Below, piece after piece: positions 1-64,000 of a stretch of 64,000 bases of DNA. Every line of letters begins with the position of its first letter. The stretch's first letter is position 1. The notes under the pieces were generated by a model, which worked only from the letters and a program-made list of their open reading frames with translations, searched no databases and had not been told where the DNA came from. Source of the stretch: Methanothrix harundinacea 6Ac (GTDB lineage Archaea > Halobacteriota > Methanosarcinia > Methanotrichales > Methanotrichaceae); contig NC_017527.1 in NCBI RefSeq assembly GCF_000235565.1, forward strand, positions 1,798,001 through 1,862,000. The letters are read 5' to 3'. Position numbers and translations under genes: made by a program.

Positions 1-534
1 GGTGAAGAGCTTCGTCATGAAGTGCTCCTTGATCCTAGGGTTCCGGAGCCTCCCCTCGTCCTCGACGGCGAGGTGGGGGTGGCGGGCCAGGACGGCGGCG
101 CCGAAGAGGCCGCTCGCGCTCCTGGTGAGGGCCGCCGACCTTCCCGCGGTGGGGTAGACCTTGGTGTTCCTGATCCCGCAGGAGGGGGAGCTCGCCTTGA
201 GGATGAAGCCATCGACGTCGCCGACGGCGTCGAGGAAAGATCCGGCGAAGGTGTTCATCTCCGCCGTGACGTCCCTATCCGTCGCGGGCTGGACGAGCCT
301 CGTCTCTTTCTCTCTGTTGGTAGAGACGAGCCTAACCGAGTCCCTGGGGACGCCGAGGCCGATCTCCACCTCGGGGCAGACCGGCAGGAACTGGACATAA
401 GGCTGAAGGCTCTTTACGAAGTCACTGCTGATGATCTGGCCGTTGTACCTGCAGTGGTCAACCTCGATGCACCGGCTCACCACCACCCTCGGCTTGGGAA
501 ACTCTCTCAACGCAAACCACCCTTCTCCCATCAT
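1..534 (-). CDS. DUF523/DUF1722 family protein, 3' end cut by window edge
   Basis: An open frame on the minus strand begins with two consecutive ATG codons (534 and 531) and runs off the window edge after 178 codons without a stop. The DUF523 part is recognisable from the conserved CPEVEIGLGVPRDSVRL stretch near residue 50 and the cysteine motif SSPSCGIRNTKVY near residue 115, both typical of this family. The last 30 residues lead into the expected DUF1722 part. The biochemical function of the family is not established; conserved cysteines suggest metal binding. It diverges from the GTPase gene at 673. No strong ribosome site is visible upstream, so a leaderless transcript is possible. Family call fairly sure, function unknown. 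Confidence 0.8.
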   Translation of the reverse strand, partial: MMGEGWFALREFPKPRVVVSRCIEVDHCRYNGQIISSDFVKSLQPYVQFLPVCPEVEIGLGVPRDSVRLVSTNREKETRLVQPATDRDVTAEMNTFAGSFLDAVGDVDGFILKASSPSCGIRNTKVYPTAGRSAALTRSASGLFGAAVLARHPHLAVEDEGRLRNPRIKEHFMTKLFT

Positions 535-672
535 TGGGGTCAAAGCTACTTAAAACCGTCGAGAAAAATTGCCCGAGCGGTTTTCGGCTTCTGGAAGGGG
601 ATCATCGCTCATGATAGTCTCCCCGTTTGTGGGGGTCAGATTGATGATCATGAAAGAACAAATAAAGATGCG

Positions 673-2025
673 ATGGCCGATAGAGAGCGAATTCTGATCC
701 TGGGGGCTGCAGGCCGGGACTTCCACAACTTCAACCTGTTCTTCCGAGGCCGGGATAGGTACGAGGTGGTGGGGTTCACCGCCGCCCAGATCCCCGGCAT
801 CGCCTGCCGGTCCTACCCCCCGGAGCTGGCGGGGCCGCTATACCCCCGGGGCCTCCCCATCTGGCCGGAGGAGGAGCTGGAGGAGATCGTCCGGGAGGAG
901 GGGGTGGAGAGGTGCATCCTCGCCTACAGCGACCTCTCAGCCCAGGAGGTGATCGACCTCGCAAGCCGCGTCTTAGCCGCTGGGGCGGACTTCGGCCTCC
1001 TGAGCGGCGAGCATACGATGCTCAAAAGCCGCCTCCCGGTGATCGCCGTCACCGCCGTCAGGACGGGGGCGGGAAAGAGCCCCGCCGCCCGGTACGTCTC
1101 CCGGATCGTCCGGGGGCGGGGGCTCCGGCCGGCGGTAGTCCGCCACCCGATGCCCTACGGCGACCTCGATGCGATGAGGGCCCAGAGGTTTATCGCCCTC
1201 GAGGACCTGGATCGCGCGGGGGTGACGATGGAGGAGCGGGAGGAGTACGAGGCCCATCTGAGGGAGGGGACGCCGGTCCTGGCGGGGGTGGACTATGCCG
1301 AGGTGCTGGAGATGGCGGAGGAGGAGGGGGACCTGATCGTCTGGGACGGCGGGAACAACGACCTCCCCTTCTTCCGCCCCGACCTCTGGATTACCCTCGC
1401 CGATGCCCTCCGGCCGGGGCACGAGCTATCCTATTACCCCGGCCAGGTGAACCTCCGCCGGGCAGACGTCGTCGTCATCAACAAGGCGAGGACGGCGGGC
1501 TCCCGGGCCGTGGCGGAGATCAGGGAGAGCGTCCGGAGGGTCAACCCCGGGGCGAGGACGGTCCTCACCTCCTCGGAGGTCCGGGGCGACCGCCCTGAGC
1601 TCGTCGCCGGCAGAAGGGTCCTGGTGGTGGAGGACGGTCCCAGCCTCAGCCACGGGGGGATGAGCCACGGGGCGGGGCTGGAGGCGGCGTGGCGGTACGG
1701 GGCGGCGGAGGTGGTAGACCCCCGGCCCTACGCCGTGGGGTCCTTCGCGGAGGTCTTCAGGAGGTACCCCCAGATCGGGCCGGTCCTCCCGGCGATGGGC
1801 TACTACCCTCACCAGATGGCGGAGCTGGAGGAGACCATCAACCGGGTCCCGGCGGAGGCGGTCGTCGTCTCCACGCCCGTGGACCTGGCCGCCTCCTTGA
1901 AGATCAAGAAGCCCGTCCTCCGGGTCACCTACGAGATGGTGGAGGAGGAGGAGCCGGGGCTCCGGGGGGTGGTGGAGGGGTTCCTCGCCACCCTCGTTGC
2001 GGGGGCGAGGGCCGGGGGTGGGTGA
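673..2025 (+). CDS. Cyclic 2,3-diphosphoglycerate synthetase-like P-loop GTPase
   Basis: This 450-residue protein belongs to the cDPGS-related GTPase family of archaea. The N-terminus (ERILILGAAGRDFHNFN) is a Rossmann-like nucleotide site, and a second P-loop-like segment AVTAVRTGAGKSPAARYVS lies near residue 125. A DGGNNDLPFF motif and an INKARTAG segment, which looks like a GTPase NKxD site, follow. The frame is open upstream to position 22, but that extension is antisense to the DUF523 gene, so ATG 673 is preferred. Family members often neighbour carbamate kinase, as here, where the next gene begins at its stop codon. In thermophilic methanogens the relative makes the solute cDPG; whether this one does, or serves carbamoyl-phosphate or purine metabolism, cannot be told from sequence. 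Confidence 0.82.
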   Translation: MADRERILILGAAGRDFHNFNLFFRGRDRYEVVGFTAAQIPGIACRSYPPELAGPLYPRGLPIWPEEELEEIVREEGVERCILAYSDLSAQEVIDLASRVLAAGADFGLLSGEHTMLKSRLPVIAVTAVRTGAGKSPAARYVSRIVRGRGLRPAVVRHPMPYGDLDAMRAQRFIALEDLDRAGVTMEEREEYEAHLREGTPVLAGVDYAEVLEMAEEEGDLIVWDGGNNDLPFFRPDLWITLADALRPGHELSYYPGQVNLRRADVVVINKARTAGSRAVAEIRESVRRVNPGARTVLTSSEVRGDRPELVAGRRVLVVEDGPSLSHGGMSHGAGLEAAWRYGAAEVVDPRPYAVGSFAEVFRRYPQIGPVLPAMGYYPHQMAELEETINRVPAEAVVVSTPVDLAASLKIKKPVLRVTYEMVEEEEPGLRGVVEGFLATLVAGARAGGG

Positions 2026-2940
2026 ACGGTCGATGTCGTCGCCTTCGGCGGAAACGCCCTCCTCCCCGACCCTCTCGACCCCAGCTCCCAGGGGTCCCGG
2101 GCCCGGGCCCTGGCGGGGGCCCTCCGCCTCGTCAACCCCTCCGGGGAGGGGGTGGTCCTCGTCCACGGGAACGGCCCCCAGGTGGGGATGATCCTCCTCC
2201 GGATAGAGGCGACCCGGGACCGGATCCCTCCTGAGCCCCTGGACGTCCTGGTAGCCGAGACCCAGGGGTCCATCGGCTACCTCCTCGCGAGGACTATCAG
2301 GTCCGCCTCAGCCCATCCGCATCAGGATGTCGCGGCGGTGATGACCCAGGTCGTCGTCGACGGATCGGACCCCGCCTTCGCCCGGCCGACGAAGCCGGTG
2401 GGGCCGTTCTACAGCGAGGAGGAGGCTCTCCGGCTCCGGGAGAAGGTGGGCTGGGACCTCGCCCCCGGGGCCAAGGGATGGAGGAGGGTCGTCCCCTCCC
2501 CCCGGCCCCGGGAGGTGGTGGAGATGGGGGTGATCCGGGAGGCGGTGGCCGAGGGGCACCTCGTCATCGCCGGTGGCGGCGGTGGGGTCCCCGTCCGCCG
2601 GGGCCGGGGCCGGGAGCTCTTTGGGGTGGAGGCGGTGGTGGATAAGGACCTCACCTCCTCCCTCATGGCCGTCGGCCTGGGGGCGGAGAGGCTGGTGATC
2701 CTGACGGAGGTGGACGCGGTCTACAGGGACTTCGGCGGCGAAGGGGCCGAGCCGATCCCCCACCTCCGCCCCGAGGAGGCCCGGGATATCCTAGATCTCC
2801 TCCCTCCGGGGAGCATGGGGCCTAAGGTGGAGGCGGCCCTCGCCTTCGCCGAGGCTACCGGGAGGGGTGCCCTCATCACCGACGTCGACCATCTGGGGAG
2901 GGCCCTAGTCGGAAGGGCGGGAACTTGGATCCTTCCCTGA
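2026..2940 (+). CDS. arcC: Carbamate kinase, start codon apparently lost
   Basis: The product is an amino-acid-kinase-fold carbamate kinase (carbamoyl phosphate + ADP = ATP + carbamate). Visible motifs are VVAFGGNALL at the very start, VLVHGNGPQVGM, AGGGGGVPV, and ILTEVDAVYRDF near the C-terminus. The coding similarity begins immediately after the TGA of the upstream gene in the same frame, but this frame has no ATG, GTG or TTG before GTG 2152, which would delete the phosphate-binding GGN motif. Removing one A at 2025/2026 would create GTGACGGTCGAT, a normal start overlapping the upstream TGA. A one-base insertion or sequencing error is therefore likely; a non-standard ACG start at 2026 is the alternative. 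Translational coupling to the GTPase is expected in either case. Confidence 0.82.
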   Translation, partial: TVDVVAFGGNALLPDPLDPSSQGSRARALAGALRLVNPSGEGVVLVHGNGPQVGMILLRIEATRDRIPPEPLDVLVAETQGSIGYLLARTIRSASAHPHQDVAAVMTQVVVDGSDPAFARPTKPVGPFYSEEEALRLREKVGWDLAPGAKGWRRVVPSPRPREVVEMGVIREAVAEGHLVIAGGGGGVPVRRGRGRELFGVEAVVDKDLTSSLMAVGLGAERLVILTEVDAVYRDFGGEGAEPIPHLRPEEARDILDLLPPGSMGPKVEAALAFAEATGRGALITDVDHLGRALVGRAGTWILP

Positions 2941-3152
2941 GCTCCCCCGGGTTCCACCTCATCGGTTCGGACCGGCTTCGGCTTCGTGGCGAAGGGCCTG
3001 GGCCGTCTGGCCGCCCCTGGAGAGGGCGATTCAGCCTGCCTCTCAAAAAAGCCGATTTTTGGCCTCTCCCCCCTCCCCCCTGAGCCGGGCAAAATAGATA
3101 ACCTGTCGCGCCATGGTCATGACGGGTCTTCTATCGATCCGGAGGTTAAATC

Positions 3153-4427
3153 TTGGAAAGGTGGTCTTCGAGGACGGCTTTCATCCTCGCCTCCGTCGGC
3201 TCGGCGGTGGGGATAGGGAACATCTGGCGGTTCTCCTCGGTGGTGGGGCAGAACGGCGGGGGAGCGTACCTGGTGCCGTATCTGATGGCGGTCTTCGCCT
3301 TCGCCCTCCCCCTGATGATGCTGGAGCTGGCGGTGGGGAGGCGGCTCCGGGGGGACGTGGTCACCGCCTTCGGCCGGGCGAGGCCCCGGTTCAGGCCCCT
3401 GGGGTGGGTCGTCTGCGCCGTCGTCTTCTCGATCCTCTCCTACTACCTGGTCGTCACCGGCTGGACCCTAGCCTACGTCGGCTTCTCCATCGCCGGGGAG
3501 GGGGTCGAGTTCGCGGATTTCACCTCGACCTACAGCCCCATCGGCTACTTCATAATCTCGGCCCTGGTGATGGGGGCGATCGTATCCCTCGGGATAAAGG
3601 ACGGGATCGAGAGGGCGACGAAGCTCTTGATCCCCTTCTCCTTCCTCCTCCTCCTGGGCCTTGCCGCCTTCTCCTCGACCCTGGAGGGGTTTGGGGCTGG
3701 ATGGCGGTACCTCTTCACCCCCGACTTCTCCGTCCTCGCCGACCCCCTCCTCTGGGCCGCCGCCTTCGGCCAGGCCTTCTTCTCCCTCTCCGTCGGCTAC
3801 GGGATCCTCCTCACCTACGGCGATTACCTCGACGAGGGGATTGGGATCCTGAATTCGTCATTGATCATAACCTTCGCCGACCTGGCGGTGGCGATCCTGG
3901 CGGGGCTGGTGATTTTTCCTGTCGTCTTCACCTACGGCCTGGAGCCGGCGGCCGGAGCGGAGCTCGCCTTCTCGACCCTCCCCCGGGCCTTCGAGGTGAT
4001 GCCCTACGGCTCCGCCTTTGCCGTCGCCTTCTTCGCCCTCCTCTTCTCCGCCGCCATGACCTCGGCGGTCTCGATGCTGGAGGTGGGCGCCGCCTCCGTG
4101 GCCGCCGCCACCGGCATCTCCCGGAGGAGGGTGAGCTTCGCCCTCACCGCCGGCACCATCGCCCTGGGGCTGCCTTCGGCCCTCAGCTACAGCAGCGCCG
4201 CCCTGGAGGTCGGGGGGGTGCGGGTCCTCGACATCATGGACGATACGGTGGGGGGGCTCGGCCTCGTCCTGACGGCGACCCTCATCGCCGTCACCTTCAC
4301 CTGGTTTATGGACGGGAGGGCCCTCGCCGAGGAGATGGGGCGGGGGAGGAGGTTGGCGCTGCCGATAGCCAAGTATGCGGTCCCGGCCGTCATGGCCATG
4401 ACCCTCCTGGCGAGGGCCCTCCTCTGA
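3153..4427 (+). CDS. Sodium:neurotransmitter symporter (SNF) family transporter
   Basis: A 424-residue polytopic membrane protein of the SNF (LeuT-type) family, which imports amino acids or related solutes with sodium. The first transmembrane segment carries the signature SVGSAVGIGNIWRF, which unwinds around substrate and Na+ in LeuT, and about eleven hydrophobic segments follow, the length expected for prokaryotic members. The start is TTG 3153, preceded at good distance by GGAGG (3141-3145). The gene stands alone: 212 bases separate it from carbamate kinase and about 670 from the next gene. The substrate cannot be predicted from sequence alone. Confidence 0.92.
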   Translation: MERWSSRTAFILASVGSAVGIGNIWRFSSVVGQNGGGAYLVPYLMAVFAFALPLMMLELAVGRRLRGDVVTAFGRARPRFRPLGWVVCAVVFSILSYYLVVTGWTLAYVGFSIAGEGVEFADFTSTYSPIGYFIISALVMGAIVSLGIKDGIERATKLLIPFSFLLLLGLAAFSSTLEGFGAGWRYLFTPDFSVLADPLLWAAAFGQAFFSLSVGYGILLTYGDYLDEGIGILNSSLIITFADLAVAILAGLVIFPVVFTYGLEPAAGAELAFSTLPRAFEVMPYGSAFAVAFFALLFSAAMTSAVSMLEVGAASVAAATGISRRRVSFALTAGTIALGLPSALSYSSAALEVGGVRVLDIMDDTVGGLGLVLTATLIAVTFTWFMDGRALAEEMGRGRRLALPIAKYAVPAVMAMTLLARALL

Positions 4428-4769
4428 GAAGGCGAGGAAGACCCTCCAGAAAGCTCAAGCTCTTGAAGGAGAACGTCCTCCTGGTGGAGAAAGGAGATGG
4501 CCAGTTGATGGCTGAGGGGAGAGGTCTGCTACCATCATCCATTGGCCGAGGAGGAGCATTATCAGATGGATGCTGGTTTCTGTGGATTGAGCTGTATTTT
4601 GCGATCCGCCCGACTTCTCGGATGGCTCAGAAGCCTTCAATCTGATTGAGAGACGGATAGGCTACGCTGGCAGAAGCTTTTCTTTTTGGATTCGGATTGA
4701 ATTAGAAGAATGGAATTCGAGATGCATAGACTTCATCGTCTCTTGGATTTCGATGCAGAGAGAAATTCA

Positions 4770-5060
4770 CATCTTATATAAATAATCAAAATAATCGCTA
4801 ATAGGCGGCTCGATAGATATTTATGCCATCAACCCGAAGGAGAGGTGTGCCTGGACGATGAAGCTGAATGGGTTCGGTTCTCGGACAGGCTGGGAGCTCC
4901 TTGGGGGTTGTGAGCTTCTGCCGGAATAGCCGGCTAGGTCGAAATTAGACCGCCTTTCACGGCTTTGTGAGGCGGATCATGGAAACCATCCGATCTAGCC
5001 ATAGCTCCCAGGAGCGAGCTATGCCGCATCGGGCCGATTTTTTTTGCGGCCGTCGATGGC
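4770..5060 (+). ncRNA. Candidate structured leader or small RNA
   Basis: The 672-base gap 4428-5099 has no convincing gene, but its second half looks structured. A TATA-like box CTTATATAAAT lies at 4773-4783. Downstream are four consecutive inverted repeats: CCGG/CCGG (4921-4933), CCGCC..TCAC/GTGA..GGCGG (4950-4975), ATAGCTC/GAGCTAT (5001-5022) and GGCCG/CGGCC (5032-5051), the last with eight T in its loop. The run ends 49 bases before the Cys-rich secreted protein gene. It could be a regulatory leader of that gene or an independent small RNA. I do not recognise a known riboswitch. The first half (4428-4760) holds nothing I can name. Confidence 0.35.
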
Positions 5061-5099
5061 ATCAAATTAGAGGGTAACAGCGAACGGAGTGGGAACTTA

Positions 5100-5900
5100 A
5101 TGAAGAGAGAACTGGCTATAACGCTGGTAATCGGAATCGCCCTGGTGGGCATGGCCGGCGCTGCCAACTACATGTACGAGAAGTCGAACATAAAGGGCGT
5201 CGGCTACAAGAACACCGAGATCATCATTCAGACTCAGCCCGGCCTGAACGGGAACAAGCTGGTCGAGAAGGAGTCTGGAAGCGGTAACGTCATTTCATCG
5301 ATGACCGAGATCGAGGCTGAGAGGGACCCCTATGGGCCCTGGTGCCCCGGGACCGATTGTGGATCTCCCTATCAATGTGGTGGAGATGATCCCTGCATCA
5401 TCGATAGTTTTGATCCCGGTAGCGGCTGCGTCGACTACATCAACTTCAACAAGGAGACCGAGCTGGAGTACATGCCTGTCAGCTATCAGACCGGCACCTA
5501 CGATCAGAAGTGGATCGAGAAGCTCTGCGTCCAGAACTACTACATCGGAGCCACCATGGTCGAGATGTACACCCACGCCGAGCACCTCCAGAAGAACACC
5601 GAGGTGAAGACGAGGAGGGACTGCAGCCCATGGGATCCGACAAACTGTGGCGCTGACGGCTGCTTCGGCTGCGGCGACTGCACCGGAGCCCTGGAGGCGA
5701 ACATCAACTCCAACGTCATCGGCGTCGCCCATATCGGCTGGCTCTCCAAGGATGTAGCCACCAACTGCAAGGGGAGACACTACGAGTGGGGCCGGTCCGT
5801 TGAAGACCTGACGGGCGTCTTCTCCATCGAGAAGTTCATCCAGCTTTGGGGCAACGGAACCTGCGGCGAGGTCCAGGTGGACTGGCTGCCCTGCATCTAA
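5100..5900 (+). CDS. Secreted cysteine-rich protein of unknown function
   Basis: A 266-residue protein with a clear signal peptide: KR, a hydrophobic stretch of about 17 residues, and a cleavage-like AGAAN site near residue 21. The mature part has about seventeen cysteines, many in glycine-rich clusters such as WCPGTDCGSPYQCGGDDPC and CGADGCFGCGDC, suggesting a disulfide-knit extracellular protein. A central tract with aromatic and histidine residues (NYYIGATMVEMYTHAEH) and one or two N-glycosylation sequons are present. No enzyme motif is evident. It sits alone behind a long, possibly structured leader. Similar proteins are probably found in related methanogens, but I cannot confirm it. Start ATG 5100 is set by the signal peptide. 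Confidence 0.75.
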   Translation: MKRELAITLVIGIALVGMAGAANYMYEKSNIKGVGYKNTEIIIQTQPGLNGNKLVEKESGSGNVISSMTEIEAERDPYGPWCPGTDCGSPYQCGGDDPCIIDSFDPGSGCVDYINFNKETELEYMPVSYQTGTYDQKWIEKLCVQNYYIGATMVEMYTHAEHLQKNTEVKTRRDCSPWDPTNCGADGCFGCGDCTGALEANINSNVIGVAHIGWLSKDVATNCKGRHYEWGRSVEDLTGVFSIEKFIQLWGNGTCGEVQVDWLPCI

Positions 5901-6177
5901 ATTCGAAATTATTAGGCTGCCCCTAGAGCCAAAATCGGGGCAGTCCCCACCTCTTTAGCGATCTTTAATGATGGACGATCGGCATAGATCGTCTCGCCTT
6001 AGCGATCTTTCTTCGTCCCATCAAGGCCGAGTCGAGTCCCAACTCCAATCGTCGAATCCATATTCTTGGCAAAATGAAGAGAAGCTGACCGGCTCTTTTG
6101 GCCAGGATTTTAACAATCTTCCGGGGGAGCATCGTGGGAATTATATGGCCCCTAAATATCCTATTTTTTAAAAGAAT

Positions 6178-6251
6178 GCTCCGGTGGGGATTTGAACCCC
6201 AGTCGCGGGAGTGAGAGTCCCGCATGATTGGCCGAGCTACACTACCGGAGC
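6178..6251 (-). tRNA. tRNA-Glu (anticodon CTC)
   Basis: The minus strand reads GCTCCGGT at the 5' end and ACCGGAGC at the 3' end, giving a 7-8 bp acceptor stem. The anticodon stem CGGGA/TCCCG encloses the loop CTCTCAC, so the anticodon is CTC (Glu). The T arm TGGGGTTCAAATCCCCA is canonical. No intron is visible and CCA is not encoded. Confidence 0.96.
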
Positions 6252-6282
6252 GCCGGTGGCCCTTCGGTTGGCGTTCTACCAT

Positions 6283-7094
6283 TTAACCCTTTTGCCCCAC
6301 CCGGCCGGCGCTGGGGCAGACCTCGGCGAGGACGCAGGCCCCGCAGGAGGGGGACCTCGCCCGGCAGACGGCCCGGCCGTGCCTGATCAGGTTGACGTGG
6401 AAGGAGCAGTACTTCTCCCGGGGGGTGATCTCCTCCAGGATCCGCTCCGCCTCCTCTATGCTGGCGCCGGCGGGGACGAAGCCGAGCCTCCGGGAGAGGC
6501 GGTTGACGTGGGTGTCCACCGGGAGGAGGGGCATCCTGAAGGCGAAGAGGAGGACGACGGCCGCCGTCTTCGGCCCCACCCCCGGGAGGCTCACCAGGAA
6601 TTGGCGGGCCTCCTCTGCATCAGCGCCCCTCAGAAACTCCAGGTCTATCCGCTCCGGCCCTCCTGCCTCCTCCCTCTCGCCCATTTCATCCTCTTTTCCC
6701 CCTCCATCTCCTCCCCTCTCTCCTCCTCTCGCCTCCTCCTCTCGCGCTGCCTCTCCTGGATCATCGCCAGGGCCTCCTTGATCCTCCGGGTCTTGATGTT
6801 GGCGAGGCCACCACAGCGGATCAGCCCCGCCACCTCCTCATCGGGGGCGGAGAGGAGCGCCTGGTATGCGGGGTAGGCCCTCTTGAGGCTCTCGAAGGCC
6901 CGGTGGGTGTTAGCCGAGGTGGTGTTCTGGGAGAGGATCGTCTGGACGAGGAGGTCGACGGGGTCGTCCCCCCGCCTCCTGGGGAGGCCGTAGGCCTCCT
7001 CCAAAAGCTCTATGCACCGGTCGAGCCTCCTCTTCGTCTCCGCGGGGATCGGATCCTTGGAAGGAACTTTGGCTCCGGGATTGGTCGCTTCCAT
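6283..7094 (-). pseudogene. nth: Endonuclease III (HhH-GPD DNA glycosylase), split by a frameshift
   Basis: Two overlapping frames together make one base-excision repair glycosylase/AP lyase. The first (7094 down to 6645) has the N-terminal half with VQTILSQNTTSANTHRAF. The second (6684 down to 6283) has the helix-hairpin-helix LPGVGPKTAAVVL, the catalytic Asp in LLPVDTHVN, and the four-cysteine iron-sulfur site C-x6-C-x2-C-x5-C. The join falls in a purine-rich stretch around 6690-6740 that codes for an Arg/Glu-rich tract, where the reading must shift by -1, as if one base were missing. ATG 6684 could restart translation of the second half. The tract itself is an insertion relative to usual Nth, whose length is about 210-220. 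It could be a real inactivating mutation, a sequencing slip, or two translated halves. Confidence 0.8.
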
Positions 7095-7198
7095 CCCTCC
7101 TCCGATCGCCCCGGAGGGTCAATAACCTGACGCTGCCCCCTCCGGGCGGGGCTCTCCTCTCCTACTTCGCCTTCCACCTCGATGCCGTCTTCCGGCCC

Positions 7199-7305
7199 GT
7201 CCTCCTCCTATCCTCACCATCCCCCCATCTTCCCATCATCAGCATCCACCCTATTCCCATCCACCCATCTTCCCCTCCTCATCCATCCTCCTCCCCATCT
7301 TTGCC
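7199..7305. repeat. Pyrimidine-rich low-complexity tract
   Basis: About 100 bases almost purely C, T and A with many imperfect CATCC/CCATC units lie between the divergently transcribed endonuclease III and MgtC-like genes. It has the look of a degenerate microsatellite; no function is evident. Confidence 0.5.
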
Positions 7306-7354
7306 GCCGGCTCCACGGAAAAATTATTAGCCGAAGGCTGCCAGGGTTTGAGGG

Positions 7355-8632
7355 ATGGACTACGGCAGCCTGAGCCTGGAGGCGATGGCCTTCAGGGACC
7401 TCTACCCCTTCCTCATCTCGATCCTCATCGGGGCCCTCATAGGGACGGAGCGGGAGCGGGACCTCCTGGAGAAGAAGAAGCGGGGTGTGGCGGGCCTCCG
7501 GACCTTCATCCTCATAACCCTCCTCGGGACCCTCTCGGCAGCCATGGCGGCAGAGTACGGCGGCGCCTTCATCATCGTCGCCTTCGCCAGCTTCGCCCTC
7601 ATGGTGGCGGTGGGGTACGCCGCCAGCGCGACGAACCTGGGGAGGCTCGACTTCACCTCGGAGGTGGCGGCGGCCATAGCCTTCATCCTCGGGGCCCTCT
7701 GCTACCACCCCGATACGGTGATGCTCGCCATCGCCCTCGCCATCCTGGGGACGGTGATTCTGGCGATCAAGAAGACCGCCCACCGGTACGTCGAGATCAT
7801 CCGGGAGGAGGAGCTCCTCGACACCCTCAAGATGGGGCTGGTGGCCCTGGTGATCCTCCCCCTCCTCCCCAACACCACCATCGACCCCTTCGGGGTCCTG
7901 AACCCGCGGAACATCTGGATGATGGTCGTCCTGGTCAGCCTGATCGGGTACGTCGGCTACGTCATGATCAGGATCTTCGGGACGGATAGGGGCCTATCCA
8001 TCACCGGGGCGCTGGGGGGGCTCGTCTCCAGCACCGCCGTCGCCACCACCATGGCGGCGGAGGCGAAGGCCCACCGGGAGGTGGTTCCCTCAGCGGTCTT
8101 CGCCACCACCATCGCGAGCTGCACCATGTTCCCCCGGATCCTCCTGGAGGTCTTCGTCGTCAACAGGGACCTCTTCCTGCCCCTCCTGCTGCCGATGGCG
8201 AGCATGACCGTCGCGGGGGTCGCCCTGGCCCTCCTCCTCTACAGGAAGAGGGAGACGATCGAGGCGCCCGTAAACCTCACCGACCCCTTCAGGCTCTCGC
8301 CTGCCCTCAAGTTCGGGGCCTTCTTCGCCCTCGTCCTCCTGGTCTCCAAGGTCGCGAGCATCTACTTCGGCGAGGCCGGGACCTACGCCGCGAGCCTGGT
8401 GGCGGGGCTTGCGGACGTAGACGCCATTACCCTATCCCTCGCGACCCTCGCCAGGACCCCGGCGATGGGGGAGGAGGTGGCGGTGGCGGCGATAACCCTC
8501 GCCGCCATGACCAACACCCTGGTGAAGCTCGCCATCACCTTCGTCCTCGGAACAAGGGAGTTCGGCTCCCAGGTGGCTCTGATCTTCATCCCCATGATCG
8601 GGGTGGGGATATTGACTATAATCCTCTTCTAG
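7355..8632 (+). CDS. MgtC/DUF4010 family membrane protein
   Basis: A 425-residue polytopic membrane protein. The N-terminal third matches the MgtC/SapB domain (LIGALIGTERERDL, then GVAGLRTFILITLLGTLSA), and the rest is the DUF4010 hydrophobic domain with about eight more membrane segments, including the conserved GALGGLVSSTAVATTMA. MgtC-type proteins are linked to magnesium limitation and membrane energetics in bacteria; the archaeal two-domain form has no proven role. The start ATG 7355 is preceded by GAGGG. It stands alone, with 225 bases of mostly low-complexity sequence upstream. Confidence 0.85.
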   Translation: MDYGSLSLEAMAFRDLYPFLISILIGALIGTERERDLLEKKKRGVAGLRTFILITLLGTLSAAMAAEYGGAFIIVAFASFALMVAVGYAASATNLGRLDFTSEVAAAIAFILGALCYHPDTVMLAIALAILGTVILAIKKTAHRYVEIIREEELLDTLKMGLVALVILPLLPNTTIDPFGVLNPRNIWMMVVLVSLIGYVGYVMIRIFGTDRGLSITGALGGLVSSTAVATTMAAEAKAHREVVPSAVFATTIASCTMFPRILLEVFVVNRDLFLPLLLPMASMTVAGVALALLLYRKRETIEAPVNLTDPFRLSPALKFGAFFALVLLVSKVASIYFGEAGTYAASLVAGLADVDAITLSLATLARTPAMGEEVAVAAITLAAMTNTLVKLAITFVLGTREFGSQVALIFIPMIGVGILTIILF

Positions 8633-8697
8633 TTGAAAGAAAAATAGGAGGCCGCATCCCTCCACCGGGTGCGGCAGGAGTATCGATGGCTATCAGC

Positions 8698-9003
8698 TCA
8701 TTCTCCGATGAAGACCTTCCGGACCACCTCCGAGAGGATCGGCCCTCCCCTGTCGACGACCTTCGCCTCATAGATCCAGAGCTCCTCCCTTCCTAGGGCC
8801 CCCTCGACGATCATCGCCATCCCTTCGTCCTTTGAAAGGTCGATCTGGTGCTTTTCGATCGTCGTCTCATCCAGTAGCTTCGGCTTTATCAGCTGGGTTA
8901 GCCTCACGGCGCAGCAGTGCTCCTTCGGCTCGAGGATCCTGAACCGGCCGCTCTCGACCACCCCCAAAAACTTCGTCATCAATTTCACCTCCGCTATCTT
9001 CAT
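8698..9003 (-). CDS. Small conserved-looking hypothetical protein
   Basis: A 101-residue soluble protein, unrecognised. It alternates short beta-prone stretches (AEVKLMTKFLGVVESGRFRIL, split here by prediction only) with charged segments and ends in a helix. A TATA-like AATATAAATT at about 9018-9027 on the minus strand lies close to the ATG at 9003, consistent with a short or absent leader. Codon use matches its neighbours, supporting a real gene. It is convergent with the MgtC-like gene. No function is proposed. Confidence 0.6.
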   Translation of the reverse strand: MKIAEVKLMTKFLGVVESGRFRILEPKEHCCAVRLTQLIKPKLLDETTIEKHQIDLSKDEGMAMIVEGALGREELWIYEAKVVDRGGPILSEVVRKVFIGE

Positions 9004-9120
9004 AAGGTCGCGATCGAATTTATATTTTTTGGCTTCGATTATGTTTCCCGAAGGGTGATGGCGGATTGGAGAGTTGGAGAGGGATATGGCGGCCTGAGGA
9101 TGAAAAAGAACTCACCTCCC

Positions 9121-9414
9121 TTACACCCCCTGGCTCTGGAGGTATCCCCTGAGGGTGCAGGGTCCGTCGGCGGGGCCGATCGTCTCGAACCGGTCGCAGG
9201 GCGTCCCCCGATAGCATGGAAGGTCGTGGATGGCGCAGAGGGCGACCTCCCCGGTAAAGGCGAGATGAGTACACCTCTCGCCGGCGGGCTTTCGTATCAT
9301 CGCCTCCGGGTCGCCGGGGTCGAGGGTTCCGTCGGGGCGTATCGACCGGGGGTTTATTATAAATATATCAAGATTTATGCAGCAGAGGCCGCACCGTGAG
9401 CAGATCATGATCAC
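9121..9414 (-). CDS. YkgJ-type cysteine cluster protein
   Basis: A 97-residue protein with the YkgJ zinc/iron-chelating pattern: CSRCGLCCINLD at the N-terminus and spaced cysteines later (ERCTHL, ALCAIHDLPCYRGTPCDRFE, PCTLRGYL). This family binds a metal or iron-sulfur cluster and its role is mostly unknown. The start ATG 9414 is followed by a second in-frame ATG two codons on, either of which could be used. The gene is monocistronic, 117 bases upstream of the 8698-9003 gene on the same strand. Confidence 0.85.
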   Translation of the reverse strand: MIMICSRCGLCCINLDIFIINPRSIRPDGTLDPGDPEAMIRKPAGERCTHLAFTGEVALCAIHDLPCYRGTPCDRFETIGPADGPCTLRGYLQSQGV

Positions 9415-9560
9415 GCCCTCCCTCTCCGAGCCTATCTTAAATCATCTCCCCCGTCCCGGGAGGAGATGAAGGCCCCGGAGACCTCATCTCGCGGAGGAGG
9501 CCCCCGGTTTGGCGGGGCCCGCCAGGCCGCCATAGTCCCCTGACGAGCATTCTGGAACGG

Positions 9561-10376
9561 TCAGGCGAGCTTGCTCTTGACCTTCTCGTAGAACCCCCCC
9601 TCTCGGGCCTTGACGAATCGGGCGGGCTTCTCCGCCCGGCTGATGGTGATGTGGTCCCTTTTGGAGATGGTGGCGACGTTGTGGCCGTCGATGACGACCA
9701 GGGCCTCCTTCTCGGGGAGCTCGAGGTCGACCTTTATCACCGACTCGGCGGGGAGGACCCAGGGGCGGGCCGAGAGCTTGAAGGGGGCGAGGGGGACGAG
9801 GACGACGGCGTCGACCCTGGGGTCGACGATGGGCCCTCCGGCGGACATGGCGTAGGCGGTGGAGCCGGTGGCGGTGGCGAAGAGGAGGCCGTCGGCCCGG
9901 AGGCTCTCCAGGAGGAAGTCGTCGACGGTGATCTCAAACTCCAGCATCTTAGCGGGGCTCGCCGATAGGAGGGCGATCTCGTTTGTAGCCGGGGGGAGGG
10001 GGACGCCGTTGAGGCGGGTCGAAAGGCGGCTCCTCTCCATCACCTCGAAGCCGAAGAGGACCCGCTCCAGGGTCCTGACGGCGTCCTTCGGCTCGACGTC
10101 GACGAGGAAGCCGAGGGTCCCCATGTTGATCCCCAGGATCGGCCTTGGGTCCTCCATCCTCCGGATCGTCCTGAGGATCGTCCCGTCTCCGCCGACGGAG
10201 ACGATGAAGTCGACGTCCATATCCTCGATCCGGGTCTCGGCGAAGCCGAGCTTCTTCGCCGTCTCCGGCTCGATGGTGATCCCGGCCCTGGACCGGAACC
10301 TCTCGACGAGGTTACGGACCAGGTTGATCGACTCGGGGTCGCCCCGGGAGACGAAGCCTATTCTAACCTCTGCCAC
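9561..10376 (-). CDS. nadK: NAD(+) kinase
   Basis: A 271-residue NAD kinase, which phosphorylates NAD to NADP using ATP or polyphosphate. Diagnostic motifs are VSVGGDGTILRT (nucleotide-binding GGDG) and ATATGSTAYAMSAGGPI; TNEIALLS in between is also conserved. The frame is open further upstream, but homology begins at the GTG at 10376 (VAEVRIGFVSRGDPES), which overlaps the end of the phosphatase gene by 14 bases, so the two are translated as a coupled pair. In some archaea the two activities occur as one fused protein; here they remain separate but overlapping. Confidence 0.93.
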   Translation of the reverse strand: MAEVRIGFVSRGDPESINLVRNLVERFRSRAGITIEPETAKKLGFAETRIEDMDVDFIVSVGGDGTILRTIRRMEDPRPILGINMGTLGFLVDVEPKDAVRTLERVLFGFEVMERSRLSTRLNGVPLPPATNEIALLSASPAKMLEFEITVDDFLLESLRADGLLFATATGSTAYAMSAGGPIVDPRVDAVVLVPLAPFKLSARPWVLPAESVIKVDLELPEKEALVVIDGHNVATISKRDHITISRAEKPARFVKAREGGFYEKVKSKLA

Positions 10377-11202
10377 CCCCCAGAAGGTCCAAAATATCCC
10401 GGTGGAAGATGCCGTTTGAGGCGATGTACTCGGACTTCTGCCACATGTCGCCGTTGAAGCCGATCTGGTCGCCCCAGCCGTCGGTGACGGTCCCGCCCGC
10501 CTCCTGGACGATGAGGCTCCCGGCGGCGACGTCGACGAGGCGGAGGCCGCCCCGGAGGTCGACGAAGGCGTCGAGCCTCCCGGCGGCGACGAGGCAGAGC
10601 TCCGCGGAGGTGGACCCCAGGGTCCGGATCCGCCGGACGACGTCGCCGAGGGGGACGATCCGTTCGGTGTTGGGGCGGAGGGTGTAGGCGGAGACGCTGA
10701 AGTTTTGGAGGGTGGGGGTCTTCGAGACGCGGAGGCGGGCCCGCCTCCCGGCGGCCTCGGACCAGGCCCCCCGCCCCCTCTCGGCAAAGTACCGGGCGGC
10801 GTGGGCGAGGTCGGAGACGTAGCCGAAGCTGGAGGTGGGGCCGCTGATGTAGATCGAGACCGAGTAGAAGGGGATTCCGGCGATGGCGTTGAAGGTCCCG
10901 TCGAGGGGGTCGAGGTGGAGGAAGTAGCTCGGGCATTTGCCGATCTCCTTTCTCCCTTCCTCCTCGGAGAGGATGGCAAAGTCGATCCCCGACCCCTCCA
11001 GGACGGCGAAGACCGCGTCCTCGGCCCGCTGGTCGATGCTCTTGGTGGGGGTGCCGTCCGCCCCCATGTGGATCACCCGGCCGCTGGCGGGGTCTCCGAC
11101 CATCTCTTCGATCGCCAGAAAGACGGCTTCTGCAGCCGAGTTGCAGATCCCAAGAAGCCTCCTCCCTTCGGGGGAGAGGCCCATCTCCACCTCTTCTTCC
11201 AT
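10363..11202 (-). CDS. suhB: Inositol-1-monophosphatase / fructose-1,6-bisphosphatase family enzyme
   Basis: A 279-residue member of the lithium-sensitive phosphatase family. Metal ligands are visible in LSEEEGRKE, LDPLDGTFNAIAG and DVAAGSLIVQEAGG, the three signatures of the family. Archaeal members hydrolyse both inositol-1-phosphate and fructose-1,6-bisphosphate, so gluconeogenesis or phospholipid inositol supply are both possible. The ATG 11202 lies about 29 bases downstream of a TATA box, implying a leaderless mRNA. The following NAD kinase gene overlaps its 3' end. Confidence 0.92.
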   Translation of the reverse strand: MEEEVEMGLSPEGRRLLGICNSAAEAVFLAIEEMVGDPASGRVIHMGADGTPTKSIDQRAEDAVFAVLEGSGIDFAILSEEEGRKEIGKCPSYFLHLDPLDGTFNAIAGIPFYSVSIYISGPTSSFGYVSDLAHAARYFAERGRGAWSEAAGRRARLRVSKTPTLQNFSVSAYTLRPNTERIVPLGDVVRRIRTLGSTSAELCLVAAGRLDAFVDLRGGLRLVDVAAGSLIVQEAGGTVTDGWGDQIGFNGDMWQKSEYIASNGIFHRDILDLLGGGRG

Positions 11203-11225
11203 CAGGGAGTACCAGGACGAGATCT

Positions 11226-11235
11226 CTTATAAAAG
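11226..11235 (-). promoter_or_regulatory. TATA box of the suhB-nadK pair
   Basis: CTTTTATAAG on the minus strand is centred 28-29 bases upstream of the suhB ATG. This is the spacing at which archaeal transcription would start at the initiation codon itself. Confidence 0.55.
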
Positions 11236-11413
11236 TCGCCCCCCGAACGACGGTTGGGAATTATTTTAGACGTTAAATTTAAACGTGATATATTGCTACA
11301 CGCTATCACATATCAGATGAAGGGCGCCCTTTCGCCGGGCCAATCCGGCGGTTTTGCGCCACATATGTACAAAAATGATCAACAATGCGAATCATTTCGC
11401 GGAGGTAGTTTGA

Positions 11414-11506
11414 TTGTACGGATTGCCCTTTGAGACTCTATCCTTGGTCATCGCCGCGCCGGTGCTGATCTCCCTGGTGCTCCTATTCTGGGCGCTGAGG
11501 TGGTGA
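11414..11506 (+). CDS. Symporter small accessory protein
   Basis: A 30-residue frame starts with TTG 11414, eight bases after GGAGG (11401-11405), and reads YGLPFETLSLVIAAPVLISL followed by nine more residues ending FWALRW-type. It is a single hydrophobic helix with a short polar head. Its stop overlaps the possible GTG starts of the symporter gene. Tiny one-helix proteins of this kind precede sodium:solute symporter genes in many archaea and bacteria. A role as a subunit or stabiliser of the transporter is inferred from family context, not shown by sequence. Confidence 0.75.
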   Translation: MYGLPFETLSLVIAAPVLISLVLLFWALRW

Positions 11507-11517
11507 AGGAGTTGAAT

Positions 11518-13053
11518 TTGAACTTCGAGATGTTGGCGATCGTCGCCGTCTACTTCCTGGGGCTGATGGCCGTGGGGGTCTGGGCCTCCAAGAAGGTGAG
11601 ATCTTCGGAGGACTACATCCTGGCGGGCAGAAACCTCGGCTTCTGGGTCTTCACCATCCTCATCGTCGCCAGCATCTGCAGCGGGATGACGATCCTGGGG
11701 ACGAGCGGCCTGGGGTATGTGACGGGATGGCCTACGATATGGGAGCAGGTCTTCGTCCCCCTCAGCGCTGCGGTCTGCATCCTCCTCTTCGGAACTAAGC
11801 TCCACGCCATCGGGCGGGAGCGGGGTTACCTGACGGTCCAGGACTACTTCTCGGACCGGTTCTACAGCAAGAACGGGATCCGGGGGCTATCGGCGGTGAC
11901 GGGGATTCTCGTCTCCCTGATCTACATGGTGGGCCAGTTCGTCGCCATCAGCATGGTCCTCAGCTGGCTCTTCGGGATATCCTACCACACCGCCCTGATG
12001 ATCTCGGCCCTGATCGTCACCGCCTACGTCATCATGGGGGGGCTCTACGCCGTCGCCTGGTCGAGCCTGATCCAGGGGCTGATGCTGATCGTCGGCGTTC
12101 TGCTGGTAGCCCCGGCGGTGGTCCGATCGGCGGGGGGGCTCACCCACATCAACGCCGTCCTGGCGGGGATCGACCCGAACTTCGTCCAGCCCTGGTACCC
12201 GAGCTGGTACCCTGAGATGGCGGGGCCCTACGCCGGGTACGCCTTCGCCACGCCCATCTTCCTCCTCTCCTTCTTCTTCCTCCTCGCCTTCGGCCTCGCC
12301 AGCGCCCCCCACGTCATAAACAACGTCTTCGCCGCCCGGGACGCCAGGTACTTCCGCTGGGCGCCCCTGGCCGCCTTCGCCGTCTACGTCGTCATCATGT
12401 ACCTGATCAAGATCACGGGGTATGCGGGCAGGTCGATGGCCGCCGAGGGGATGATCAGCCTCCCGACGAACGTCTCAAACCCCTCCGATTACGTCTTCAT
12501 CCTGGGGGCGGAGTACGCCTTCCCCAGCATCATCAGCGTCTTCATCGGGGTGATCGTCCTCGCCGCCGTCATGTCGACGACGGACCGGCTGATGCTGACC
12601 ATCGGGACGTACTTCGGATGGGACATCTACAAGAGGTTCCTCCGCCCCGACGCCCGGGATCCGACGATCACCCTCGTCAGCCGGGTGGCGGTGGCGGCCT
12701 CGGCGGTCCTCACCCTCCTCCTGGCCTGGAGCAAGCCCCCGGAGCTTCTGGCGTGGCTGATATGGATGGGGATCGGCCTCATGCTCGCCTGCTACGTGGC
12801 GCCGCTCCTGGCCGGCCTTTACTGGAGGCGGGCGACGAGGGAGGGGGCGATCTTCTCCATGGGCCTCGGCCTCCTCGCCGCCGGGTTTGCCGGGTACTGG
12901 CACCAGTTCGTTCAGCCCCTCCCGGTCCACTTCAGCCTCTTGGGGTTCGCCATATCGATCGTCGCGATCGTCGTCGTCAGCCTCGCGACCTCGAAGCCCC
13001 CCGAGAAGGTCCTCGACCAGACCCAGACAGGCTTCTTCATCCGGAGGAGGTGA
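11518..13053 (+). CDS. Sodium/solute symporter (SSS family), possibly acetate or monocarboxylate
   Basis: A roughly 510-residue membrane protein with about thirteen hydrophobic segments typical of the SSS (LeuT-fold) family. Recognisable stretches are AGRNLGFWVFTILIVASICS and GLYAVAWSSLIQGLMLI. Start choice is open: GTG 11500/11503, TTG 11512, TTG 11518; TTG 11518 sits six bases after AAGGAG and is preferred. The preceding small accessory protein overlaps this region, so the two are coupled. In acetoclastic methanogens such a permease might import acetate; the sequence resembles acetate/proline/pantothenate-type SSS members without fixing the substrate. The last 25 residues are a charged cytoplasmic tail. 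Confidence 0.87.
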   Translation: MNFEMLAIVAVYFLGLMAVGVWASKKVRSSEDYILAGRNLGFWVFTILIVASICSGMTILGTSGLGYVTGWPTIWEQVFVPLSAAVCILLFGTKLHAIGRERGYLTVQDYFSDRFYSKNGIRGLSAVTGILVSLIYMVGQFVAISMVLSWLFGISYHTALMISALIVTAYVIMGGLYAVAWSSLIQGLMLIVGVLLVAPAVVRSAGGLTHINAVLAGIDPNFVQPWYPSWYPEMAGPYAGYAFATPIFLLSFFFLLAFGLASAPHVINNVFAARDARYFRWAPLAAFAVYVVIMYLIKITGYAGRSMAAEGMISLPTNVSNPSDYVFILGAEYAFPSIISVFIGVIVLAAVMSTTDRLMLTIGTYFGWDIYKRFLRPDARDPTITLVSRVAVAASAVLTLLLAWSKPPELLAWLIWMGIGLMLACYVAPLLAGLYWRRATREGAIFSMGLGLLAAGFAGYWHQFVQPLPVHFSLLGFAISIVAIVVVSLATSKPPEKVLDQTQTGFFIRRR

Positions 13054-13111
13054 CGGCGCGGAGCGGTAAGCGATAGGATCTAATATGAATAAGGACAAGG
13101 CATGGCCCGGC

Positions 13112-13185
13112 GGGCCCGTGGTCTAGTTGGTTATGACATCGCCCTTACACGGCGGGGATCACGCGTTCGAATCGCGTCGGGCCCA
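13112..13185 (+). tRNA. tRNA-Val (anticodon TAC)
   Basis: GGGCCCG at the 5' end pairs with CGGGCCC at the 3' end. The anticodon arm TCGCC/GGCGG encloses CTTACAC, giving anticodon TAC (Val). The T arm is CGCGTTCGAATCGCG. The D arm GTCTAGTTGGTTATGAC is normal. CCA is not encoded and no intron is seen. Confidence 0.96.
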
Positions 13186-13440
13186 TCTGGCCTTCATTCA
13201 CTTTTTTGTTTCTGCAATAGGGCAAAGGCCGTCTATAAAAGATCCCGAAGACCTGAACTTTCGTCCTCTGACCCCCATCTCCTAATGATCTGAGGACCCC
13301 CGGCATCCTGAGGGGAGATGAAGAGACGGGATCCTCTCCTGGATCGCTCCTGGCAGAGCTGGCGTGAGGCGGGGCGGTGAGAAGCTGGCCGGCCAGCCCC
13401 CACCGACGACGCTTCCTCCGAGAGGGGGCTCGGGGCTTTT

Positions 13441-13472
13441 CGGAAGGCAGAGGCATAGGCCTGTGCCTTCCG
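13441..13472. other. Strong hairpin in the gap after tRNA-Val
   Basis: CGGAAGGCA (13441-13449) pairs with TGCCTTCCG (13464-13472) around a 14-base loop. It lies in the 347-base gap 13186-13532, which otherwise shows no gene. A T-rich tract and TATA-like TATTTTAAATT (13502-13512) precede the next gene. The hairpin may end a transcript or belong to a small RNA. Confidence 0.3.
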
Positions 13473-13532
13473 GATGCGTTGGTCGCCCAACAGCCGAAAA
13501 CTATTTTAAATTTAGCTTTGAAAAAGATATCC

Positions 13533-13754
13533 ATGACCTGGGCAGATAAGCGGATTCGGCAGTACCGAGAAGGCGAGGAGCCGACGGTCCTGGAGAGGAT
13601 AGCCCTGGAGCATGGCCACCCTGCCAACTTCGCCGCATCGATCCTGGCCCTGGCGGCTATCGGCTACGGCCTATGGGCGCATCAGGGGATCTGGATCGGC
13701 GCGGGTGTCGCCCTCGCCGTCCTCGGCCACCTCTACTGCTGGGCTCAGAAGTAG
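13533..13754 (+). CDS. Small two-helix membrane protein
   Basis: A 73-residue protein. The N-terminal 28 residues are charged (TWADKRIRQYREGEEPTVLE), followed by two hydrophobic segments, ANFAASILALAAIGYGLW and GIWIGAGVALAVLGHLYCW, separated by a short turn with AHQG. The ATG at 13533 lies about 25 bases after a TATA-like TATTTTAAATT, so translation may be leaderless. Codon use fits the genome. Unrecognised family, membrane location inferred from hydrophobicity. Confidence 0.65.
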   Translation: MTWADKRIRQYREGEEPTVLERIALEHGHPANFAASILALAAIGYGLWAHQGIWIGAGVALAVLGHLYCWAQK

Positions 13755-13883
13755 CTGGGGAGGCGGCCGGAGGCGGGGCGGGTCTTGTTAGAGAGGGACC
13801 CCAGCCCCGCCGGGCGGTTCCGGGTCCGCCAAGCGGGGGCCGTTGATCCGGCACCGGGGCCTCTCTCGACAGATTTATCGGCG

Positions 13884-16800
13884 ATGGCCGCCGACGGGGA
13901 GCTGATGCCGATGGCGACGCGACCCTTCAAGAACCGGAACCTCTTCTCAAACCACTACCTCGAAAACCAGCTCAAGGCATCTCCCGAATGGGCCCGATCC
14001 GACCACGAGGCCGCCTTCGGAGATATTAGGAGGATCTACGAGCGGGAGAGCGCCTTCGTCGGCGGCCTCTCCGAGGCCCAGCTCGAAGAGCGGCTGATCC
14101 GGCGGGTCTTCGCCGTCATCCTGCCTGAGTACGAGGTCCAGGGGGCGACGAGGTCCCGGGAGTTTCCCGACTACGCCTTCTTCCCCCACCGGGAGGCCCG
14201 GGACCGGGCCCAGGCGAAGAAGGACACCGAGTCGTTCTTTTTGGAGGCCTTCGCCATCGGCGAGGTGAAGAGGTGGGATGCGGAGCTGGACCGGTTCGGA
14301 AGAGACCGGCAGGACAAGAGGAGAAACCCCTCCTTTCAGATCTGGCTCTACCTCACCGAGACGGAGCCGGCGTGGGGGATCCTCTCGAACGGGGGGAGGT
14401 GGCGGCTCTACCGGCAGGATCGACCCCTGGACGTCTACTACGAGGTGGACCTGGCGGCGATTTTGGAGGCAGGGGACGTCGATGCCTTCCGGTACTTCTA
14501 CTACTTCTTCCGGCAGGAGGCGTTTTTACCCAACCAGCGGGGGGAGGTCTTCCTGGAGGAGGTCCTGCGGGGGTCGGCCAATTACGCTCGAGAGATCGGG
14601 GAGAACCTGAAGGAGAACGTCTACCGGGCGGGAAAGGTCCTCGCCGACGGTTTCATCCGCTGGCCGGAGAACCGCCTCGACCCCGCCGACCCCGAGACGA
14701 GGTGCCGGGTCCAGAGGAGCACCATGATCCTCCTGTACCGCTTTTTATTCCTGCTATACGCCGAGGGGAAGGAGCTTCTCGACCTGAAAGATGAGAGGTA
14801 CGCCAGCTCCTACAGCTTCGACCGGATCAAAAAAGAGGTGGCCCTCCGGCGGGACGGCCCCGCAGCCCAGGGCTTTCTCCCCATAAAGAGGTCGCTATGG
14901 TCGGACCTATCCGACCTATTCCGGCTGATCGACCGGGGGAGCGAGAGGCTGGGGATCGGGGAGCTGATCGAGGTTCCCGCCTACAATGGAGGGCTCTTCG
15001 ACCCCGGGAGGCACCCCGACCTCGCAGAGTGGACTATCGGCGATTCCTACCTCGCCGAGGCGATCGACCTCCTCTCCCGGTCGGAGGCGGGTTCGGTTTC
15101 GGGTTCGGGCACGGGCACGGGCTCAGGGGGCGGTAGAGGTGGCGGGGGCGGAAAGAAGGGCGAGGACGGGGGGGCGGGGGGCGACGGCAGCGGCGCCGGT
15201 GGCGGGGGTAAGGGGTTCGTCGACTACTCGACCCTGGAGATAAGGCATCTCGGCTCCATCTACGAGGGGCTTCTCGAGTACAGCCTGGCGGTCGCCGACG
15301 AAGACCTGGTCGTCTCCGGCGGCAAGGACCGGCGGTGGGTCAGCCTCGCGGAGTACAACCAGGGCAAGAAGAAGGCGAAGTCCTTCCAGGAGTTCTCGGA
15401 GTTCGACCGGGCGCGGGCCGGGGAGCTGTACCTGACGACCGACCGGGGGGAGAGGAAGGCGACGGGCTCGTACTACACCCCCGACTACATCGTCGACTAC
15501 ATCGTGGAGAAGACGGTGGGGCCGGTCGTCGAAGGAAGGTGGAAGGAGGCGCTCCTCGAGGAGCAGAGCCTCATCGAGGCGACCCTGGCCGTCAAGGTCC
15601 TGGACCCGGCCATGGGATCGGGCCACTTCCTCGTCGGGGCCGTCGAGTTTCTGGCGGGAAAGCTCCTCCGGGCGGCGGAGAGGGACATCGATTGGGGGTG
15701 GGTCGAGGACAGAGGGCAGTTCACCCCCGAGTGGGCGAAGAGGGAGGTGGTGGCGCGGTGCATCTACGGCGTCGACCTGAACGAGCTGGCGGTGGAGCTT
15801 GCCAAGGTCTCGCTGTGGCTATCCACCATCGCCAAGGATAAGCCCCTCTCCTTCCTCGACCACCGGCTCAAGCAGGGGAACAGCCTCGTCGGTGCCCGCC
15901 TCTCGGATTTGATGAACTATCCGGGCTCGATCGGCGCGGATAAGGACCAGACGACCCTCCCCTCCTTCGTCTCGCCCCGGTTCCTCACCCACCTCATCGG
16001 CAAGATCAGGGAGCTGGAGGAGATCGGGGACGACTCCCTCTCCGAGATCAAGGAGAAGGAGAGGGTCTTTGAGGAGTTTCGAAGCCTTCCCGAGTACACC
16101 AAGGCAAGAGCGATCGCCAACGTCCATACCGCCGTCTACTTCGGCGGCGGGGTCGAGGCGAGGGCGACGCCGCAAGGGACGAAGGACCCCGACCAGGTCT
16201 ACCACGACCTCTTCTGGGCGGTCGGGGGCGACGAGGGCGAGTGGCGGCGCAAGACCTCGCCCCGGTGGTTTTCTGAGGCGCAGCGGATCGCCGGGGAGAG
16301 GAGCTTCTTTCACTGGGAGCTGGAGTTTCCCGAGGTCTTCTTTGCGGGCGGCGCCGTCAAAGATAACCCCGGCTGGGACGCGGTGGTGGGAAATCCGCCG
16401 TACGTCCGGCAGGAGGGGCTGGGGGAGTTCAAGGGGTACTTTGCGGAGAGGTACAGGGCGTATCACGGCGTCGCCGACCTCTACGTCTACTTCGTGGAGC
16501 TTGGAGCAAGCCTCCTCCAGAAAGAGGGGTTCTTCTCCTACATCCTGGCGAACAAGTGGATGAGGGCGAACTATGGCGAGCCCCTCCGACGGTGGATGAA
16601 AGAGCGGTGCATCGACGAGATCGTCGACTTCGGGGACCTGCCGGTCTTCCCGGAGGCGACGACCTACCCCTGCATTCTGCGGCTATGCGGCGGCCCGGCG
16701 AGGCCGAGCTTCCGGGCGGTGGAGGTCAAGACCCTCAACTTCGGCAGCCTGAAGGGTTATGTCGAGGAGCGCGCCTACTCCGTCAGCCTTTCAGGCTTGG

Positions 16801-18038
16801 ACGACTCCGGGTGGTCACTGGTCGACGAATCGGTCCAGCGGCTTTTGGAGAAGCTCCGCCGGGCGGGGACGCCCCTGGGCGAGTACGTCAACGGCAAAAT
16901 ATTCTACGGGATCAAGACCGGCCTCAACGAGGCCTTCGTCATCGATGGGGAGACCCGCGCCCGCCTCATAGCCGAGGACCCGAAGAGCTCTGAGCTGATC
17001 AAGCCCTTCCTCGCCGGGCGTGACATCAAGAGGTATGAGCTGCCTGAGAGCGATCGTTACTTGATTCTGGTTCCGAACGGCTGGACCCGCGCTCAATCGT
17101 CGGGCGCCGAAGATCCCTGGGGCTGGTTCGAGGCAAAGTACCCGGCAGTTGCAGCTCATCTGGCGCAGTTTTCCGATGCGGCTCAAAAAAGGTATGATAA
17201 GGGCGAATACTGGTGGGAGCTGCGGGCTTGTGATTATTACGATCAATTTGAAAAGTCAAAAATATTCTGGCCCGAAATAGCTGGAAGTGCAAGGTTCACC
17301 TTCGATTCAAATGGACTATACGCAAACAACAAAGCTTACATTATTCCAGAGGCTACATACTATCTTCTAGCGCTCCTTAATTCATCATTGATTCGGCTTT
17401 TCATTCAAAATTCATGCACAGATCTCCAAGGAAACAGCTTTAATTTTTCAGCAATTTTCGTTGATAAAACACCCATCCGCCGCATCTCCTTTTCCACCCC
17501 CGAGGACGAGCGCCGCCGCCTGGCAGAGGAGCTGAAGGCCTTCTGCGCCGCCGGACATTTAGATAAAGTTCTAGATGTAGTCGACGGCTGCCTCCCGATG
17601 GACGCCGCAGGAGAGTTCGTCGCCGGGAGCGAGAGGTCCGACGTCGTCCACGATCTATTGGCGCACCTCGCCGAGGAGATGATCCGGATGAATCGGGAGA
17701 AGCAGGAGGAGATCCGGGGCTTCCTCGCGTGGCTTGAGGATTTCACCGGCGCCAGGATCGACGACCTCTCGAACAAGACGAAAGTTCAGGCCTACTACGA
17801 GGCCGATTTCGGCGAGCTTCTAGCGGTCCTCAAGAAGAACAAGCAGAAGCTCGCCGTCGACCCCGGCCGCCGGGCCTTCGGTGAGGACCTGCGGCGGGAA
17901 TACTCGGCGTCGGTGGAGAAGCTCGGGCCGCTGCTCTTGCGGATCGGGGAGGTCGACCGGCTCATCGATGCGGTGGTGTACCGGCTATACGGGCTCACCG
18001 CCGAGGAGCTAGCGATCGTCGAGGGGAGCCTTCCGTGA
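13884..18038 (+). CDS. Type IIG restriction-modification enzyme (Eco57I/TaqI-like class)
   Basis: A roughly 1384-residue fused endonuclease, N6-adenine methylase and specificity protein. Near residues 60-120 a PD-(D/E)xK-like site is seen (FPDYAFF, then AIGEVKRWD). A glycine-rich linker of about 45 residues follows near residue 410. The methylase has motif I DPAMGSGHFLVGAVEF and catalytic motif NPPYVRQEG; a TaqI-like C-terminal recognition domain follows. The stretch 17215-17470 is strikingly AT-rich against GC-rich flanks, suggesting exchange of part of the target recognition domain. The start ATG 13884 is the first good one downstream of an unlikely extension; ATG 13905 is the alternative. 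Two further copies of its last 470 bases lie at 20635 and 23469. As a single-chain enzyme it needs no partner genes. Confidence 0.9.
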   Translation: MAADGELMPMATRPFKNRNLFSNHYLENQLKASPEWARSDHEAAFGDIRRIYERESAFVGGLSEAQLEERLIRRVFAVILPEYEVQGATRSREFPDYAFFPHREARDRAQAKKDTESFFLEAFAIGEVKRWDAELDRFGRDRQDKRRNPSFQIWLYLTETEPAWGILSNGGRWRLYRQDRPLDVYYEVDLAAILEAGDVDAFRYFYYFFRQEAFLPNQRGEVFLEEVLRGSANYAREIGENLKENVYRAGKVLADGFIRWPENRLDPADPETRCRVQRSTMILLYRFLFLLYAEGKELLDLKDERYASSYSFDRIKKEVALRRDGPAAQGFLPIKRSLWSDLSDLFRLIDRGSERLGIGELIEVPAYNGGLFDPGRHPDLAEWTIGDSYLAEAIDLLSRSEAGSVSGSGTGTGSGGGRGGGGGKKGEDGGAGGDGSGAGGGGKGFVDYSTLEIRHLGSIYEGLLEYSLAVADEDLVVSGGKDRRWVSLAEYNQGKKKAKSFQEFSEFDRARAGELYLTTDRGERKATGSYYTPDYIVDYIVEKTVGPVVEGRWKEALLEEQSLIEATLAVKVLDPAMGSGHFLVGAVEFLAGKLLRAAERDIDWGWVEDRGQFTPEWAKREVVARCIYGVDLNELAVELAKVSLWLSTIAKDKPLSFLDHRLKQGNSLVGARLSDLMNYPGSIGADKDQTTLPSFVSPRFLTHLIGKIRELEEIGDDSLSEIKEKERVFEEFRSLPEYTKARAIANVHTAVYFGGGVEARATPQGTKDPDQVYHDLFWAVGGDEGEWRRKTSPRWFSEAQRIAGERSFFHWELEFPEVFFAGGAVKDNPGWDAVVGNPPYVRQEGLGEFKGYFAERYRAYHGVADLYVYFVELGASLLQKEGFFSYILANKWMRANYGEPLRRWMKERCIDEIVDFGDLPVFPEATTYPCILRLCGGPARPSFRAVEVKTLNFGSLKGYVEERAYSVSLSGLDDSGWSLVDESVQRLLEKLRRAGTPLGEYVNGKIFYGIKTGLNEAFVIDGETRARLIAEDPKSSELIKPFLAGRDIKRYELPESDRYLILVPNGWTRAQSSGAEDPWGWFEAKYPAVAAHLAQFSDAAQKRYDKGEYWWELRACDYYDQFEKSKIFWPEIAGSARFTFDSNGLYANNKAYIIPEATYYLLALLNSSLIRLFIQNSCTDLQGNSFNFSAIFVDKTPIRRISFSTPEDERRRLAEELKAFCAAGHLDKVLDVVDGCLPMDAAGEFVAGSERSDVVHDLLAHLAEEMIRMNREKQEEIRGFLAWLEDFTGARIDDLSNKTKVQAYYEADFGELLAVLKKNKQKLAVDPGRRAFGEDLRREYSASVEKLGPLLLRIGEVDRLIDAVVYRLYGLTAEELAIVEGSLP

Positions 18039-18102
18039 TCTCTTCCTGTCCTGGGGCTGGTGGCGGAGGGGGGTCTTCTGGGGGGCTCGCGGGTGGCTTG
18101 CG

Positions 18103-18128
18103 CCGCCCGGCGCTGCGGCGCCGGGCGG
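18103..18128. repeat. Long GC hairpin downstream of the type IIG gene (copy A)
   Basis: CCGCCCGGCGC pairs perfectly with GCGCCGGGCGG around TGCG. The same 11-bp hairpin recurs at 21170-21195 after the second 3'-end copy, and similarity between the two loci continues from the coding region through to about GACGGGATCGAGA. No T run follows on the plus strand. It may stabilise transcripts or mark the edge of the duplicated unit. Confidence 0.6.
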
Positions 18129-18219
18129 TCGGACGACGGGATCGAGAAAAAAAGATATGACATATAATCGGAAAGAATATTCATGGAGTGTAAATTAAAA
18201 GTATTCAGGAGATTTTTAT

Positions 18220-18753
18220 ATGAGAAAATCTTTAACGAGTAAGTCAATGGAAGGTTCTGCTATGATCGAATACGCATTTAGAGACGCTGAGGAGGAGGAT
18301 ATCCCAAAAATCATAAATTTGCTCAACGAGACTATCGTGGAGGTATACGGAAAGATCTTGCCGGAGGATAGGTTGAAGCCTTGGGCTGAAGGCGAACAGC
18401 TTAGTAGCGATGTCAACAATTCGTGGCAGAACATGATTGTTGCTGAAAAGGCTGGAGTGCTTGTGGCAGTTGCTGCTAGATTTGACGACTTGGTAGGCCT
18501 TGTTTGGGTTCATCCAGCCCACCAGAGAGGAGGGATAGGAAGCGTTCTACTGGATATTATTGAGACAGAGATAAAGAAGTCAGGATACGGGATGGCAAAG
18601 CTGGCATGTTTCAGCGATAACAAGAGGGCCATAAGGTTTTACCTGGACAAAGGTTGGAATCTCCTGAGCGAAGAGATGAACGAAGAGGCAGGTGCCTCGG
18701 AGATGATCATGACAAAAATGCTGAAAAAAGATGGATTGTGCGGGGAAGAGTAA
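18220..18753 (+). CDS. GNAT family N-acetyltransferase
   Basis: A 177-residue acetyltransferase of the GNAT fold. The acetyl-CoA-binding signature HPAHQRGGIGSVLLDIIE lies in the middle, and a typical C-terminal strand-helix with NKRAIRFYLDKGW follows. It would acetylate an amine on a small molecule or protein; the substrate is unknown. The start ATG 18220 is preceded by CAGGAG at good distance; ATG 18262 (IEYAFRDAEEED) is where family similarity begins. Base composition is clearly more AT-rich than the surrounding genes, suggesting transfer. It lies between the full type IIG gene and a duplicated fragment of it. Confidence 0.85.
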   Translation: MRKSLTSKSMEGSAMIEYAFRDAEEEDIPKIINLLNETIVEVYGKILPEDRLKPWAEGEQLSSDVNNSWQNMIVAEKAGVLVAVAARFDDLVGLVWVHPAHQRGGIGSVLLDIIETEIKKSGYGMAKLACFSDNKRAIRFYLDKGWNLLSEEMNEEAGASEMIMTKMLKKDGLCGEE

Positions 18754-18990
18754 AAAATACGGCAAGGCTGATGTAACCTCTTTTTGTCCAGTCCCATCGG
18801 AGTCGGTCATCATGCTTATGTCATCAATCTTAATGCTGCCACAGTCTAGCGGGCAAGATCAATGATCCGTCTCCCTTGGGTTGTCTTCTCAGCTCCGCTG
18901 GGTCTTCAAGATCTTCAATACCATACTGCCGGGGGTGTTGTGTTCCAGGGACATTAGACTCGAAGAATCATGATCTTTGTCGGATGCGGT

Positions 18991-20355
18991 CTAGTTCCCC
19001 ACGCTCCTTATAGTGCTCATCAACTCTATCAGTACTTCAAAGCTCGTATTCATGCAAGATGACGACCCAAGATTTATGATGATATACGTGTCCGTCGTTC
19101 TGTCATAGAACATGTGAGTACCCCAGATCCCTATGTGGCCAGTGACGGTAGGAAAACCGCTGAGCATAGGGGAGAGACCCTGGAAATCGACTTCCATCAT
19201 GCCCATACCGTATTTGATGCCTGGCATGAACTGGTTAGTAGCAGTCACCATCTGTCCCAGAAGATCAGGACTAATAAGCTGGCCGTCTCTCAGAGCCATG
19301 TGGAATCTCAGGAGGTCAGCAGGAGTAGAAACGATTCCTCCACCTGCCCAATCAGAGCTGAGCGATGTGAATTGGCTGATCTCTGTATCACTCAGCCAGG
19401 TCTTCTGGACAGGCTTCTTTGGCTGGTTGGCGGGTTCAGAACGGAACATGAGATATGAGTCGTTCATATTCAAAGGTTTGAAGAACTCGTCATGCAGGTT
19501 TACATGGAACGGTTTGGATGTTACGTTCTCGATGATCCTGCCTAACAGAACATAACCGGTGTCTGAGTAGTGGAAGAGATCTCCTGGCTTGCCAACAGCG
19601 TGCTGATTATCCCTTGAGAAGGCTAGCAGCATCTCTGGGGTCCAATAGGTATCTGGGTTGCTCAGGATCAGCTCCAGAAATAGTGTACCGTTAATGACCG
19701 GATCTTCGACGTAGTCGGCCACTCCCGACGTGTGGGTCAACAACTCTCGTATTGTCACTTGTTCCGCATAGTCTTTTTCTTCAAAGACGAAGAGATTCTC
19801 TAATGAGCTCTCCGGCATATAGTCGACAATTGGGTCGTCAAGAGAAACCGCTCCTCTCTCAGCGAGCATACATACCAGAGTAGCCGTGAAGACCTTCCCG
19901 ATGCTGGCTATGTGGAATGGTACATCTTTTCCATCTGGTGGATACTCATAAGAGACGCCCAGCGTTTCAGAATGTAGTAAGACCTGTAGACTTGATCGGT
20001 CTTGGATCTGATCTTCAATTCCAGCCAAGTACTGGTCCAGATGCTCTTGGACATCAAAGCTCTTGTTGTCGCCGGAATCTCGGAGTCTACTCCCTTCGTA
20101 AGTGCGATCTTCACCCTTCAAGTCAACTCTGAGTTGGCCAATAATGTCCCACGCTTCGTCCATTGTTGGCGATATAGCATTCCAGAATTCAACCTTTACT
20201 ATGGCCCTATGAAGATCCACCAACTGATTGAGTGTTTGTACTATAAATTGGCTTGATGGTACCTCAGAAGGCGACGGGTCACAGCAACCTCCAATGGGCA
20301 ATGCTACTAGAGCGGCCAGAGCGATTCGAAATGCTAGACTGGCTACACCATTCAT
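18991..20355 (-). CDS. Serine hydrolase of the beta-lactamase (class C) family, lipoprotein
   Basis: A 454-residue penicillin-binding-protein-like hydrolase. The N-terminus is a lipoprotein signal, hydrophobic with lipobox LPIGGC, so Cys 24 would be lipid-modified and the enzyme anchored outside the membrane. Catalytic motifs are ASIGK (SxxK), HYSDTGYVLLG (YxN-type, here YSD), and HIGIWGTH (HxG). An extra N-terminal helical region of about 100 residues precedes the catalytic domain. Likely a D-aminopeptidase or esterase; archaea of this type lack murein, so a peptide or ester substrate is more plausible than a beta-lactam. Composition is more AT-rich than core genes. The gene faces the acetyltransferase gene. 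Confidence 0.87.
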   Translation of the reverse strand: MNGVASLAFRIALAALVALPIGGCCDPSPSEVPSSQFIVQTLNQLVDLHRAIVKVEFWNAISPTMDEAWDIIGQLRVDLKGEDRTYEGSRLRDSGDNKSFDVQEHLDQYLAGIEDQIQDRSSLQVLLHSETLGVSYEYPPDGKDVPFHIASIGKVFTATLVCMLAERGAVSLDDPIVDYMPESSLENLFVFEEKDYAEQVTIRELLTHTSGVADYVEDPVINGTLFLELILSNPDTYWTPEMLLAFSRDNQHAVGKPGDLFHYSDTGYVLLGRIIENVTSKPFHVNLHDEFFKPLNMNDSYLMFRSEPANQPKKPVQKTWLSDTEISQFTSLSSDWAGGGIVSTPADLLRFHMALRDGQLISPDLLGQMVTATNQFMPGIKYGMGMMEVDFQGLSPMLSGFPTVTGHIGIWGTHMFYDRTTDTYIIINLGSSSCMNTSFEVLIELMSTIRSVGN

Positions 20356-20634
20356 ATAGATACCTCTTCTACTCCTCTGCTCACTTCGGGTCCCTCAGGC
20401 GCTTTTCTTGCATTGCGAGATTCTGCCTTGGAGGGGTTGACATCACCAATTGATATGCCGTGACACGGCATAAGGAACTGATTTCTTAGTCCCCAAATTC
20501 TTCCATGCTCTAATGCTGGTAGATACTACCTTAAAAGGTTTAGGTCTCTCTTCCATGTTCTATAAGTCAAATAAAGTCAGAAGCATATTAATTTCATCCA
20601 TTTTTATATTGAAATAGTTCTCTGTGAGGGTTCA

Positions 20635-21105
20635 GTGCTGGGAGTAGTCGACGGCTGCCTCCCGAAGGACGCCGCAGGAGAGTTCGTCGCCGGGGGCGAG
20701 CGGTCCGACGTCGTCCACGACTTGCTGGCGCACCTCGCCGAGGAGATGATCCGGATGAACCGGGAGAAGCAGGAGGAGATCCGGGGCTTCCTCTTGTGGC
20801 TTTCGGATTACACCGGCGCCAGGATCGATGACCTCTCGAACAAGACGAAAGTCTCCGCCTACTACGAGATCGAGCTCTCCGAGCTTCTTGGCGTCCTCAA
20901 GAAGAACCGGGGCAAGCTCGCCTGTGATCCCAGCCGCCGGGCCTTCGGCGAGGACCTGCGGCGGGAATACTCAGCGTCGATGGAGAAGCTCGCGCCGCTG
21001 ATCGCGCGGATCGGGGAGGTCGACCGGCTCATCGATGCTATCGTCTTCCGGCTCTACGGCCTCACCGAGGCGGAGATAGCGATCGTCGAGGGGAGCCTCT
21101 CGTGA
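20635..21105 (+). pseudogene. Second copy of the type IIG C-terminus (headless fragment)
   Basis: This 156-codon frame is a near-copy of the last 157 residues of the type IIG enzyme (shared VVDGCLPxDAAGEFVAG, HDLLAHLAEEMIRMNREKQE and DDLSNKTKV). The similarity starts abruptly at about 20638 just after AT-rich sequence and goes on past the stop codon for about 100 bases, including the hairpin. There is no methylase or nuclease upstream. GTG 20635 gives an open start, but the fragment is best read as the remnant of a duplicated or replaced gene. Reading frame is intact, so recent origin or some constraint is possible. Confidence 0.85.
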
Positions 21106-21169
21106 TATCTTTTCTGTCCGGGGCCGGTGGCGGAGGGGGGGTCTTCTGGGGGCCAGCGGGTGGCACGCG

Positions 21170-21195
21170 CCGCCCGGCGCTGCAGCGCCGGGCGG
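21170..21195. repeat. Long GC hairpin downstream of fragment copy B
   Basis: CCGCCCGGCGC pairs with GCGCCGGGCGG around TGCA, a copy of the hairpin at 18103-18128 with only a loop change. Together with flanking similarity it shows that the duplicated unit reaches well beyond the type IIG stop codon. Confidence 0.6.
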
Positions 21196-21342
21196 TCGGA
21201 CGACGGGATCGAGAGATGGAGGAGGGGGGGCAGGGAGGGCCAGGGGCACATGGGGGGGCCGTCAGAGCTGCTTTGTACGGGATCGACGTGGGCTGTGGGC
21301 GTCAGGAAGTATAAATATAATCAGATACATAGGACGTCGGCG

Positions 21343-21633
21343 ATGAAACTTGAGGAGCTTTTGAGGTCTCGCCGTGACGAGATCCTCGCCATTGCCGCAA
21401 AATATGGGGTGCGAAACGTCCGGATCTTCGGCTCCGTCGCCCGGGGCGAGGCCGATGACCGTAGCGACCTCGACCTCCTGGTGGAGCCTCTGTCGGGCTT
21501 CACCCTCATAAAAAACTCGGCGATCTCCCGGGAGCTGGAGGGGCTCCTGGGCCGCCAGGTCGACGTGGTGAGCGAGAGGGGCCTCAGGGAGCGGATTCGC
21601 CAACGCGTTTTGAAGGAGGCCGTCCCCCTTTGA
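21343..21633 (+). CDS. MNT-type minimal nucleotidyltransferase (antitoxin class)
   Basis: A 96-residue protein with the minimal nucleotidyltransferase signature FGSVARGEADDRSDLDLLVE, where GS and the DxD (Asp-Leu-Asp) are intact. MntA antitoxins use this fold to AMPylate HEPN toxins. Here no HEPN gene follows: the next gene, 125 bases on, is a VapB-like antitoxin. It is therefore an orphan MNT, or its partner lies elsewhere. The frame is open upstream into the duplicated IIG tail, but ATG 21343, following the AT-rich promoter-like ATAAATATAA, is the natural start. Confidence 0.85.
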   Translation: MKLEELLRSRRDEILAIAAKYGVRNVRIFGSVARGEADDRSDLDLLVEPLSGFTLIKNSAISRELEGLLGRQVDVVSERGLRERIRQRVLKEAVPL

Positions 21634-21757
21634 TCTCGGGATCCCCCTTTCTGCCCCCTCTAGGGGAGCTCTCGCCGGCCGCACCCTGACAATATAACCT
21701 CATTTTAGACGAGCAGGTTTTTAGGCTCGAAAGATCAAATTATTGATAGGTGGCTCC

Positions 21758-21946
21758 ATGGGCGTGAAGGCGATCTACGAGAACAAGGTCTTGAAACCGC
21801 TAGAAAAGCTCGACCTCAAAGACGGGGAAGTCGTGGATATAGAGATCAGGAGAGATGCCGTCGACCGGCTGGGCGGCCTCGTCAAGATCTCCCGCAGGGA
21901 CTGGCTCGACGAGGTGGTAGAAAGCCCAGAACTGGAGCCGATCTGA
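21758..21946 (+). CDS. vapB: AF2212-like VapB antitoxin
   Basis: A 62-residue protein beginning GVKAIYENKVLKPLEKLDLK and continuing DGEVVDIEIRR, the pattern of the archaeal AF2212/UPF0165 antitoxin family (DNA-binding N-terminal strand domain, C-terminal toxin-binding tail). The start ATG 21758 has AGGTGG just upstream. Its stop overlaps the ATG of the PIN gene by one base, the standard vapBC layout. It should neutralise the toxin and repress the operon. Confidence 0.85.
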   Translation: MGVKAIYENKVLKPLEKLDLKDGEVVDIEIRRDAVDRLGGLVKISRRDWLDEVVESPELEPI

Positions 21947-22443
21947 TGGCAGATGATATCGATGAAGGCAGCGCCATTTTCATAGATGCCAATATATTTC
22001 TTTACGTAATATTCGACCACTGGAGATATGCTGAGCCCTGCGGCAACCTCCTTAAGGATGTCAATTCCGGTAAACGCTCTGCCGTCTCGTCGATCGTCGT
22101 CTTGGGGGAGGTCTTCCACAGGGTCATGGTCGCCGAGGTGGTGGAGAAGCAGAACCAGAACCCAAGGCAGGCTGTTAGGTACCTTAAGGAGAACCCGGAG
22201 GAGGTGAAAAATTTGAGCGCTGCTCCATCTGCCATCGAGAAGATCCTGGAGATCGAGAACCTCAAGATAGCGAGGGCGGGAGTGGAGATCATGAGGCTTT
22301 CCCTGGACTTTTCCAAAAGATACGGCCTTCTCTCCAGCGATGCCATCCACCTGGCGACGATGCAGGAAGAGGAGATAACCGCTCTGGCCTCCAACGATTC
22401 GGATTTTGAAAGGGTCGAATGGCTGACGTTGTGGAAACCGTGA
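21946..22443 (+). CDS. vapC: PIN-domain ribonuclease toxin (VapC)
   Basis: A 165-residue PIN-domain RNase. The first acidic residue is in IFIDANIFLYVIF, a central Glu in VLGEVFHRV, and the C-terminal acidic pair in LLSSDAIHLATM and LASNDSDFERV. All catalytic acids look intact, so it is probably an active single-strand RNase, held in check by the overlapping upstream antitoxin. Length is somewhat above the VapC average because of a helical insertion near residues 65-95. Unlike its neighbours in this island, this module appears whole. Confidence 0.88.
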   Translation: MADDIDEGSAIFIDANIFLYVIFDHWRYAEPCGNLLKDVNSGKRSAVSSIVVLGEVFHRVMVAEVVEKQNQNPRQAVRYLKENPEEVKNLSAAPSAIEKILEIENLKIARAGVEIMRLSLDFSKRYGLLSSDAIHLATMQEEEITALASNDSDFERVEWLTLWKP

Positions 22444-22515
22444 CCGCGACCATCACCATTTTGCAGATTCTTTCGGAGGAGAGCTCCGTCCGCACCTCCT
22501 CTGGATTGGGAAGTC

Positions 22516-22743
22516 CTAGGCAGTCACGTACTCGCGGATCTCGACTTTGGCCCCCGATTTCGCCGCCGCCTCCGCCGACGTCAGAAGCTCTGAAGCTACC
22601 TTTTCGTCGACGTAAGCCTCGGCGCAGTTCTCGCAGACCTGGGCGGGGACACCTTTGATCACCATGATCAGACCGTCCCGCTCCAGGGTGACGGTCGTCG
22701 TCCCCGGCTCCGTCGAGCCTCTCTTACAGATGAGGCACCTCAT
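22516..22743 (-). CDS. YgiT-type zinc finger antitoxin
   Basis: A 75-residue protein with two CxxC pairs, CLICKRG and VCENCAEAYVD, as in the zinc-binding N-terminal domain of MqsA/YgiT antitoxins. Strands between them match the family. The C-terminal helix is short, with no HTH domain. ATG 22743 overlaps the TGA of the upstream DUF4258 gene (ATGA), so toxin and antitoxin were one operon. The frame is open to 22773, but that extension lies inside the toxin gene. The partner toxin is now interrupted by a stop codon. Confidence 0.82.
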   Translation of the reverse strand: MRCLICKRGSTEPGTTTVTLERDGLIMVIKGVPAQVCENCAEAYVDEKVASELLTSAEAAAKSGAKVEIREYVTA

Positions 22744-23030
22744 GATCTCCTCCTCGACAAATCCTCGTCCCACTTCTCCTGATCTGGCTCGTAAACGGTC
22801 ACTACAATGACGGACCCCTCCTCCTCATTAATGGCGATCACCACGTGAATCGGGCGGCCTTAGCACCAGCCGAAGATCAGGCAGCTCGGGAAGGGCGTGT
22901 CCTCGGGGTAGCCTTCTATGACGGCGCCCTCCAAGAGAACCCTTCGTACATCCTCTACGCTGATATCCCGCTCAAACATCCGCTCCACCGCATGGATGCG
23001 GAATATCAAATCTCTGCCCTGCAGATCCAT
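22740..23030 (-). pseudogene. DUF4258 RelE-like toxin with an in-frame TAA stop
   Basis: From ATG 23030 the frame reads DLQGRDLIFRIHAVERMFER, then continues to CLIFGWC, a TAA stop at 22862-22860, and resumes in the same frame with GRPIHVVIAINEEEG and the closing VVTVYEPDQEKW. This is a full-length (96 codon) DUF4258 protein broken in the conserved G-W-x-x-GRPxHVV block. DUF4258 proteins have a RelE-like fold and pair with YgiT zinc fingers. A single nonsense change explains the break; the protein is probably inactive, while the antitoxin remains open. Confidence 0.82.
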
Positions 23031-23131
23031 CTTTCAAAGGCCTTCTATTTATTAGATTATTTATAAATCCTCTCCGGCGGCTTTCGCCTATATTAAGCGT
23101 CCTGTTTCAACCTGTTCAACCTGTTTCAACC

Positions 23132-23362
23132 TTATCTCTCCAAAATTGGAGCGTCTCCCCCTCTAAAGGAAGCTGCCATATTTTTATAGTCGATCTTCAA
23201 GTCCTTCAGCGTGTATATATCCGGCTCGCTGTTGAGAAGCTCGGCTAGGTTAGATTCAGCCAGCTTCATTATACCCCTCGTCTCATCCTCTTCCTCTTCC
23301 CTGATGAGGTCTTCCGGGTATCCATGTTTATTTTTGGGGGGATCTGGGGGCTGCCATCTCAT
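23132..23362 (-). CDS. Small hypothetical protein, antitoxin-like
   Basis: A 76-residue frame from ATG 23362 with an acidic middle (YPEDLIREEEEDETRGIMKL) and the C-terminal stretch AELLNSEPDIYTLKDLKIDY. The frame stays open upstream to 23488, but that part is antisense to the third type IIG fragment and is unlikely to be coding. No toxin gene is recognisable next to it. It could be a small antitoxin-like protein or a chance frame; the local sequence has less GC bias than the core genes. Confidence 0.35.
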   Translation of the reverse strand: MRWQPPDPPKNKHGYPEDLIREEEEDETRGIMKLAESNLAELLNSEPDIYTLKDLKIDYKNMAASFRGGDAPILER

Positions 23363-23468
23363 CTCTGCCCATCGGACGCCGTCATGGAGATATGAAGGCG
23401 CAAAAATGGTAAATAACTTTTGGAGCAAACAAATAACAGCGACTTGAGCGCCTCCCTCTTTTTTCGTC

Positions 23469-23715
23469 CGCCGCATCTCCTTTTCCACCCCCGAGGCCGA
23501 CCGCCGCCGTCTGGGGGAGGGGGAAGCTCACGGTCGACTCCGGCCGCCGGGCCTTCGGCGAGGACCTGAGGCGGGAGCATTCGGCGTCGGTGGAGAAGCT
23601 TGCGCCGATGCTTTTGCGGATCGGGGAGGTCGACCGGCTGATCGATGCTATCGTGTATCGGCTATACGGCCTTTCGGCCGAGGAGGTCGAGATCGTCGAG
23701 GGGGACCTCCCGTGA
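23469..23715 (+). pseudogene. Third copy of the type IIG C-terminus, internally deleted
   Basis: The segment starts RRISFSTPEADRRRLGEG in one frame, matching the start of the conserved C-terminal region of the type IIG enzyme. About 300 bases are then missing and the match resumes in another frame with KLTVDSGRRAFGEDLRRE and ends IVEGDLP at the stop. The break and frame change make it non-functional. It is immediately followed by a degenerate two-repeat CRISPR-like unit. With copies at 17480 and 20635 it shows repeated duplication of this gene end. Confidence 0.82.
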
Positions 23716-23768
23716 TATCTTCCTGCCCTGGGGTGGTGGCGGAGGGGCGTCTTCTGGCCCCTCCAGGG

Positions 23769-23882
23769 CTTACCATGACCTTCGGGTCGTGGCCCCATTC
23801 AAACTCTCCTCGCGGATGGCGGTAATGTATTCGCCACCAATTTGCCTATCCATGGCTGAAAAGTCGTGGCCCCTGTTGAGAC
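23769..23882 (+). CRISPR. Two-repeat degenerate mini-CRISPR with one 41-base spacer
   Basis: The second unit (23846-23882) begins with 28 bases identical to the repeat of the main array and ends TGTTGAGAC instead of ATTGAAAC. The first unit (23769-23804) is exactly 36 bases long, diverged in its first half, and ends GTCGTGGCCCCATTCAAAC, one mismatch to the main repeat. Between them are 41 bases, within the spacer range of the main array (35-44). It lies 8.5 kb from the array without adjacent cas genes, between a restriction gene fragment and a VapBC-like pair. It may be a relic array or a CRISPR-like regulatory RNA. Confidence 0.75.
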
Positions 23883-24004
23883 TCGCCGCTGATAATTGGC
23901 TACGCCGTTTGAGAGACGGCCCATCTTAAATCCCGGATAGTCGGAATATGGAGAAACGCGACCTCGTCGATAAGATTATATGCATTCGGTGTAAACACAG
24001 TATT

Positions 24005-24232
24005 GTGTCAACTTCGGTTTACAGCATCCGTCTGGAGAGCGAAGTCCGGCGGATGATGGACGAGATGAGCGAGGTCGACTGGCAGGCCGAGATCAGGCGG
24101 ACGGTGGAGACGATGGTCCGGGAGAGAAAGAAGAGGATGCTCCTGGACCGGGCGGAGGCCCGCTGGAAAGAGCAGGTCGAATGCGCCGAGGGCGCTGCTG
24201 CGATGATAAGAGAGGAGAGAGATGCGAGATGA
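24005..24232 (+). CDS. vapB: VapB-type antitoxin
   Basis: A 75-residue, highly charged helical protein, beginning STSVYSIRLESEVRRMMDEM, a form typical of archaeal ribbon-helix-helix VapB antitoxins (short strand then helix), with a long C-terminal Arg/Glu-rich helix for toxin binding. GTG 24005 is placed where family similarity begins; ATG 23948 would add 19 residues. It overlaps the downstream PIN gene by 11 bases. An imperfect palindrome GTGTAAACACAGTATTGTGT just before the GTG could be an operator. Confidence 0.72.
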   Translation: MSTSVYSIRLESEVRRMMDEMSEVDWQAEIRRTVETMVRERKKRMLLDRAEARWKEQVECAEGAAAMIREERDAR

Positions 24233-24632
24233 GGCCGTCCTCGACTCCAGCGTCATCGCCGCCATCTTCTTTTTAGAGGAGGCCTCTCCCCGAGCGCTTG
24301 CCAGGGCGGACGAATGCGATCCCGTCACCCTGGACCTGGCGGTCCCTGAGGTGGGGAACGTGGCCTGGAAGCGGGTCTTATTCTCCGGCGAGGACAAAGG
24401 GGCGGCCTTGGACGCCCTCCGAGACTGCCGTGAGTTCATCAGGGAAACCTGCACCCTCCTGGAATCGGCCGACCTCCTCGAAGAGGCGTTCGAGATCGCA
24501 GTCCAGGATAAGATCTCGTTTTACGACTCTCTCTTCCTGGCGGCGGCGGAGAAGGAGGGGATGCCGCTTCTGACCCTTGACAAGAAGCTGTATGAGAGGG
24601 TGAAAGAGAAGAGGGATCTGCGTCTAGTCTAG
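24222..24632 (+). CDS. vapC: PIN-domain ribonuclease toxin (VapC)
   Basis: A 136-residue PIN domain. Acidic residues are in EAVLDSSVIAAIFF, LAVPEVGNVAWK, ISFYDSLFLAAAEK and LLTLDKKLYERV, the normal four-acid set, so RNase activity is expected. It overlaps the antitoxin upstream by 11 bases. Length and motif spacing are ordinary for VapC. This is the second apparently complete vapBC pair of the island. Confidence 0.88.
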   Translation: MRDEAVLDSSVIAAIFFLEEASPRALARADECDPVTLDLAVPEVGNVAWKRVLFSGEDKGAALDALRDCREFIRETCTLLESADLLEEAFEIAVQDKISFYDSLFLAAAEKEGMPLLTLDKKLYERVKEKRDLRLV

Positions 24633-24676
24633 GGTCATAGTCCTGGCGCCGTCGTGGTCGCGTTCGGCGGTTCTTG

Positions 24677-24712
24677 CTGTCCATGGCTGAAAAGACGGCC
24701 CCCGATGGAATT
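24677..24712 (+). repeat. Solitary degenerate CRISPR repeat
   Basis: CTGTCCATGGCTGAAAAG differs from the first 18 bases of the main CRISPR repeat by one base; the second half is strongly diverged, though it keeps a GGCCCCC core. No second repeat is seen nearby. It lies in the gap between a vapC gene and a nucleotidyltransferase gene, about 0.8 kb downstream of the mini-CRISPR. Confidence 0.6.
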
Positions 24713-24781
24713 TTTTCATAAGCCATTTCATGCAAAAATATATCCCATTTGAGTAACATTATCTCATTCAGGAGAAGGATA

Positions 24782-25132
24782 ATGAACGCCAGCGGTTCAA
24801 AGATCTCTCTTGCTGACGAACGGAGGGAGAGAGCCGTCGAGGAGTTTGTCAAGAGGGCTACCCAGAGATACGGCAACAGGATTAGAAGCGTCACTCTCTT
24901 CGGATCTGTTGCCAGAGGTGCGGCCGGAGAGGAATCCGAGATCGACATTCTGGTGGTGATAGACGAAGAAGATTTCCGCCTTCGGCGGAAGCTCATCGGC
25001 CTCTCCTTCGATATCCTGCTGGAGACGGGGGGCGACCTCTCGGTGAAGGTCCTCTCCGACCGGGACTTCCAGGCTCGTAAGACCCATTCGTTTTTAAGGA
25101 ATGTCCTCGCCGAGGGGGCGAAGCTTGCCTGA
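24782..25132 (+). CDS. MNT-type nucleotidyltransferase
   Basis: A 116-residue nucleotidyltransferase with FGSVARGAAGEESEIDILVV. The usual first Asp of the DxD pair is replaced by Glu (E-I-D), and two further acidic residues follow in VVIDEED. ATG 24782 is preceded by AGGAGAAGG. It overlaps the TTG start of a HEPN-like frame by eight bases, the normal order of antitoxin MNT and toxin HEPN. The HEPN part is cut short, so the module appears to be dead or toxin-free. Confidence 0.82.
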   Translation: MNASGSKISLADERRERAVEEFVKRATQRYGNRIRSVTLFGSVARGAAGEESEIDILVVIDEEDFRLRRKLIGLSFDILLETGGDLSVKVLSDRDFQARKTHSFLRNVLAEGAKLA

Positions 25133-25220
25133 AGATGAGATCGATCTTCTGCTCGTCTCTGCGGAGTTGAGGCTGAAGGCAGCCCAACAGCTGCAAGTCA
25201 TTCATATTGATATCCGGTAA
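25125..25220 (+). pseudogene. Truncated HEPN toxin start
   Basis: From TTG 25125 the frame reads PEDEIDLLLVSAELRLKAAQ, the usual opening helix of a HEPN domain protein encoded behind an MNT gene, then loses similarity and stops at TAA 25218. The RxxxxH catalytic motif is absent. It is a remnant of about 24 residues of HEPN, followed by unrelated sequence leading to a DUF4258 remnant. Confidence 0.6.
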
Positions 25221-25286
25221 AGATTTATCCACGTTCTCGACTGACCGATATACGAGCCAGCCCTGGATATCGAAAATAAGAGCCTG

Positions 25287-25574
25287 ATGAAAAGCTGGGA
25301 GGGGTCTGAGGGGGTGGAGATCGAAGATGTCAAGGAGCAGATTACAAAAGATAATTATATAATAACATTTCACGCCCGCAGGAGGATGGATGAAAGGGGT
25401 ATTTATACCGATGATCTGGTTAATTTGATATTAGACGGAAGCATAATAGAAGATTATCCATAGAGCAAGCCATGCCCCTCTGCCCTCATCAGTTATGCGA
25501 TAACCACCTTGCGTATAATCACAGTATATTGGCCGGAGGGTAATGAATGGATAGACCACACGACGAGAAGATAG
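25287..25574 (+). pseudogene. Second DUF4258 toxin with an in-frame TAG stop
   Basis: From ATG 25287 the frame includes IITFHARRRMDERGIYTDDL and NLILDGSIIEDYP, then TAG (25461-25463) where a Glu or Asp codon is expected, then SKPCPSALIS and, after an apparent deletion of the GRPxHVV block, LRIITVYWPEGNEWIDHTTR to the stop at 25572. This is the DUF4258 pattern with nonsense and deletion damage. Its end overlaps the YgiT-like antitoxin gene by 28 bases, the same toxin-antitoxin order as at 22516-23030. Confidence 0.8.
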
Positions 25575-25834
25575 AGCTGATCCCTAACACCTGCAACTGC
25601 GGCCGAGGCAGGCTCGCGCCAGGCTTCACGGATTACATCACCAGGATCGATGGCAGCGTTCTGGTGATCAAGAACGTCCGGGCCTTGATCTGCGATGTCT
25701 GCGACGAGGCCTATATCACGCCGGACGCCTCAAGAGAGATCGACAAGATCGTGAGGGACTTTCGGGAAGGAAAGCTCCTTGCAAAGCCTATCGCGGCTGG
25801 CGAGGTCGACCTCAAGATGAAGGAGTCGGCCTGA
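25547..25834 (+). CDS. YgiT-type zinc finger antitoxin
   Basis: A 95-residue protein with a CNCGRGRLAPGF motif and a second pair LICDVCDEAYITPDAS, the zinc-binding pattern of YgiT/MqsA N-terminal domains. The tail is a basic-acidic helix with DKIVRDFREGKLLAKP. It follows the broken DUF4258 gene with overlap. As in the other module the antitoxin frame is intact while the toxin is not. Start ATG 25547 has GGAGG six to seven bases upstream. Confidence 0.82.
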   Translation: MDRPHDEKIELIPNTCNCGRGRLAPGFTDYITRIDGSVLVIKNVRALICDVCDEAYITPDASREIDKIVRDFREGKLLAKPIAAGEVDLKMKESA

Positions 25835-25881
25835 CCGATTCGGTAGGAAACGCCATCAGAATATGGTGGAAGCGGACCGAG

Positions 25882-26196
25882 TCATCCTTCTTCATAGAGG
25901 AGCACCATGTCCTTCTCGACATAAGGCCGGACGAAGGGGCTCATGGCCCTCTCGCTGACCAGCTCCACCTCGCGCCCCAGAATCCGTGAGAGCTCCTCTT
26001 CGAGGCGGAACCACTTCAGGCCCAGGGGAGGCCTCTCGCCCGGAGGGAGGAGATCTATGAGGATTTCGATGCCGCTATCGATGCCGCTATCGTCCGCCTC
26101 ATCGCCTCGTGCAAAGGAGCCACAGATCGCTATCCTCCTAGCATAGGGACGGAGCAACAGCACTATCTTCTCTTGAAGCTCTCCGAAACGGTCCAT
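25882..26196 (-). CDS. MNT-type nucleotidyltransferase with altered catalytic site
   Basis: A 104-residue protein with the fold signature ICGSFARGDEADDSGI. In place of the usual SDID, the sequence reads SGIDSGIE: a 12-base tandem duplication (26067-26078 and 26079-26090) doubles four residues, and Gly and Glu sit where the two catalytic Asp are expected. Enzymatic activity is therefore doubtful. No HEPN partner is adjacent. The C-terminus ends with VRPYVEKDMVLLYEE, as in related MNT proteins. An AT-rich promoter-like region (26215-26260) lies upstream. Confidence 0.75.
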   Translation of the reverse strand: MDRFGELQEKIVLLLRPYARRIAICGSFARGDEADDSGIDSGIEILIDLLPPGERPPLGLKWFRLEEELSRILGREVELVSERAMSPFVRPYVEKDMVLLYEEG

Positions 26197-26292
26197 GCTG
26201 CCTCTCGCCTAATAATCATATAATATAATTAATAAAAATAATACAATTTTTATATTATAGCTCATAATCGAGACTCGTCGAAGGCTGTCGGC

Positions 26293-26745
26293 CTAAGACA
26301 TCCCCAGCTTCGCCTTAATTGCATGAATATCCTGTTCAATTCGAAGCAGTCTCTCCTCTCGGAGGCTTTCGGCCGTCTCTTTTGTATTGCTCTCGATCTC
26401 CTGGATGATGGGGATGGCTTTTACTATCTGGCCGGCGGTGAGGACCATGGCGAAGTCGGTCATCTTTGGAACAAAACCATCAAAATCTCCGATGAGGACT
26501 TCGGATACCTCCGCCTCCTCCGGCTTTTCGGTCTCTGCAAGGGCGGAAAAGTCTATCAACGCCTCCCTCGACCCCTCTACAAGAACCAGCACCTTCTGCT
26601 GCCGATCTATTCCTGCCTGGTTTGAAGCAGCAAAGCCATCGACCCCCAGAAGCATCGCCTGGTTCATCAGGAAGTATCTGTAGCCCACTCCGTGGACTTT
26701 TGGTCCGATGATCTCGACCTTCTCTTTCGTCCTCGTCTTCCTCAT
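26293..26745 (-). CDS. Acylphosphatase-like protein with coiled-coil tail
   Basis: A protein of about 150 residues whose first 90 match the acylphosphatase fold: KVHGVGYRYFLMNQAM contains the phosphate loop with its Arg, and AASNQAGI carries the Asn region. Acylphosphatases hydrolyse carboxyl-phosphate bonds. The last 45 residues (IQEIESNTKETAESL onward) form a predicted coiled coil not found in the enzyme family. ATG 26745 is chosen because family similarity begins there; ATG 26778 would add 11 residues. The role of the extended archaeal form is unknown. Confidence 0.7.
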   Translation of the reverse strand: MRKTRTKEKVEIIGPKVHGVGYRYFLMNQAMLLGVDGFAASNQAGIDRQQKVLVLVEGSREALIDFSALAETEKPEEAEVSEVLIGDFDGFVPKMTDFAMVLTAGQIVKAIPIIQEIESNTKETAESLREERLLRIEQDIHAIKAKLGMS

Positions 26746-26839
26746 GATACCAAATTCTCCCAATCTCACGGCGGCCATCCAGGGGCGGATGTGGTCTTGA
26801 GCTCGCCCCTTAAAGACTTTGACCGCCCGATATATATGG

Positions 26840-26853
26840 GTTTCAATGGGGCC
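26840..26853 (-). repeat. Fragment of the CRISPR repeat, inverted
   Basis: GTTTCAATGGGGCC is an exact reverse complement of the last 14 bases of the main CRISPR repeat, followed by a short tandem copy of CAATGGGGCC. It overlaps no gene and lies just downstream of the broken nucleotidyltransferase. A 14-base match alone could be chance, but four such traces lie in this island. Confidence 0.4.
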
Positions 26854-26865
26854 TCAATGGGGCCT

Positions 26866-27168
26866 TCAGGCTCCACGGATCGCCTCCATTCTGGCCAGAA
26901 TGGAGCGGCGCCTGAAGGGATTTCGAATCGACTCCCTATCCACCAGGTCTATATCTCGGCCGGTCATCTTCTTCAACTCCTCGATCATCTCCGCCCAGTC
27001 GAAGAGGGTCCATCGGGCCTACTCGGAGAAGGTGACCAGAAGATCAAGATCGCTCTCTGGCCCAAAATCTTCCCGGAGAGCCGATCCGAAGATGGCCATC
27101 TCCTTTATCTTCCATCGACGGCAGAAGTCCTCGATCTTCTCCTTGGGAATGTCGATCCTGGATGGCAT
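26866..27168 (-). pseudogene. MNT nucleotidyltransferase with an in-frame TAG stop
   Basis: From ATG 27168 the frame reads [18 protein letters not shown], then [19 protein letters not shown] with an intact DxD, LVTFSE, a TAG stop at 27021-27019, and continues in frame with ARWTLFDWAEMIEELKKM and DIDLVDRESI to TGA at 26868. The full 100-codon frame fits the MNT family perfectly except for the stop, where an acidic residue or Pro is usual. Nonsense mutation is the simplest reading. No HEPN gene is adjacent. Confidence 0.82.
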
Positions 27169-27365
27169 AACTGAGATTTTCCCCTCGACTTAGAAGGTAT
27201 TTATGCTCGAAGCGATAAAGATATGCCTTCAGCTTCAGCCTTCGGATTCGGATCGGCAGCCGAGAATGTCATAACTGGAGCTGAAATGCTCGAATCCCAA
27301 GAGGGAGGAGATCTCAATCCAGTTCGTTCCTTGATCCTCCCTTCTCCGTCTGCTCGACGAGAGAT

Positions 27366-27818
27366 CACATCGCCGACGCACTCGCCAGGGGCGCCGCCCT
27401 CCTCTGCGGCGGCCGGGAGCCGGAGGGGGAAGAGTTTCGGAGTGGCTTCTTGTTCTTCTTCCTCCCCACGGTCCTGGATCGGATGGACCCCTCCATGAGG
27501 ATGATGAGGGAGGAGACCATCGGCCCCGTGGCGCCGATGATGAGCTTTTCGACCGACGAAGAGGCCCTCAAACTCGCCTACGCCTCCTGGTACGGCCTTG
27601 CCGCCTACGTCTCAACTTGAGATATGGTGAGGGGGCTCTTTTTCGCCGAAAGGCTGGAGGCGGGGTCCGTCGGGGTCAACACCACAAGGCCATCGTTTTG
27701 GGGCCCCCTTCGGCGGATGGAAGGAGAGCGGCTTGGGAAGGGAGCGGTCCCGGAGAGCCATTTACGAGTACATGGAAGAGAAGCACATCCGGATCGATCT
27801 GGGGAGGAGATCTGAGGG
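27366..27818 (+). pseudogene. Aldehyde dehydrogenase C-terminal remnant
   Basis: Fragments of an NAD(P)-dependent aldehyde dehydrogenase are spread over several frames: HIADALARGAALLCGGREPE, PTVLDRMDPSMRMMREETIG, YGLAAYVST and, after a stop, FFAERLEAGSVGVNT, then in another frame FGGWKESGLGREG-like and RRAIYEYMEEKHIRIDL. The order is that of the last 150 residues of the family. The N-terminal two-thirds with the catalytic Cys is absent. At least one stop and two frameshifts make it dead. Gene-free sequence flanks it on both sides (27170-27360 and 27820-28020), in which I see nothing else. Confidence 0.8.
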
Positions 27819-28020
27819 TCAGACGGAGGGGGGCGACGGCGGGCTATTGTCTGGAAGGGCGAGGGATGGGATCCGTCTCCTGGAGATGGGGCGGACGGGT
27901 CTGATCAACGAAGGAAGGAAACGAAGGCTGATCCGCCTTGGAATAGGCCATATCAAACCTCATGCTATAGTCGTTTTTGCCCTTATTAGGGGCTTCGGTG
28001 TGGGGCCTCCGGGGGCATCT

Positions 28021-29787
28021 CTACGACCGTCCTATCGCCCCTGATGCAACCCTCCTGAGAAAGGCCGATAATCTCCGTTTATCCTTCGGAAAGGACCAGT
28101 CCTTCCCGACCTTCACCTCGGTGAGACAGGGCACCACCTTCAGAATCTCGCCACCTGCCTCCTCCATCACCCTCTGAATCAGCCTCGCCGCCTCGCCGGT
28201 CCGTTTATCCGGCACCTCCAGAAGGATGCTGTCATGGACTGCGTTCACGAGGTTGAAAGCGTCGTGCTCGGGTTTCGTCAGCTCCCTGTAGAGCCTGCCG
28301 AGGGCGATCTTTTGAAGGTCTGCGCCCGTGGCCTGGACTGGCGTGTTGATCAGGGCGTTTCTTTGGTCGGGATCGATGTATCTCAGCCTTCCCAGAGCCG
28401 ATCGAGAGATTTTATAGGTCTTTCTGTCGATTGTTAAAACAGGCGCGCCATTAGTGACCTTTTGCTGCCAGCTTCTCAAGCCAGGATAGGACCTGTAAAA
28501 CCGATAAAGGAACTCCTTTGCCTCATCCTCTGTCAGGTCTGGGAGCTGGCTCAAGACCATATTGGTGCCGCCCCCGTAAATGGTGCCGTAGTTCAGGGTC
28601 TTGGCGATCTGCCTCTCCTCCCCCGAGATCTTCGACTTTTGGAAGATGGCCTGAGCCGTCTGTATATGCGGATCAAGCCCTTTCTTGAAGGTCTCAATGA
28701 GGGTCTCATCTCCGGAGAGAATCGCAAGGAGCCTCATCTCAATGGCAGAAAAATCAGCCTCCACCAGAGACATGTTCGGGGAGGCGACGAAAAGGCTCTT
28801 CAGCCTCGGATCTCTTGGAACCTGCTGGATGTTTGGCTTGGAACAGGTGATGCGACCGCTCCTCCCGCCAAGCTGGGATAGTCTGGGATAGATCCGGCCG
28901 TCCTCAGAAAAAACGAGCCAGTTCTTCGTATGAGCCTCTTTCAGATGAAGTTCCCGATATTTCAAAAGCAGATTTATGAACTCTTCTGCCTGATGTTGCC
29001 GGACCATCTTCTCCAAAAATGGTGCTGAAGTCTTCTCGACATGATATCCAAGACTTTTGATGACTTTCTTTGCATGAGCGGGATTTTTGGGGTTGAAGTC
29101 TTTAATCCCCTTCGACTGCGCATACGATCGGAGCTCTCGTGTCAGCTCTGCCTTCTCATCTCCGAGGCTTTCTGATAGCTTTAGCCCCCCCTTCTGGTTG
29201 AAGCCCATGCCGTTATGCTCCATCTCCACCAGCGCGGGGATGGCATCAAACTCCAGAGATGCGACCTCCGCGAGACCAAGCTTGTCAACGAGGTATCTCT
29301 GCCTGTCGTAAACCGGCTCCAGGATGGTGCAGGCCCTGGCGGCATAATCGAGCTCTTTCGGATCGAGATCGCCGTCTGGCTCCTTTTTCCCAGGGATCTC
29401 ATCCAGATCTCTCCCGAGAAGATCGCTCGCCACCGTCTTCAAAGAGGGATCTCTTTCGGGAAGGCCGTTTCTCAGCAGTTGCCAGGCGAGCATCGTATCC
29501 CAGAGGTTGGAGTACGAGAGCCTTCTGCCCTTCAGGGCTCTGATTAAGCCCAGGCTGAAGAGGAGGTCGTGGCCGACGACTCTGCACTCTGGACTTTCGA
29601 GGAAGGGGACGATCTCGCCGAGAAGGTCGGGGGGAAGGAGGGCCTGACCGTAGTCGCCTGCGATCGATATCGTCTCAAGCCTCGCGGATCGCGGCGCCCG
29701 ACCGCCTGACGTCACCAGATGCAGGCATAAGGTTGAGGCCTCTTTGCTCGGAGTGCACGACCACGAAGAGAGGACTTTTTTGGTCAT
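28021..29787 (-). CDS. polA: Family A DNA polymerase (PolA-like), next to CRISPR adaptation genes
   Basis: A 588-residue family A polymerase without the 5'-nuclease domain. Motif A VEADFSAIEMRLLAIL (Asp 345), motif B RQIAKTLNYGTIYGGG (Lys 396, Tyr 400) and motif C NAVHDSILLEV (Asp 519) are present; motif C has HDS instead of the usual HDE. Residues 20-130 resemble a 3'-5' exonuclease domain, but the expected DxE and second Asp are not seen, so proofreading is probably lost. Family A enzymes are typical of bacteria and viruses and rare in archaea. The gene diverges from cas4-cas1 with 142 bases between starts. A gap-filling role in spacer integration is an attractive inference; ordinary repair or viral origin are alternatives. 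Confidence 0.92.
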   Translation of the reverse strand: MTKKVLSSWSCTPSKEASTLCLHLVTSGGRAPRSARLETISIAGDYGQALLPPDLLGEIVPFLESPECRVVGHDLLFSLGLIRALKGRRLSYSNLWDTMLAWQLLRNGLPERDPSLKTVASDLLGRDLDEIPGKKEPDGDLDPKELDYAARACTILEPVYDRQRYLVDKLGLAEVASLEFDAIPALVEMEHNGMGFNQKGGLKLSESLGDEKAELTRELRSYAQSKGIKDFNPKNPAHAKKVIKSLGYHVEKTSAPFLEKMVRQHQAEEFINLLLKYRELHLKEAHTKNWLVFSEDGRIYPRLSQLGGRSGRITCSKPNIQQVPRDPRLKSLFVASPNMSLVEADFSAIEMRLLAILSGDETLIETFKKGLDPHIQTAQAIFQKSKISGEERQIAKTLNYGTIYGGGTNMVLSQLPDLTEDEAKEFLYRFYRSYPGLRSWQQKVTNGAPVLTIDRKTYKISRSALGRLRYIDPDQRNALINTPVQATGADLQKIALGRLYRELTKPEHDAFNLVNAVHDSILLEVPDKRTGEAARLIQRVMEEAGGEILKVVPCLTEVKVGKDWSFPKDKRRLSAFLRRVASGAIGRS

Positions 29788-29887
29788 CGATAAGACATCT
29801 CCATCGCCGTTTTACTTAATCAATTTCATGCTCAAAGGCCATTTACGGAAAGAGCTCAGAGGTCTGAAAAAAAGGATAAATGCAAAA

Positions 29888-29897
29888 CCTATATATC
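29888..29897 (+). promoter_or_regulatory. TATA box of the cas4-cas1-cas2 operon
   Basis: CCTATATATC lies about 37 bases before the TTG start of cas4-cas1, within the divergent promoter region shared with polA. With GGAGG at 29919-29923 this gives a short leader of about ten bases. Confidence 0.55.
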
Positions 29898-29929
29898 TTT
29901 TTGGGATTCTCTTCGCCTGGAGGCTCACA

Positions 29930-31726
29930 TTGGGAGATAATCTAGGATCAAAATCAAAATCAGAAGGATCTGCCGATGCTCCTCTCAGGCTGATTCCCGC
30001 CCGGATGCTGGCGGAGTTCGCCTACTGCCCCCGGCTCTGCTACATGGAGTGGGTGGGCGGCGAGTTCGTGGACAGCGCCGATACCGTCGACGGGAGGTTT
30101 CAGCACCGCCGGGTGGACTCGGAGGTTGCCAGGGCCGATGAAGACGAACTCCAGGCGATTCATGACAGATCGGTATCGCTCAGCGGCGAGAAGGTGGGGG
30201 TCACCTGCAGGATAGACCTCCTGGAGGGGGAAGGCCGGCATGTGACTCCCGTTGAGTACAAGAGGGGGAGAGCTCCATGCATTCCGGGCGGGGCATACGA
30301 TTCGGACCGGGTTCAGCTCTGCGCTCAGGGGCTGGTACTGAGGGAGAACGGCTATCACTGTGACAATGGGATCGTCTACTTCGCCGCCTCCAGGAAGCGG
30401 GTGCCGGTAGATTTTGACAGAGATCTCGTAAAGCTGACCTTAGACCTGATATCCGACCTGAGGGCGGTGGCCGATGGCGGCGCGGTTCCGCCGCCCCTGC
30501 AGGACAGCCCCAAATGCGTTCGATGCTCCATGGCGGGGATCTGTCTTCCCGACGAGGTGAACCTGCTGCGGGAGATGGACGGGCAAAGCCGAAGAGATGG
30601 AGACGGAGGCGGCGGGCTGATCGGGAAGATCAGAAGGCTTCTTCCGGCGAGGGATGATTCCCTGCCGGTCTATGTGGTGGGTCATGGTCATTCGGTCCGG
30701 AAGAAGGGGGACAGGCTGGAGATTCGGTCGATAAAGAAGGGCGATGATGAAGATGAAGAGAAAGAAGGAAGCGAAGGCCGCACCGGGAGAGGACGGGGGA
30801 AGGGTGAGAGAGACAGCGCGGTGGTGGAGGCCCGGCTGAGGGAGATATCTCAGGTCAACCTCTTTGGAGGTGTAGAGATCTCTACCCCCGCGCTGGTGGA
30901 TCTGATGCAGCGGGGGATTCCCGTCCTCCACTTCACCCGAGGAGGCTGGTTTCAAGGGATGAGCGTCGGTCACACTCACAAGAACGTGGAGCTCCGGATG
31001 AGGCAGTTCGCGTGGGCGGCGGACCGGAACAGGTCGCTATCCATCGCCCGGTCGATCGTGGATGGCAAGATCCGAAACTGCAGGACCCAGATAAGGAGAA
31101 ACGACCCCGAATCTCCCAAAGATGCCCTGGACCGGCTGAGTAAGCTATCAAAAGATGCGGCGAACGCGTCCAGCATGGAGAGGCTTCTGGGGATCGAGGG
31201 CGCGGCGGCGGAGATCTACTTCGGGCGGCTGGAGCACCTGCTCAAAGCCGATCAGGGCTTCACTTTCGCGAACAGGAACAGAAGGCCGCCGAAAGATCCG
31301 GTGAACGCCGTTCTATCCTACCTTTACGCCGTGCTGGCGAAGGACGTCTTCGTCTCCCTTCTGGCGGTGGGGTTCGACCCATATCTCGGGTTCTACCACC
31401 GGCCGAGGTACGGCCGTCCTGCTCTGGCCCTGGACATGATGGAGGAGTTTCGGCCGATCATCGCGGACTCCACGACGATCAATCTCTTCAACAACCGCGA
31501 ACTCACTGATAAGGACTTCATCAAGACGGGGATGGGCGTCTCCATGAAACGTCAGGCCAAGAGAACGGTGCTGGCCGGCTACGAGCGGAGGATGCAGACG
31601 GAGATCGAACATCCCATATTCGGCTACAAGGTGAGCTATCGGCGAGTCCTGGAGGTTCAGGCCCGGCTCCTTTCCAGAGTCATCACCGGCGAGATAAAGG
31701 AGTACCCTGCCTTTTTGACGAGGTGA
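29930..31726 (+). CDS. cas4-cas1: Cas4-Cas1 fusion, CRISPR adaptation
   Basis: A fused protein of 598 residues. The Cas4 part (about 1-200) has an iron-sulfur cysteine in AEFAYCPRLCYMEW, nuclease residues in IDLLEG and PVEYKRG, and the C-terminal cysteines in SPKCVRCSMAGICLPDE. The Cas1 integrase part has the metal-binding Glu in IEGAAAEIYF, His in GFYHRPRYG and acidic residues in LALDMMEEFRP. An acidic then basic low-complexity insert separates the first Cas1 strands. TTG 29930 with GGAGG six bases upstream is the start. Cas4-Cas1 fusions are known mainly from type I-G (formerly I-U) systems, whereas the effector here is III-B. It trims prespacers and integrates them with Cas2. Confidence 0.95.
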   Translation: MGDNLGSKSKSEGSADAPLRLIPARMLAEFAYCPRLCYMEWVGGEFVDSADTVDGRFQHRRVDSEVARADEDELQAIHDRSVSLSGEKVGVTCRIDLLEGEGRHVTPVEYKRGRAPCIPGGAYDSDRVQLCAQGLVLRENGYHCDNGIVYFAASRKRVPVDFDRDLVKLTLDLISDLRAVADGGAVPPPLQDSPKCVRCSMAGICLPDEVNLLREMDGQSRRDGDGGGGLIGKIRRLLPARDDSLPVYVVGHGHSVRKKGDRLEIRSIKKGDDEDEEKEGSEGRTGRGRGKGERDSAVVEARLREISQVNLFGGVEISTPALVDLMQRGIPVLHFTRGGWFQGMSVGHTHKNVELRMRQFAWAADRNRSLSIARSIVDGKIRNCRTQIRRNDPESPKDALDRLSKLSKDAANASSMERLLGIEGAAAEIYFGRLEHLLKADQGFTFANRNRRPPKDPVNAVLSYLYAVLAKDVFVSLLAVGFDPYLGFYHRPRYGRPALALDMMEEFRPIIADSTTINLFNNRELTDKDFIKTGMGVSMKRQAKRTVLAGYERRMQTEIEHPIFGYKVSYRRVLEVQARLLSRVITGEIKEYPAFLTR

Positions 31727-31730
31727 GAAG

Positions 31731-32027
31731 GTGAGAGGACGAAACTGCTATGTGGTGAGCTACGACATAATGGAGCCGAGACGGCTTCAAAAGGTTCACA
31801 AGATGATGAAGGGCTTTGGTGATCCTGTCCACTACTCCGTCTTCCGCTGCGATCTCACCCCCAAGGGCCGGGTGGAGATGATAGCAGCGCTGACGGGTCT
31901 CATAAAGCATGACGAGGACAGGGTGATGATCATCGATCTCGGCCCGGTGGAGGGGATGGCGGAGGATAGGATAGAGTTTCTGGGGGTGCACAGCCCCAAA
32001 GAGAAGGAGAATGCGATCATCGTATGA
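31731..32027 (+). CDS. cas2: Cas2, CRISPR adaptation
   Basis: A 98-residue Cas2 with the typical first strand CYVVSYDIMEPRRLQKVHK carrying the conserved Asp after a beta strand, and SVFRCDLTPKGR in the dimer core. It is the structural partner of Cas1 in spacer integration. It starts with GTG 31731, four bases after the cas4-cas1 stop, with AGAAGG nearby, so both are co-translated. The array leader begins right after its stop. Confidence 0.95.
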   Translation: MRGRNCYVVSYDIMEPRRLQKVHKMMKGFGDPVHYSVFRCDLTPKGRVEMIAALTGLIKHDEDRVMIIDLGPVEGMAEDRIEFLGVHSPKEKENAIIV

Positions 32028-32361
32028 TGCTAAAATCGGCGATCTGACGAGACCAAACCGCAATCGATTTAAACCTTGAGCAATATCTGTGAGAGCAGAA
32101 GCTCTGGACAATAAGCCCCCTGTAACATCAGGGCCGTCCATCCAGTGGGACGCCAGGAGGGACCGAAGAGGTCCCTTTATAAGCAGAGGCTTTGCGAGAG
32201 GTAGAGTGGTGTCCAAAACCCTGGGACCCGCTCGAAAAGCCCCTGCATAGCGAAAATGCCTTCATTCCAGGGTCAACATTCTGAATGTTTTCTATGGAGT
32301 TGATGAACCTCTCGAAAATCGCCTTTTTTTCGATAGCAGTAAAGGCCGAAAAACGGCCGGC
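32028..32361 (+). promoter_or_regulatory. CRISPR leader
   Basis: The 334 bases between cas2 and the first repeat contain no gene. A TATA-like TTTATAAG is at 32175-32182. Inverted repeats GGACC/GGTCC (32159-32173) and GGCCG/CGGCC (32344-32358) are seen, the latter ending three bases before the first repeat. Repeats decay at the far end of the array, so this cas-proximal side is the integration end and the array is transcribed rightwards. Confidence 0.7.
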
Positions 32362-35302
32362 CTATCCATGGCTGAAAAGTCGTGGCCCCATTGAAACAAC
32401 CGTAACCAGGCTCCCCTAGAGTAGTGCTTTTCTTCTATCCATGGCTGAAAAGTCGTGGCCCCATTGAAACTTTTAAGCGGGTTTGGAATTCGGCGATTGG
32501 TTTTCTTCTATCCATGGCTGAAAAGTCGTGGCCCCATTGAAACAGCTCCAATTCAGCGAAACGGCATCGGTGCCAACGGCTATCCATGGCTGAAAAGTCG
32601 TGGCCCCATTGAAACTTTGCGCTGACAAGATCTTTGTCGAAGGGTATATCGTTAACTATCCATGGCTGAAAAGTCGTGGCCCCATTGAAACATTATTTGA
32701 AGAAATCGAAAAAATTTCAGAGAAAGAACTATCCATGGCTGAAAAGTCGTGGCCCCATTGAAACTATAGACGATTCCGCCTACTATGATCAACATTGTTG
32801 CCTATCCATGGCTGAAAAGTCGTGGCCCCATTGAAACTCATTTTCCCTAACTTCTCTACCACGATTAGGGGGTACTATCCATGGCTGAAAAGTCGTGGCC
32901 CCATTGAAACAGCCATAGCCTCCTGATGACCTTCCGGCCCCAGACCTTATCTATCCATGGCTGAAAAGTCGTGGCCCCATTGAAACACCTCCGTTCCGGT
33001 TGCAAGATGTCCATCGATGTCTTCCCCAGCTATCCATGGCTGAAAAGTCGTGGCCCCATTGAAACGATAGAAGAGGTAGATCGAAGCCCCCTTCATTGCT
33101 GACTCTATCCATGGCTGAAAAGTGCGTGGCCCCATTGAAACTTGTCAACGGTGAACAACTGGGGGGTACCGCTGAGCCTATCCATGGCTGAAAAGTCGTG
33201 GCCCCATTGAAACATCTACTGAAAATTCAAAAGATGCGTTATAGTTCACTATCCATGGCTGAAAAGTCGTGGCCCCATTGAAACCGAGAGGGCGGCTCGG
33301 CCCAAACCCGCTGAATCGGTCCTATCCATGGCTGAAAAGTCGTGGCCCCATTGAAACATGGGGGCGTCCAGGTTGGCGAGGTCGCCGGGTTTCGCGGCCC
33401 TATCCATGGCTGAAAAGTCGTGGCCCCATTGAAACTGCGATCTCGGCACGGTATTCATCTACCTTATCTGGGAAGTTGCTATCCATGGCTGAAAAGTCGT
33501 GGCCCCATTGAAACGCCGCAACAAATTCCTCTGCCGCGACCAAGACGGGCCTATCCATGGCTGAAAAGTCGTGGCCCCATTGAAACCATAGCGTCATCCT
33601 CCTATGGATTGCCGGAATCGTTCCGGCTATCCATGGCTGAAAAGTCGTGGCCCCATTGAAACTTACAAAACCGTGCCCGCGTTGGTTATACAACGCTTCT
33701 CCTATCCATGGCTGAAAAGTCGTGGCCCCATTGAAACCATTATTTCGCTCCTCAATCTCTCTCGTACGATCAACCTATCCATGGCTGAAAAGTCGTGGCC
33801 CCATTGAAACTCCCTAACACATGGAGATCTATCTTGCTGAACATTTCGGCCTATCCATGGCTGAAAAGTCGTGGCCCCATTGAAACTCAAAACAGCAAGA
33901 CTATAGATGATCATAGCTGTCCTCGCTATCCATGGCTGAAAAGTCGTGGCCCCATTGAAACCGGTCGACGCCGGCCGGAGGATGATCATCTCGACGGACT
34001 ATCCATGGCTGAAAAGTCGTGGCCCCATTGAAACACGATCACCCAGACCTGCGAGGGAGGGCCCCGGGGAGGGACGGCCTATCCATGGCTGAAAAGTCGT
34101 GGCCCCATTGAAACGAAAATAATGGCTTTAGCTTCTTCTAGAACATCCTCTATCCATGGCTGAAAAGTCGTGGCCCCATTGAAACAGAGTGGATATTTTG
34201 ATTGCTTAGAACCAAACCGGAACTATCCATGGCTGAAAAGTCGTGGCCCCATTGAAACTTATCATCCTGAACATCGTCCAGCATGACCACTATCCTATCC
34301 ATGGCTGAAAAGTCGTGGCCCCATTGAAACGTCATCAGACGTCAGCCCCTCCTGTTTTAAGTTCTTCTATCCATGGCTGAAAAGTCGTGGCCCCATTGAA
34401 ACATCTCTAATCTTGAGCAAGCCCGCGCTGACGAGACCTTCACTATCCATGGCTGAAAAGTCGTGGCCCCATTGAAACTGTTTCGGGCTTCCCTAAGGAG
34501 GCCGTCAGCATATTCCTATCCATGGCTGAAAAGTCGTGGCCCCATTGAAACGCCAACCCGACTATCTTATCCAGCATCGCTTTTTCAAGATCGCCTATCC
34601 ATGGCTGAAAAGTCGTGGCCCCATTGAAACATAGTAGCGTGCCCCGTGAGCGCGCAGGATAAAGTTGGTGGCGCTATCCATGGCTGAAAAGTCGTGGCCC
34701 CATTGAAACGTTTACCTTTGGAACCCATATCTTTTGCCAATATTCTTCCTATCCATGGCTGAAAAGTCGTGGCCCCATTGAAACAGGAAGTCCAACACAA
34801 ACTGAATAACCTGTGCGTCTGTGAGCTATCCATGGCTGAAAAGTCGTGGCCCCATTGAAACGGGCGGCCATCAGGCGCAACCCTCAACGCAGATACTTAA
34901 CTATCCATGGCTGAAAAGTCGTGGCCCCATTGAAACCGCACGTATTGAAAAGAAGGTAAACAAGGAGAGAAGCTATCCATGGCTGAAAAGTCGTGGCCCC
35001 ATTGAAACACAAGGGCGATGTCTTCAACCTTGCCGGGCAGATGCCTATCCATGGCTGAAAAGTCGTGGCCCCATTGAAACGATAAAGGCGCCACAACAAT
35101 GATATCATCATAATGACCTATCCATGGCTGAAAAGTCGTGGCCCCATTGAAACTTGATATAGGATGCCGAAATATGACGCAGTGAGCACTAGTATCCATG
35201 GCTGAAAAGTCGTGGCCCCATTGAAACGAATTGGAGCCTATCCATCCCAAATGGATACCAGGTTTGGTATCCATGGCTGAAAAGTCGTGGCCCCATCGAG
35301 AC
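32362..35302 (+). CRISPR. CRISPR array, 40 repeats and 39 spacers
   Basis: The repeat is 36 bases, starting CTATCCATGGCTGAAAAG and ending GGCCCCATTGAAAC; the ATTGAAAC end gives the usual eight-base crRNA 5' handle. I counted 40 repeats with spacers of about 35-44 bases. Most repeats are identical. Exceptions: the repeat at 33105 has one extra G (37 bases), and the two last ones (35192 and 35267) begin G instead of C, the very last also ending CATCGAGAC. Decay at the right end and cas1/cas2 at the left place the leader at 32028-32361. I could not match any spacer to a source. Confidence 0.99.
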
Positions 35303-35367
35303 ATCGCCCCGGAGTGCTCTGTCTCCGGGGATTCAGCAACCGGAAAAAAGTCTGAAAAGGGAAAAGG

Positions 35368-35775
35368 TTATAGTTTTTTAACGAGCTGCTCGGTGAGGGA
35401 ACCCATCCCGGCGGATTCTTTCTCAAGGGTTAGGCTATGCCTGTAAGTTCCTTTTTCAAAATTGAAGACCTTCACCGGAACCCAGTTCTGTAGCCTCGTG
35501 CCTATATAAATCGCAAGATCGATCGGCCCTGCATAGAAGAGGAGAACCTCTGTGACACCGCTCTTCATGGCCAGATCTTTCAACCCGTTTATCTTCACCA
35601 TAACCTCGGGATAGTCCTTGGGCTCCAGCCAGGTATCTCCACTCTTCCAGCTGATGAGCTGCACATCCCAATCTTGATCCTTCAGATAGTTGCCGACTGA
35701 GGCCTCCAGATCCTTACCGATGCCGATAGCTATGGCCAGGGGCCGTTTTGATAGCCCAACCTCCTTTCCCCCCAA
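35368..35775 (-). CDS. SAVED-type cyclic-oligonucleotide sensor half
   Basis: A 135-residue frame from TTG 35775. KRPLAIAIGIGKDLEASV and then EVLLFYAGPIDLAIYIGTRL with VKVFNFEKGTY match the C-terminal half of SAVED domains, which bind cyclic oligonucleotides made by CBASS or type III CRISPR enzymes. The N-terminal half of a normal SAVED is absent. It overlaps the end of the preceding membrane-segment frame by 62 bases; the two frames read as one protein if a run of six G (35768-35773) had five. It is the last gene of the cmr operon, pointing to a role as CRISPR-triggered effector. Domain call is by motif only. Confidence 0.72.
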   Translation of the reverse strand: MGGKEVGLSKRPLAIAIGIGKDLEASVGNYLKDQDWDVQLISWKSGDTWLEPKDYPEVMVKINGLKDLAMKSGVTEVLLFYAGPIDLAIYIGTRLQNWVPVKVFNFEKGTYRHSLTLEKESAGMGSLTEQLVKKL

Positions 35776-35902
35776 GGGAGACTATCGTCCGGGCCAGCTC
35801 CTTCTTCTGCCTGCGCAATGTGAGGCTGAAGTACAGAAATAACGAAAACGCGGTCAGCGAGGCAAAACTCGCCATCAATGATACGATCTCTATCCAGTTC
35901 AT
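35714..35902 (-). CDS. Membrane anchor of the SAVED protein (upstream frame)
   Basis: A 62-residue frame with one membrane helix, IEIVSLMASFASLTAFSLFL, followed by a basic-acidic linker LRRQKKELARTIVSLGG. ATG 35902 overlaps the csx3 stop (ATGA), so translation is coupled. After the G6A3 run the frame runs on 12 residues out of register with SAVED and stops. A +1 shift at TTGGGGGGAAAGG would give a protein of about 177 residues with a membrane helix plus SAVED, like the TM-SAVED effector Cap14 of CBASS. Programmed shift, indel or sequencing error are all possible. Confidence 0.6.
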   Translation of the reverse strand: MNWIEIVSLMASFASLTAFSLFLYFSLTLRRQKKELARTIVSLGGKGGWAIKTAPGHSYRHR

Positions 35903-36207
35903 ACTCGTCCCGCCTTTTCCGAGCTTCCTTGATCTGGATTACCCTCCAGGGTAATGTCTACCACGTCTCCCACCGCCCACTCCCGGCTGTGGGTTGCCAC
36001 CACCACCGCCCCGAGCCGGGGGTCGTAGAAGGCGATCGCCGCCGCGGGCGAGCCGTGGAGGAGGTGGAGCGCCATGCCGTACCGCCAGATCGGCGCTTTC
36101 CCCTCGACGACGACGAGGGACCCGCGGGGGATCTTCGGCAGGGGTGGCAGCGGCTCGGCGGAGGTGATGGGGCCGGAGACGCCGATGGGATAGATGACGA
36201 AGTTCAA
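35899..36207 (-). CDS. csx3: Csx3 (Crn3) ring nuclease
   Basis: A 102-residue protein with the Csx3 signature: GSLVVVEGKAPIWRYGMALH, then AIAFYDPRLGAVVVATHS and GDVVDI. Csx3 enzymes cleave cyclic tetra-adenylate and so switch off type III signalling; they were earlier described as RNA exonucleases. TTG 36207 follows AAGGTG and overlaps the stop of the CARF-like gene, so it is preferred over the longer frame starting at 36231. Its stop overlaps the ATG of the membrane-SAVED gene. Position between two putative sensors fits a role in clearing the signal. Confidence 0.9.
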   Translation of the reverse strand: MNFVIYPIGVSGPITSAEPLPPLPKIPRGSLVVVEGKAPIWRYGMALHLLHGSPAAAIAFYDPRLGAVVVATHSREWAVGDVVDITLEGNPDQGSSEKAGRV

Positions 36208-37187
36208 GGAAACACCTTTTTGAGAGTGCAATTTTGATCCATCTCTTGTTGCCAGAGTATGCCCTTCTCAGCAGCCCATTTCTTCCATGAACTCAGATTG
36301 TTCGGCGAATTGGAATCACCTGAAAGCAAACTCCTTAAGTGGTTCAAGTCTGCTCCGGGCCTAACAAGATTATTTTCGATCACAATAAGCCTGCTACCTG
36401 TCAGCTTTGCGAGATATTGGCTTTTCATGCCCGTCTTTTCAAGCTCTTCTTTGAGGACTTCTAATGGCAATGCGTTGTTGTATTGCTCCATTAGACTGTT
36501 GATTGTATTGGACACCTCACCCCAGCCAAAATCAAATATCGGGAGCTGGAACCATTTAGATAGTAACAGGTCGATTTGGCCTTTAGGGAGTCTCCCCTTC
36601 GGCTTTTCAAGGTCGGGATGGAGAAGATCAATGTCTTGTTCAAAGTAGTAGTAATATCTCGAAATTGCCCCTGATAGAGAGCCTGCCGTCAAAATGGATG
36701 CGTTGATCTGGTTTGTGCCTCCAACCATATTAGCCCAAAGTTCCTTTCCGCCCTTCGTACCTAAGGCATTAACTGTGTGGTATATGACTGGAAGAGCTTT
36801 CTTGAAATCTTGATAATCCACTGCTAGATAGTAGATTTTAGGAAGATCATATTGGTCGAAAAGCTCTCTATGAATATCTCTAATAAATTTGCAGGCGACT
36901 CTAGGAACCGATATTTCCTTACCAGTATTTTTGAACCAGCGGTCCTTAAGATCGCTCCTTCGAGAAAATTTCTTTTCCACTACCTCTCTGGAAGTGAAGA
37001 TGACGATTCCTTCAGGAAAACCTCGAAGGATTCCCTCTTTTTGTCTCCACTCCCCTGAGGTCTCAAAGAACTCGCAAGCTTTGGCCTCGCCTTCTTCGGC
37101 TGCCTTCAAGAGCAGATATATACTGGACGTGGGTACGGTTAAAGCCCCTGGACTGATTCCAAGCCCGCTGATATGCCACACGCCCAT
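36204..37187 (-). CDS. CARF-like protein with possible winged-helix C-terminus
   Basis: A 327-residue protein. The N-terminal 180 residues are Rossmann-like; MVGGTNQINASILTAG resembles the T/V-GGT-K/N-x-M loop that binds cyclic oligoadenylate in CARF domains of Csx1/Csm6. Residues 225-280 (ALPLEVLKEELEKTG, then LAKLTGSRLIVIENN) look like a winged helix. No HEPN Rx4-6H, REase or adenosine deaminase motif is seen. It may be a CARF-type transcription factor or an effector of unknown kind. The gene is 46 bases after cmr6 and overlaps csx3. CARF call moderately sure, output unknown. Confidence 0.6.
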   Translation of the reverse strand: MGVWHISGLGISPGALTVPTSSIYLLLKAAEEGEAKACEFFETSGEWRQKEGILRGFPEGIVIFTSREVVEKKFSRRSDLKDRWFKNTGKEISVPRVACKFIRDIHRELFDQYDLPKIYYLAVDYQDFKKALPVIYHTVNALGTKGGKELWANMVGGTNQINASILTAGSLSGAISRYYYYFEQDIDLLHPDLEKPKGRLPKGQIDLLLSKWFQLPIFDFGWGEVSNTINSLMEQYNNALPLEVLKEELEKTGMKSQYLAKLTGSRLIVIENNLVRPGADLNHLRSLLSGDSNSPNNLSSWKKWAAEKGILWQQEMDQNCTLKKVFP

Positions 37188-37233
37188 TCAAGAACCTCCC
37201 GCTTCAATTAGGTCACTATGCGATCTCGCTGCA

Positions 37234-38250
37234 CTAATGCAGCTGTGCCTCGTAGATCTTCTTCGCTTTCTTCAGTCCGCCCGTCGGACGATCCCAGAGT
37301 TTGCCGTATCTGGCCTTGATATCCGCCAGAATCTTCTCCTTGAGTTCTGAGTCTTCTATCGAGTTCCAGCTCTCGGCTACCTTCAAGGGCATCTCTGTGA
37401 GGACCTTGGACGGATCTTTATTCTGCTCTCTTGCTAGCCGGTCAATCTCCTTATCCAGCCAATCCATAGCAGGCGATCTTGGAACAAACGCCTCAAACCT
37501 GCCGTATCCGACCGCTGTCTTGGCTCCTCCGCCGATTTTATTCAGGGCAACTCTGAGCCACTCTGCGGCCTTCTTGCAGTCATCCCCATCTCTCTGATCT
37601 TCAGGTCTTCTTGGCATTACGCCGAAGAGGAAATCCTGTCCTGCTTCAACGACCAAAAACGGAACGGGTACGGGACTTTGCCAGTCAGCAGGAGGCTCAT
37701 CTCCCTGATAGTAGGGGCCGTAATGAGGGGTCATGACGTCGGCCTTCAATTGCACCTGACTAATTGGGATGGCATCAAGAAAGATGACCGAGCCCACCGA
37801 AGAGGTATTGGAGTCCCTGGGACCAAATATCCGATTAATCGTCTCATCGTTCTCTTCCTCCCAGATCTTAGCCCAGGACCGGACGACACCCTTAACGGAT
37901 GAGCCCGGCAAGTAAGGGGTTCCTAGGGTCTGGTGCCAAGCGAACCCATTCTCTACAGGATGATTTCTTCCTAGACCCGTGACAAACGGCCCCTCTGTCT
38001 TGAGATGCAGGGCAAAGCCTCTGCTGCTGGCGATCAGATTCAATCGGCGCTCCACAATCTCATTAATCAGACGGGGATCTCCCACGGGCTTCTTGGTGAC
38101 GCCCTCGATCCAGCTCGTCTTGCCCTTGTCGCCCAGGCCGTCCCATTTATCCGACCACTGGTCGCAGAACTTGTCGTACCACAGCCCTGCGTTGCTCTCC
38201 CCTGGTCTTCGGGTGATATTCGTCTCAGTCCTATAAATCGGACGAACCAT
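37234..38250 (-). CDS. cmr6: Cmr6, type III-B effector subunit (Cas7 family)
   Basis: About 338 residues with the Cas7-like pattern FALHLKTEGPFVTGLGRNHP, TPYLPGSSVKGVVRSWAK (the GSSVKG loop), and a late glycine-rich stretch GGGAKTAVGYGRFEAF. Cmr6 caps the Cmr4/Cmr5 filament near the 3' end of the crRNA. ATG 38250 has GGGGG about nine bases upstream; ATG 38259 is the alternative. It overlaps cmr5 by about 20 bases. The C-terminal 90 residues are helical and charged. Confidence 0.93.
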   Translation of the reverse strand: MVRPIYRTETNITRRPGESNAGLWYDKFCDQWSDKWDGLGDKGKTSWIEGVTKKPVGDPRLINEIVERRLNLIASSRGFALHLKTEGPFVTGLGRNHPVENGFAWHQTLGTPYLPGSSVKGVVRSWAKIWEEENDETINRIFGPRDSNTSSVGSVIFLDAIPISQVQLKADVMTPHYGPYYQGDEPPADWQSPVPVPFLVVEAGQDFLFGVMPRRPEDQRDGDDCKKAAEWLRVALNKIGGGAKTAVGYGRFEAFVPRSPAMDWLDKEIDRLAREQNKDPSKVLTEMPLKVAESWNSIEDSELKEKILADIKARYGKLWDRPTGGLKKAKKIYEAQLH

Positions 38251-38653
38251 CTTTACCATCCCCCAAATACGCCTGGCTGAACTTCTTGAGCCAATCGAGA
38301 TAGGCGAGAGCCTCCGCCTGGGCTCGGACATAATTTTCTTGGCTGCTATTGACGATCGCCGCCATCAGACCCCCATCTCCTGAATAAGCTTCGCACTCAA
38401 AAAGCCAGCTCTCTACACAATCAAAGAGGGTTTTGTGGGCTCTCTCATCGGCGCTCATCCTATCGCCCTTGGCAAGCCTGGCCGCAGCCAGCTCTCCCGC
38501 CATAGCCTGTCCAAGTCCGTTCATGACGATGGTTGCAGGAAGTCGCTGAACATAGCTTCCGAAGTTCCCGTAATCCTTCTTCTCTGCCAATTTAGTTATG
38601 CCATCCAAGGCATGAGCGGCGCGCTTCTGGCCCAGGGTCTTTTCAGCCATCAT
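38231..38653 (-). CDS. cmr5: Cmr5, type III-B small subunit
   Basis: A 140-residue helical protein: KTLGQKRAAHALDGITKLAE at the start, YGSYVQRLPATI-type centre (GNFGSYVQRLPATIVMNGL), and LAYLDWLKKFSQAYL at the end, all typical of Cmr5. It lines the target-crRNA duplex alongside Cmr4. Two ATG codons in tandem (38653, 38650) follow GGGGG; the gene starts directly at the cmr4 stop. Confidence 0.93.
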   Translation of the reverse strand: MMAEKTLGQKRAAHALDGITKLAEKKDYGNFGSYVQRLPATIVMNGLGQAMAGELAAARLAKGDRMSADERAHKTLFDCVESWLFECEAYSGDGGLMAAIVNSSQENYVRAQAEALAYLDWLKKFSQAYLGDGKDGSSDL

Positions 38654-39502
38654 CTATTCCCCCACAAGCCTTAAGGCGAACCATCCCTGCCCTACTGTCT
38701 CGTTTCCACCCACCTGAAGGTAAGGGCGTTCATCCACCAGTATCTTGACCAGATCGATCGAGCCGTTACCTCGCTCCATTAATAGGTTGTAGAATAGTGA
38801 ATCTTGGGCCAATGTCTCTTCATACCAAAGGTTCTTGCTGGTCTTTGTATTCTCATCCAAAACGTTGCGAGCACTGATAGGTAGCCCGTAGCTAGCAAAC
38901 CACTTGAAGTCGTCGTCGCTTAGTACAATCAGCTGTCTAGCCAGCCTTTCTGCTGAGGCTCGATTTGGCATCAGCTGATCAATTGCCTCGATGACAGATT
39001 TATCAGCCGTTTCAACTATCTTGAACTCTCTCTCTTCCAGGAAAATTTTACCAGATCCCTCTCCCAGTACGGTTCCATTCTCCGGCTTTTTATCCGTCTT
39101 TGGGATTTTGAGTTTTTTCTCAAATCCGGAACGGTGAATATCTCGACTCAGCCTCTCAAGAATATTGGGACATGTAGCCCATTTATAATGCCCAGTCAGA
39201 CTGCGAACAGGAAGCAGAAGAAGCCGTGCATCCGAGACGATAAGATCCCCGGCACCATCTTGCTTCCCGAACGCCCTTTCTACCTCCTCGCTCTGAGCCG
39301 CTTCCTCTCCATTCTCAGATCTTTTCCCCGGCCACTTATCCCTGGCCCGATCCTTCAAGGCTCCTTTTAGGCTTGAGCCTACAATCACGGGATACTCGGT
39401 AATCGATTCACGCGCCACGGGCAGGTCCACAAAGCCCGTCGAGCGGCCGGCGCCGGGATGGACCGGCGTCTCTGCCAACATTCCTATGATTATGCTCCTC
39501 AT
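38654..39502 (-). CDS. cmr4: Cmr4, type III-B backbone and target RNase (Cas7 family)
   Basis: A 282-residue Cas7 protein. HPGAGRSTGFVDLPVARES contains the loop with the catalytic Asp (VDLPV) that cuts target RNA every six bases. YPVIVGSSLKGALKDRA is the G-S-S-x-K-G element, and the C-terminal QVGGNETVGQGWFALRL is the usual glycine-rich end. All expected active-site features are intact, so target RNA cleavage is likely. It is 12 bases downstream of cmr3. Confidence 0.95.
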   Translation of the reverse strand: MRSIIIGMLAETPVHPGAGRSTGFVDLPVARESITEYPVIVGSSLKGALKDRARDKWPGKRSENGEEAAQSEEVERAFGKQDGAGDLIVSDARLLLLPVRSLTGHYKWATCPNILERLSRDIHRSGFEKKLKIPKTDKKPENGTVLGEGSGKIFLEEREFKIVETADKSVIEAIDQLMPNRASAERLARQLIVLSDDDFKWFASYGLPISARNVLDENTKTSKNLWYEETLAQDSLFYNLLMERGNGSIDLVKILVDERPYLQVGGNETVGQGWFALRLVGE

Positions 39503-39514
39503 ATGATCACCTTT

Positions 39515-40651
39515 CTATTGTTCATCATTCCAGGAACCGATAGCTATCTCCCCAAATCCGAACTCGCAGTACTCGCCGATTTTTTTTCCACCTATTTTTC
39601 TGATCTCTTCGGCGCGGTCGCCGTCAGCTTCACAAAACCAGGTAGAACCCCCAGGCAAGAACGGCTTTAGAGGCAGGGGCTCTCTGTTAACCGAATCCCA
39701 CCCACCGATCCAAACCGGTCGCTCCAGACAGGCTGATACAACCCTGGAGCCTGTGATCCCAGGAACCTCTTCTCCCGGGCCTGGCCAGGTGCATTTGAAG
39801 TGGGCAGGGGTGAGATGGGTTAATGTAAACCGGATATTGCCGTCAGAAGAGGGTATTAGCTCAGCAGCATCCGGGATTTTTATTGTGCCGTCCATCATAT
39901 CGGCATAGGCTAACCCTCCCTCGCCACCGAAAGGCAAAGTCGATTCAAGGTCCAATCCTGCTTCAATACCGTCGACCTCTACCGCAAGACTTACGCCCTG
40001 CATCAATCGCACCCTAGAGATGGAGTAAAGAAGCCCCTCCAGGGCGGTCCTGTTCTTAAAGTCCCTTGCTATGCCGACGAGAAACTCAAAATCCCAGAGA
40101 TCTTTAGCTTTGATCGGAGATATTTTGCTCAAATCGCCTCCGGTTAAGACGACTTCTAAGTCTTTCAAAGTGAGATAAGAGCCAAATAGGGATTTCTTGC
40201 CCTGGGCGTCTTTTGAAGAAGGCAGCCGGACCCCATCTCCAATATCGCAATCCACCTCTTCGCCCGGCCTCAGAAGGCACAACTCTTCCCATTTGCTTTC
40301 ATCGGATTCGGATTCTTTTCCCAGGAGATGGAGGGGAGCTGGAACTAGAAAATCTGACCTGCCTTCCTTTTCCCTGAGCAGATACGGTCCCCTAAAGCTC
40401 AGTGGAGCCAATTTTTGACCATTGCCCAGCTTTGCTTTGATCTCAGATGGCCAGTCCCCTTTGCCATTCCATCCCTGGTCTCTGGCAAGGTCTCTGGCAA
40501 ACGAAGCCCTTATGGCCCCGACCGCCGTCACCGCAAATGGCGGGAATAAGCTCTTGATATCAGCTAGTGTAGACTCCCCCTGGTTGTAAGGCCTTCCATC
40601 TCGGAAAAACCAACTCCCGACCGGAGTCAGCTTATATGCTTTGAAAGTCAT
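39515..40651 (-). CDS. cmr3: Cmr3, type III-B crRNA 5'-handle binding subunit (Cas5 family)
   Basis: A 378-residue Cas5-like protein: PVGSWFFRDGRPYNQGES at the N-terminus, PPFAVTAVGAIRASFARDL soon after, and glycine-rich LPFGGEGGLAYADMM in the C-terminal half. The start overlaps the cmr2 stop (ATGA). It binds the 5' handle of crRNA and contacts Cas10. Length and motif order are normal. Confidence 0.94.
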   Translation of the reverse strand: MTFKAYKLTPVGSWFFRDGRPYNQGESTLADIKSLFPPFAVTAVGAIRASFARDLARDQGWNGKGDWPSEIKAKLGNGQKLAPLSFRGPYLLREKEGRSDFLVPAPLHLLGKESESDESKWEELCLLRPGEEVDCDIGDGVRLPSSKDAQGKKSLFGSYLTLKDLEVVLTGGDLSKISPIKAKDLWDFEFLVGIARDFKNRTALEGLLYSISRVRLMQGVSLAVEVDGIEAGLDLESTLPFGGEGGLAYADMMDGTIKIPDAAELIPSSDGNIRFTLTHLTPAHFKCTWPGPGEEVPGITGSRVVSACLERPVWIGGWDSVNREPLPLKPFLPGGSTWFCEADGDRAEEIRKIGGKKIGEYCEFGFGEIAIGSWNDEQ

Positions 40652-42570
40652 TCGCTCCCTCCTTCAGCGGTCTGTGAGAGGAATTTGATCAGCATCGCTG
40701 CATCGGTGCTAAGAACTGTTTTGTTAACTCCACTCTTATTGTGGGACTTGTAGCTCAGCTCAAGAAGAGATCCCACCTGTTTCTCCGCGTCTTCTCTGCT
40801 TACTTTTCTATCCCTAGACTTCATGTATTCCGCAGTCAACAATGGCAGCGGGTCGAGACCCTCGATGAGATTCGCATAATTGCCTGGCTTCAGAGATTGA
40901 TCTCCTGATAGTATGGCCAGATCATCTCTCATGCCATAAAAGAAGGACTTGGAGAATTTCTTATGAGGTCCTTCCCTGACCTTAAAGACCAGATCATCGA
41001 TGCGATCCCTGCTTTCTTCATCGGTTAATCGATCCCAGGTCACCGTCCACTGGCAGTATTTGCCGCTATTCTTCAATACGCTGACTGCAATGCTACCCCG
41101 GCCGTTCTTGTCCTTGGCCACATCATCTAAGATATAATGAGCCTCTCTCATCACTGTGCTCAGAGGGATGTGGTAATGCGAGAATACCAGTCCTGCTGAT
41201 ATCGTCGCTTTGACTTCGGGGATAACATCTTCGAAGCGTTTCTCATAACTTTCCGATAGCTCTTTAGCACATTTTAGAGCTTCAGGCATGGGAAGCATTG
41301 CTAGAACGTCGTCACCTCCTGCATAGATGGTGACTCCTTCTCTAGTTTTCACGATGTCGCGAACGTCTTTTGTAAAAGCTGAAAGGGCCTTAGTGATCAG
41401 GTCTTCTTTATCTTTGTAGTCGCCCATCAACTTCCCCATGTTGTCTCCGTCCATCAGAAGCATAGCATAGAAAGGGGTAGGTCTAAACTTAGCTTTCTCA
41501 GACAGTGCTCTCAGCTGGATTTTGAGTTCCTTTCGTGTTTTCTTGTCCTCATCAGGTTCTTCCGCGCAATTTTTCAGAAATTCCGGTGTATCATCAAAAG
41601 GGGTTCGCTTACAGTCGATTAGCGCGTTTTCGAAGTAGAAATTGCCGTCCAGATCCAGAAACCTATTATGCCTATCGCAAAAAGATCCGATCTGCCTGGA
41701 AATCCCCTTTCTCTCGGCACCCGACGCAGCGTTTAGAATATGGCCTGCATAATCATAGGCGTCTTCGGAAGCTGCATCAATTACGGATTTTAACCATGGA
41801 ATAGCTGCCACATATGGCGTTGAAGGCCAGTTCCTTGTTTCTACGCCCCAATCTTTGGCCATCGTTGAGACCGGGAATAACCGTTTAATAAGGGCTAATG
41901 CACAGAGCCTTTCACCTTCTCTGATGTCGAGCTTGCCGAGTTTTCGTTTGCCGTTTATTCTTTGAAAAGACAGACTCTCCCAGAATTTGTTCTGGATCCT
42001 ACTCTGCTTCGAACGGACAAAACCGGATAGCTCCTGCCAGTCACCCATCATAGTGCAGTGATCACCAGGCTCTTCTTCGAGATGCCCAATTATTCTCCAG
42101 TTCTTTCTGGAGTTCATTGACGAAATATCTGGAGCTGCAACCCAGTTTATCTCCCAGAAATTCTTAACCTGACGGTCCCAGATCATTTCGGTTCCATAGC
42201 CGTTTTCAGCAACATCTACTACATACTCGTCCCAAACGGCTTCGGCGATCTCCATCCATCGGTTCTGCACCATCTTTGCCGCAGAGCTGGCAACGCTCTT
42301 CGGATCATCCTCAACGATCGCCTCGAAACGATTAGGTATAGAGCCGATGATGGGAGCATTACCTTCCCTAGATCTTCGGATCCAGGCCAGGAGAGGATCG
42401 TCTGTGACATCTGGAATAGTGATCTGCCCACCTTTGTCCATAACCTCGCTGATGGCACATCCCGAGAGATACGACAGCAAGAATGACCCGCTCCAAAGGT
42501 CGCGAGTTCGCCTGGCTTGGGCCACAAACCCTTGGACGGGTCCCAGGCTGAAGAATATTTTATCGCTCAT
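40648..42570 (-). CDS. cmr2: Cmr2/Cas10, cyclic oligoadenylate synthase, HD domain absent
   Basis: A 640-residue Cas10. It begins at once with SLGPVQGFVAQARRTRDLWS, which in full-length Cmr2 follows an N-terminal HD nuclease of 200 or more residues; no HD motif is present. The first palm motif is LLMDGDNMGKLMG (near 371) and the second TIYAGGDDVLAML with GGDD at 418-421, both intact, so synthesis of cyclic oligoadenylates on target binding is expected, but single-strand DNase activity is not. The D4 helical domain closes the protein. Start and stop overlap or adjoin neighbouring cmr genes. Confidence 0.95.
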   Translation of the reverse strand: MSDKIFFSLGPVQGFVAQARRTRDLWSGSFLLSYLSGCAISEVMDKGGQITIPDVTDDPLLAWIRRSREGNAPIIGSIPNRFEAIVEDDPKSVASSAAKMVQNRWMEIAEAVWDEYVVDVAENGYGTEMIWDRQVKNFWEINWVAAPDISSMNSRKNWRIIGHLEEEPGDHCTMMGDWQELSGFVRSKQSRIQNKFWESLSFQRINGKRKLGKLDIREGERLCALALIKRLFPVSTMAKDWGVETRNWPSTPYVAAIPWLKSVIDAASEDAYDYAGHILNAASGAERKGISRQIGSFCDRHNRFLDLDGNFYFENALIDCKRTPFDDTPEFLKNCAEEPDEDKKTRKELKIQLRALSEKAKFRPTPFYAMLLMDGDNMGKLMGDYKDKEDLITKALSAFTKDVRDIVKTREGVTIYAGGDDVLAMLPMPEALKCAKELSESYEKRFEDVIPEVKATISAGLVFSHYHIPLSTVMREAHYILDDVAKDKNGRGSIAVSVLKNSGKYCQWTVTWDRLTDEESRDRIDDLVFKVREGPHKKFSKSFFYGMRDDLAILSGDQSLKPGNYANLIEGLDPLPLLTAEYMKSRDRKVSREDAEKQVGSLLELSYKSHNKSGVNKTVLSTDAAMLIKFLSQTAEGGSE

Positions 42571-42603
42571 CGAATCACGCCAAATTCTGCGTATGTTCCA
42601 GAA

Positions 42604-43788
42604 CTAAATAACTTTCACTGCATCTGGAAATCTTGGTTTTCCATATCCGTTTTTTCCATCTAGGAATTCGTGAAGAACGCTGTAATCAACGCTTTGAGGA
42701 ACAACGGAGCTGCCGACGCGAATCCTCTCTCCAGGAGGAAGAAACTCTGAGGGAAAGATCGCCGGAACAGCTGCATACTGCCCATTATTCAACTCCTGAA
42801 TATGGATGAATAAAGGACTGCCACGCCTCTCTAGTCTAGCTGGCTTCACATCAACTTTTTCTTGATAGCTGGAGAAGTAGTAATTGTGGGGAAGGCCAAA
42901 GACGACACGGCGCGGATGGGTGCTCACTCTCGTTTTAATGGCGTCTGCTGCCAGGTCGTGATCATCCTTGAAGTTTCTCTCGGAATTCTGATCGTTTACT
43001 TTGCCGTTTCTTCCCCAGCTTCTATACAACTGCATTGCCTCTCCTACCGTGTTGAGAAGCCTAAGGGGATCAGATCCCTTTTCAACTATGTCTACTCTGG
43101 TCAGATCACTGTATGCAGTATAGGGAGGTAGACCGGAGTAAGCTTTAATGTTGTAGTCCCTGAAGAACGATCCAATTTTCAGCTTCAGATCCTCAACATC
43201 GTTAGGCATTCTGAAGAGGATTTCATCTCCGAGTTTAAGCTCTAACAGATTGAAGGACCCGTATCCTTTGCGGGATCTTGATCCAAGGCCTCCGAAAAGG
43301 CCCATGGCGATCAGTGCAGATGTTACGTTCTCGACATCGTCGTCGATTGTGCCATTCCTGAAGAGAAGATTTAGTGTCCCATCAAATGGATACTTCAGGC
43401 AAGACCGGAGGATTTGTCCCTCTTTAGTATTCCTTTTCCGGCTGGGAACTGCTTCTACAACACCATAACCAAGATAGCGAGCACCAGGGCCTACCGGTTC
43501 GCCATTTGCATACTTCAGGATGGGGTCCTTGTATTGGCCGATATTTTCGTCCAGCTTCAGACTTAAATGCACCTTGGCCTGTCCAACGTCACGTCCAGCA
43601 CTTCCAAAGATATGCGATTCTTCATCTCTTACCCTGCTAACAGAACCAAGCCGCCCCAAGGCCAATGCTCGCCACCAGAATCTCAATACCCCTTTGATGC
43701 TTGGAACCCGAAGTTCAGCTTGAGATTTATCCGACCCGGACATGAAAAGTGGCGTAACAACACGAAATTTCGCTTCAAGTTCGATCAT
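42604..43788 (-). CDS. cmr1: Cmr1, type III-B subunit (Cas7 family), first gene of operon
   Basis: A 394-residue protein with two Cas7-like halves: VVTPLFMSGSDKSQAELRVP and SIKGVLRFWWRAL at the N-terminus (the typical LRFWWRA of Cmr1), then IAMGLFGGLGSRSRKGYGSF. It caps the 3' end of the complex. ATG 43788 follows AGGAGG at ideal distance. It is the first gene of a nine-frame operon, with a TATA-like GGTATATATACG at about 43895-43906 on the minus strand, about 110 bases upstream. Confidence 0.94.
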   Translation of the reverse strand: MIELEAKFRVVTPLFMSGSDKSQAELRVPSIKGVLRFWWRALALGRLGSVSRVRDEESHIFGSAGRDVGQAKVHLSLKLDENIGQYKDPILKYANGEPVGPGARYLGYGVVEAVPSRKRNTKEGQILRSCLKYPFDGTLNLLFRNGTIDDDVENVTSALIAMGLFGGLGSRSRKGYGSFNLLELKLGDEILFRMPNDVEDLKLKIGSFFRDYNIKAYSGLPPYTAYSDLTRVDIVEKGSDPLRLLNTVGEAMQLYRSWGRNGKVNDQNSERNFKDDHDLAADAIKTRVSTHPRRVVFGLPHNYYFSSYQEKVDVKPARLERRGSPLFIHIQELNNGQYAAVPAIFPSEFLPPGERIRVGSSVVPQSVDYSVLHEFLDGKNGYGKPRFPDAVKVI

Positions 43789-44336
43789 TATCAGACCTCC
43801 TGTAAGATGTCAAAATAAAATTGATTATAAATAAAAACAAAAAAAATATGAAAACATGACAAATAGCTTTGATTAGGTTAAATACCATCCGTATATATAC
43901 CTTAGGCCCAGATATACATGCACGAGACCTATCAAAACGTACACTAGGCCATGCTCTAAGTTGGTTATTACAAGACCTCCTCTCTCTTTTCCGCAATCGA
44001 TTGTACATTATTACCAATACTCCTCTAGAACTCGAAGTTCTCTGCCTCGATAATTAACGAATACTGATTATTGATCTACCTCCTATATCGTATAATCAGG
44101 TTTCTAAAGTATAAAGATAAATACCTTTCCATGATACTTAAATTCTAATGGGATATATAAATTAATTATCGTCCATCATTTAAAAAAAACAATAATGGAC
44201 GATCATTGGACGAAATCGAGAGTTTCAATGGGGCCACGGCCCAATCGCAGCCATGGAACTCACAATCTTGCATATTCTCATTCTACTATATTTATCTAGC
44301 GGACGATTATGATGGATTACTTATCGGCCAAACATG
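43789..44336. other. AT-rich region upstream of cmr1
   Basis: About 550 bases with much lower GC than the genome and no credible gene; a minus-strand frame (43775-44017) is just AT-rich noise. It contains the cmr promoter, an inverted repeat ATCGTCCAT/ATGGACGAT (44168-44176 and 44195-44203) followed by a further TGGACGA half-site, and an inverted CRISPR-like repeat at 44222. Confidence 0.6.
44222..44259 (-). repeat. Solitary inverted CRISPR-like repeat upstream of the cmr operon
   Basis: GTTTCAATGGGGCCACG equals the reverse complement of the last 17 bases of the main repeat, then nine unrelated bases, then CAGCCATGGA, the reverse complement of the other end. So both ends are kept and the middle has changed. 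It is pointed in the direction of the cmr operon, 430 bases before cmr1. A relic, a recombination scar or a crRNA-like regulatory unit are possible. Confidence 0.65.
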
Positions 44337-45212
44337 CTATTTGGATCGATCTTCAACCACAAACCCCCCCATCCCAAAATGCGCCCCGTACCCCACCGCC
44401 ACCGGCCCCTGGACGGGCGCGGGAAACTCGATCCGGAAGCCGTATCCTGCAGACCCCGCCCTCCTCCCGTCCCCCCTGTTTCGCGCCCGCCGGAAGCTCG
44501 ACCAGCCGACCCTCTCCCCGGCGATCTCGGTGAAGGAGACCGCCTCGACGGTCACCGGCTCGGGAAACCCGGCGAGGCCCAGGAGCCGCAAGAGCTCGTG
44601 CTCGGGGCTTCCGATCTGTAAACCCGAGGGGTCGAGCTTCGGCGCCCCCGCCCGGGTCGCCTTGGGGTATCTGGTGGGGACAAAGGGGGTCCGGGAGGTC
44701 CAGATCCGCGACTCGGCGAGGAGGGGGGATCCGCCTCCGGCCGGATCGAACCCGCCGAAGTCGCCGGGGTGGCCGAGGGCGAGGAGGGTGAGGTCGGCGA
44801 CGATCCCATCGCCCCGGACTTCCCGGAGGGCCTCCAGGGCGGCCCTTTCGCGAGAGCCGAAGCCCCCGGGGGCGTAGACGGTGACGTGAGTCACCTCGCC
44901 TTCCTTGCCCCGCCCCAGGGCCTCGACCGACTCGGGGAGGATGAAGGCGTGGCCGTGGCCGACGAGGGGCCTTCCGGCCTCGTCGCAGCCGGTGAAGGTC
45001 GCCGAGCCGTCGGAGAGCTCCACCAGGGCGGCGTGGACCCGCTCCGCCAGGGTGATTCCGTCGGTGAGCTTCGGCGGGCGGCCCCCGACGGCGTAGCGTC
45101 CGACGGTTGGCGGATGGTCCGGGCCCTGCCGGATCTCGGAGACATCTCTCGGTGAATATCGAGAATATCGGGGGGAGCGGCTCCGGCTCCTCACGCCAAA
45201 ATCGAAGGTCAT
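44337..45212 (-). CDS. csb2: Csb2 C-terminal (Cas6-like) domain protein, stand-alone
   Basis: A protein of about 291 residues matching the C-terminal two-thirds of type I-G Csb2 (Cas5-Cas6 fusion): DHPPTVGRYAVGGRPPKLTD, GRPLVGHGHAFILPESVEA, VTHVTVYAPGGF, IWTSRTPFVPTRYPK and the closing GPVAVGYGAHFGMGGFVVED. The Cas5-like N-terminal part is missing; the frame upstream of ATG 45212 (to 45386) has no similarity and is Ser/Gly/Arg-rich. GHGHAF and the glycine-rich end suggest a Cas6-like RNase. It is the only candidate pre-crRNA processing enzyme seen in the locus. Start uncertain; GGAGG lies only two bases before the ATG. Confidence 0.8.
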   Translation of the reverse strand: MTFDFGVRSRSRSPRYSRYSPRDVSEIRQGPDHPPTVGRYAVGGRPPKLTDGITLAERVHAALVELSDGSATFTGCDEAGRPLVGHGHAFILPESVEALGRGKEGEVTHVTVYAPGGFGSRERAALEALREVRGDGIVADLTLLALGHPGDFGGFDPAGGGSPLLAESRIWTSRTPFVPTRYPKATRAGAPKLDPSGLQIGSPEHELLRLLGLAGFPEPVTVEAVSFTEIAGERVGWSSFRRARNRGDGRRAGSAGYGFRIEFPAPVQGPVAVGYGAHFGMGGFVVEDRSK

Positions 45213-45386
45213 CGCCTCCTGAGATGGACCGGATCCGCCTCCAAAAGAGGGGCTGGTCGATGGACCGCCGCGACCCTGCCCCTCCCGGGACTTGCGCGAG
45301 AAAGCTCCTTCTCCAGGCCTGACTGCGCTCAATTCTCCCTCCTCACCCCGAGGTGAATGGTGGCATGATCCGCCCTGCCATCCCAT

Positions 45387-45726
45387 CCCTCATCGGTCAA
45401 AATAGATGGCGGTCTCAATATAAAAGGCTAGCGTCACTTCCTGATTTTTGGTCAGGTCAGATCCGGTCAGATTGGTCAGATCAGGTCCGCCCCAGGCTCC
45501 GCCCCGTCTTCCGACCCCTTCTGCCTTCAACGTCGCTTCCGCCGCGGCTCTCCATGGTTTGCCTTTGCCATCTCACCGCCATGGCCGCCATTGCCACCTT
45601 TGCCGCCATCGTCGCCGTTATTCCGTCTCCAGCAACAGCCTTTTTATCCCATGCCATTTACGGCACTGTGGCTTTTGAAGAGACGAGAGCGACGGAGAGA
45701 ACCGAGAGGATAGAGGAGGCGGAAAG
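45387..45726. other. Gap upstream of carB with GGTCAG repeats
   Basis: No gene seen in 340 bases. GGTCAG occurs four times in 30 bases (45450, 45455, 45465, 45474), followed by ATCAGGTCC. A short AT-rich TAAAAGG precedes them at 45421. The cluster may be an operator for the pyrimidine/arginine gene carB or a chance tandem repeat. The rest is pyrimidine-rich without clear signal. Confidence 0.4.
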
Positions 45727-48700
45727 GTGCCAAAGCGAGAAGACATCAAGAAGATCATGATCATCGGGTCGGGGCCCATCGTCATCGGCCAGGCCTGCGA
45801 ATTTGACTACTCCGGAACCCAGGCCTGCAAGGCCCTCCGGGAGCTGGGCTACAAGATCGTCCTCGTGAACTCCAACCCCGCGACGATAATGACCGATCCG
45901 GGGATGGCGGACGTCACCTACATCGAGCCCCTCAACCTCGAGAGGATGACCCAGATCATCGAGAAGGAGAGGCCCGACGCCCTCCTCCCGAACCTGGGGG
46001 GCCAGTCCGGCCTCAACCTCAGCTCGGAGCTGGCGAAGGCCGGGGTACTGGAGAGGTACGGCGTCCGGGTGATCGGGGTCGAGACCGACGCCATCGAGCG
46101 GGGCGAGGACCGGATCATCTTCAAGGAGACGATGGAGCGGCTCGGGATCGATATGCCGAAGAGCACCGCCGTCTACTCCGTCGAGGACGCGGAGAAGGTG
46201 GCGGCCGATCTGGGTTACCCCGTAGTCGTCAGGCCCGCCTACACCATGGGGGGGACCGGCGGCGGCCTCGTCTACAACGTCGAGGAGCTCAGGACGGTGG
46301 CGAGCCGCGGCATCGCCGCCAGCCTCATCGGCCAGGTCCTCATCGAGGAGTCGGTCCTCGGCTGGGAGGAGCTGGAGCTGGAGGTGGTGAGGGACGCGAA
46401 GAACCAGATGATCACCGTCTGCTTCATCGAGAACGTCGACCCCATGGGGGTCCACACCGGCGACTCCTACTGCACCGCCCCCATGCTGACGATCTCGAAT
46501 GAGCTCCAGGCGAGGCTCCAGGACTACTCATACCGGATCGTCGAGGCGATCGCCGTCATCGGCGGGACGAACGTCCAGTTCGCCCACGACCCCAAGACCG
46601 ACCGGGTCGTCGTCATCGAGATCAACCCGAGGACGAGCCGCTCCTCCGCCCTCGCCTCCAAGGCCACCGGCTTTCCCATCGCCCTCGTCTCGGCGAAGCT
46701 CGCCTGCGGCCTGACCCTGGACGAGATCCCCTACTGGCGTGAGGGGACCCTGGAGAGGTACACCCCTTCCGGCGACTACGTGGTGGTGAAGTTCGCCCGC
46801 TGGGCCTTCGAGAAGTTCAAGGGGGCCGAGGACCGCCTCGGGACCCAGATGAAGGCCGTCGGCGAGGCGATGGCCATCGGCAAGACCTACAAGGAGGCGC
46901 TCCAGAAGGCGATCAGGTCCCTGGAGATCGGCCGCCACGGCCTCGGCTTCGCCAAGGACTTCCACCAGAGGTCCCTCCCCGAGCTTTTGGATATGCTGAA
47001 GTGGCCTTCCAGCGAGCGGCAGTTCATCATCTACGAGGCCCTCCGGAAGGGGGCCTCCGTCCAGGAGATCAGCGACCTCACCAGGATCAAGCCCTGGTTC
47101 CTCCAGCAGATGAAGGAGCTGGTGGAGCTGGAGGAGGAGATCCTGAGCTTCAGGGCCAGGACCGGAGAAGGGGTGGCGGAGGCCGACCTCCTCTCGACGA
47201 TCCCCGACGCCCTCCTCCGCCGGGCGAAGGAGGACGGCTTCTCCGACAAGTACCTCTCAAAGCTCCTCTCCATCTCCGAGAGGGAGATCAGGACTCGGAG
47301 GAAGGCCCTGGGGATCGTCCAGGGGTGGGAGCCCGTCCCCGTCAGCGGGGTCGAGGACGCCGCCTACTACTACTCCACCTACCACCGAACCGACGCCCCG
47401 AAGAGGAGCGACCGGAGGAAGGTGATGGTCCTCGGCGGCGGCCCCAACCGGATCGGCCAGGGGATCGAGTTCGACTACTGCTGCGTCCACGCCGCCTTCG
47501 CCCTCCGGGATATGGGGTATGAGACGATCATGGTCAACTGCAACCCCGAGACCGTCTCCACCGACTACGACACCTCCGACAAGCTCTACTTCGAGCCCCT
47601 CACCGTCGAGGACGTCATCAGCATCTACGAGCGAGAGCGGCCCGAGGGGATGATAGTCCAGTTCGGCGGCCAGACCCCCTTAAACATCGCACGGGAGCTG
47701 GAGGAGGCGGGGGCGAGGGTCATAGGGACCTCCGTCGACACCATCGACCTCGCCGAGGACCGGGATAGGTTCAGGATGATGATGGAGAAGATGGAGATCC
47801 CCATGCCCGAGTCGGGGATGGCGAGCAACCTCGATGAAGCCCTGGAGGTGGCGGCCCGGATCGGCTACCCCCTGATGGTCCGGCCATCCTACGTCCTCGG
47901 CGGCCGGGGGATGGAGGTGATCTACGACGAGGAGATGTTGGAGAGGTACGTGGCGGCCGCCGTCGACGTGACCCCGGAGCGGCCGATCCTCATCGACCGA
48001 TTCCTGGAGAACGCCCTGGAGGCGGAGGCCGACGCCCTATCCGACGGCACCTCCACCTTCGTCCCGGCGGTGATGGAGCACATCGAGCAGGCGGGGGTCC
48101 ACTCCGGCGACTCCGCCTGTGTGATACCCCCGGTGACGATCCCCAAAAGGCAGATCGAGACGATCAAAGAGTACACCTGCAAGATCGCAAAAGAGCTCGG
48201 CGTCGTCGGCCTGATGAACATGCAGTACGCCATCGCTAAAGACGTCGTCTACGTCCTGGAGGCGAACCCCCGGGCCTCCCGGACCGTCCCCCTCGTCTCC
48301 AAGGTCTGCAACGTCTCCATGGCCCGGATCGCCACGGAGCTGATGATGGGGAGGGGGCTCGCCGAGATCGGCCTCCAGGAGAGGGGGGTCCCCCACTTCG
48401 GCGTCAAGGAGGCGGTCTTCCCCTTCAACATGTTCCCGGAGGTGGACCCCCTCCTGGGGCCTGAGATGAGGTCGACGGGCGAGGTCCTCGGCATGGCCGA
48501 CTCCTTCGGGATGGCCTTCTACAAGGCGGAGGAGGCGGCGAGGCAGACCCTCCCCCAGGAGGGGACGGTCCTGATCACCGTCGCCTCCAAGGACAGGCCG
48601 AAGGTCCTGGAGGCGGCGAAGGAGTTCTCCCGGATGGGCTTTGCCATCCGGGCGACCCGGGGTACCCAGGAGTACCTGGCCGAGAACGGGATAGAGTCGG

Positions 48701-48966
48701 AGCTGATCCTGAAGCTCACCGAGGGGAGGCCGAACATCGACGACGCCATCAAGAACGGCGAGATCCAGCTCGTCATCAACACCCCCATCGGGAAGGCGAG
48801 CCAGTACGACGATTCTTACATAAGAAAGGCGGCGATCAAGTACAAGCTCCCCTACATCACCACCCCCGCCGCCGCCTCGGCGGCCGCCAAGGGGATCGCC
48901 GCCTTGAGGAGGGGGAGGTCCGGGGTCAAGGCCCTCCAGGAGTACCACGCCGACATCAAGGGCTGA
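45727..48966 (+). CDS. carB: Carbamoyl-phosphate synthase large subunit
   Basis: A 1079-residue enzyme making carbamoyl phosphate from bicarbonate, ammonia (from CarA) and two ATP. Both ATP-grasp halves are visible: IGSGPIVIGQACEFDYSG at the start with RPAYTMGGTGGGLVYN, and LGGGPNRIGQGIEFDYCC in the second half with RPSYVLGGRGMEVIYD. The C-terminal 130 residues form the MGS-like regulatory domain (INTPIGKASQYDDSYIRKAA). Start GTG 45727 follows AGGCGG. No carA gene is in the window. The carbamate kinase at 2 kb uses the same metabolite. Confidence 0.97.
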   Translation: MPKREDIKKIMIIGSGPIVIGQACEFDYSGTQACKALRELGYKIVLVNSNPATIMTDPGMADVTYIEPLNLERMTQIIEKERPDALLPNLGGQSGLNLSSELAKAGVLERYGVRVIGVETDAIERGEDRIIFKETMERLGIDMPKSTAVYSVEDAEKVAADLGYPVVVRPAYTMGGTGGGLVYNVEELRTVASRGIAASLIGQVLIEESVLGWEELELEVVRDAKNQMITVCFIENVDPMGVHTGDSYCTAPMLTISNELQARLQDYSYRIVEAIAVIGGTNVQFAHDPKTDRVVVIEINPRTSRSSALASKATGFPIALVSAKLACGLTLDEIPYWREGTLERYTPSGDYVVVKFARWAFEKFKGAEDRLGTQMKAVGEAMAIGKTYKEALQKAIRSLEIGRHGLGFAKDFHQRSLPELLDMLKWPSSERQFIIYEALRKGASVQEISDLTRIKPWFLQQMKELVELEEEILSFRARTGEGVAEADLLSTIPDALLRRAKEDGFSDKYLSKLLSISEREIRTRRKALGIVQGWEPVPVSGVEDAAYYYSTYHRTDAPKRSDRRKVMVLGGGPNRIGQGIEFDYCCVHAAFALRDMGYETIMVNCNPETVSTDYDTSDKLYFEPLTVEDVISIYERERPEGMIVQFGGQTPLNIARELEEAGARVIGTSVDTIDLAEDRDRFRMMMEKMEIPMPESGMASNLDEALEVAARIGYPLMVRPSYVLGGRGMEVIYDEEMLERYVAAAVDVTPERPILIDRFLENALEAEADALSDGTSTFVPAVMEHIEQAGVHSGDSACVIPPVTIPKRQIETIKEYTCKIAKELGVVGLMNMQYAIAKDVVYVLEANPRASRTVPLVSKVCNVSMARIATELMMGRGLAEIGLQERGVPHFGVKEAVFPFNMFPEVDPLLGPEMRSTGEVLGMADSFGMAFYKAEEAARQTLPQEGTVLITVASKDRPKVLEAAKEFSRMGFAIRATRGTQEYLAENGIESELILKLTEGRPNIDDAIKNGEIQLVINTPIGKASQYDDSYIRKAAIKYKLPYITTPAAASAAAKGIAALRRGRSGVKALQEYHADIKG

Positions 48967-49173
48967 AGAGGGGCGGGAGGATCCCTCCCCCAACACCCTC
49001 TTTCAGAGTACCCTTTTCTCCCTCCGATATCGACCTTCTTCTTCGACCCGGGGATCTTACGATAAGAGGAGATAGCCGGCAAGAGAGGTAGCGAGCTCCT
49101 GCAAGAAGGTGGAGATCGACTCCCTTCCCCATTTATCCGAGGGCGATCCAGCCTGAAGGTCCCCCTCGCTCCA

Positions 49174-50250
49174 TCAGGGACCCGGAGCCTGGACTCTCGC
49201 CGACCCCCGCCTCTTCTCCAGATCTTCGACCTTCCTCAGGAGGTAAACGGTGCATATACCCCCCAGGACGGTGTGGAACCAGAGCTGGGCGACCCTCGCC
49301 AGGATCGTGACCGCCGCTGCATCGTGGAGCGATACCCCCACGGCGGTGAAGAGGGCGGTCATGAGGATCTCGACGATCCCGACGCCTCCTGGCAGAATGA
49401 GCGGGAGGTTCTGGAAGACCATGATCACCGAGTAGACCGCAAAGATGGCGAAGATGGGGACCTCCACCCCCAGGGACCTGAAGGTGGCGAAGGCGACGAG
49501 GTTGAGGGATAGCCAGCCGGAGAAGGCCCAGAAGGAGCTGATGACGAGGGGCCTGTTCTTATTTCGGAGGAGGAGGAGCATGCTCTGCTGAAAGGAGCGG
49601 GTGATGGAGGAGTAGAAGCTCCTGTTGACGCTTCTTTTGAAGAGCGACTCGACCTGGTCGATGACGACGTTCACCGCCCCCGATAGCCAGCTCTCCGAGA
49701 AGCAGACCCCGACGAAGAGGGCGCCGACGGATACCATCAGAAATATCATCGAGAAGCAGGTGGTGAGGGCCCAGGAGGGGACCTCATACCAGAGGACGAG
49801 GTAGGCGAGCCCCGCGGACATCCCCAGGACGAAGGGGATCGCGGTGATGATCCGGGTGGCGGCGACGCTCGCGGTGCTGGAGTCGAGCCTCGCGTTTCCG
49901 GCGATCTTGGAGAGGAAGTAGAGGCGGGCGGTCTCCCCCGATACGCTCCCGGAGGGGATCAGGTTGTTGAGGAATATGCTGGACATGTAGATGAGGAAGA
50001 CGTCCAAAAGAGAGATCTGATGGTCCAGCTCCCTGACCAGGGTCTTCCAGGAGAGGGCGTTGAAGACGACGTCCAACAGGGATAAAAGGAACGCGAGGCC
50101 GAAGACCGCCAGGTTCACCTGCACAAGGCTTGCCGAGACCTCTCCGAGCCCCAGGTGGCTGAGGTACGCGAAGTATCCGAAGAGCCCCAGGACGACGAGA
50201 GCTGTCGATCTTCTCGCATTTATCGCAGGAAGCTCTAAGTCTTGGACCAC
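49174..50250 (-). CDS. Lysylphosphatidylglycerol synthase TM-like (UPF0104) membrane protein
   Basis: A 358-residue membrane protein with about eight hydrophobic segments and the family motifs FLNNLIPSGSVSGETARLYF near residue 95 and NLPLILPGGVGIVEILMTAL near the end. Proteins of this group resemble the flippase half of MprF and are often linked with polar lipid or glycosyl transfer. It diverges from a glycosyltransferase gene with 204 bases between starts. Substrate unknown. Confidence 0.87.
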   Translation of the reverse strand: MVQDLELPAINARRSTALVVLGLFGYFAYLSHLGLGEVSASLVQVNLAVFGLAFLLSLLDVVFNALSWKTLVRELDHQISLLDVFLIYMSSIFLNNLIPSGSVSGETARLYFLSKIAGNARLDSSTASVAATRIITAIPFVLGMSAGLAYLVLWYEVPSWALTTCFSMIFLMVSVGALFVGVCFSESWLSGAVNVVIDQVESLFKRSVNRSFYSSITRSFQQSMLLLLRNKNRPLVISSFWAFSGWLSLNLVAFATFRSLGVEVPIFAIFAVYSVIMVFQNLPLILPGGVGIVEILMTALFTAVGVSLHDAAAVTILARVAQLWFHTVLGGICTVYLLRKVEDLEKRRGSARVQAPGP

Positions 50251-50454
50251 GCCGGCCTGGAGGCTTTAGGCTTAGAAATAGTTATCCTTTACCATCCGGG
50301 ATTTTACTTGACGGAGAAAATAATTGTTTTTGTCTCCTGAATATAGTTTTTGCCATAAGGTATATAGTCCTCCTCGGAGGGGGGTTCGCGGGGATCCCTC
50401 CGGAGCAGATGGCAGAAAAGGATTTAAAAATCCCCGGCCCATCTCGATCATATC

Positions 50455-51543
50455 ATGGCCCACGTCCTCGTCAGCCCTTTGAACTGGGGGCTAGGTCACG
50501 CCTCCCGGGACATCCCCATCGTAAGAGAGCTCCTGGACCGGGGGCATCAGGTGACCGTCGCCTCCAGCGGTAACGCCCTGGAGCTCCTGAGGAGGGAGTT
50601 TCCCCAGTGCAATTTTCTCACCTTCGAGGACTATCCCGCCCCCTACAGCTCCACTCGGTTCTTCCTCCCCAAGTTCACCGCTTACATCCCCCTGATGATG
50701 AAGGCCCTCGTCGATGAGAGGAGGAACCTCTGCCGGATCCTCTCGGAGGGGAGCTACGACATGATCATCAGCGACAACCGGCTCGGGGTCTACTCCAGGG
50801 AGATCCCCTCCTTCTTCATAACCCACCAGCTGAGGTTCAGCGTCCCCGCCTACCTCTGGCCGGTGGAGATCCTGACCCTCTTCGTCAACGGGTTCTTTCA
50901 CAGCAAGTACGACGGCGTCATCGTCCCCGACAACGAGCCGGGGGACGCCACCCTCAGCGGCAAGCTCTCCCGCTCCTTCCTCGCGGCGACGAAGGGGAGG
51001 GCCTTCTACTCGGGGATCCTCTGCAGCCCGAGGAAGATGGACCTAGAAGAGGACCTGGACTATCTGGTGATCATCTCGGGGCCGGAGCCCCAGAGGACGA
51101 AGCTCGAGGAGATCGTCCTCCCCCAGGTAAAAGACCTCCCCGGAAGAAAGGTGGTCCTCCTGGGAAGCCCCCAGGAGAGCTTCACCAGGAGGGAGGACGA
51201 CGGGACGACGGTGATCGCCTACGCCTCCACCGAGGAGAAGGTGGAGCTTCTGAACCGGGCGAGGTTCGTCGTCAGCCGGTCGGGCTACACCACCATGATG
51301 GAGGTGGCGGAGCTGGAGAAGAGGCACGGCCTCTTCATCCCCACCCCCGGCCAGACGGAGCAGGAGTACCTGTCCAGGTACTACCGAAGGCGGGGGTGGT
51401 TCCTCTCCCGGTCCCAGTACCGCCTCGACCTGGCGGAGGACGTCGACGAGGCGATGGAGTTTTCCGGATTTCCCCGGATGCCCAAGACCGCCGAGAACGT
51501 GAGGAGGCTCTACGAGGAGCTCTTCGCCCCGCACCTGGAATGA
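50455..51543 (+). CDS. GT-B glycosyltransferase-like protein (MurG-like)
   Basis: A 362-residue protein with N-terminal VLVSPLNWGLGHASRDIPIV, the glycine-rich acceptor loop of GT-B enzymes, and C-terminal VVSRSGYTTMMEVAELEK and PTPGQTEQEYLSRYY, which form the sugar-nucleotide site. It resembles MurG/GT28 proteins used in archaeal glycan or glycolipid synthesis. ATG 50455 is about 30 bases after a TATA-like GATTTAAAAATC, so it may be leaderless. Donor and acceptor unknown. Confidence 0.82.
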   Translation: MAHVLVSPLNWGLGHASRDIPIVRELLDRGHQVTVASSGNALELLRREFPQCNFLTFEDYPAPYSSTRFFLPKFTAYIPLMMKALVDERRNLCRILSEGSYDMIISDNRLGVYSREIPSFFITHQLRFSVPAYLWPVEILTLFVNGFFHSKYDGVIVPDNEPGDATLSGKLSRSFLAATKGRAFYSGILCSPRKMDLEEDLDYLVIISGPEPQRTKLEEIVLPQVKDLPGRKVVLLGSPQESFTRREDDGTTVIAYASTEEKVELLNRARFVVSRSGYTTMMEVAELEKRHGLFIPTPGQTEQEYLSRYYRRRGWFLSRSQYRLDLAEDVDEAMEFSGFPRMPKTAENVRRLYEELFAPHLE

Positions 51544-51572
51544 CCCGGAATCTCCCAAAGAAGGGATGACAA

Positions 51573-52367
51573 TTGCACAACTGGAGGCCGGATAAATACG
51601 AGAGGTCCTCCTCCGCCCAGAGGCTCTGGGCCGAGGAGCTGATAAGAAAGATCGAGATTTCGGGCGACGAGCGGGTCCTGGACATCGGCTGCGGCGACGG
51701 CAGGATCACCGCGTCGATCGCCGACCTCGTCCCGGAGGGCTCGGTCCTGGGGATCGACAGCTCTCGGGAGATGGTCCGCTTCGCGAGGGAGAAGTTTCCA
51801 CTCCAGGGCCATCCAAACCTCTCGTTCCAGCCGGGAGACGCCCGGACCCTCGATTTCGAGGAGGAGTTCGACCTGGTCGTCTCCTTCGCCGCCCTCCACT
51901 GGGTCGGCGACCACCGCCCCGTCCTCCGGGGGATCCGCCGGGCCCTCAAGCCCGGCGGCAGAACCTTCCTCCAGTTCGGGGGCCGGGGAAACGCCGCCCT
52001 CCCCCTGGCCATCGCCGACGAGATGATAGCCGAGGATAGCCGGCGCCGCTCCTTCGAGGGGTTCGACTTCCGGTACGGGTTCTTCGGGGCCGAAGAGTAC
52101 CGGATCTGGATCGAGGAGTCGGGGCTCGTCCCCAGGAGGGTCGAGCTGATCCAGAAGGATATGGTCCAGCCGGGGCCGGAGGCCTTCGCCGGCTGGATCG
52201 AGACGACCTGGCACCCCTACCTGGAGCGGGTCCCCGAATCCCGCAGGATTGATTTCGTCTCCGAGATCGTGGCCCGCTACCTCCGCCTCCACCCCCTCGA
52301 CGGCGAGGGGAGGGTCCACGTGGGGATGGTGAGGCTGGAGGCGGTGGCGGAGAAGTCCCGGAGCTGA
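51573..52367 (+). CDS. Class I SAM-dependent methyltransferase
   Basis: A 264-residue methyltransferase. RVLDIGCGDGRITASIADLV is motif I, GIDSSREMVRFARE motif II, DLVVSFAALHWVGDH motif IV, ALKPGGRTFLQFGG motif VI. The ALHW variant is common in trans-aconitate methyltransferase-like proteins. TTG 51573 is the start, with AAGAAGGGATG upstream. It follows the glycosyltransferase gene by 29 bases and may share its transcript. Substrate unknown. Confidence 0.9.
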   Translation: MHNWRPDKYERSSSAQRLWAEELIRKIEISGDERVLDIGCGDGRITASIADLVPEGSVLGIDSSREMVRFAREKFPLQGHPNLSFQPGDARTLDFEEEFDLVVSFAALHWVGDHRPVLRGIRRALKPGGRTFLQFGGRGNAALPLAIADEMIAEDSRRRSFEGFDFRYGFFGAEEYRIWIEESGLVPRRVELIQKDMVQPGPEAFAGWIETTWHPYLERVPESRRIDFVSEIVARYLRLHPLDGEGRVHVGMVRLEAVAEKSRS

Positions 52368-52430
52368 AGAGGCGGCAAAGCAGATCGTCCAGGATCGAAT
52401 CTTCAGCTCTCAGATCGTCGCAGCTCCCTC

Positions 52431-53033
52431 TTATGCAGCCCGTCCCTCTTCTTCTACCTCCTCCAGGGACCTTCCCGTCAGAGCGGAGTTGGGCTTCCCC
52501 TCCAGGACGTCGTGGTCGGGGCGCGCAAAGTCGTCCTTCATCTTCACCAGGATCCACCGCTCGTTCTTCCCCCGGCCGGTCCGGGTGAGGGCGTAGCCGC
52601 CCAAGAGCTTCTTTCCCGAGAGGATAAAGGTGGCGTGCCCCCGCTCCAGGGCCTCGGCGATCGGCACCGCCGCCCCATCGGCGCGGGTGGTGTTCTCGTA
52701 GGTCCCGATATCCCAAACGATGACGCTTCCGGCGCCGTACTCACCCTCGGGGATCCTCCCCTCAAAGTCGATGTAGTCGAGGGGGTGGTCCTCGGTGGGG
52801 ACGGCAAGCCGCTTCGTCTTGGTGTCGAGGGAGGGGCCCTTGGGGATCGCCCAGGACTTGAGGACGCCCCCGACCTCGAGGCGGAGGTCGTAGTGGAGCC
52901 TCTTCGCCCGATGCTTCTGGATGGAATAGCGGGGCTTTCCTTCCGAACTCGTGGCGCCGGAGCCCGGGGGCTCGCTGGTTTTGGAGAAGTTTCTTTTTTT
53001 GCGGTAGGCTTCGAGATTATCATCTTCGGACAT
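52431..53033 (-). CDS. Stand-alone LigD-type 3'-phosphoesterase domain
   Basis: About 200 residues matching the PE domain of bacterial DNA ligase D: KHRAKRLHYDLRLEVGGVLK has the H-x-x-R-x-H-YD metal/active site residues, then SWAIPKGPSLD, HPLDYIDFEGRIPEGEYGAG and ERWILVKMKDD. The PE domain trims 3' phosphates or ribonucleotides at breaks before ligation. Archaeal members can occur alone or near a ligase; no ligase is seen here. ATG 53033 is chosen; ATG 53042 is equally possible. It is convergent with the methyltransferase gene. Confidence 0.92.
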   Translation of the reverse strand: MSEDDNLEAYRKKRNFSKTSEPPGSGATSSEGKPRYSIQKHRAKRLHYDLRLEVGGVLKSWAIPKGPSLDTKTKRLAVPTEDHPLDYIDFEGRIPEGEYGAGSVIVWDIGTYENTTRADGAAVPIAEALERGHATFILSGKKLLGGYALTRTGRGKNERWILVKMKDDFARPDHDVLEGKPNSALTGRSLEEVEEEGRAA

Positions 53034-53086
53034 CTTGATCATCCTTTTATCACGCGTGCTGAAGCTATCCGTGAGTTATCGTAGAC

Positions 53087-56000
53087 CTAGGGGAGAGGGA
53101 GTGGAATAGGAAATGCCGGAGTTTGAGCAATAAAACCGCCTAGGTTCGTGTCGATCATCGCTTTCAGAATCCAGTTTATCAAAGTTGCGAGGATCTGGCC
53201 CAGGACCGGAGTGAGGATTATGGCCAAGACTATCCAGAACTTTGGCTTGAATTTTCCCTCCCTCTCGATCATTCCAATGATCTCATCCCTCCGAAGACGG
53301 TAGGCGTCCGCGTAAATGGGCGCGTTCTCTTTAATCTTCTCCACTTCGTCACCTATCTCCCCAATCTGAGCGATCATCTCAGCGATTTGTTCCTGAAGTT
53401 TCTTTGAAAATTCCCTGTGGCGATATCTTGGGTCCAGTCGAAGAACTTCGGCTCCATAGAGAGATTTGATCCGATCAAGCTCCTCTTCCTGACCTGGGAT
53501 TGCATCTTCTCCTTCGATCTCGGTCATGACCTTCTGTAACTTCGAGACGTATAGATTGGGAGTTGGATAGTCCAAGACGTCGACCAGCTCGTCAAGCCAG
53601 CGGCGTTCTTTTTCGAAGAGTGTGGTCTTCCACTTGCCTGCACGCTTCGATCCAGAGACATAAGGTATGATTACTGCGAGCACGAAGAGAAACATCACAA
53701 TTCCTAGGGAGTGGATTGAGATTGGGAACTTGATATCTCCCAGCGAAAGTGAATGGCTAAAGTCTCCTTTCCCGAATATCCAGAGGATCATACCGGAATA
53801 AAGGCCGCTAAGTCCGAGGTGTCCGAACTGAAAGATTATGAGTAATTCGCGGGTTCTGCTATCAAGATTTTTGCCGATCATAGCAGACCAAATAGGCGGA
53901 AGGGTGACGATGAGGCCAAGTAAAAATATAGAACTAAAGGCAATTTTGAGGAATTCAACCATCGAGATCTCGGAGCCAAGGTGGAGACGGAAGTAGAAGA
54001 TGGTGGCCATAAAGGCATATGACAGAACTGACAGAAGGCCGACCGCTCGGATGAAACGCGAAAACCGTGGGCACTTTGCATCGAAGTTCTCGATCTCCTG
54101 GACAAGTTGATTTATCCACGGACTTGCTGGGAAGCCGGAGAGGGACCAAAGCGCTGTAGAGATCACAACCATCACAACTCCTCCGAGCAAGAACTGTCCT
54201 ATGAGGAGGAGGTCAAAGAATCCCGAGAGAATCCACATCATTGCCAAGAATCCCAGCAGATTGATCGAAAGGATCGCGATCGAGGAAGCATATTTCCGGT
54301 GCCGTCTAGTGAGCTCGTATCCAATCAACGCAAGTACTGAATATACGCCCAGGATAACGGCGAAAATCCCAAATTTTCTCTCTGAGTTCATATCCCTTTC
54401 CCTGCCAAGAGAATGGGCCATGGCTGCTTGGGTGAAGTTCTTGAGAGCGTCGAGCGCATCGCCTTTGTTGTACCATGCTTGGACTAATTGCGAATTGAGA
54501 TCGATCGCACGATCGTAAGCCTGGATTGCCTCACTGTAATTGCCCTGGGAATAAAGAGCAAGGCCTTTATTGTTCCATGCATCTTCATCATCAGGATTCA
54601 GCCTAATGGCCTCATCATAGGCCAGGATGGCTTCCTCGTGTTTACCCTGCCCACGAAGAGCAGCGCCTTTGTAGTTCCAAGCCAAGGCAGACTCGGGGTT
54701 GAGACTGATGGCCATATCAATGGCCTCAATGGCCTCGTAGTACTTGCCTTGATCATTAAGATATTTGCCTTTAAAGCTCCATATAAAGGATCCCGCGGGA
54801 TTCAGACTGACGGCCTCGTTAAAGGCTTGCATGGCCTCGTTATACTCATGCTGTTCTCCGAGAATAATGCCTTTTAATGCCCAACCATTGCCTTTGGCTA
54901 TCAAAGTACGGCTTTTGATATTTGAAGCAGTCGAATTTTCCGGATTGAGACTGACGATTTCTTCGTAAGTTGTTATCGTTTCATTGTAAGCCCTGATGGC
55001 CTCCTCAGAAGCGTTGATGGCTTCGTCGTACTTTTCTATAATAAGCAGATTAAAGCTCTTTATTAACCAACAACCCGCATCATTAGGGTTCAGCCTGATG
55101 GCCTCGTCTAAGGCTTTAACGGATTCTTCATGCTCCTCCAGCGAATGGAGAGCATATCCTTTTTTCTTCCAAGCATTTGCATCCTCGGGATTCAGCCTCA
55201 AAACCTCATCATAAGCTTGAACTGCTTCGTCGTACTTGCCTAGTGAATATAGAGCCGCACCTCTATTTTCCCAAGCAGCTACATCATCAGGATTCAAACT
55301 GATGGCTTCATCATAAGCCTGGACTGCATCTTCATACTTGTCTAGAGTTTCGAGGGCGAGACCTTTGAGCATCAAAGCAATGCCTTTGCTTAACCGGGCA
55401 TTTGCATCCTCGGGGTTCCACCGTAGGTCGTCATCATAAGCTTGAATGGAAACATTACAAACCTGTATGGTTTCTTTATATTTGCCCAGGTGATAAAAAG
55501 CAACTCCTTTCTTTAACCAGGCATCGGCGTCCTCAGGATTCAGCCTCGTGGCTTCATCAAATGCTTGGATGGCCTCTTCATACTTGTCCAGTGAAACGAG
55601 AGCTACACCTTTGTTGTTCCAAGCATCTGCATACTCAGGATTCCGCCTGATAGCCTCATCAAATGCCTTGATGGCCTCGTTGTACCTGCCTTGTGAATTG
55701 AACGCGGTGCCTTTGCTGTTCCAAGCATCGGCATACTCAGGATTCAGCTTTATGACCTCGTCATAAGCCTGGATAGCCTCGTCGTACCTGCTCTGTGAAT
55801 CGAGGGCATTACCTTTGCTATACCAAGCATCGACATATTCAGGATTCAACCTGATAGCCTCATCGAATGCTTGGATGGCCTCATCATACTTGCCTTGATT
55901 ATTGAGAGTTAGACCCTTGTTATACCAGGCAGCGACATGCTCGGGATCCAGCCTAATGGTTTCATTAAAAGTTTGTATAGCTTCGTCATACTTGCCTTGT

Positions 56001-57133
56001 GATTTGAGTGATAACCCTTTGTTGTTCCAAGCATCTGCATACTCAGGACTAAGTCTGATAGCCTCATCATAAGCTTTGATAGCTTCGTCGGATTTGCCCC
56101 GGTTATACAAAGCAACGCCTTTTATATTCCAACCGTTAGCATTCTCAGGATCCAGGCTAATGGCTTCATTAGACGCTTGGATGGCCTCATCATACTTGCC
56201 TTGATGCAAGAGAGCTTCACCTTTACGGTTCCAAGCATCTGCATACTCAGGACTAAGTCTGATAGCCTCATCATAAGCCTGGATGGCCTCATCATACTTG
56301 CCTTGAGAATTTAGAGCCACGCCTTTGTTATGCCATGCATAAACATTCTCAGGATCTAGCCGAATGGCCTCATTAGAAGCCCGAATGGCCTCGTCATACT
56401 TGCCCAATCGATAGAGAGCAGCACCTTTATTTATCCATGAATTGAGATCTTCAGGATTCAGCCTGATAGCCTCGTCGTACGCGTATATGGCCAATTCATA
56501 TTTGCCCTGTGAAAAGAGAGTATCGCCTTTGTTCCGCCAAGGCCACATAAATTCTGGGTCTAGTCGAATGGCTTCGTTGTAAGCCTTGATGGCCTCATCA
56601 TAATTACCCTGTGAATAGAGAGCATAGCCTTTGCTGTTCCAGGCATTGGCATATTCGGGATACAGCCTGATGGCCTCGTTGTAAGCCTTGATTGCCTCAT
56701 CGTACTTACCCTGTAAATAGAGAGCATAGCCTTTGTTGTGCCAGGCATTGGCATATTCGGGGTCCAGTCTGATGGCCTCGTTGTAAGCCTTGATTGCCTC
56801 ATCGTACTTACCCTGCTTCTCAAAAGCGAGGCCTTTGTTGTACCAAGGCCACACAAATTCGGGGTCTAGTCGAATGGCCTCTTTGTAGTCCTGAATAGCC
56901 TCGTCGTAGTTACCCTGTAAATAGAGAGCATAGCCTTTGTTATTCCACTCATCAGGATCTGACTCGTTGAATATACCAAAAGCGGGACCGACAGTGAGCA
57001 CGTTGTTCAACTCATCGGGATCCGACTCATTCTCAATCGAGAATTCATCGGCCAGATCATCTGCCGCAGCAATATCAGGAGCCGCCAGCAGTGCGAGCAG
57101 AACGACCGACGCCAAGATCCATCCTAGCTTCAT
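53087..57133 (-). CDS. Giant TPR-repeat membrane protein
   Basis: 1348 residues. A signal peptide (LGWILASVVLLALLAAPDIA) leads to more than twenty tandem 34-residue TPR units (about 60-900), each with the NKGxAL...GKYDEAIxAYDEAIRLxP pattern; their near identity shows recent internal duplication. About seven to eight membrane helices follow (about 915-1180), then a soluble helical stretch and a final hydrophobic helix near 1310. The TPR superhelix would lie outside the cell and the tail mostly within or under the membrane. Such proteins serve as scaffolds for protein complexes; the partner is unknown. Base composition is more AT-rich than in adjacent core genes. Confidence 0.9.
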   Translation of the reverse strand: MKLGWILASVVLLALLAAPDIAAADDLADEFSIENESDPDELNNVLTVGPAFGIFNESDPDEWNNKGYALYLQGNYDEAIQDYKEAIRLDPEFVWPWYNKGLAFEKQGKYDEAIKAYNEAIRLDPEYANAWHNKGYALYLQGKYDEAIKAYNEAIRLYPEYANAWNSKGYALYSQGNYDEAIKAYNEAIRLDPEFMWPWRNKGDTLFSQGKYELAIYAYDEAIRLNPEDLNSWINKGAALYRLGKYDEAIRASNEAIRLDPENVYAWHNKGVALNSQGKYDEAIQAYDEAIRLSPEYADAWNRKGEALLHQGKYDEAIQASNEAISLDPENANGWNIKGVALYNRGKSDEAIKAYDEAIRLSPEYADAWNNKGLSLKSQGKYDEAIQTFNETIRLDPEHVAAWYNKGLTLNNQGKYDEAIQAFDEAIRLNPEYVDAWYSKGNALDSQSRYDEAIQAYDEVIKLNPEYADAWNSKGTAFNSQGRYNEAIKAFDEAIRRNPEYADAWNNKGVALVSLDKYEEAIQAFDEATRLNPEDADAWLKKGVAFYHLGKYKETIQVCNVSIQAYDDDLRWNPEDANARLSKGIALMLKGLALETLDKYEDAVQAYDEAISLNPDDVAAWENRGAALYSLGKYDEAVQAYDEVLRLNPEDANAWKKKGYALHSLEEHEESVKALDEAIRLNPNDAGCWLIKSFNLLIIEKYDEAINASEEAIRAYNETITTYEEIVSLNPENSTASNIKSRTLIAKGNGWALKGIILGEQHEYNEAMQAFNEAVSLNPAGSFIWSFKGKYLNDQGKYYEAIEAIDMAISLNPESALAWNYKGAALRGQGKHEEAILAYDEAIRLNPDDEDAWNNKGLALYSQGNYSEAIQAYDRAIDLNSQLVQAWYNKGDALDALKNFTQAAMAHSLGRERDMNSERKFGIFAVILGVYSVLALIGYELTRRHRKYASSIAILSINLLGFLAMMWILSGFFDLLLIGQFLLGGVVMVVISTALWSLSGFPASPWINQLVQEIENFDAKCPRFSRFIRAVGLLSVLSYAFMATIFYFRLHLGSEISMVEFLKIAFSSIFLLGLIVTLPPIWSAMIGKNLDSRTRELLIIFQFGHLGLSGLYSGMILWIFGKGDFSHSLSLGDIKFPISIHSLGIVMFLFVLAVIIPYVSGSKRAGKWKTTLFEKERRWLDELVDVLDYPTPNLYVSKLQKVMTEIEGEDAIPGQEEELDRIKSLYGAEVLRLDPRYRHREFSKKLQEQIAEMIAQIGEIGDEVEKIKENAPIYADAYRLRRDEIIGMIEREGKFKPKFWIVLAIILTPVLGQILATLINWILKAMIDTNLGGFIAQTPAFPIPLPLP

Positions 57134-57402
57134 CCAATCCTCCTCAAACGGCTACAGTTATTCATCCTCACCCTTTAAAATCTGTTTTCCTCTTCTGCAC
57201 TTGGAAGCCACTATCCGCCCGGTGATGAACTATATTTAGCTGGAGGCGAAAGCATCTGAAGCCCGAACTGTGCGATCAACTTGTGGCCAAGCTTTCCCAG
57301 AGGCGCCGGCCATCGCGGCATGAAGGGGGCTGATTAGGGTGAGGGACGCCGAACCCGCCTCCGCAAGATGGAGATGGAGCGACGTAATATTGGAGACGAC
57401 TG

Positions 57403-58839
57403 ATGAAGATCAACGATCATGAAGAGCCAGAAGGGATCTCCCCCGATGAGAGGGCGGAGGCTGCGCCTCCGGCGCCCCCCCGGGTCCTCTTCACCACCGT
57501 CTGCCGCAATCCGGGGGAGGGGTACGACTACATCGGATCCAACTCCCGGTCGAGGTGGTTTCGGTTCCGCTGGCCGAGAGATCAGTCCTTCGGCCTGCGG
57601 TTCCTCCAGCAGAACGTCCCCGAGCTGGAGATAATGGAGTTTCCGACCTTTGACCAGTACAAGAGGAGGCTCGCCGAGGGGTGGGACGTCGTCGGCATAT
57701 CCTTCTACATCAGCGAGACGGAGGAGGCGCTTGCCATGGCAGATTTCGCCCGGGCGTCGGGGGCGGTCGGGGAGGTCTGGGCGGGCAACTACGGAGCCCT
57801 CACCCCTGCCGTCGAGGAGAAGTTCGACCGGGCCGTCGTCGGCTACGCCGAGGACGAGGTCGCTGCCTACTTCGGCCGGAAGGTCGATCGAATCGTTCAC
57901 CCGCCCCTCATCGAGCACCTCGCCGCCCCCTTCGGCCTGAAGCTGAACATCTACGGCGCCCTCTTCACCATCCGGGGATGCGCCGTCGGCTGCAAGTTCT
58001 GCCAGGCGACCTCCTTCTGCAGCCGGCCGAGGCCCCTCCCCCTGGAGGCGATCGAGAGGGTTTTGTCGTACTACCGGGACCAGGGGATCAAGGTCGTCGT
58101 CATCGAGGACGAGAGCTTCGGGTCGGACCGAAGACACGCCGACCGGGTCGCGGAGCTCCTCGACGAGCACGGGATGGTCTGGGGGTGCATGGCCCGGGCC
58201 GACTACCTCCGGGATAAGGTCGACGAGTGGGCGGAGATGAGGCGGCGGCCGTCCCGCGGGGGAGGAGGAAAAAACCCCGTCAGGGGCTTTGCGGGCGCCG
58301 CCATCGGGATCGAGAGCTTCCACCAGCAGGTCCTCGACGGCGTCGCGAAGCGGGAGGGGGCGGGGGAGATCCTGGAGACGGTCGAGAAGCTGAAGAGCCA
58401 CGGCCTGGGGACCGTCGGCTACTACATGATCGGCTTTCCGACGGATACTGCAGCGTCGATAAGAGAGGACGTAGAGAGGCTCGCCTCCCTCAAGCTCGAC
58501 CTCACCCAGATCTGCGTCCTCACCCCGCTGCCCAGAACGAAGCTATGGGAGGAGGTCGCCGGAAGGTACGGGATATCCGACCCCGACTACCACCACTTCG
58601 ACGGAAAGCACCTCGTCTGGAACCACCCGAATATCTCGCCGGAGGAGATGGAGGTCCTCCTCGACTGGTCGATGAGGAGGGTGAACCCAAGGACGGCGCC
58701 CCTGCGGTCCTCGGCGAGGATCTGGAGGAAGGCCTACGGCGAGGCGGGGGTCGCCGGGATAAGGGTGCTGCTATCCTGCCTCGTCCGGGCGAACAGCTTC
58801 GACTACGGCGGGCCTCCGAGGATGCTGGAGGCGGATTGA
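57403..58839 (+). CDS. B12-binding-type radical SAM protein
   Basis: A 478-residue radical SAM enzyme. An N-terminal Rossmann-like region (DVVGISFYISETEEALAMAD) resembles a cobalamin-binding domain, although the DxHxxG motif is not obvious. The iron-sulfur motif is RGCAVGCKFCQATSF (Cx3Cx2C). VVVIEDESFG and GAAIGIESFHQQVLDGV belong to the TIM barrel of the HemN/MiaB/BchE group. The reaction is unknown. ATG 57403 lies divergent to the TPR gene, 269 bases away. The next gene starts 37 bases after the stop. Confidence 0.87.
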   Translation: MKINDHEEPEGISPDERAEAAPPAPPRVLFTTVCRNPGEGYDYIGSNSRSRWFRFRWPRDQSFGLRFLQQNVPELEIMEFPTFDQYKRRLAEGWDVVGISFYISETEEALAMADFARASGAVGEVWAGNYGALTPAVEEKFDRAVVGYAEDEVAAYFGRKVDRIVHPPLIEHLAAPFGLKLNIYGALFTIRGCAVGCKFCQATSFCSRPRPLPLEAIERVLSYYRDQGIKVVVIEDESFGSDRRHADRVAELLDEHGMVWGCMARADYLRDKVDEWAEMRRRPSRGGGGKNPVRGFAGAAIGIESFHQQVLDGVAKREGAGEILETVEKLKSHGLGTVGYYMIGFPTDTAASIREDVERLASLKLDLTQICVLTPLPRTKLWEEVAGRYGISDPDYHHFDGKHLVWNHPNISPEEMEVLLDWSMRRVNPRTAPLRSSARIWRKAYGEAGVAGIRVLLSCLVRANSFDYGGPPRMLEAD

Positions 58840-58876
58840 AGAGAGGAGGATCTTCCGTGCCGATCGAGGTCAGATC

Positions 58877-59713
58877 TTGAAGGTCGTATACTCAGAGAGG
58901 TTCGCTGAGAGGTACACCACCAACCCCGTCGAGAGCCCCGACCGGGTGCGGCTTCCGGCCCGGGAGCTGGCGGGCTATGAGTTCGTAGAGCCCCCCCAAG
59001 CGAGCCTCGAGGATGTATCGCGGATCCACAGCCGCGAGCATATCGAGAGGGTGAGGGAAAAGGGGATGCTGGCTCCCGCCCTGCTGGCGGCCGGAGGCGC
59101 CTGCCGGGCCGCGGAGATCGCCCTTCGAGGCGAGGCCGCCTTCGCCCTGGTCCGGCCGCCGGGCCACCACGCCGCGAGCGACCACGCCTGGGGGATGTGC
59201 TACCTCAACAACGTCGCCATCGCCGTCAGGATGGCCCTGGATAGGATGGGTGGCGGCATGGGAGGGGAGGCGGAAGGCCCGAAGGAGGCGGGGTTGGGAC
59301 GCCGGAGGGGGGGCGGCTCCGGCGGCAGGGTCCTGATCGTGGACATCGACCTCCACTTCGGCGACGGGACGGTCAGCATATTTCGGTGGGATGAGAGGGT
59401 CCGGATCGCAAACGTCGGCGCCATCGACCCCGGCTTCGACTACCTCACCCTCGATCCCGCCGGCTACATCGGCCAGGTGGAGAGGGCCGTTGCAGAATCT
59501 GAATTCGACCTCCTCGCCGTCTCCGCCGGCTTCGACACCTACCTCCTCGACTGGGGCGGCCTCCTCGACCTCTCCGACTACGAGGAGATCGGCAGGATCC
59601 TGAAGGAAGGGGCGGAGGAGAGGTGCTCTGGCCGGAGGTTCGCCGTCCTGGAGGGTGGCTATCACCAGGATCTCCGGCTCTGCGTCAAGGGCTTCGTCAG
59701 GGGGTTTGAATGA
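58877..59713 (+). CDS. Histone deacetylase family amidohydrolase
   Basis: A 278-residue arginase-deacetylase fold enzyme. LVRPPGHHAASDHAWGMCYL carries the His pair, VDIDLHFGDGTVSIF the zinc-binding Asp and His, and VSAGFDTYLLDWGGL the second Asp; a C-terminal LEGGYHQDL with Tyr completes the set. The family acts on acetylated lysine, polyamines or related amides. An Ala/Gly-rich insertion of about 25 residues sits between the His pair and the zinc site. Start TTG 58877. It probably shares a transcript with the radical SAM gene. Confidence 0.92.
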   Translation: MKVVYSERFAERYTTNPVESPDRVRLPARELAGYEFVEPPQASLEDVSRIHSREHIERVREKGMLAPALLAAGGACRAAEIALRGEAAFALVRPPGHHAASDHAWGMCYLNNVAIAVRMALDRMGGGMGGEAEGPKEAGLGRRRGGGSGGRVLIVDIDLHFGDGTVSIFRWDERVRIANVGAIDPGFDYLTLDPAGYIGQVERAVAESEFDLLAVSAGFDTYLLDWGGLLDLSDYEEIGRILKEGAEERCSGRRFAVLEGGYHQDLRLCVKGFVRGFE

Positions 59714-59780
59714 CCACCCTCTCCGGCAAAAGAGGCTTAAAGCAAGGGGGAGATAAGATGAGGATCAGAGGTGATACGAG

Positions 59781-59903
59781 TTGGCTAAAGTGGGAGAAGT
59801 TTACCGGTGCGAGGTCTGCGGCAACGTAGTTCTGGTCCAGGAGGCCGGCGCGGGGATGCTGGTCTGCTGCGGAAAGCCGATGGTCCTCGCGAAGAAGGCG
59901 TGA
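59781..59903 (+). CDS. Desulforedoxin-type FeS4 protein
   Basis: A 40-residue protein from TTG 59781 with GAGGTGA seven bases upstream. YRCEVCGNVVLVQEAGAGML is followed by VCCGKPMVLA: CxxC and CC give the rubredoxin-like FeS4 site of desulforedoxin and the N-terminal domain of desulfoferrodoxin. It would serve as a small electron carrier or in oxygen defence. It stands between the deacetylase gene and the marker 9 gene. Confidence 0.88.
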   Translation: MAKVGEVYRCEVCGNVVLVQEAGAGMLVCCGKPMVLAKKA

Positions 59904-59990
59904 TCGGGAGAGCGCCAACCTTTTTTCTGAACGGCCCAGGCCGAAAAGCTGATATCCCCGCCAGGAGTCTCGCCTTGGGGCCCGATATTG

Positions 59991-60953
59991 ATGTTGAAGA
60001 TCGGATACCTTGAACTGAATAACCCCCTGGCGATCGCCTCCGCCTCCCAGGAGCTGGGGGGGCTCAACGGCTCCCCGGGGCTGATCATCCTCGGGCGGTT
60101 CGACCTCCACCAGGCCGCCCCCTCGGCCATAAGGAGCAGGATGGAGAGGATCTCCAGCTCCTCCGCCCTGGGGTTCTCGACCTTCGGGGGGGATCTGGAT
60201 GACCTCGCGGAGGCGGCCGGGATGGCGGCCGAGGAGGGGTGGCTCATCGAGGTGGAGCTCCCCCGGGCCGGGGGGATCGCTGAGGTAGTCGGGGCTGTCA
60301 AAGGGGAGGGGGCGGCCCTCTCGTTGAGGGTGAGGCCGAAGGGCCTCGAGGACCTCTCCCCCCTCGCCCGAGAGGCCCGGGAGGGGGGTGCCGACCTCCT
60401 CCACCTCGACCTCCGCGGCCTCGGCCCTGCAGCCCTGAAGGTCGTCAGGAAGGTCTCCGACGGCGGGGCTCCGCCGCTCTTGGCCATGGCCGATGTCGGC
60501 GACTTCGAGGCCGCGAAGGACCTCCTCTCCATGGGGGCGGATATGATATCGCTGTCTGAGAGGGCCGACCCCGAGTTCGTCGGATGGCTCGCCGGGGCCC
60601 TCAAGAGGTTCCAGGAGCTCGTAGGGTGGTACAACGCCCCCAAGCACATCTGCTCCGGGGGCGACCTCCGGGGGGTCGCCTTCTGCTGCCCTCCGGTGAA
60701 GAGCTGCCCCCTCCTCGCGGCCCTCAAGAAGATGGGGATCTCGCCCCGAGAGTTCATAGAGAAGAAGATCGCCCTCACCCGGGGGACGCCCCTGGAGCCC
60801 GGAGACGGCACCTGCTTTGGGAGCCTCGCCTGGTGCTGCAAGATCACCAAGCCCTGCTTCATGAGGGACGCCGTCCTGGAGGAGCACGGCATCTCCCCCG
60901 ATGAGTACATGAGGCTGAAGAAGAAGCTCGCCGAGGATCTGCTGAAGGCATGA
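59991..60953 (+). CDS. Methanogenesis marker protein 9
   Basis: About 320 residues. The first 210 look like a TIM-barrel (dihydroorotate-dehydrogenase-like: LSMGADMISLSERADPEFVG). The C-terminus is rich in cysteine: HICSGGDLRGVAFCCPPVKS, TCFGSLAWCCKITKPCFMRD. This combination is characteristic of the methanogenesis marker 9 family, found in nearly all methanogens but without proven function. ATG 59991 is preferred over TTG 59988. The stop overlaps the next ATG (ATGA). Confidence 0.88.
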   Translation: MLKIGYLELNNPLAIASASQELGGLNGSPGLIILGRFDLHQAAPSAIRSRMERISSSSALGFSTFGGDLDDLAEAAGMAAEEGWLIEVELPRAGGIAEVVGAVKGEGAALSLRVRPKGLEDLSPLAREAREGGADLLHLDLRGLGPAALKVVRKVSDGGAPPLLAMADVGDFEAAKDLLSMGADMISLSERADPEFVGWLAGALKRFQELVGWYNAPKHICSGGDLRGVAFCCPPVKSCPLLAALKKMGISPREFIEKKIALTRGTPLEPGDGTCFGSLAWCCKITKPCFMRDAVLEEHGISPDEYMRLKKKLAEDLLKA

Positions 60954-61822
60954 CGACGAATCCCGACCGTGTTGCGCAAGCGGCACAGCTCGCGATGCTG
61001 ATCGAGCTCTCCACCTCCCCGAAGCCGGGGAACGTAGATCGGTCCCACGACTTCGAGGAGGTGAAGTTCCACCACTTCCTCATCAGCGCCGTCTCCGCCT
61101 ACCCCGCCTTCCGGGACGCGGCACTGGGGCTTCTTCCGACGGGCGCCCTCATCCGCCGGGCGGTCGGATCGTGGCGGGGGTGGGGGCTCTCCCAGAACAC
61201 CCACTTCGGCTCCCTGACCCTCCTCATCCCCCTGGCGGCGGCGGCGGGGAGGGGGGGGGATCTGAGGGGCTCCGTGGCGGAGGTCCTGGAGGAGACGACG
61301 GCGGAGGACGCCGTCGAGTTCTACGCCGCCTTCGAGATCGCCGGGGCGAGGGTGGCGGAGGTGGCGGATCTGAGCCTGAAAGACCCCGCCTCCCCCGATA
61401 AGATCCGCTCCGAGGGGAAGACCCTCCTGGAGCTGATGCGCCTCTCCTCGGCCCACGACCTGGTGGCCAGGGAGTGGTCGATGGGCTTTGAGAGGAGCTT
61501 TCACCTCGCCCGCCTTCTGGCGGAGCGGGTCGGAGAGCTCGGCCTCAACGACGGGGTGGCGATCACCTATCTGGAGGCCCTGGCAGCCGTCCCCGACAGC
61601 CTCGTCGCCTCAAAGTTCGGGCTGGAGAGGGCGAAGGAGGCGTCGGAGAGGGCGAGGGCGATCCTGGGGTTTGAGGTCGAAGAGACCCTCCGCCTGGCCG
61701 AGGAGCTGGACAGGATGTTCGTGGAGGAGGACATAAACCCCGGGTCAACGGCGGACCTGATGGCAGCGGCCCTCTTCATAGCCCTGATGGAGGGGGCCAT
61801 CTTCGGGAGGGACGAAGGATGA
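60950..61822 (+). CDS. CitG-like (triphosphoribosyl-dephospho-CoA synthase family) protein
   Basis: A 290-residue protein of the CitG/MdcB family. AMLIELSTSPKPGNVDRSHD is the strongly conserved SxxPKPGNV motif, NTHFGSLTLLIPLAAAAG the second, and VEEDINPGSTADLMAAALFI the third. CitG makes the prosthetic group precursor of citrate lyase in bacteria; methanogens lack that enzyme, so the archaeal version probably makes a related phosphoribosyl product, perhaps for cofactor synthesis. It overlaps marker 9 and DUF447 by four bases each. Confidence 0.9.
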   Translation: MTTNPDRVAQAAQLAMLIELSTSPKPGNVDRSHDFEEVKFHHFLISAVSAYPAFRDAALGLLPTGALIRRAVGSWRGWGLSQNTHFGSLTLLIPLAAAAGRGGDLRGSVAEVLEETTAEDAVEFYAAFEIAGARVAEVADLSLKDPASPDKIRSEGKTLLELMRLSSAHDLVAREWSMGFERSFHLARLLAERVGELGLNDGVAITYLEALAAVPDSLVASKFGLERAKEASERARAILGFEVEETLRLAEELDRMFVEEDINPGSTADLMAAALFIALMEGAIFGRDEG

Positions 61823-62406
61823 TACGCGATCTTGGAAGGATCGAAGAGCTGGGAATATTCGACGGGATAAACGAGATTATTGCCACCACGGTGAACGAGG
61901 CTGGAACCCATAACGCTGCGCCCCTGGGGCTGATAAGGACGGGCGAGACCCTATCAGTCCGGCTCTTCGTTGGAACTCACACCTACGAGAATATAATGTC
62001 AGGAAAGAAGTTCGTGGCGAACGTATCCCACGATCCGATCCTCTTCGTCGAGACGGCTCTTGGGGACATCTCCGACGAGAACTTCGTCGAGAGGGACGGA
62101 GAGGTCACCCTCCGAGACGCCGAGGCTTGGGCCCTCTTCAGGTGTGAGCCGAACGGCCTGGACATCGCCCTCCCGGAGGTGGAGTTCGTCAAGGGCGAGG
62201 TCCTGGAGAGGGAGTTTCGGGCCGTCAACCGGGGGATCAACCTCGTCGTTGAGGCTGCCGTCGCCGCGACCCGCTACGTCGCCCTCAAGAGCGATCTCTA
62301 CCTGGAGGAGATCTTCAAGATCCGCCGGATCGTCAACCGCTGCGGCGGCCCCCGGGAGATCGAGGCGATGGACCGGCTGGAGGAGCTGATCGAGGGGTCA
62401 GATTGA
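61819..62406 (+). CDS. DUF447 flavoprotein-like (FMN-binding split barrel) protein
   Basis: A 195-residue protein of the DUF447 family: GINEIIATTVNEAGTHNAAP and GLIRTGETLSVRLFVGTHTY match the FMN-binding split barrel, and FRAVNRGINLVVEAAVAATR the helical C-terminal part. Found in methanogens next to CitG-like genes and thought to act in methanopterin or related cofactor synthesis; this is by family and context only. ATG 61819 overlaps the preceding stop. Confidence 0.87.
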   Translation: MIRDLGRIEELGIFDGINEIIATTVNEAGTHNAAPLGLIRTGETLSVRLFVGTHTYENIMSGKKFVANVSHDPILFVETALGDISDENFVERDGEVTLRDAEAWALFRCEPNGLDIALPEVEFVKGEVLEREFRAVNRGINLVVEAAVAATRYVALKSDLYLEEIFKIRRIVNRCGGPREIEAMDRLEELIEGSD

Positions 62407-62459
62407 GCCGGCGAGATCGAAGAAGGAACGGCGGATGGAGATAGGGTGATTGGTGAATC

Positions 62460-63125
62460 ATGCAGGAGAGGCTCTCTTCAGGTTGCGAGGGGCTGGACCG
62501 GCTCCTCGGCGGGGGCTATGAGCCGGGGATCATAACCCAGATCTACGGCGAGGCGGGGACGGGGAAGACGACGATAGTCCTCCAGGCCGCCGTCGGAGCC
62601 GTCGGCCGGGGGCTGAAGGTGATCTTCATCGACACCGAAGGGTTCTCCGTCGAGAGGTTCAGACAGATCGCCGGAGAGGGGGCGAAGGAGATAGGCGCAA
62701 AGATCGTCGTCTTCGAGCCCCTGAACCTGGAGCAGCAGCACTCCTCGATTAAAGACGCCACCAAAATCGCTGGAAAGGAGTTCGGCCTCCTCATCCTCGA
62801 CTCCGCCACCTCCCTCTACAGGGCCGCCTTCGAGGGGGACGACAACAGGCCCGTCCGGAGGGCCCTCGCCGCCCAGCTCGGGGAGCTGCAGGAGATGGCG
62901 AGGAGGCACCGGATCCCGGTGGTGGTGACAAACCAGGTCTACATGGAGATCGAGACGGGAAACCTCAGGCCCCTCGGCGGGATGGCGATGGACCACGCCA
63001 CCAAGACTGCGATCTTCATCGAGAAGAGGGGCGAAGGAAAGAGGCTCGCCCGGCTGATGAAGCACCGCTCGATGCCGGAGGGGGGCACAGCAGAGCTCCA
63101 ACTCACTGGAAAGGGCGTCGAGTGA
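62460..63125 (+). CDS. radB: RadB, RadA paralogue
   Basis: A 221-residue RecA-fold ATPase. Walker A is IYGEAGTGKTTIVLQAAV; Walker B FGLLILDSATSLYR. It lacks the N-terminal helix-hairpin-helix domain of RadA, as all RadB do. L2-like residues follow at VTNQVYMEIETGN. RadB is a euryarchaeal mediator of recombination. ATG 62460 has GGTGA a few bases upstream. It stands 53 bases downstream of DUF447. Confidence 0.95.
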   Translation: MQERLSSGCEGLDRLLGGGYEPGIITQIYGEAGTGKTTIVLQAAVGAVGRGLKVIFIDTEGFSVERFRQIAGEGAKEIGAKIVVFEPLNLEQQHSSIKDATKIAGKEFGLLILDSATSLYRAAFEGDDNRPVRRALAAQLGELQEMARRHRIPVVVTNQVYMEIETGNLRPLGGMAMDHATKTAIFIEKRGEGKRLARLMKHRSMPEGGTAELQLTGKGVE

Positions 63126-63169
63126 AGCGGCGGATAGCAAAAAAGTTCGCCTGGAGGGGGTCTCCAGGG

Positions 63170-64000
63170 TCAGGGGACGTACCTGAAGACGTAGCCCGCC
63201 TCCGAGAGGGCGTAGAGCTCTCCGCCGGCGGCGTAGATCCCCTTCAGGGGATTTCTCCATGCCGAAGTATCGATCTTGGTCCAAGATCCTACAGTGTCGT
63301 CCCGCATCCATAGATCTCCATCTTCTTCAAGCTGGTAGAGGAGGTTATGGACCGAAGAGCCGTCGATGTACTGGTCGGCGACGACTATCTTTGCTGGATC
63401 GATCGCCCGCTCCCAACTTTCGGCATCCTCAGACCACCGATATAACTCTTTGGTGTGATAATCCCTTGCATAGACCGCGCCGGCGTTGAATCCGTCGCCG
63501 AAGAGGGCGTCGAAATCCAAACCTCCACCCTGTAATATCTCCCAGTTTAGGGGCGTCCCTGAATACTTCAATACGACTCCGATGGTGACGCCTTCAGAGT
63601 TGACCCTCTCGGCGAGGAGGTAGAGTTTCGACGGGATCATCTCGTAGGGGAAGCCCATCCCCGCCAGGTATCCGCCGCCTGATGCCATATAGTCCACAAT
63701 CTGGCCCATATTCGGGCGGGACGGTGACCGCTCTCCTATCTGCACCCATTCCCAGGGAGTCCCCGTATACCTGTAGACCTCCCAGCCGTCCTCGGGGTTC
63801 GTGGCATAGAGAAACCCACCTCCGCCGTAGATATCGCCGGCGGGGCCGCCAACCTGGGTCCACTCCATCGCCGTACCGCTGAACTCGTAGACGCCCATCC
63901 CCGCCGGGTCGAGGCCGTAGAGCCTGCTATCGACCCCGCCCGCCGAGACGAACTTCTTTCCGGGGTTTCCCACCTTCGTCCACTCCCCCGTCGTCTCGGC
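63170..64000 (-). CDS. Repeat-rich beta-propeller-like protein, 5' end beyond window
   Basis: The frame runs from the window edge to the stop at 63170 (276 codons). GTG 63973 gives a possible start, but residues before it (TTGEWTK) continue the repeat pattern, so the gene very likely extends beyond 64000. Units recur with a W-x-x-V/I-G core: GEWTKVGNPGKK, MEWTQVGGPAGDIYGGGG, WEWVQIGE and similar, with ALYRW/VYEFSG strands between. This resembles WD/tectonin-like propellers or secreted repeat proteins. The function is unknown. Confidence 0.7.
   Translation of the reverse strand, partial: AETTGEWTKVGNPGKKFVSAGGVDSRLYGLDPAGMGVYEFSGTAMEWTQVGGPAGDIYGGGGFLYATNPEDGWEVYRYTGTPWEWVQIGERSPSRPNMGQIVDYMASGGGYLAGMGFPYEMIPSKLYLLAERVNSEGVTIGVVLKYSGTPLNWEILQGGGLDFDALFGDGFNAGAVYARDYHTKELYRWSEDAESWERAIDPAKIVVADQYIDGSSVHNLLYQLEEDGDLWMRDDTVGSWTKIDTSAWRNPLKGIYAAGGELYALSEAGYVFRYVP

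Follow-up and report, generated by a model that had tools for sequence, protein, structure and literature searches.

A free-standing Cas6-like half of the type I-G protein Csb2 is predicted to make crRNAs for type III-B CRISPR systems in Methanotrichaceae

The archaeon Methanothrix harundinacea 6Ac carries, upstream of a type III-B CRISPR operon, a gene for the stand-alone C-terminal (Cas6-like) domain of Csb2, and this gene, csb2C, very likely encodes a free-standing Cas6-type endoribonuclease that derives from type I-G Csb2 and is predicted to make crRNAs with the AUUGAAAC handle for the Cmr complex. The gene occupies positions 44337..45212 on the minus strand and encodes a protein of 291 aa; unless a locus name is given, coordinates refer to the window, the whole 64,000-nt stretch of contig NC_017527.1 (positions 1,798,001 to 1,862,000) that was analyzed.

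The earlier note on this DNA had proposed that csb2C corresponds to the Cas6-like part of Csb2 without its Cas5 half, and profile comparisons bear this out. The NCBIfam model TIGR02165 (Csb2) matches the product with 77.2 bits (cut-off 45) over profile positions 251-489 of 492, and PADLOC assigns the product to its Cas56g models, whereas a Pfam search and the canonical Cas6 sequence models of NCBIfam, Pfam, and PADLOC yielded no matches to it. Because TIGR02165 matches the genome at this single place, with the C-terminal half alone, and profile positions 1-250 (the Cas5-like half) have no match anywhere in the genome, a separate Cas5 half is absent. The mechanically delimited open reading frame (ORF) around csb2C spans positions 44337-45386 (349 aa); the ATG at 45212, the start codon chosen in the earlier note, is closely preceded by AGGAGG and gives the 291-aa product. 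The in-frame extension upstream (45213..45386, minus strand) is of low complexity, lies outside the profile match, and is probably 5' untranslated; the segment of the ORF before the domain is of low complexity and poorly conserved relative to a close relative (G011), and the exact position of the start codon is uncertain. Comparison with the G011 homologue (84% amino acid identity) gave a dN/dS of 0.27 for csb2C, indicative of purifying selection, and this value, together with a histidine that is invariant in an alignment of 87 homologues, argues against a chance profile match.

The invariant residue, His278 (87 of 87 homologues), lies within the sequence GYGAHFGMG, an instance of the GxxHFGxG motif, and is of the catalytic type; His88 is retained in 86 of the 87. 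In Thioalkalivibrio Csb2 (TsuCsb2), the H503A substitution is inactivating, the isolated C-terminal domain (CTD; from R262 onward) cleaves repeats alone, and the cut falls at an unusual site 4 nt 3' of the stem, yielding an 8-nt handle (PMC9638904; Shangguan 2022). Since H503 lies about 243 residues past the R262 boundary and H278 about 248 residues past the start of the domain in csb2C, the two residues are probably equivalent, as judged by spacing from the domain boundary alone. Structure prediction based on 48 sequences (pLDDT 95.5, pTM 0.92), which supersedes an earlier model from 16 sequences of moderate confidence, yielded the two-RRM (ferredoxin-like), Cas6-resembling fold anticipated for the csb2C product. 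The predicted fold class is clearly that of Cas6 and the structural match distant, because the top matches in the PDB are mostly Cas6 proteins, with a best E-value of 2.4e-4 and TM scores of about 0.3-0.5. A sequence search of solved structures with csb2C returned chance matches to repeat proteins alone, and comparison of the model with a viral structure library gave no match.

Downstream of csb2C, on the same strand, lies a complete cmr1-6 operon with Cas10 (type III-B), which confirms the proximity to III-B genes pointed out earlier. It comprises cmr1 (42604..43788; TIGR01894, 57 bits), cmr2/cas10 with a GGDD motif read in the sequence (40648..42570; TIGR02577, 165 bits), cmr3 (39515..40651; Pfam PF09700, 235 bits, its NCBIfam match being under the cut-off), cmr4 (38654..39502; TIGR02580, 186 bits), cmr5 (38231..38653; PF09701, 106 bits), and cmr6 (37234..38331; TIGR01898, 155 bits), all on the minus strand, as are the genes for a CARF3/Csx1-type ancillary protein (36204..37187; PADLOC CARF3, 430 bits) and a 135-aa SAVED-domain protein (35368..35775; NF033611, SAVED4 in PADLOC). 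The plus strand carries a CRISPR array (32362..35302) with 39 intact 36-nt repeats, CTATCCATGGCTGAAAAGTCGTGGCCCCATTGAAAC, and a degenerate last repeat, a type I-G cas4-cas1 fusion (29744..31726; NF049935 cas4g_cas1g, 737 bits, cut-off 560), and straight after the latter a cas2-like ORF (31719..32024), recognized by position and sequence as an open frame whose start is not settled. Elsewhere in the window, two degenerate repeats, the first resembling the repeat of another species (G004), flank a spacer-like stretch (23770-23882, plus strand); an isolated GGCCCCATTGAAAC without a hairpin (26840-26855, minus strand) adjoins a TATA-like run located upstream of the ORF spanning 26293-26778; and a 1348-aa protein (53087-57133, minus strand) contains many TPR-like repeats and C-terminal membrane segments.

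The genome measures 2.57 Mb in two contigs, is 99.9% complete, and contains one CRISPR array; exact or near-exact repeat ends are confined to the window, bar one site elsewhere with two mismatches. A genome-wide search for canonical Cas6 with TIGR01877, PF10040, and PF01881 gave no matches, extending to the whole genome, for these three models, the observation that no other Cas6 was visible. Nothing exceeded the cut-off for Cas3 genome-wide, and no I-G effector genes were seen near csb2C, whose annotated neighbours are the cmr genes.

The window repeat is predicted to fold into a hairpin with an 8-bp stem and a 4-nt loop (-10.7 kcal/mol), outperforming 200 of 200 shuffles, and the 12 nt after the stem read CCCC and then AUUGAAAC. 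A cut made before the 8-nt handle would thus be offset from the stem by 4 nt in the 3' direction, matching the position reported for Csb2 (PMC9638904), and this combination of hairpin, 4-nt gap, and 8-nt type III handle lends strength to the earlier suggestion of how the handle would be generated. In a comparison of 27 repeats, stem pairing was preserved in 99.5% of cells, both partners had changed at 7 of the 8 pairs, and no slid version of the stem approached the real one; the six repeats of stand-alone loci, taken alone, displayed the same trend in stem conservation. Arrays beside stand-alone csb2C end in AUUGAAAC, with AAAC in 7/7 genomes, whereas those beside full-length Csb2 end in AUUGAAGC, with AAGC (once AAGT) in about 33/33 (Fisher p about 5e-8, the handle and hairpin counts not being phylogenetically independent). 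Two genomes (G030 and G025) contain both kinds in separate loci. AUUGAAAC also serves as the handle where csb2C is absent, at the related III-B loci of genus g9, with Cmr proteins about 39-59% identical to those of the window; their arrays, where seen beside the III-B loci, have an unstructured repeat ending in ATTGAAAC, and the genomes carry a PF10040 Cas6. The window repeat combines the retained hairpin geometry of type I-G with a type III handle.

We propose that in an ancestor within Methanotrichaceae, Csb2 lost its Cas5 half, leaving a free-standing C-terminal nuclease. Csb2C would bind the hairpin of the repeat, with its 8-bp stem and 4-nt loop, in the pre-crRNA and cut 4 nt 3' of the hairpin base, generating the 8-nt AUUGAAAC 5' handle; the crRNA would then be passed to the Cmr (III-B) complex, which would use this handle, and spacers would probably be acquired by the I-G-type Cas4-Cas1/Cas2. 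Cleavage, cut position, transfer to Cmr, and spacer acquisition are inferred, whereas the homology, domain content, phylogeny, synteny, repeat structure, and handle association are observed directly. The locus would be a chimera, because I-G adaptation genes, an I-G-type hairpin repeat, and a processing enzyme derived from I-G are combined with a III-B effector and a type III handle. Among the alternatives, it is unlikely that Csb2C additionally stays on the 3' hairpin of the crRNA as a Cmr subunit, as Csb2 does in the I-G Cascade. The 3' remnant of the repeat is generally trimmed from III-B crRNAs, and Cas6 is not known to be a subunit of the Cmr complex. In favor of such a subunit, csb2C adjoins cmr1, and tight binding of the Csb2 CTD to the hairpin after cleavage has been reported (PMC9638904).

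The pairing of csb2C with type III genes recurs across the family. Stand-alone csb2C lies upstream of cmr1, on the cmr strand, at ten further Methanotrichaceae loci (L032, L033, L035, L036, L037, L038, L039, L041, L042, and L043), in line with the recruitment by III-B that had been proposed from the window, and it nearly abuts or overlaps cmr1 in L038, L039, L041, L042, and L043. The Cmr proteins at the ten loci form two sets, about 45-60% and about 20-35% identical to those of the window. The Cas10 adjoining csb2C in L041 is of the III-C type; in L049, csm3, csm4, and csm5 (III-A) lie beside a csb2C-Cas6 fusion; and in L047 (5211-12042), csb2C neighbours a divergent III-D-like module with III-D-like RAMPs and a short Cas10-like protein (533 aa). 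No cas effector gene was found near the stand-alone gene in L044, L045, and L048. Speaking against the proposed role, the genome-level association with Cmr3 is modest: Cmr3 is present in 10/18 genomes with the stand-alone form versus 7/32 without it (p = 0.028; excluding genus g9, p = 0.0012; kinship uncorrected in both cases), and the rest of the 18 include some of the III-A and III-D-like loci and those with no effector gene nearby. Several of the host genomes are drafts, and some also carry full-length Csb2 or canonical Cas6, which could act in trans; G000 and G037 combine the stand-alone form and III-B with neither a PF10040 Cas6 nor a full-length Csb2.

TIGR02165 has matches in 23 of the 50 genomes of the order, and in 18 of them the C-terminal half occurs without the Cas5 part. 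Across the 238 genomes of the class, the sole match outside the family is a full-length Csb2, and within the class the stand-alone form is restricted to one family, Methanotrichaceae. Homologues outside the family in a wider collection are nearly all full-length, with two exceptions, L129 and L094. Both are short homologues, and neither supports a second III-B recruitment: in the former (Akkermansia), csb2 is split and its Cas5 half lies in the neighbouring frame, and the latter (Desulfohalobiaceae) is an orphan, none of the ORFs listed around it being a recognisable cas gene. A contig labelled Micrarchaeota (L060) also encodes the stand-alone form, with about 86% identity to the protein of the window, which may reflect a binning error or a recent transfer. 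Three natural fusions join stand-alone Csb2C to a C-terminal canonical Cas6 (L040:3662-5530, L046:101-1975, and L049:944-2782), with PF10040 matches at all three places and support from PADLOC Cas6, and so bring two crRNA nucleases together in one protein.

When 87 C-terminal domains were placed in a maximum-likelihood tree, drawn with a midpoint root, the 20 stand-alone and fused forms constituted one group (support 100/98), the sister of which consists of full-length Csb2 proteins of Methanothrix and one from Thermoplasmatota (joint group 99/96); both are nested among the full-length Csb2 proteins of other archaea and bacteria. This nesting suggests that the stand-alone form originated when the Cas5 half was lost, and not that a fusion came later, in agreement with the domain loss postulated earlier. 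The reverse course, with a stand-alone ancestor that was subsequently fused to Cas5 to give Csb2, is hardly credible given the well-supported nesting of the clade and the nearly uniform full-length state of homologues found outside the family, even though Cas6 enzymes are usually separate proteins.

Alternatively, csb2C might be a decaying remnant of a lost I-G locus, with the array as I-G debris and a III-B complex that either depends on host RNases for its crRNAs or receives none. The I-G type of the Cas4-Cas1 fusion and the repeat hairpin, the lack of any I-G effector gene seen nearby, csb2C fragments in some relatives, and the broken two-repeat leftover in the window would all accord with such decay. 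We nevertheless regard it as very improbable, given the dN/dS of csb2C, its invariant active-site motif, a single old clade with repeated cmr linkage, the 39 uniform repeats of the array, and a handle altered away from the I-G form.

The interval between csb2C and cmr1 contains a solo repeat-like element (44222..44258, minus strand) consisting of an 8-bp hairpin, CCCC, and ATTGAAAC, followed by a 32-nt guide-like tail and a T8 run (44182..44221, minus strand). Degenerate solo repeats of the same geometry, on the cmr strand, occur in this gap in three species, those of the window, L033 (about 9690-9760, minus strand), and L037 (about 11465-11530, plus strand), each with a hairpin and ATTGAAAC and each leading into a unique tail of 30-odd nt and a terminator-like end; none was found in 13 other intervals around stand-alone genes. 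The tails are complementary to downstream sense RNA at 22/25 positions in L037 and 17/20 in L033 (0/300 shuffles each) and at 15/17 in the window (4/300 shuffles), where the pairing may be a simple hairpin because the target is immediately adjacent to the guide; in all three, the guide lacks a match over its 5' part. Short hydrophobic ORFs, possibly encoding small membrane proteins, lie near the targets (L037, 11720-12020; L033, 9240-9560; window, 43880-44010), with weak mutual similarity. We tentatively raise the possibility, which we hold to be well short of probable, that Csb2C also processes a solo crRNA whose 3'-matched guide directs Cmr to silence either a short hydrophobic ORF or the leader transcript of cmr, leaving Cas10 unfired. 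If true, type III systems would have, in the solo crRNA, their own counterpart of CreTA/CreR, and the csb2C-cmr locus would be addictive or self-regulating. The CreTA/CreR ectopic-repeat RNAs are known for type I and V-A effectors (PMC9458426, PMC12737573); the elements described here resemble them in that a lone degenerate repeat, followed by a guide-like tail of its own, sits in the interval separating cas6 from the effector genes, and differ in their type III-B setting, in comprising one repeat, and in being candidates known from sequence.

If our main reading is correct, an effector subunit of a type I system became, through natural domain loss, an independent enzyme that processes crRNAs for type III systems, and the repeat changed accordingly, keeping the I-G hairpin and acquiring a type III handle. 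Such a system offers a clean test of which part of a repeat the nuclease recognizes and which part the effector does, and it would explain how crRNAs are supplied to III-B loci in which no cas6 can be recognised; annotation would miss csb2C or call it a broken I-G gene. The family-wide occurrence of the stand-alone form, its III-A, III-C, and III-D-like company, and the descent of the repeat and Cas4-Cas1 from type I-G go beyond what the earlier note had proposed. Searches of the open-access literature turned up neither a naturally occurring stand-alone half of Csb2 nor a CreTA of type III.

Compared with known systems, csb2C resembles I-G Csb2 (TIGR02165/Cas56g) in its C-terminal sequence, the histidine of the GxxHFGxG motif, and a repeat with a hairpin, a 4-nt gap, and an 8-nt handle, but it has no Cas5 half, lies beside III-B, III-A, III-C, or III-D-like genes, and is associated with AUUGAAAC rather than AUUGAAGC. 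Like canonical Cas6 (TIGR01877, PF10040), it is a separate gene with a predicted Cas6-like fold and, presumably, the same job, whereas its product has no match to those models and its repeat forms a hairpin, as opposed to the unstructured repeats at related III-B loci. The closest parallel is the isolated TsuCsb2 CTD, which is in effect the engineered equivalent of csb2C and cleaves repeat RNA alone (PMC9638904); that protein is a laboratory truncation, whereas csb2C is a natural gene present in many genomes.
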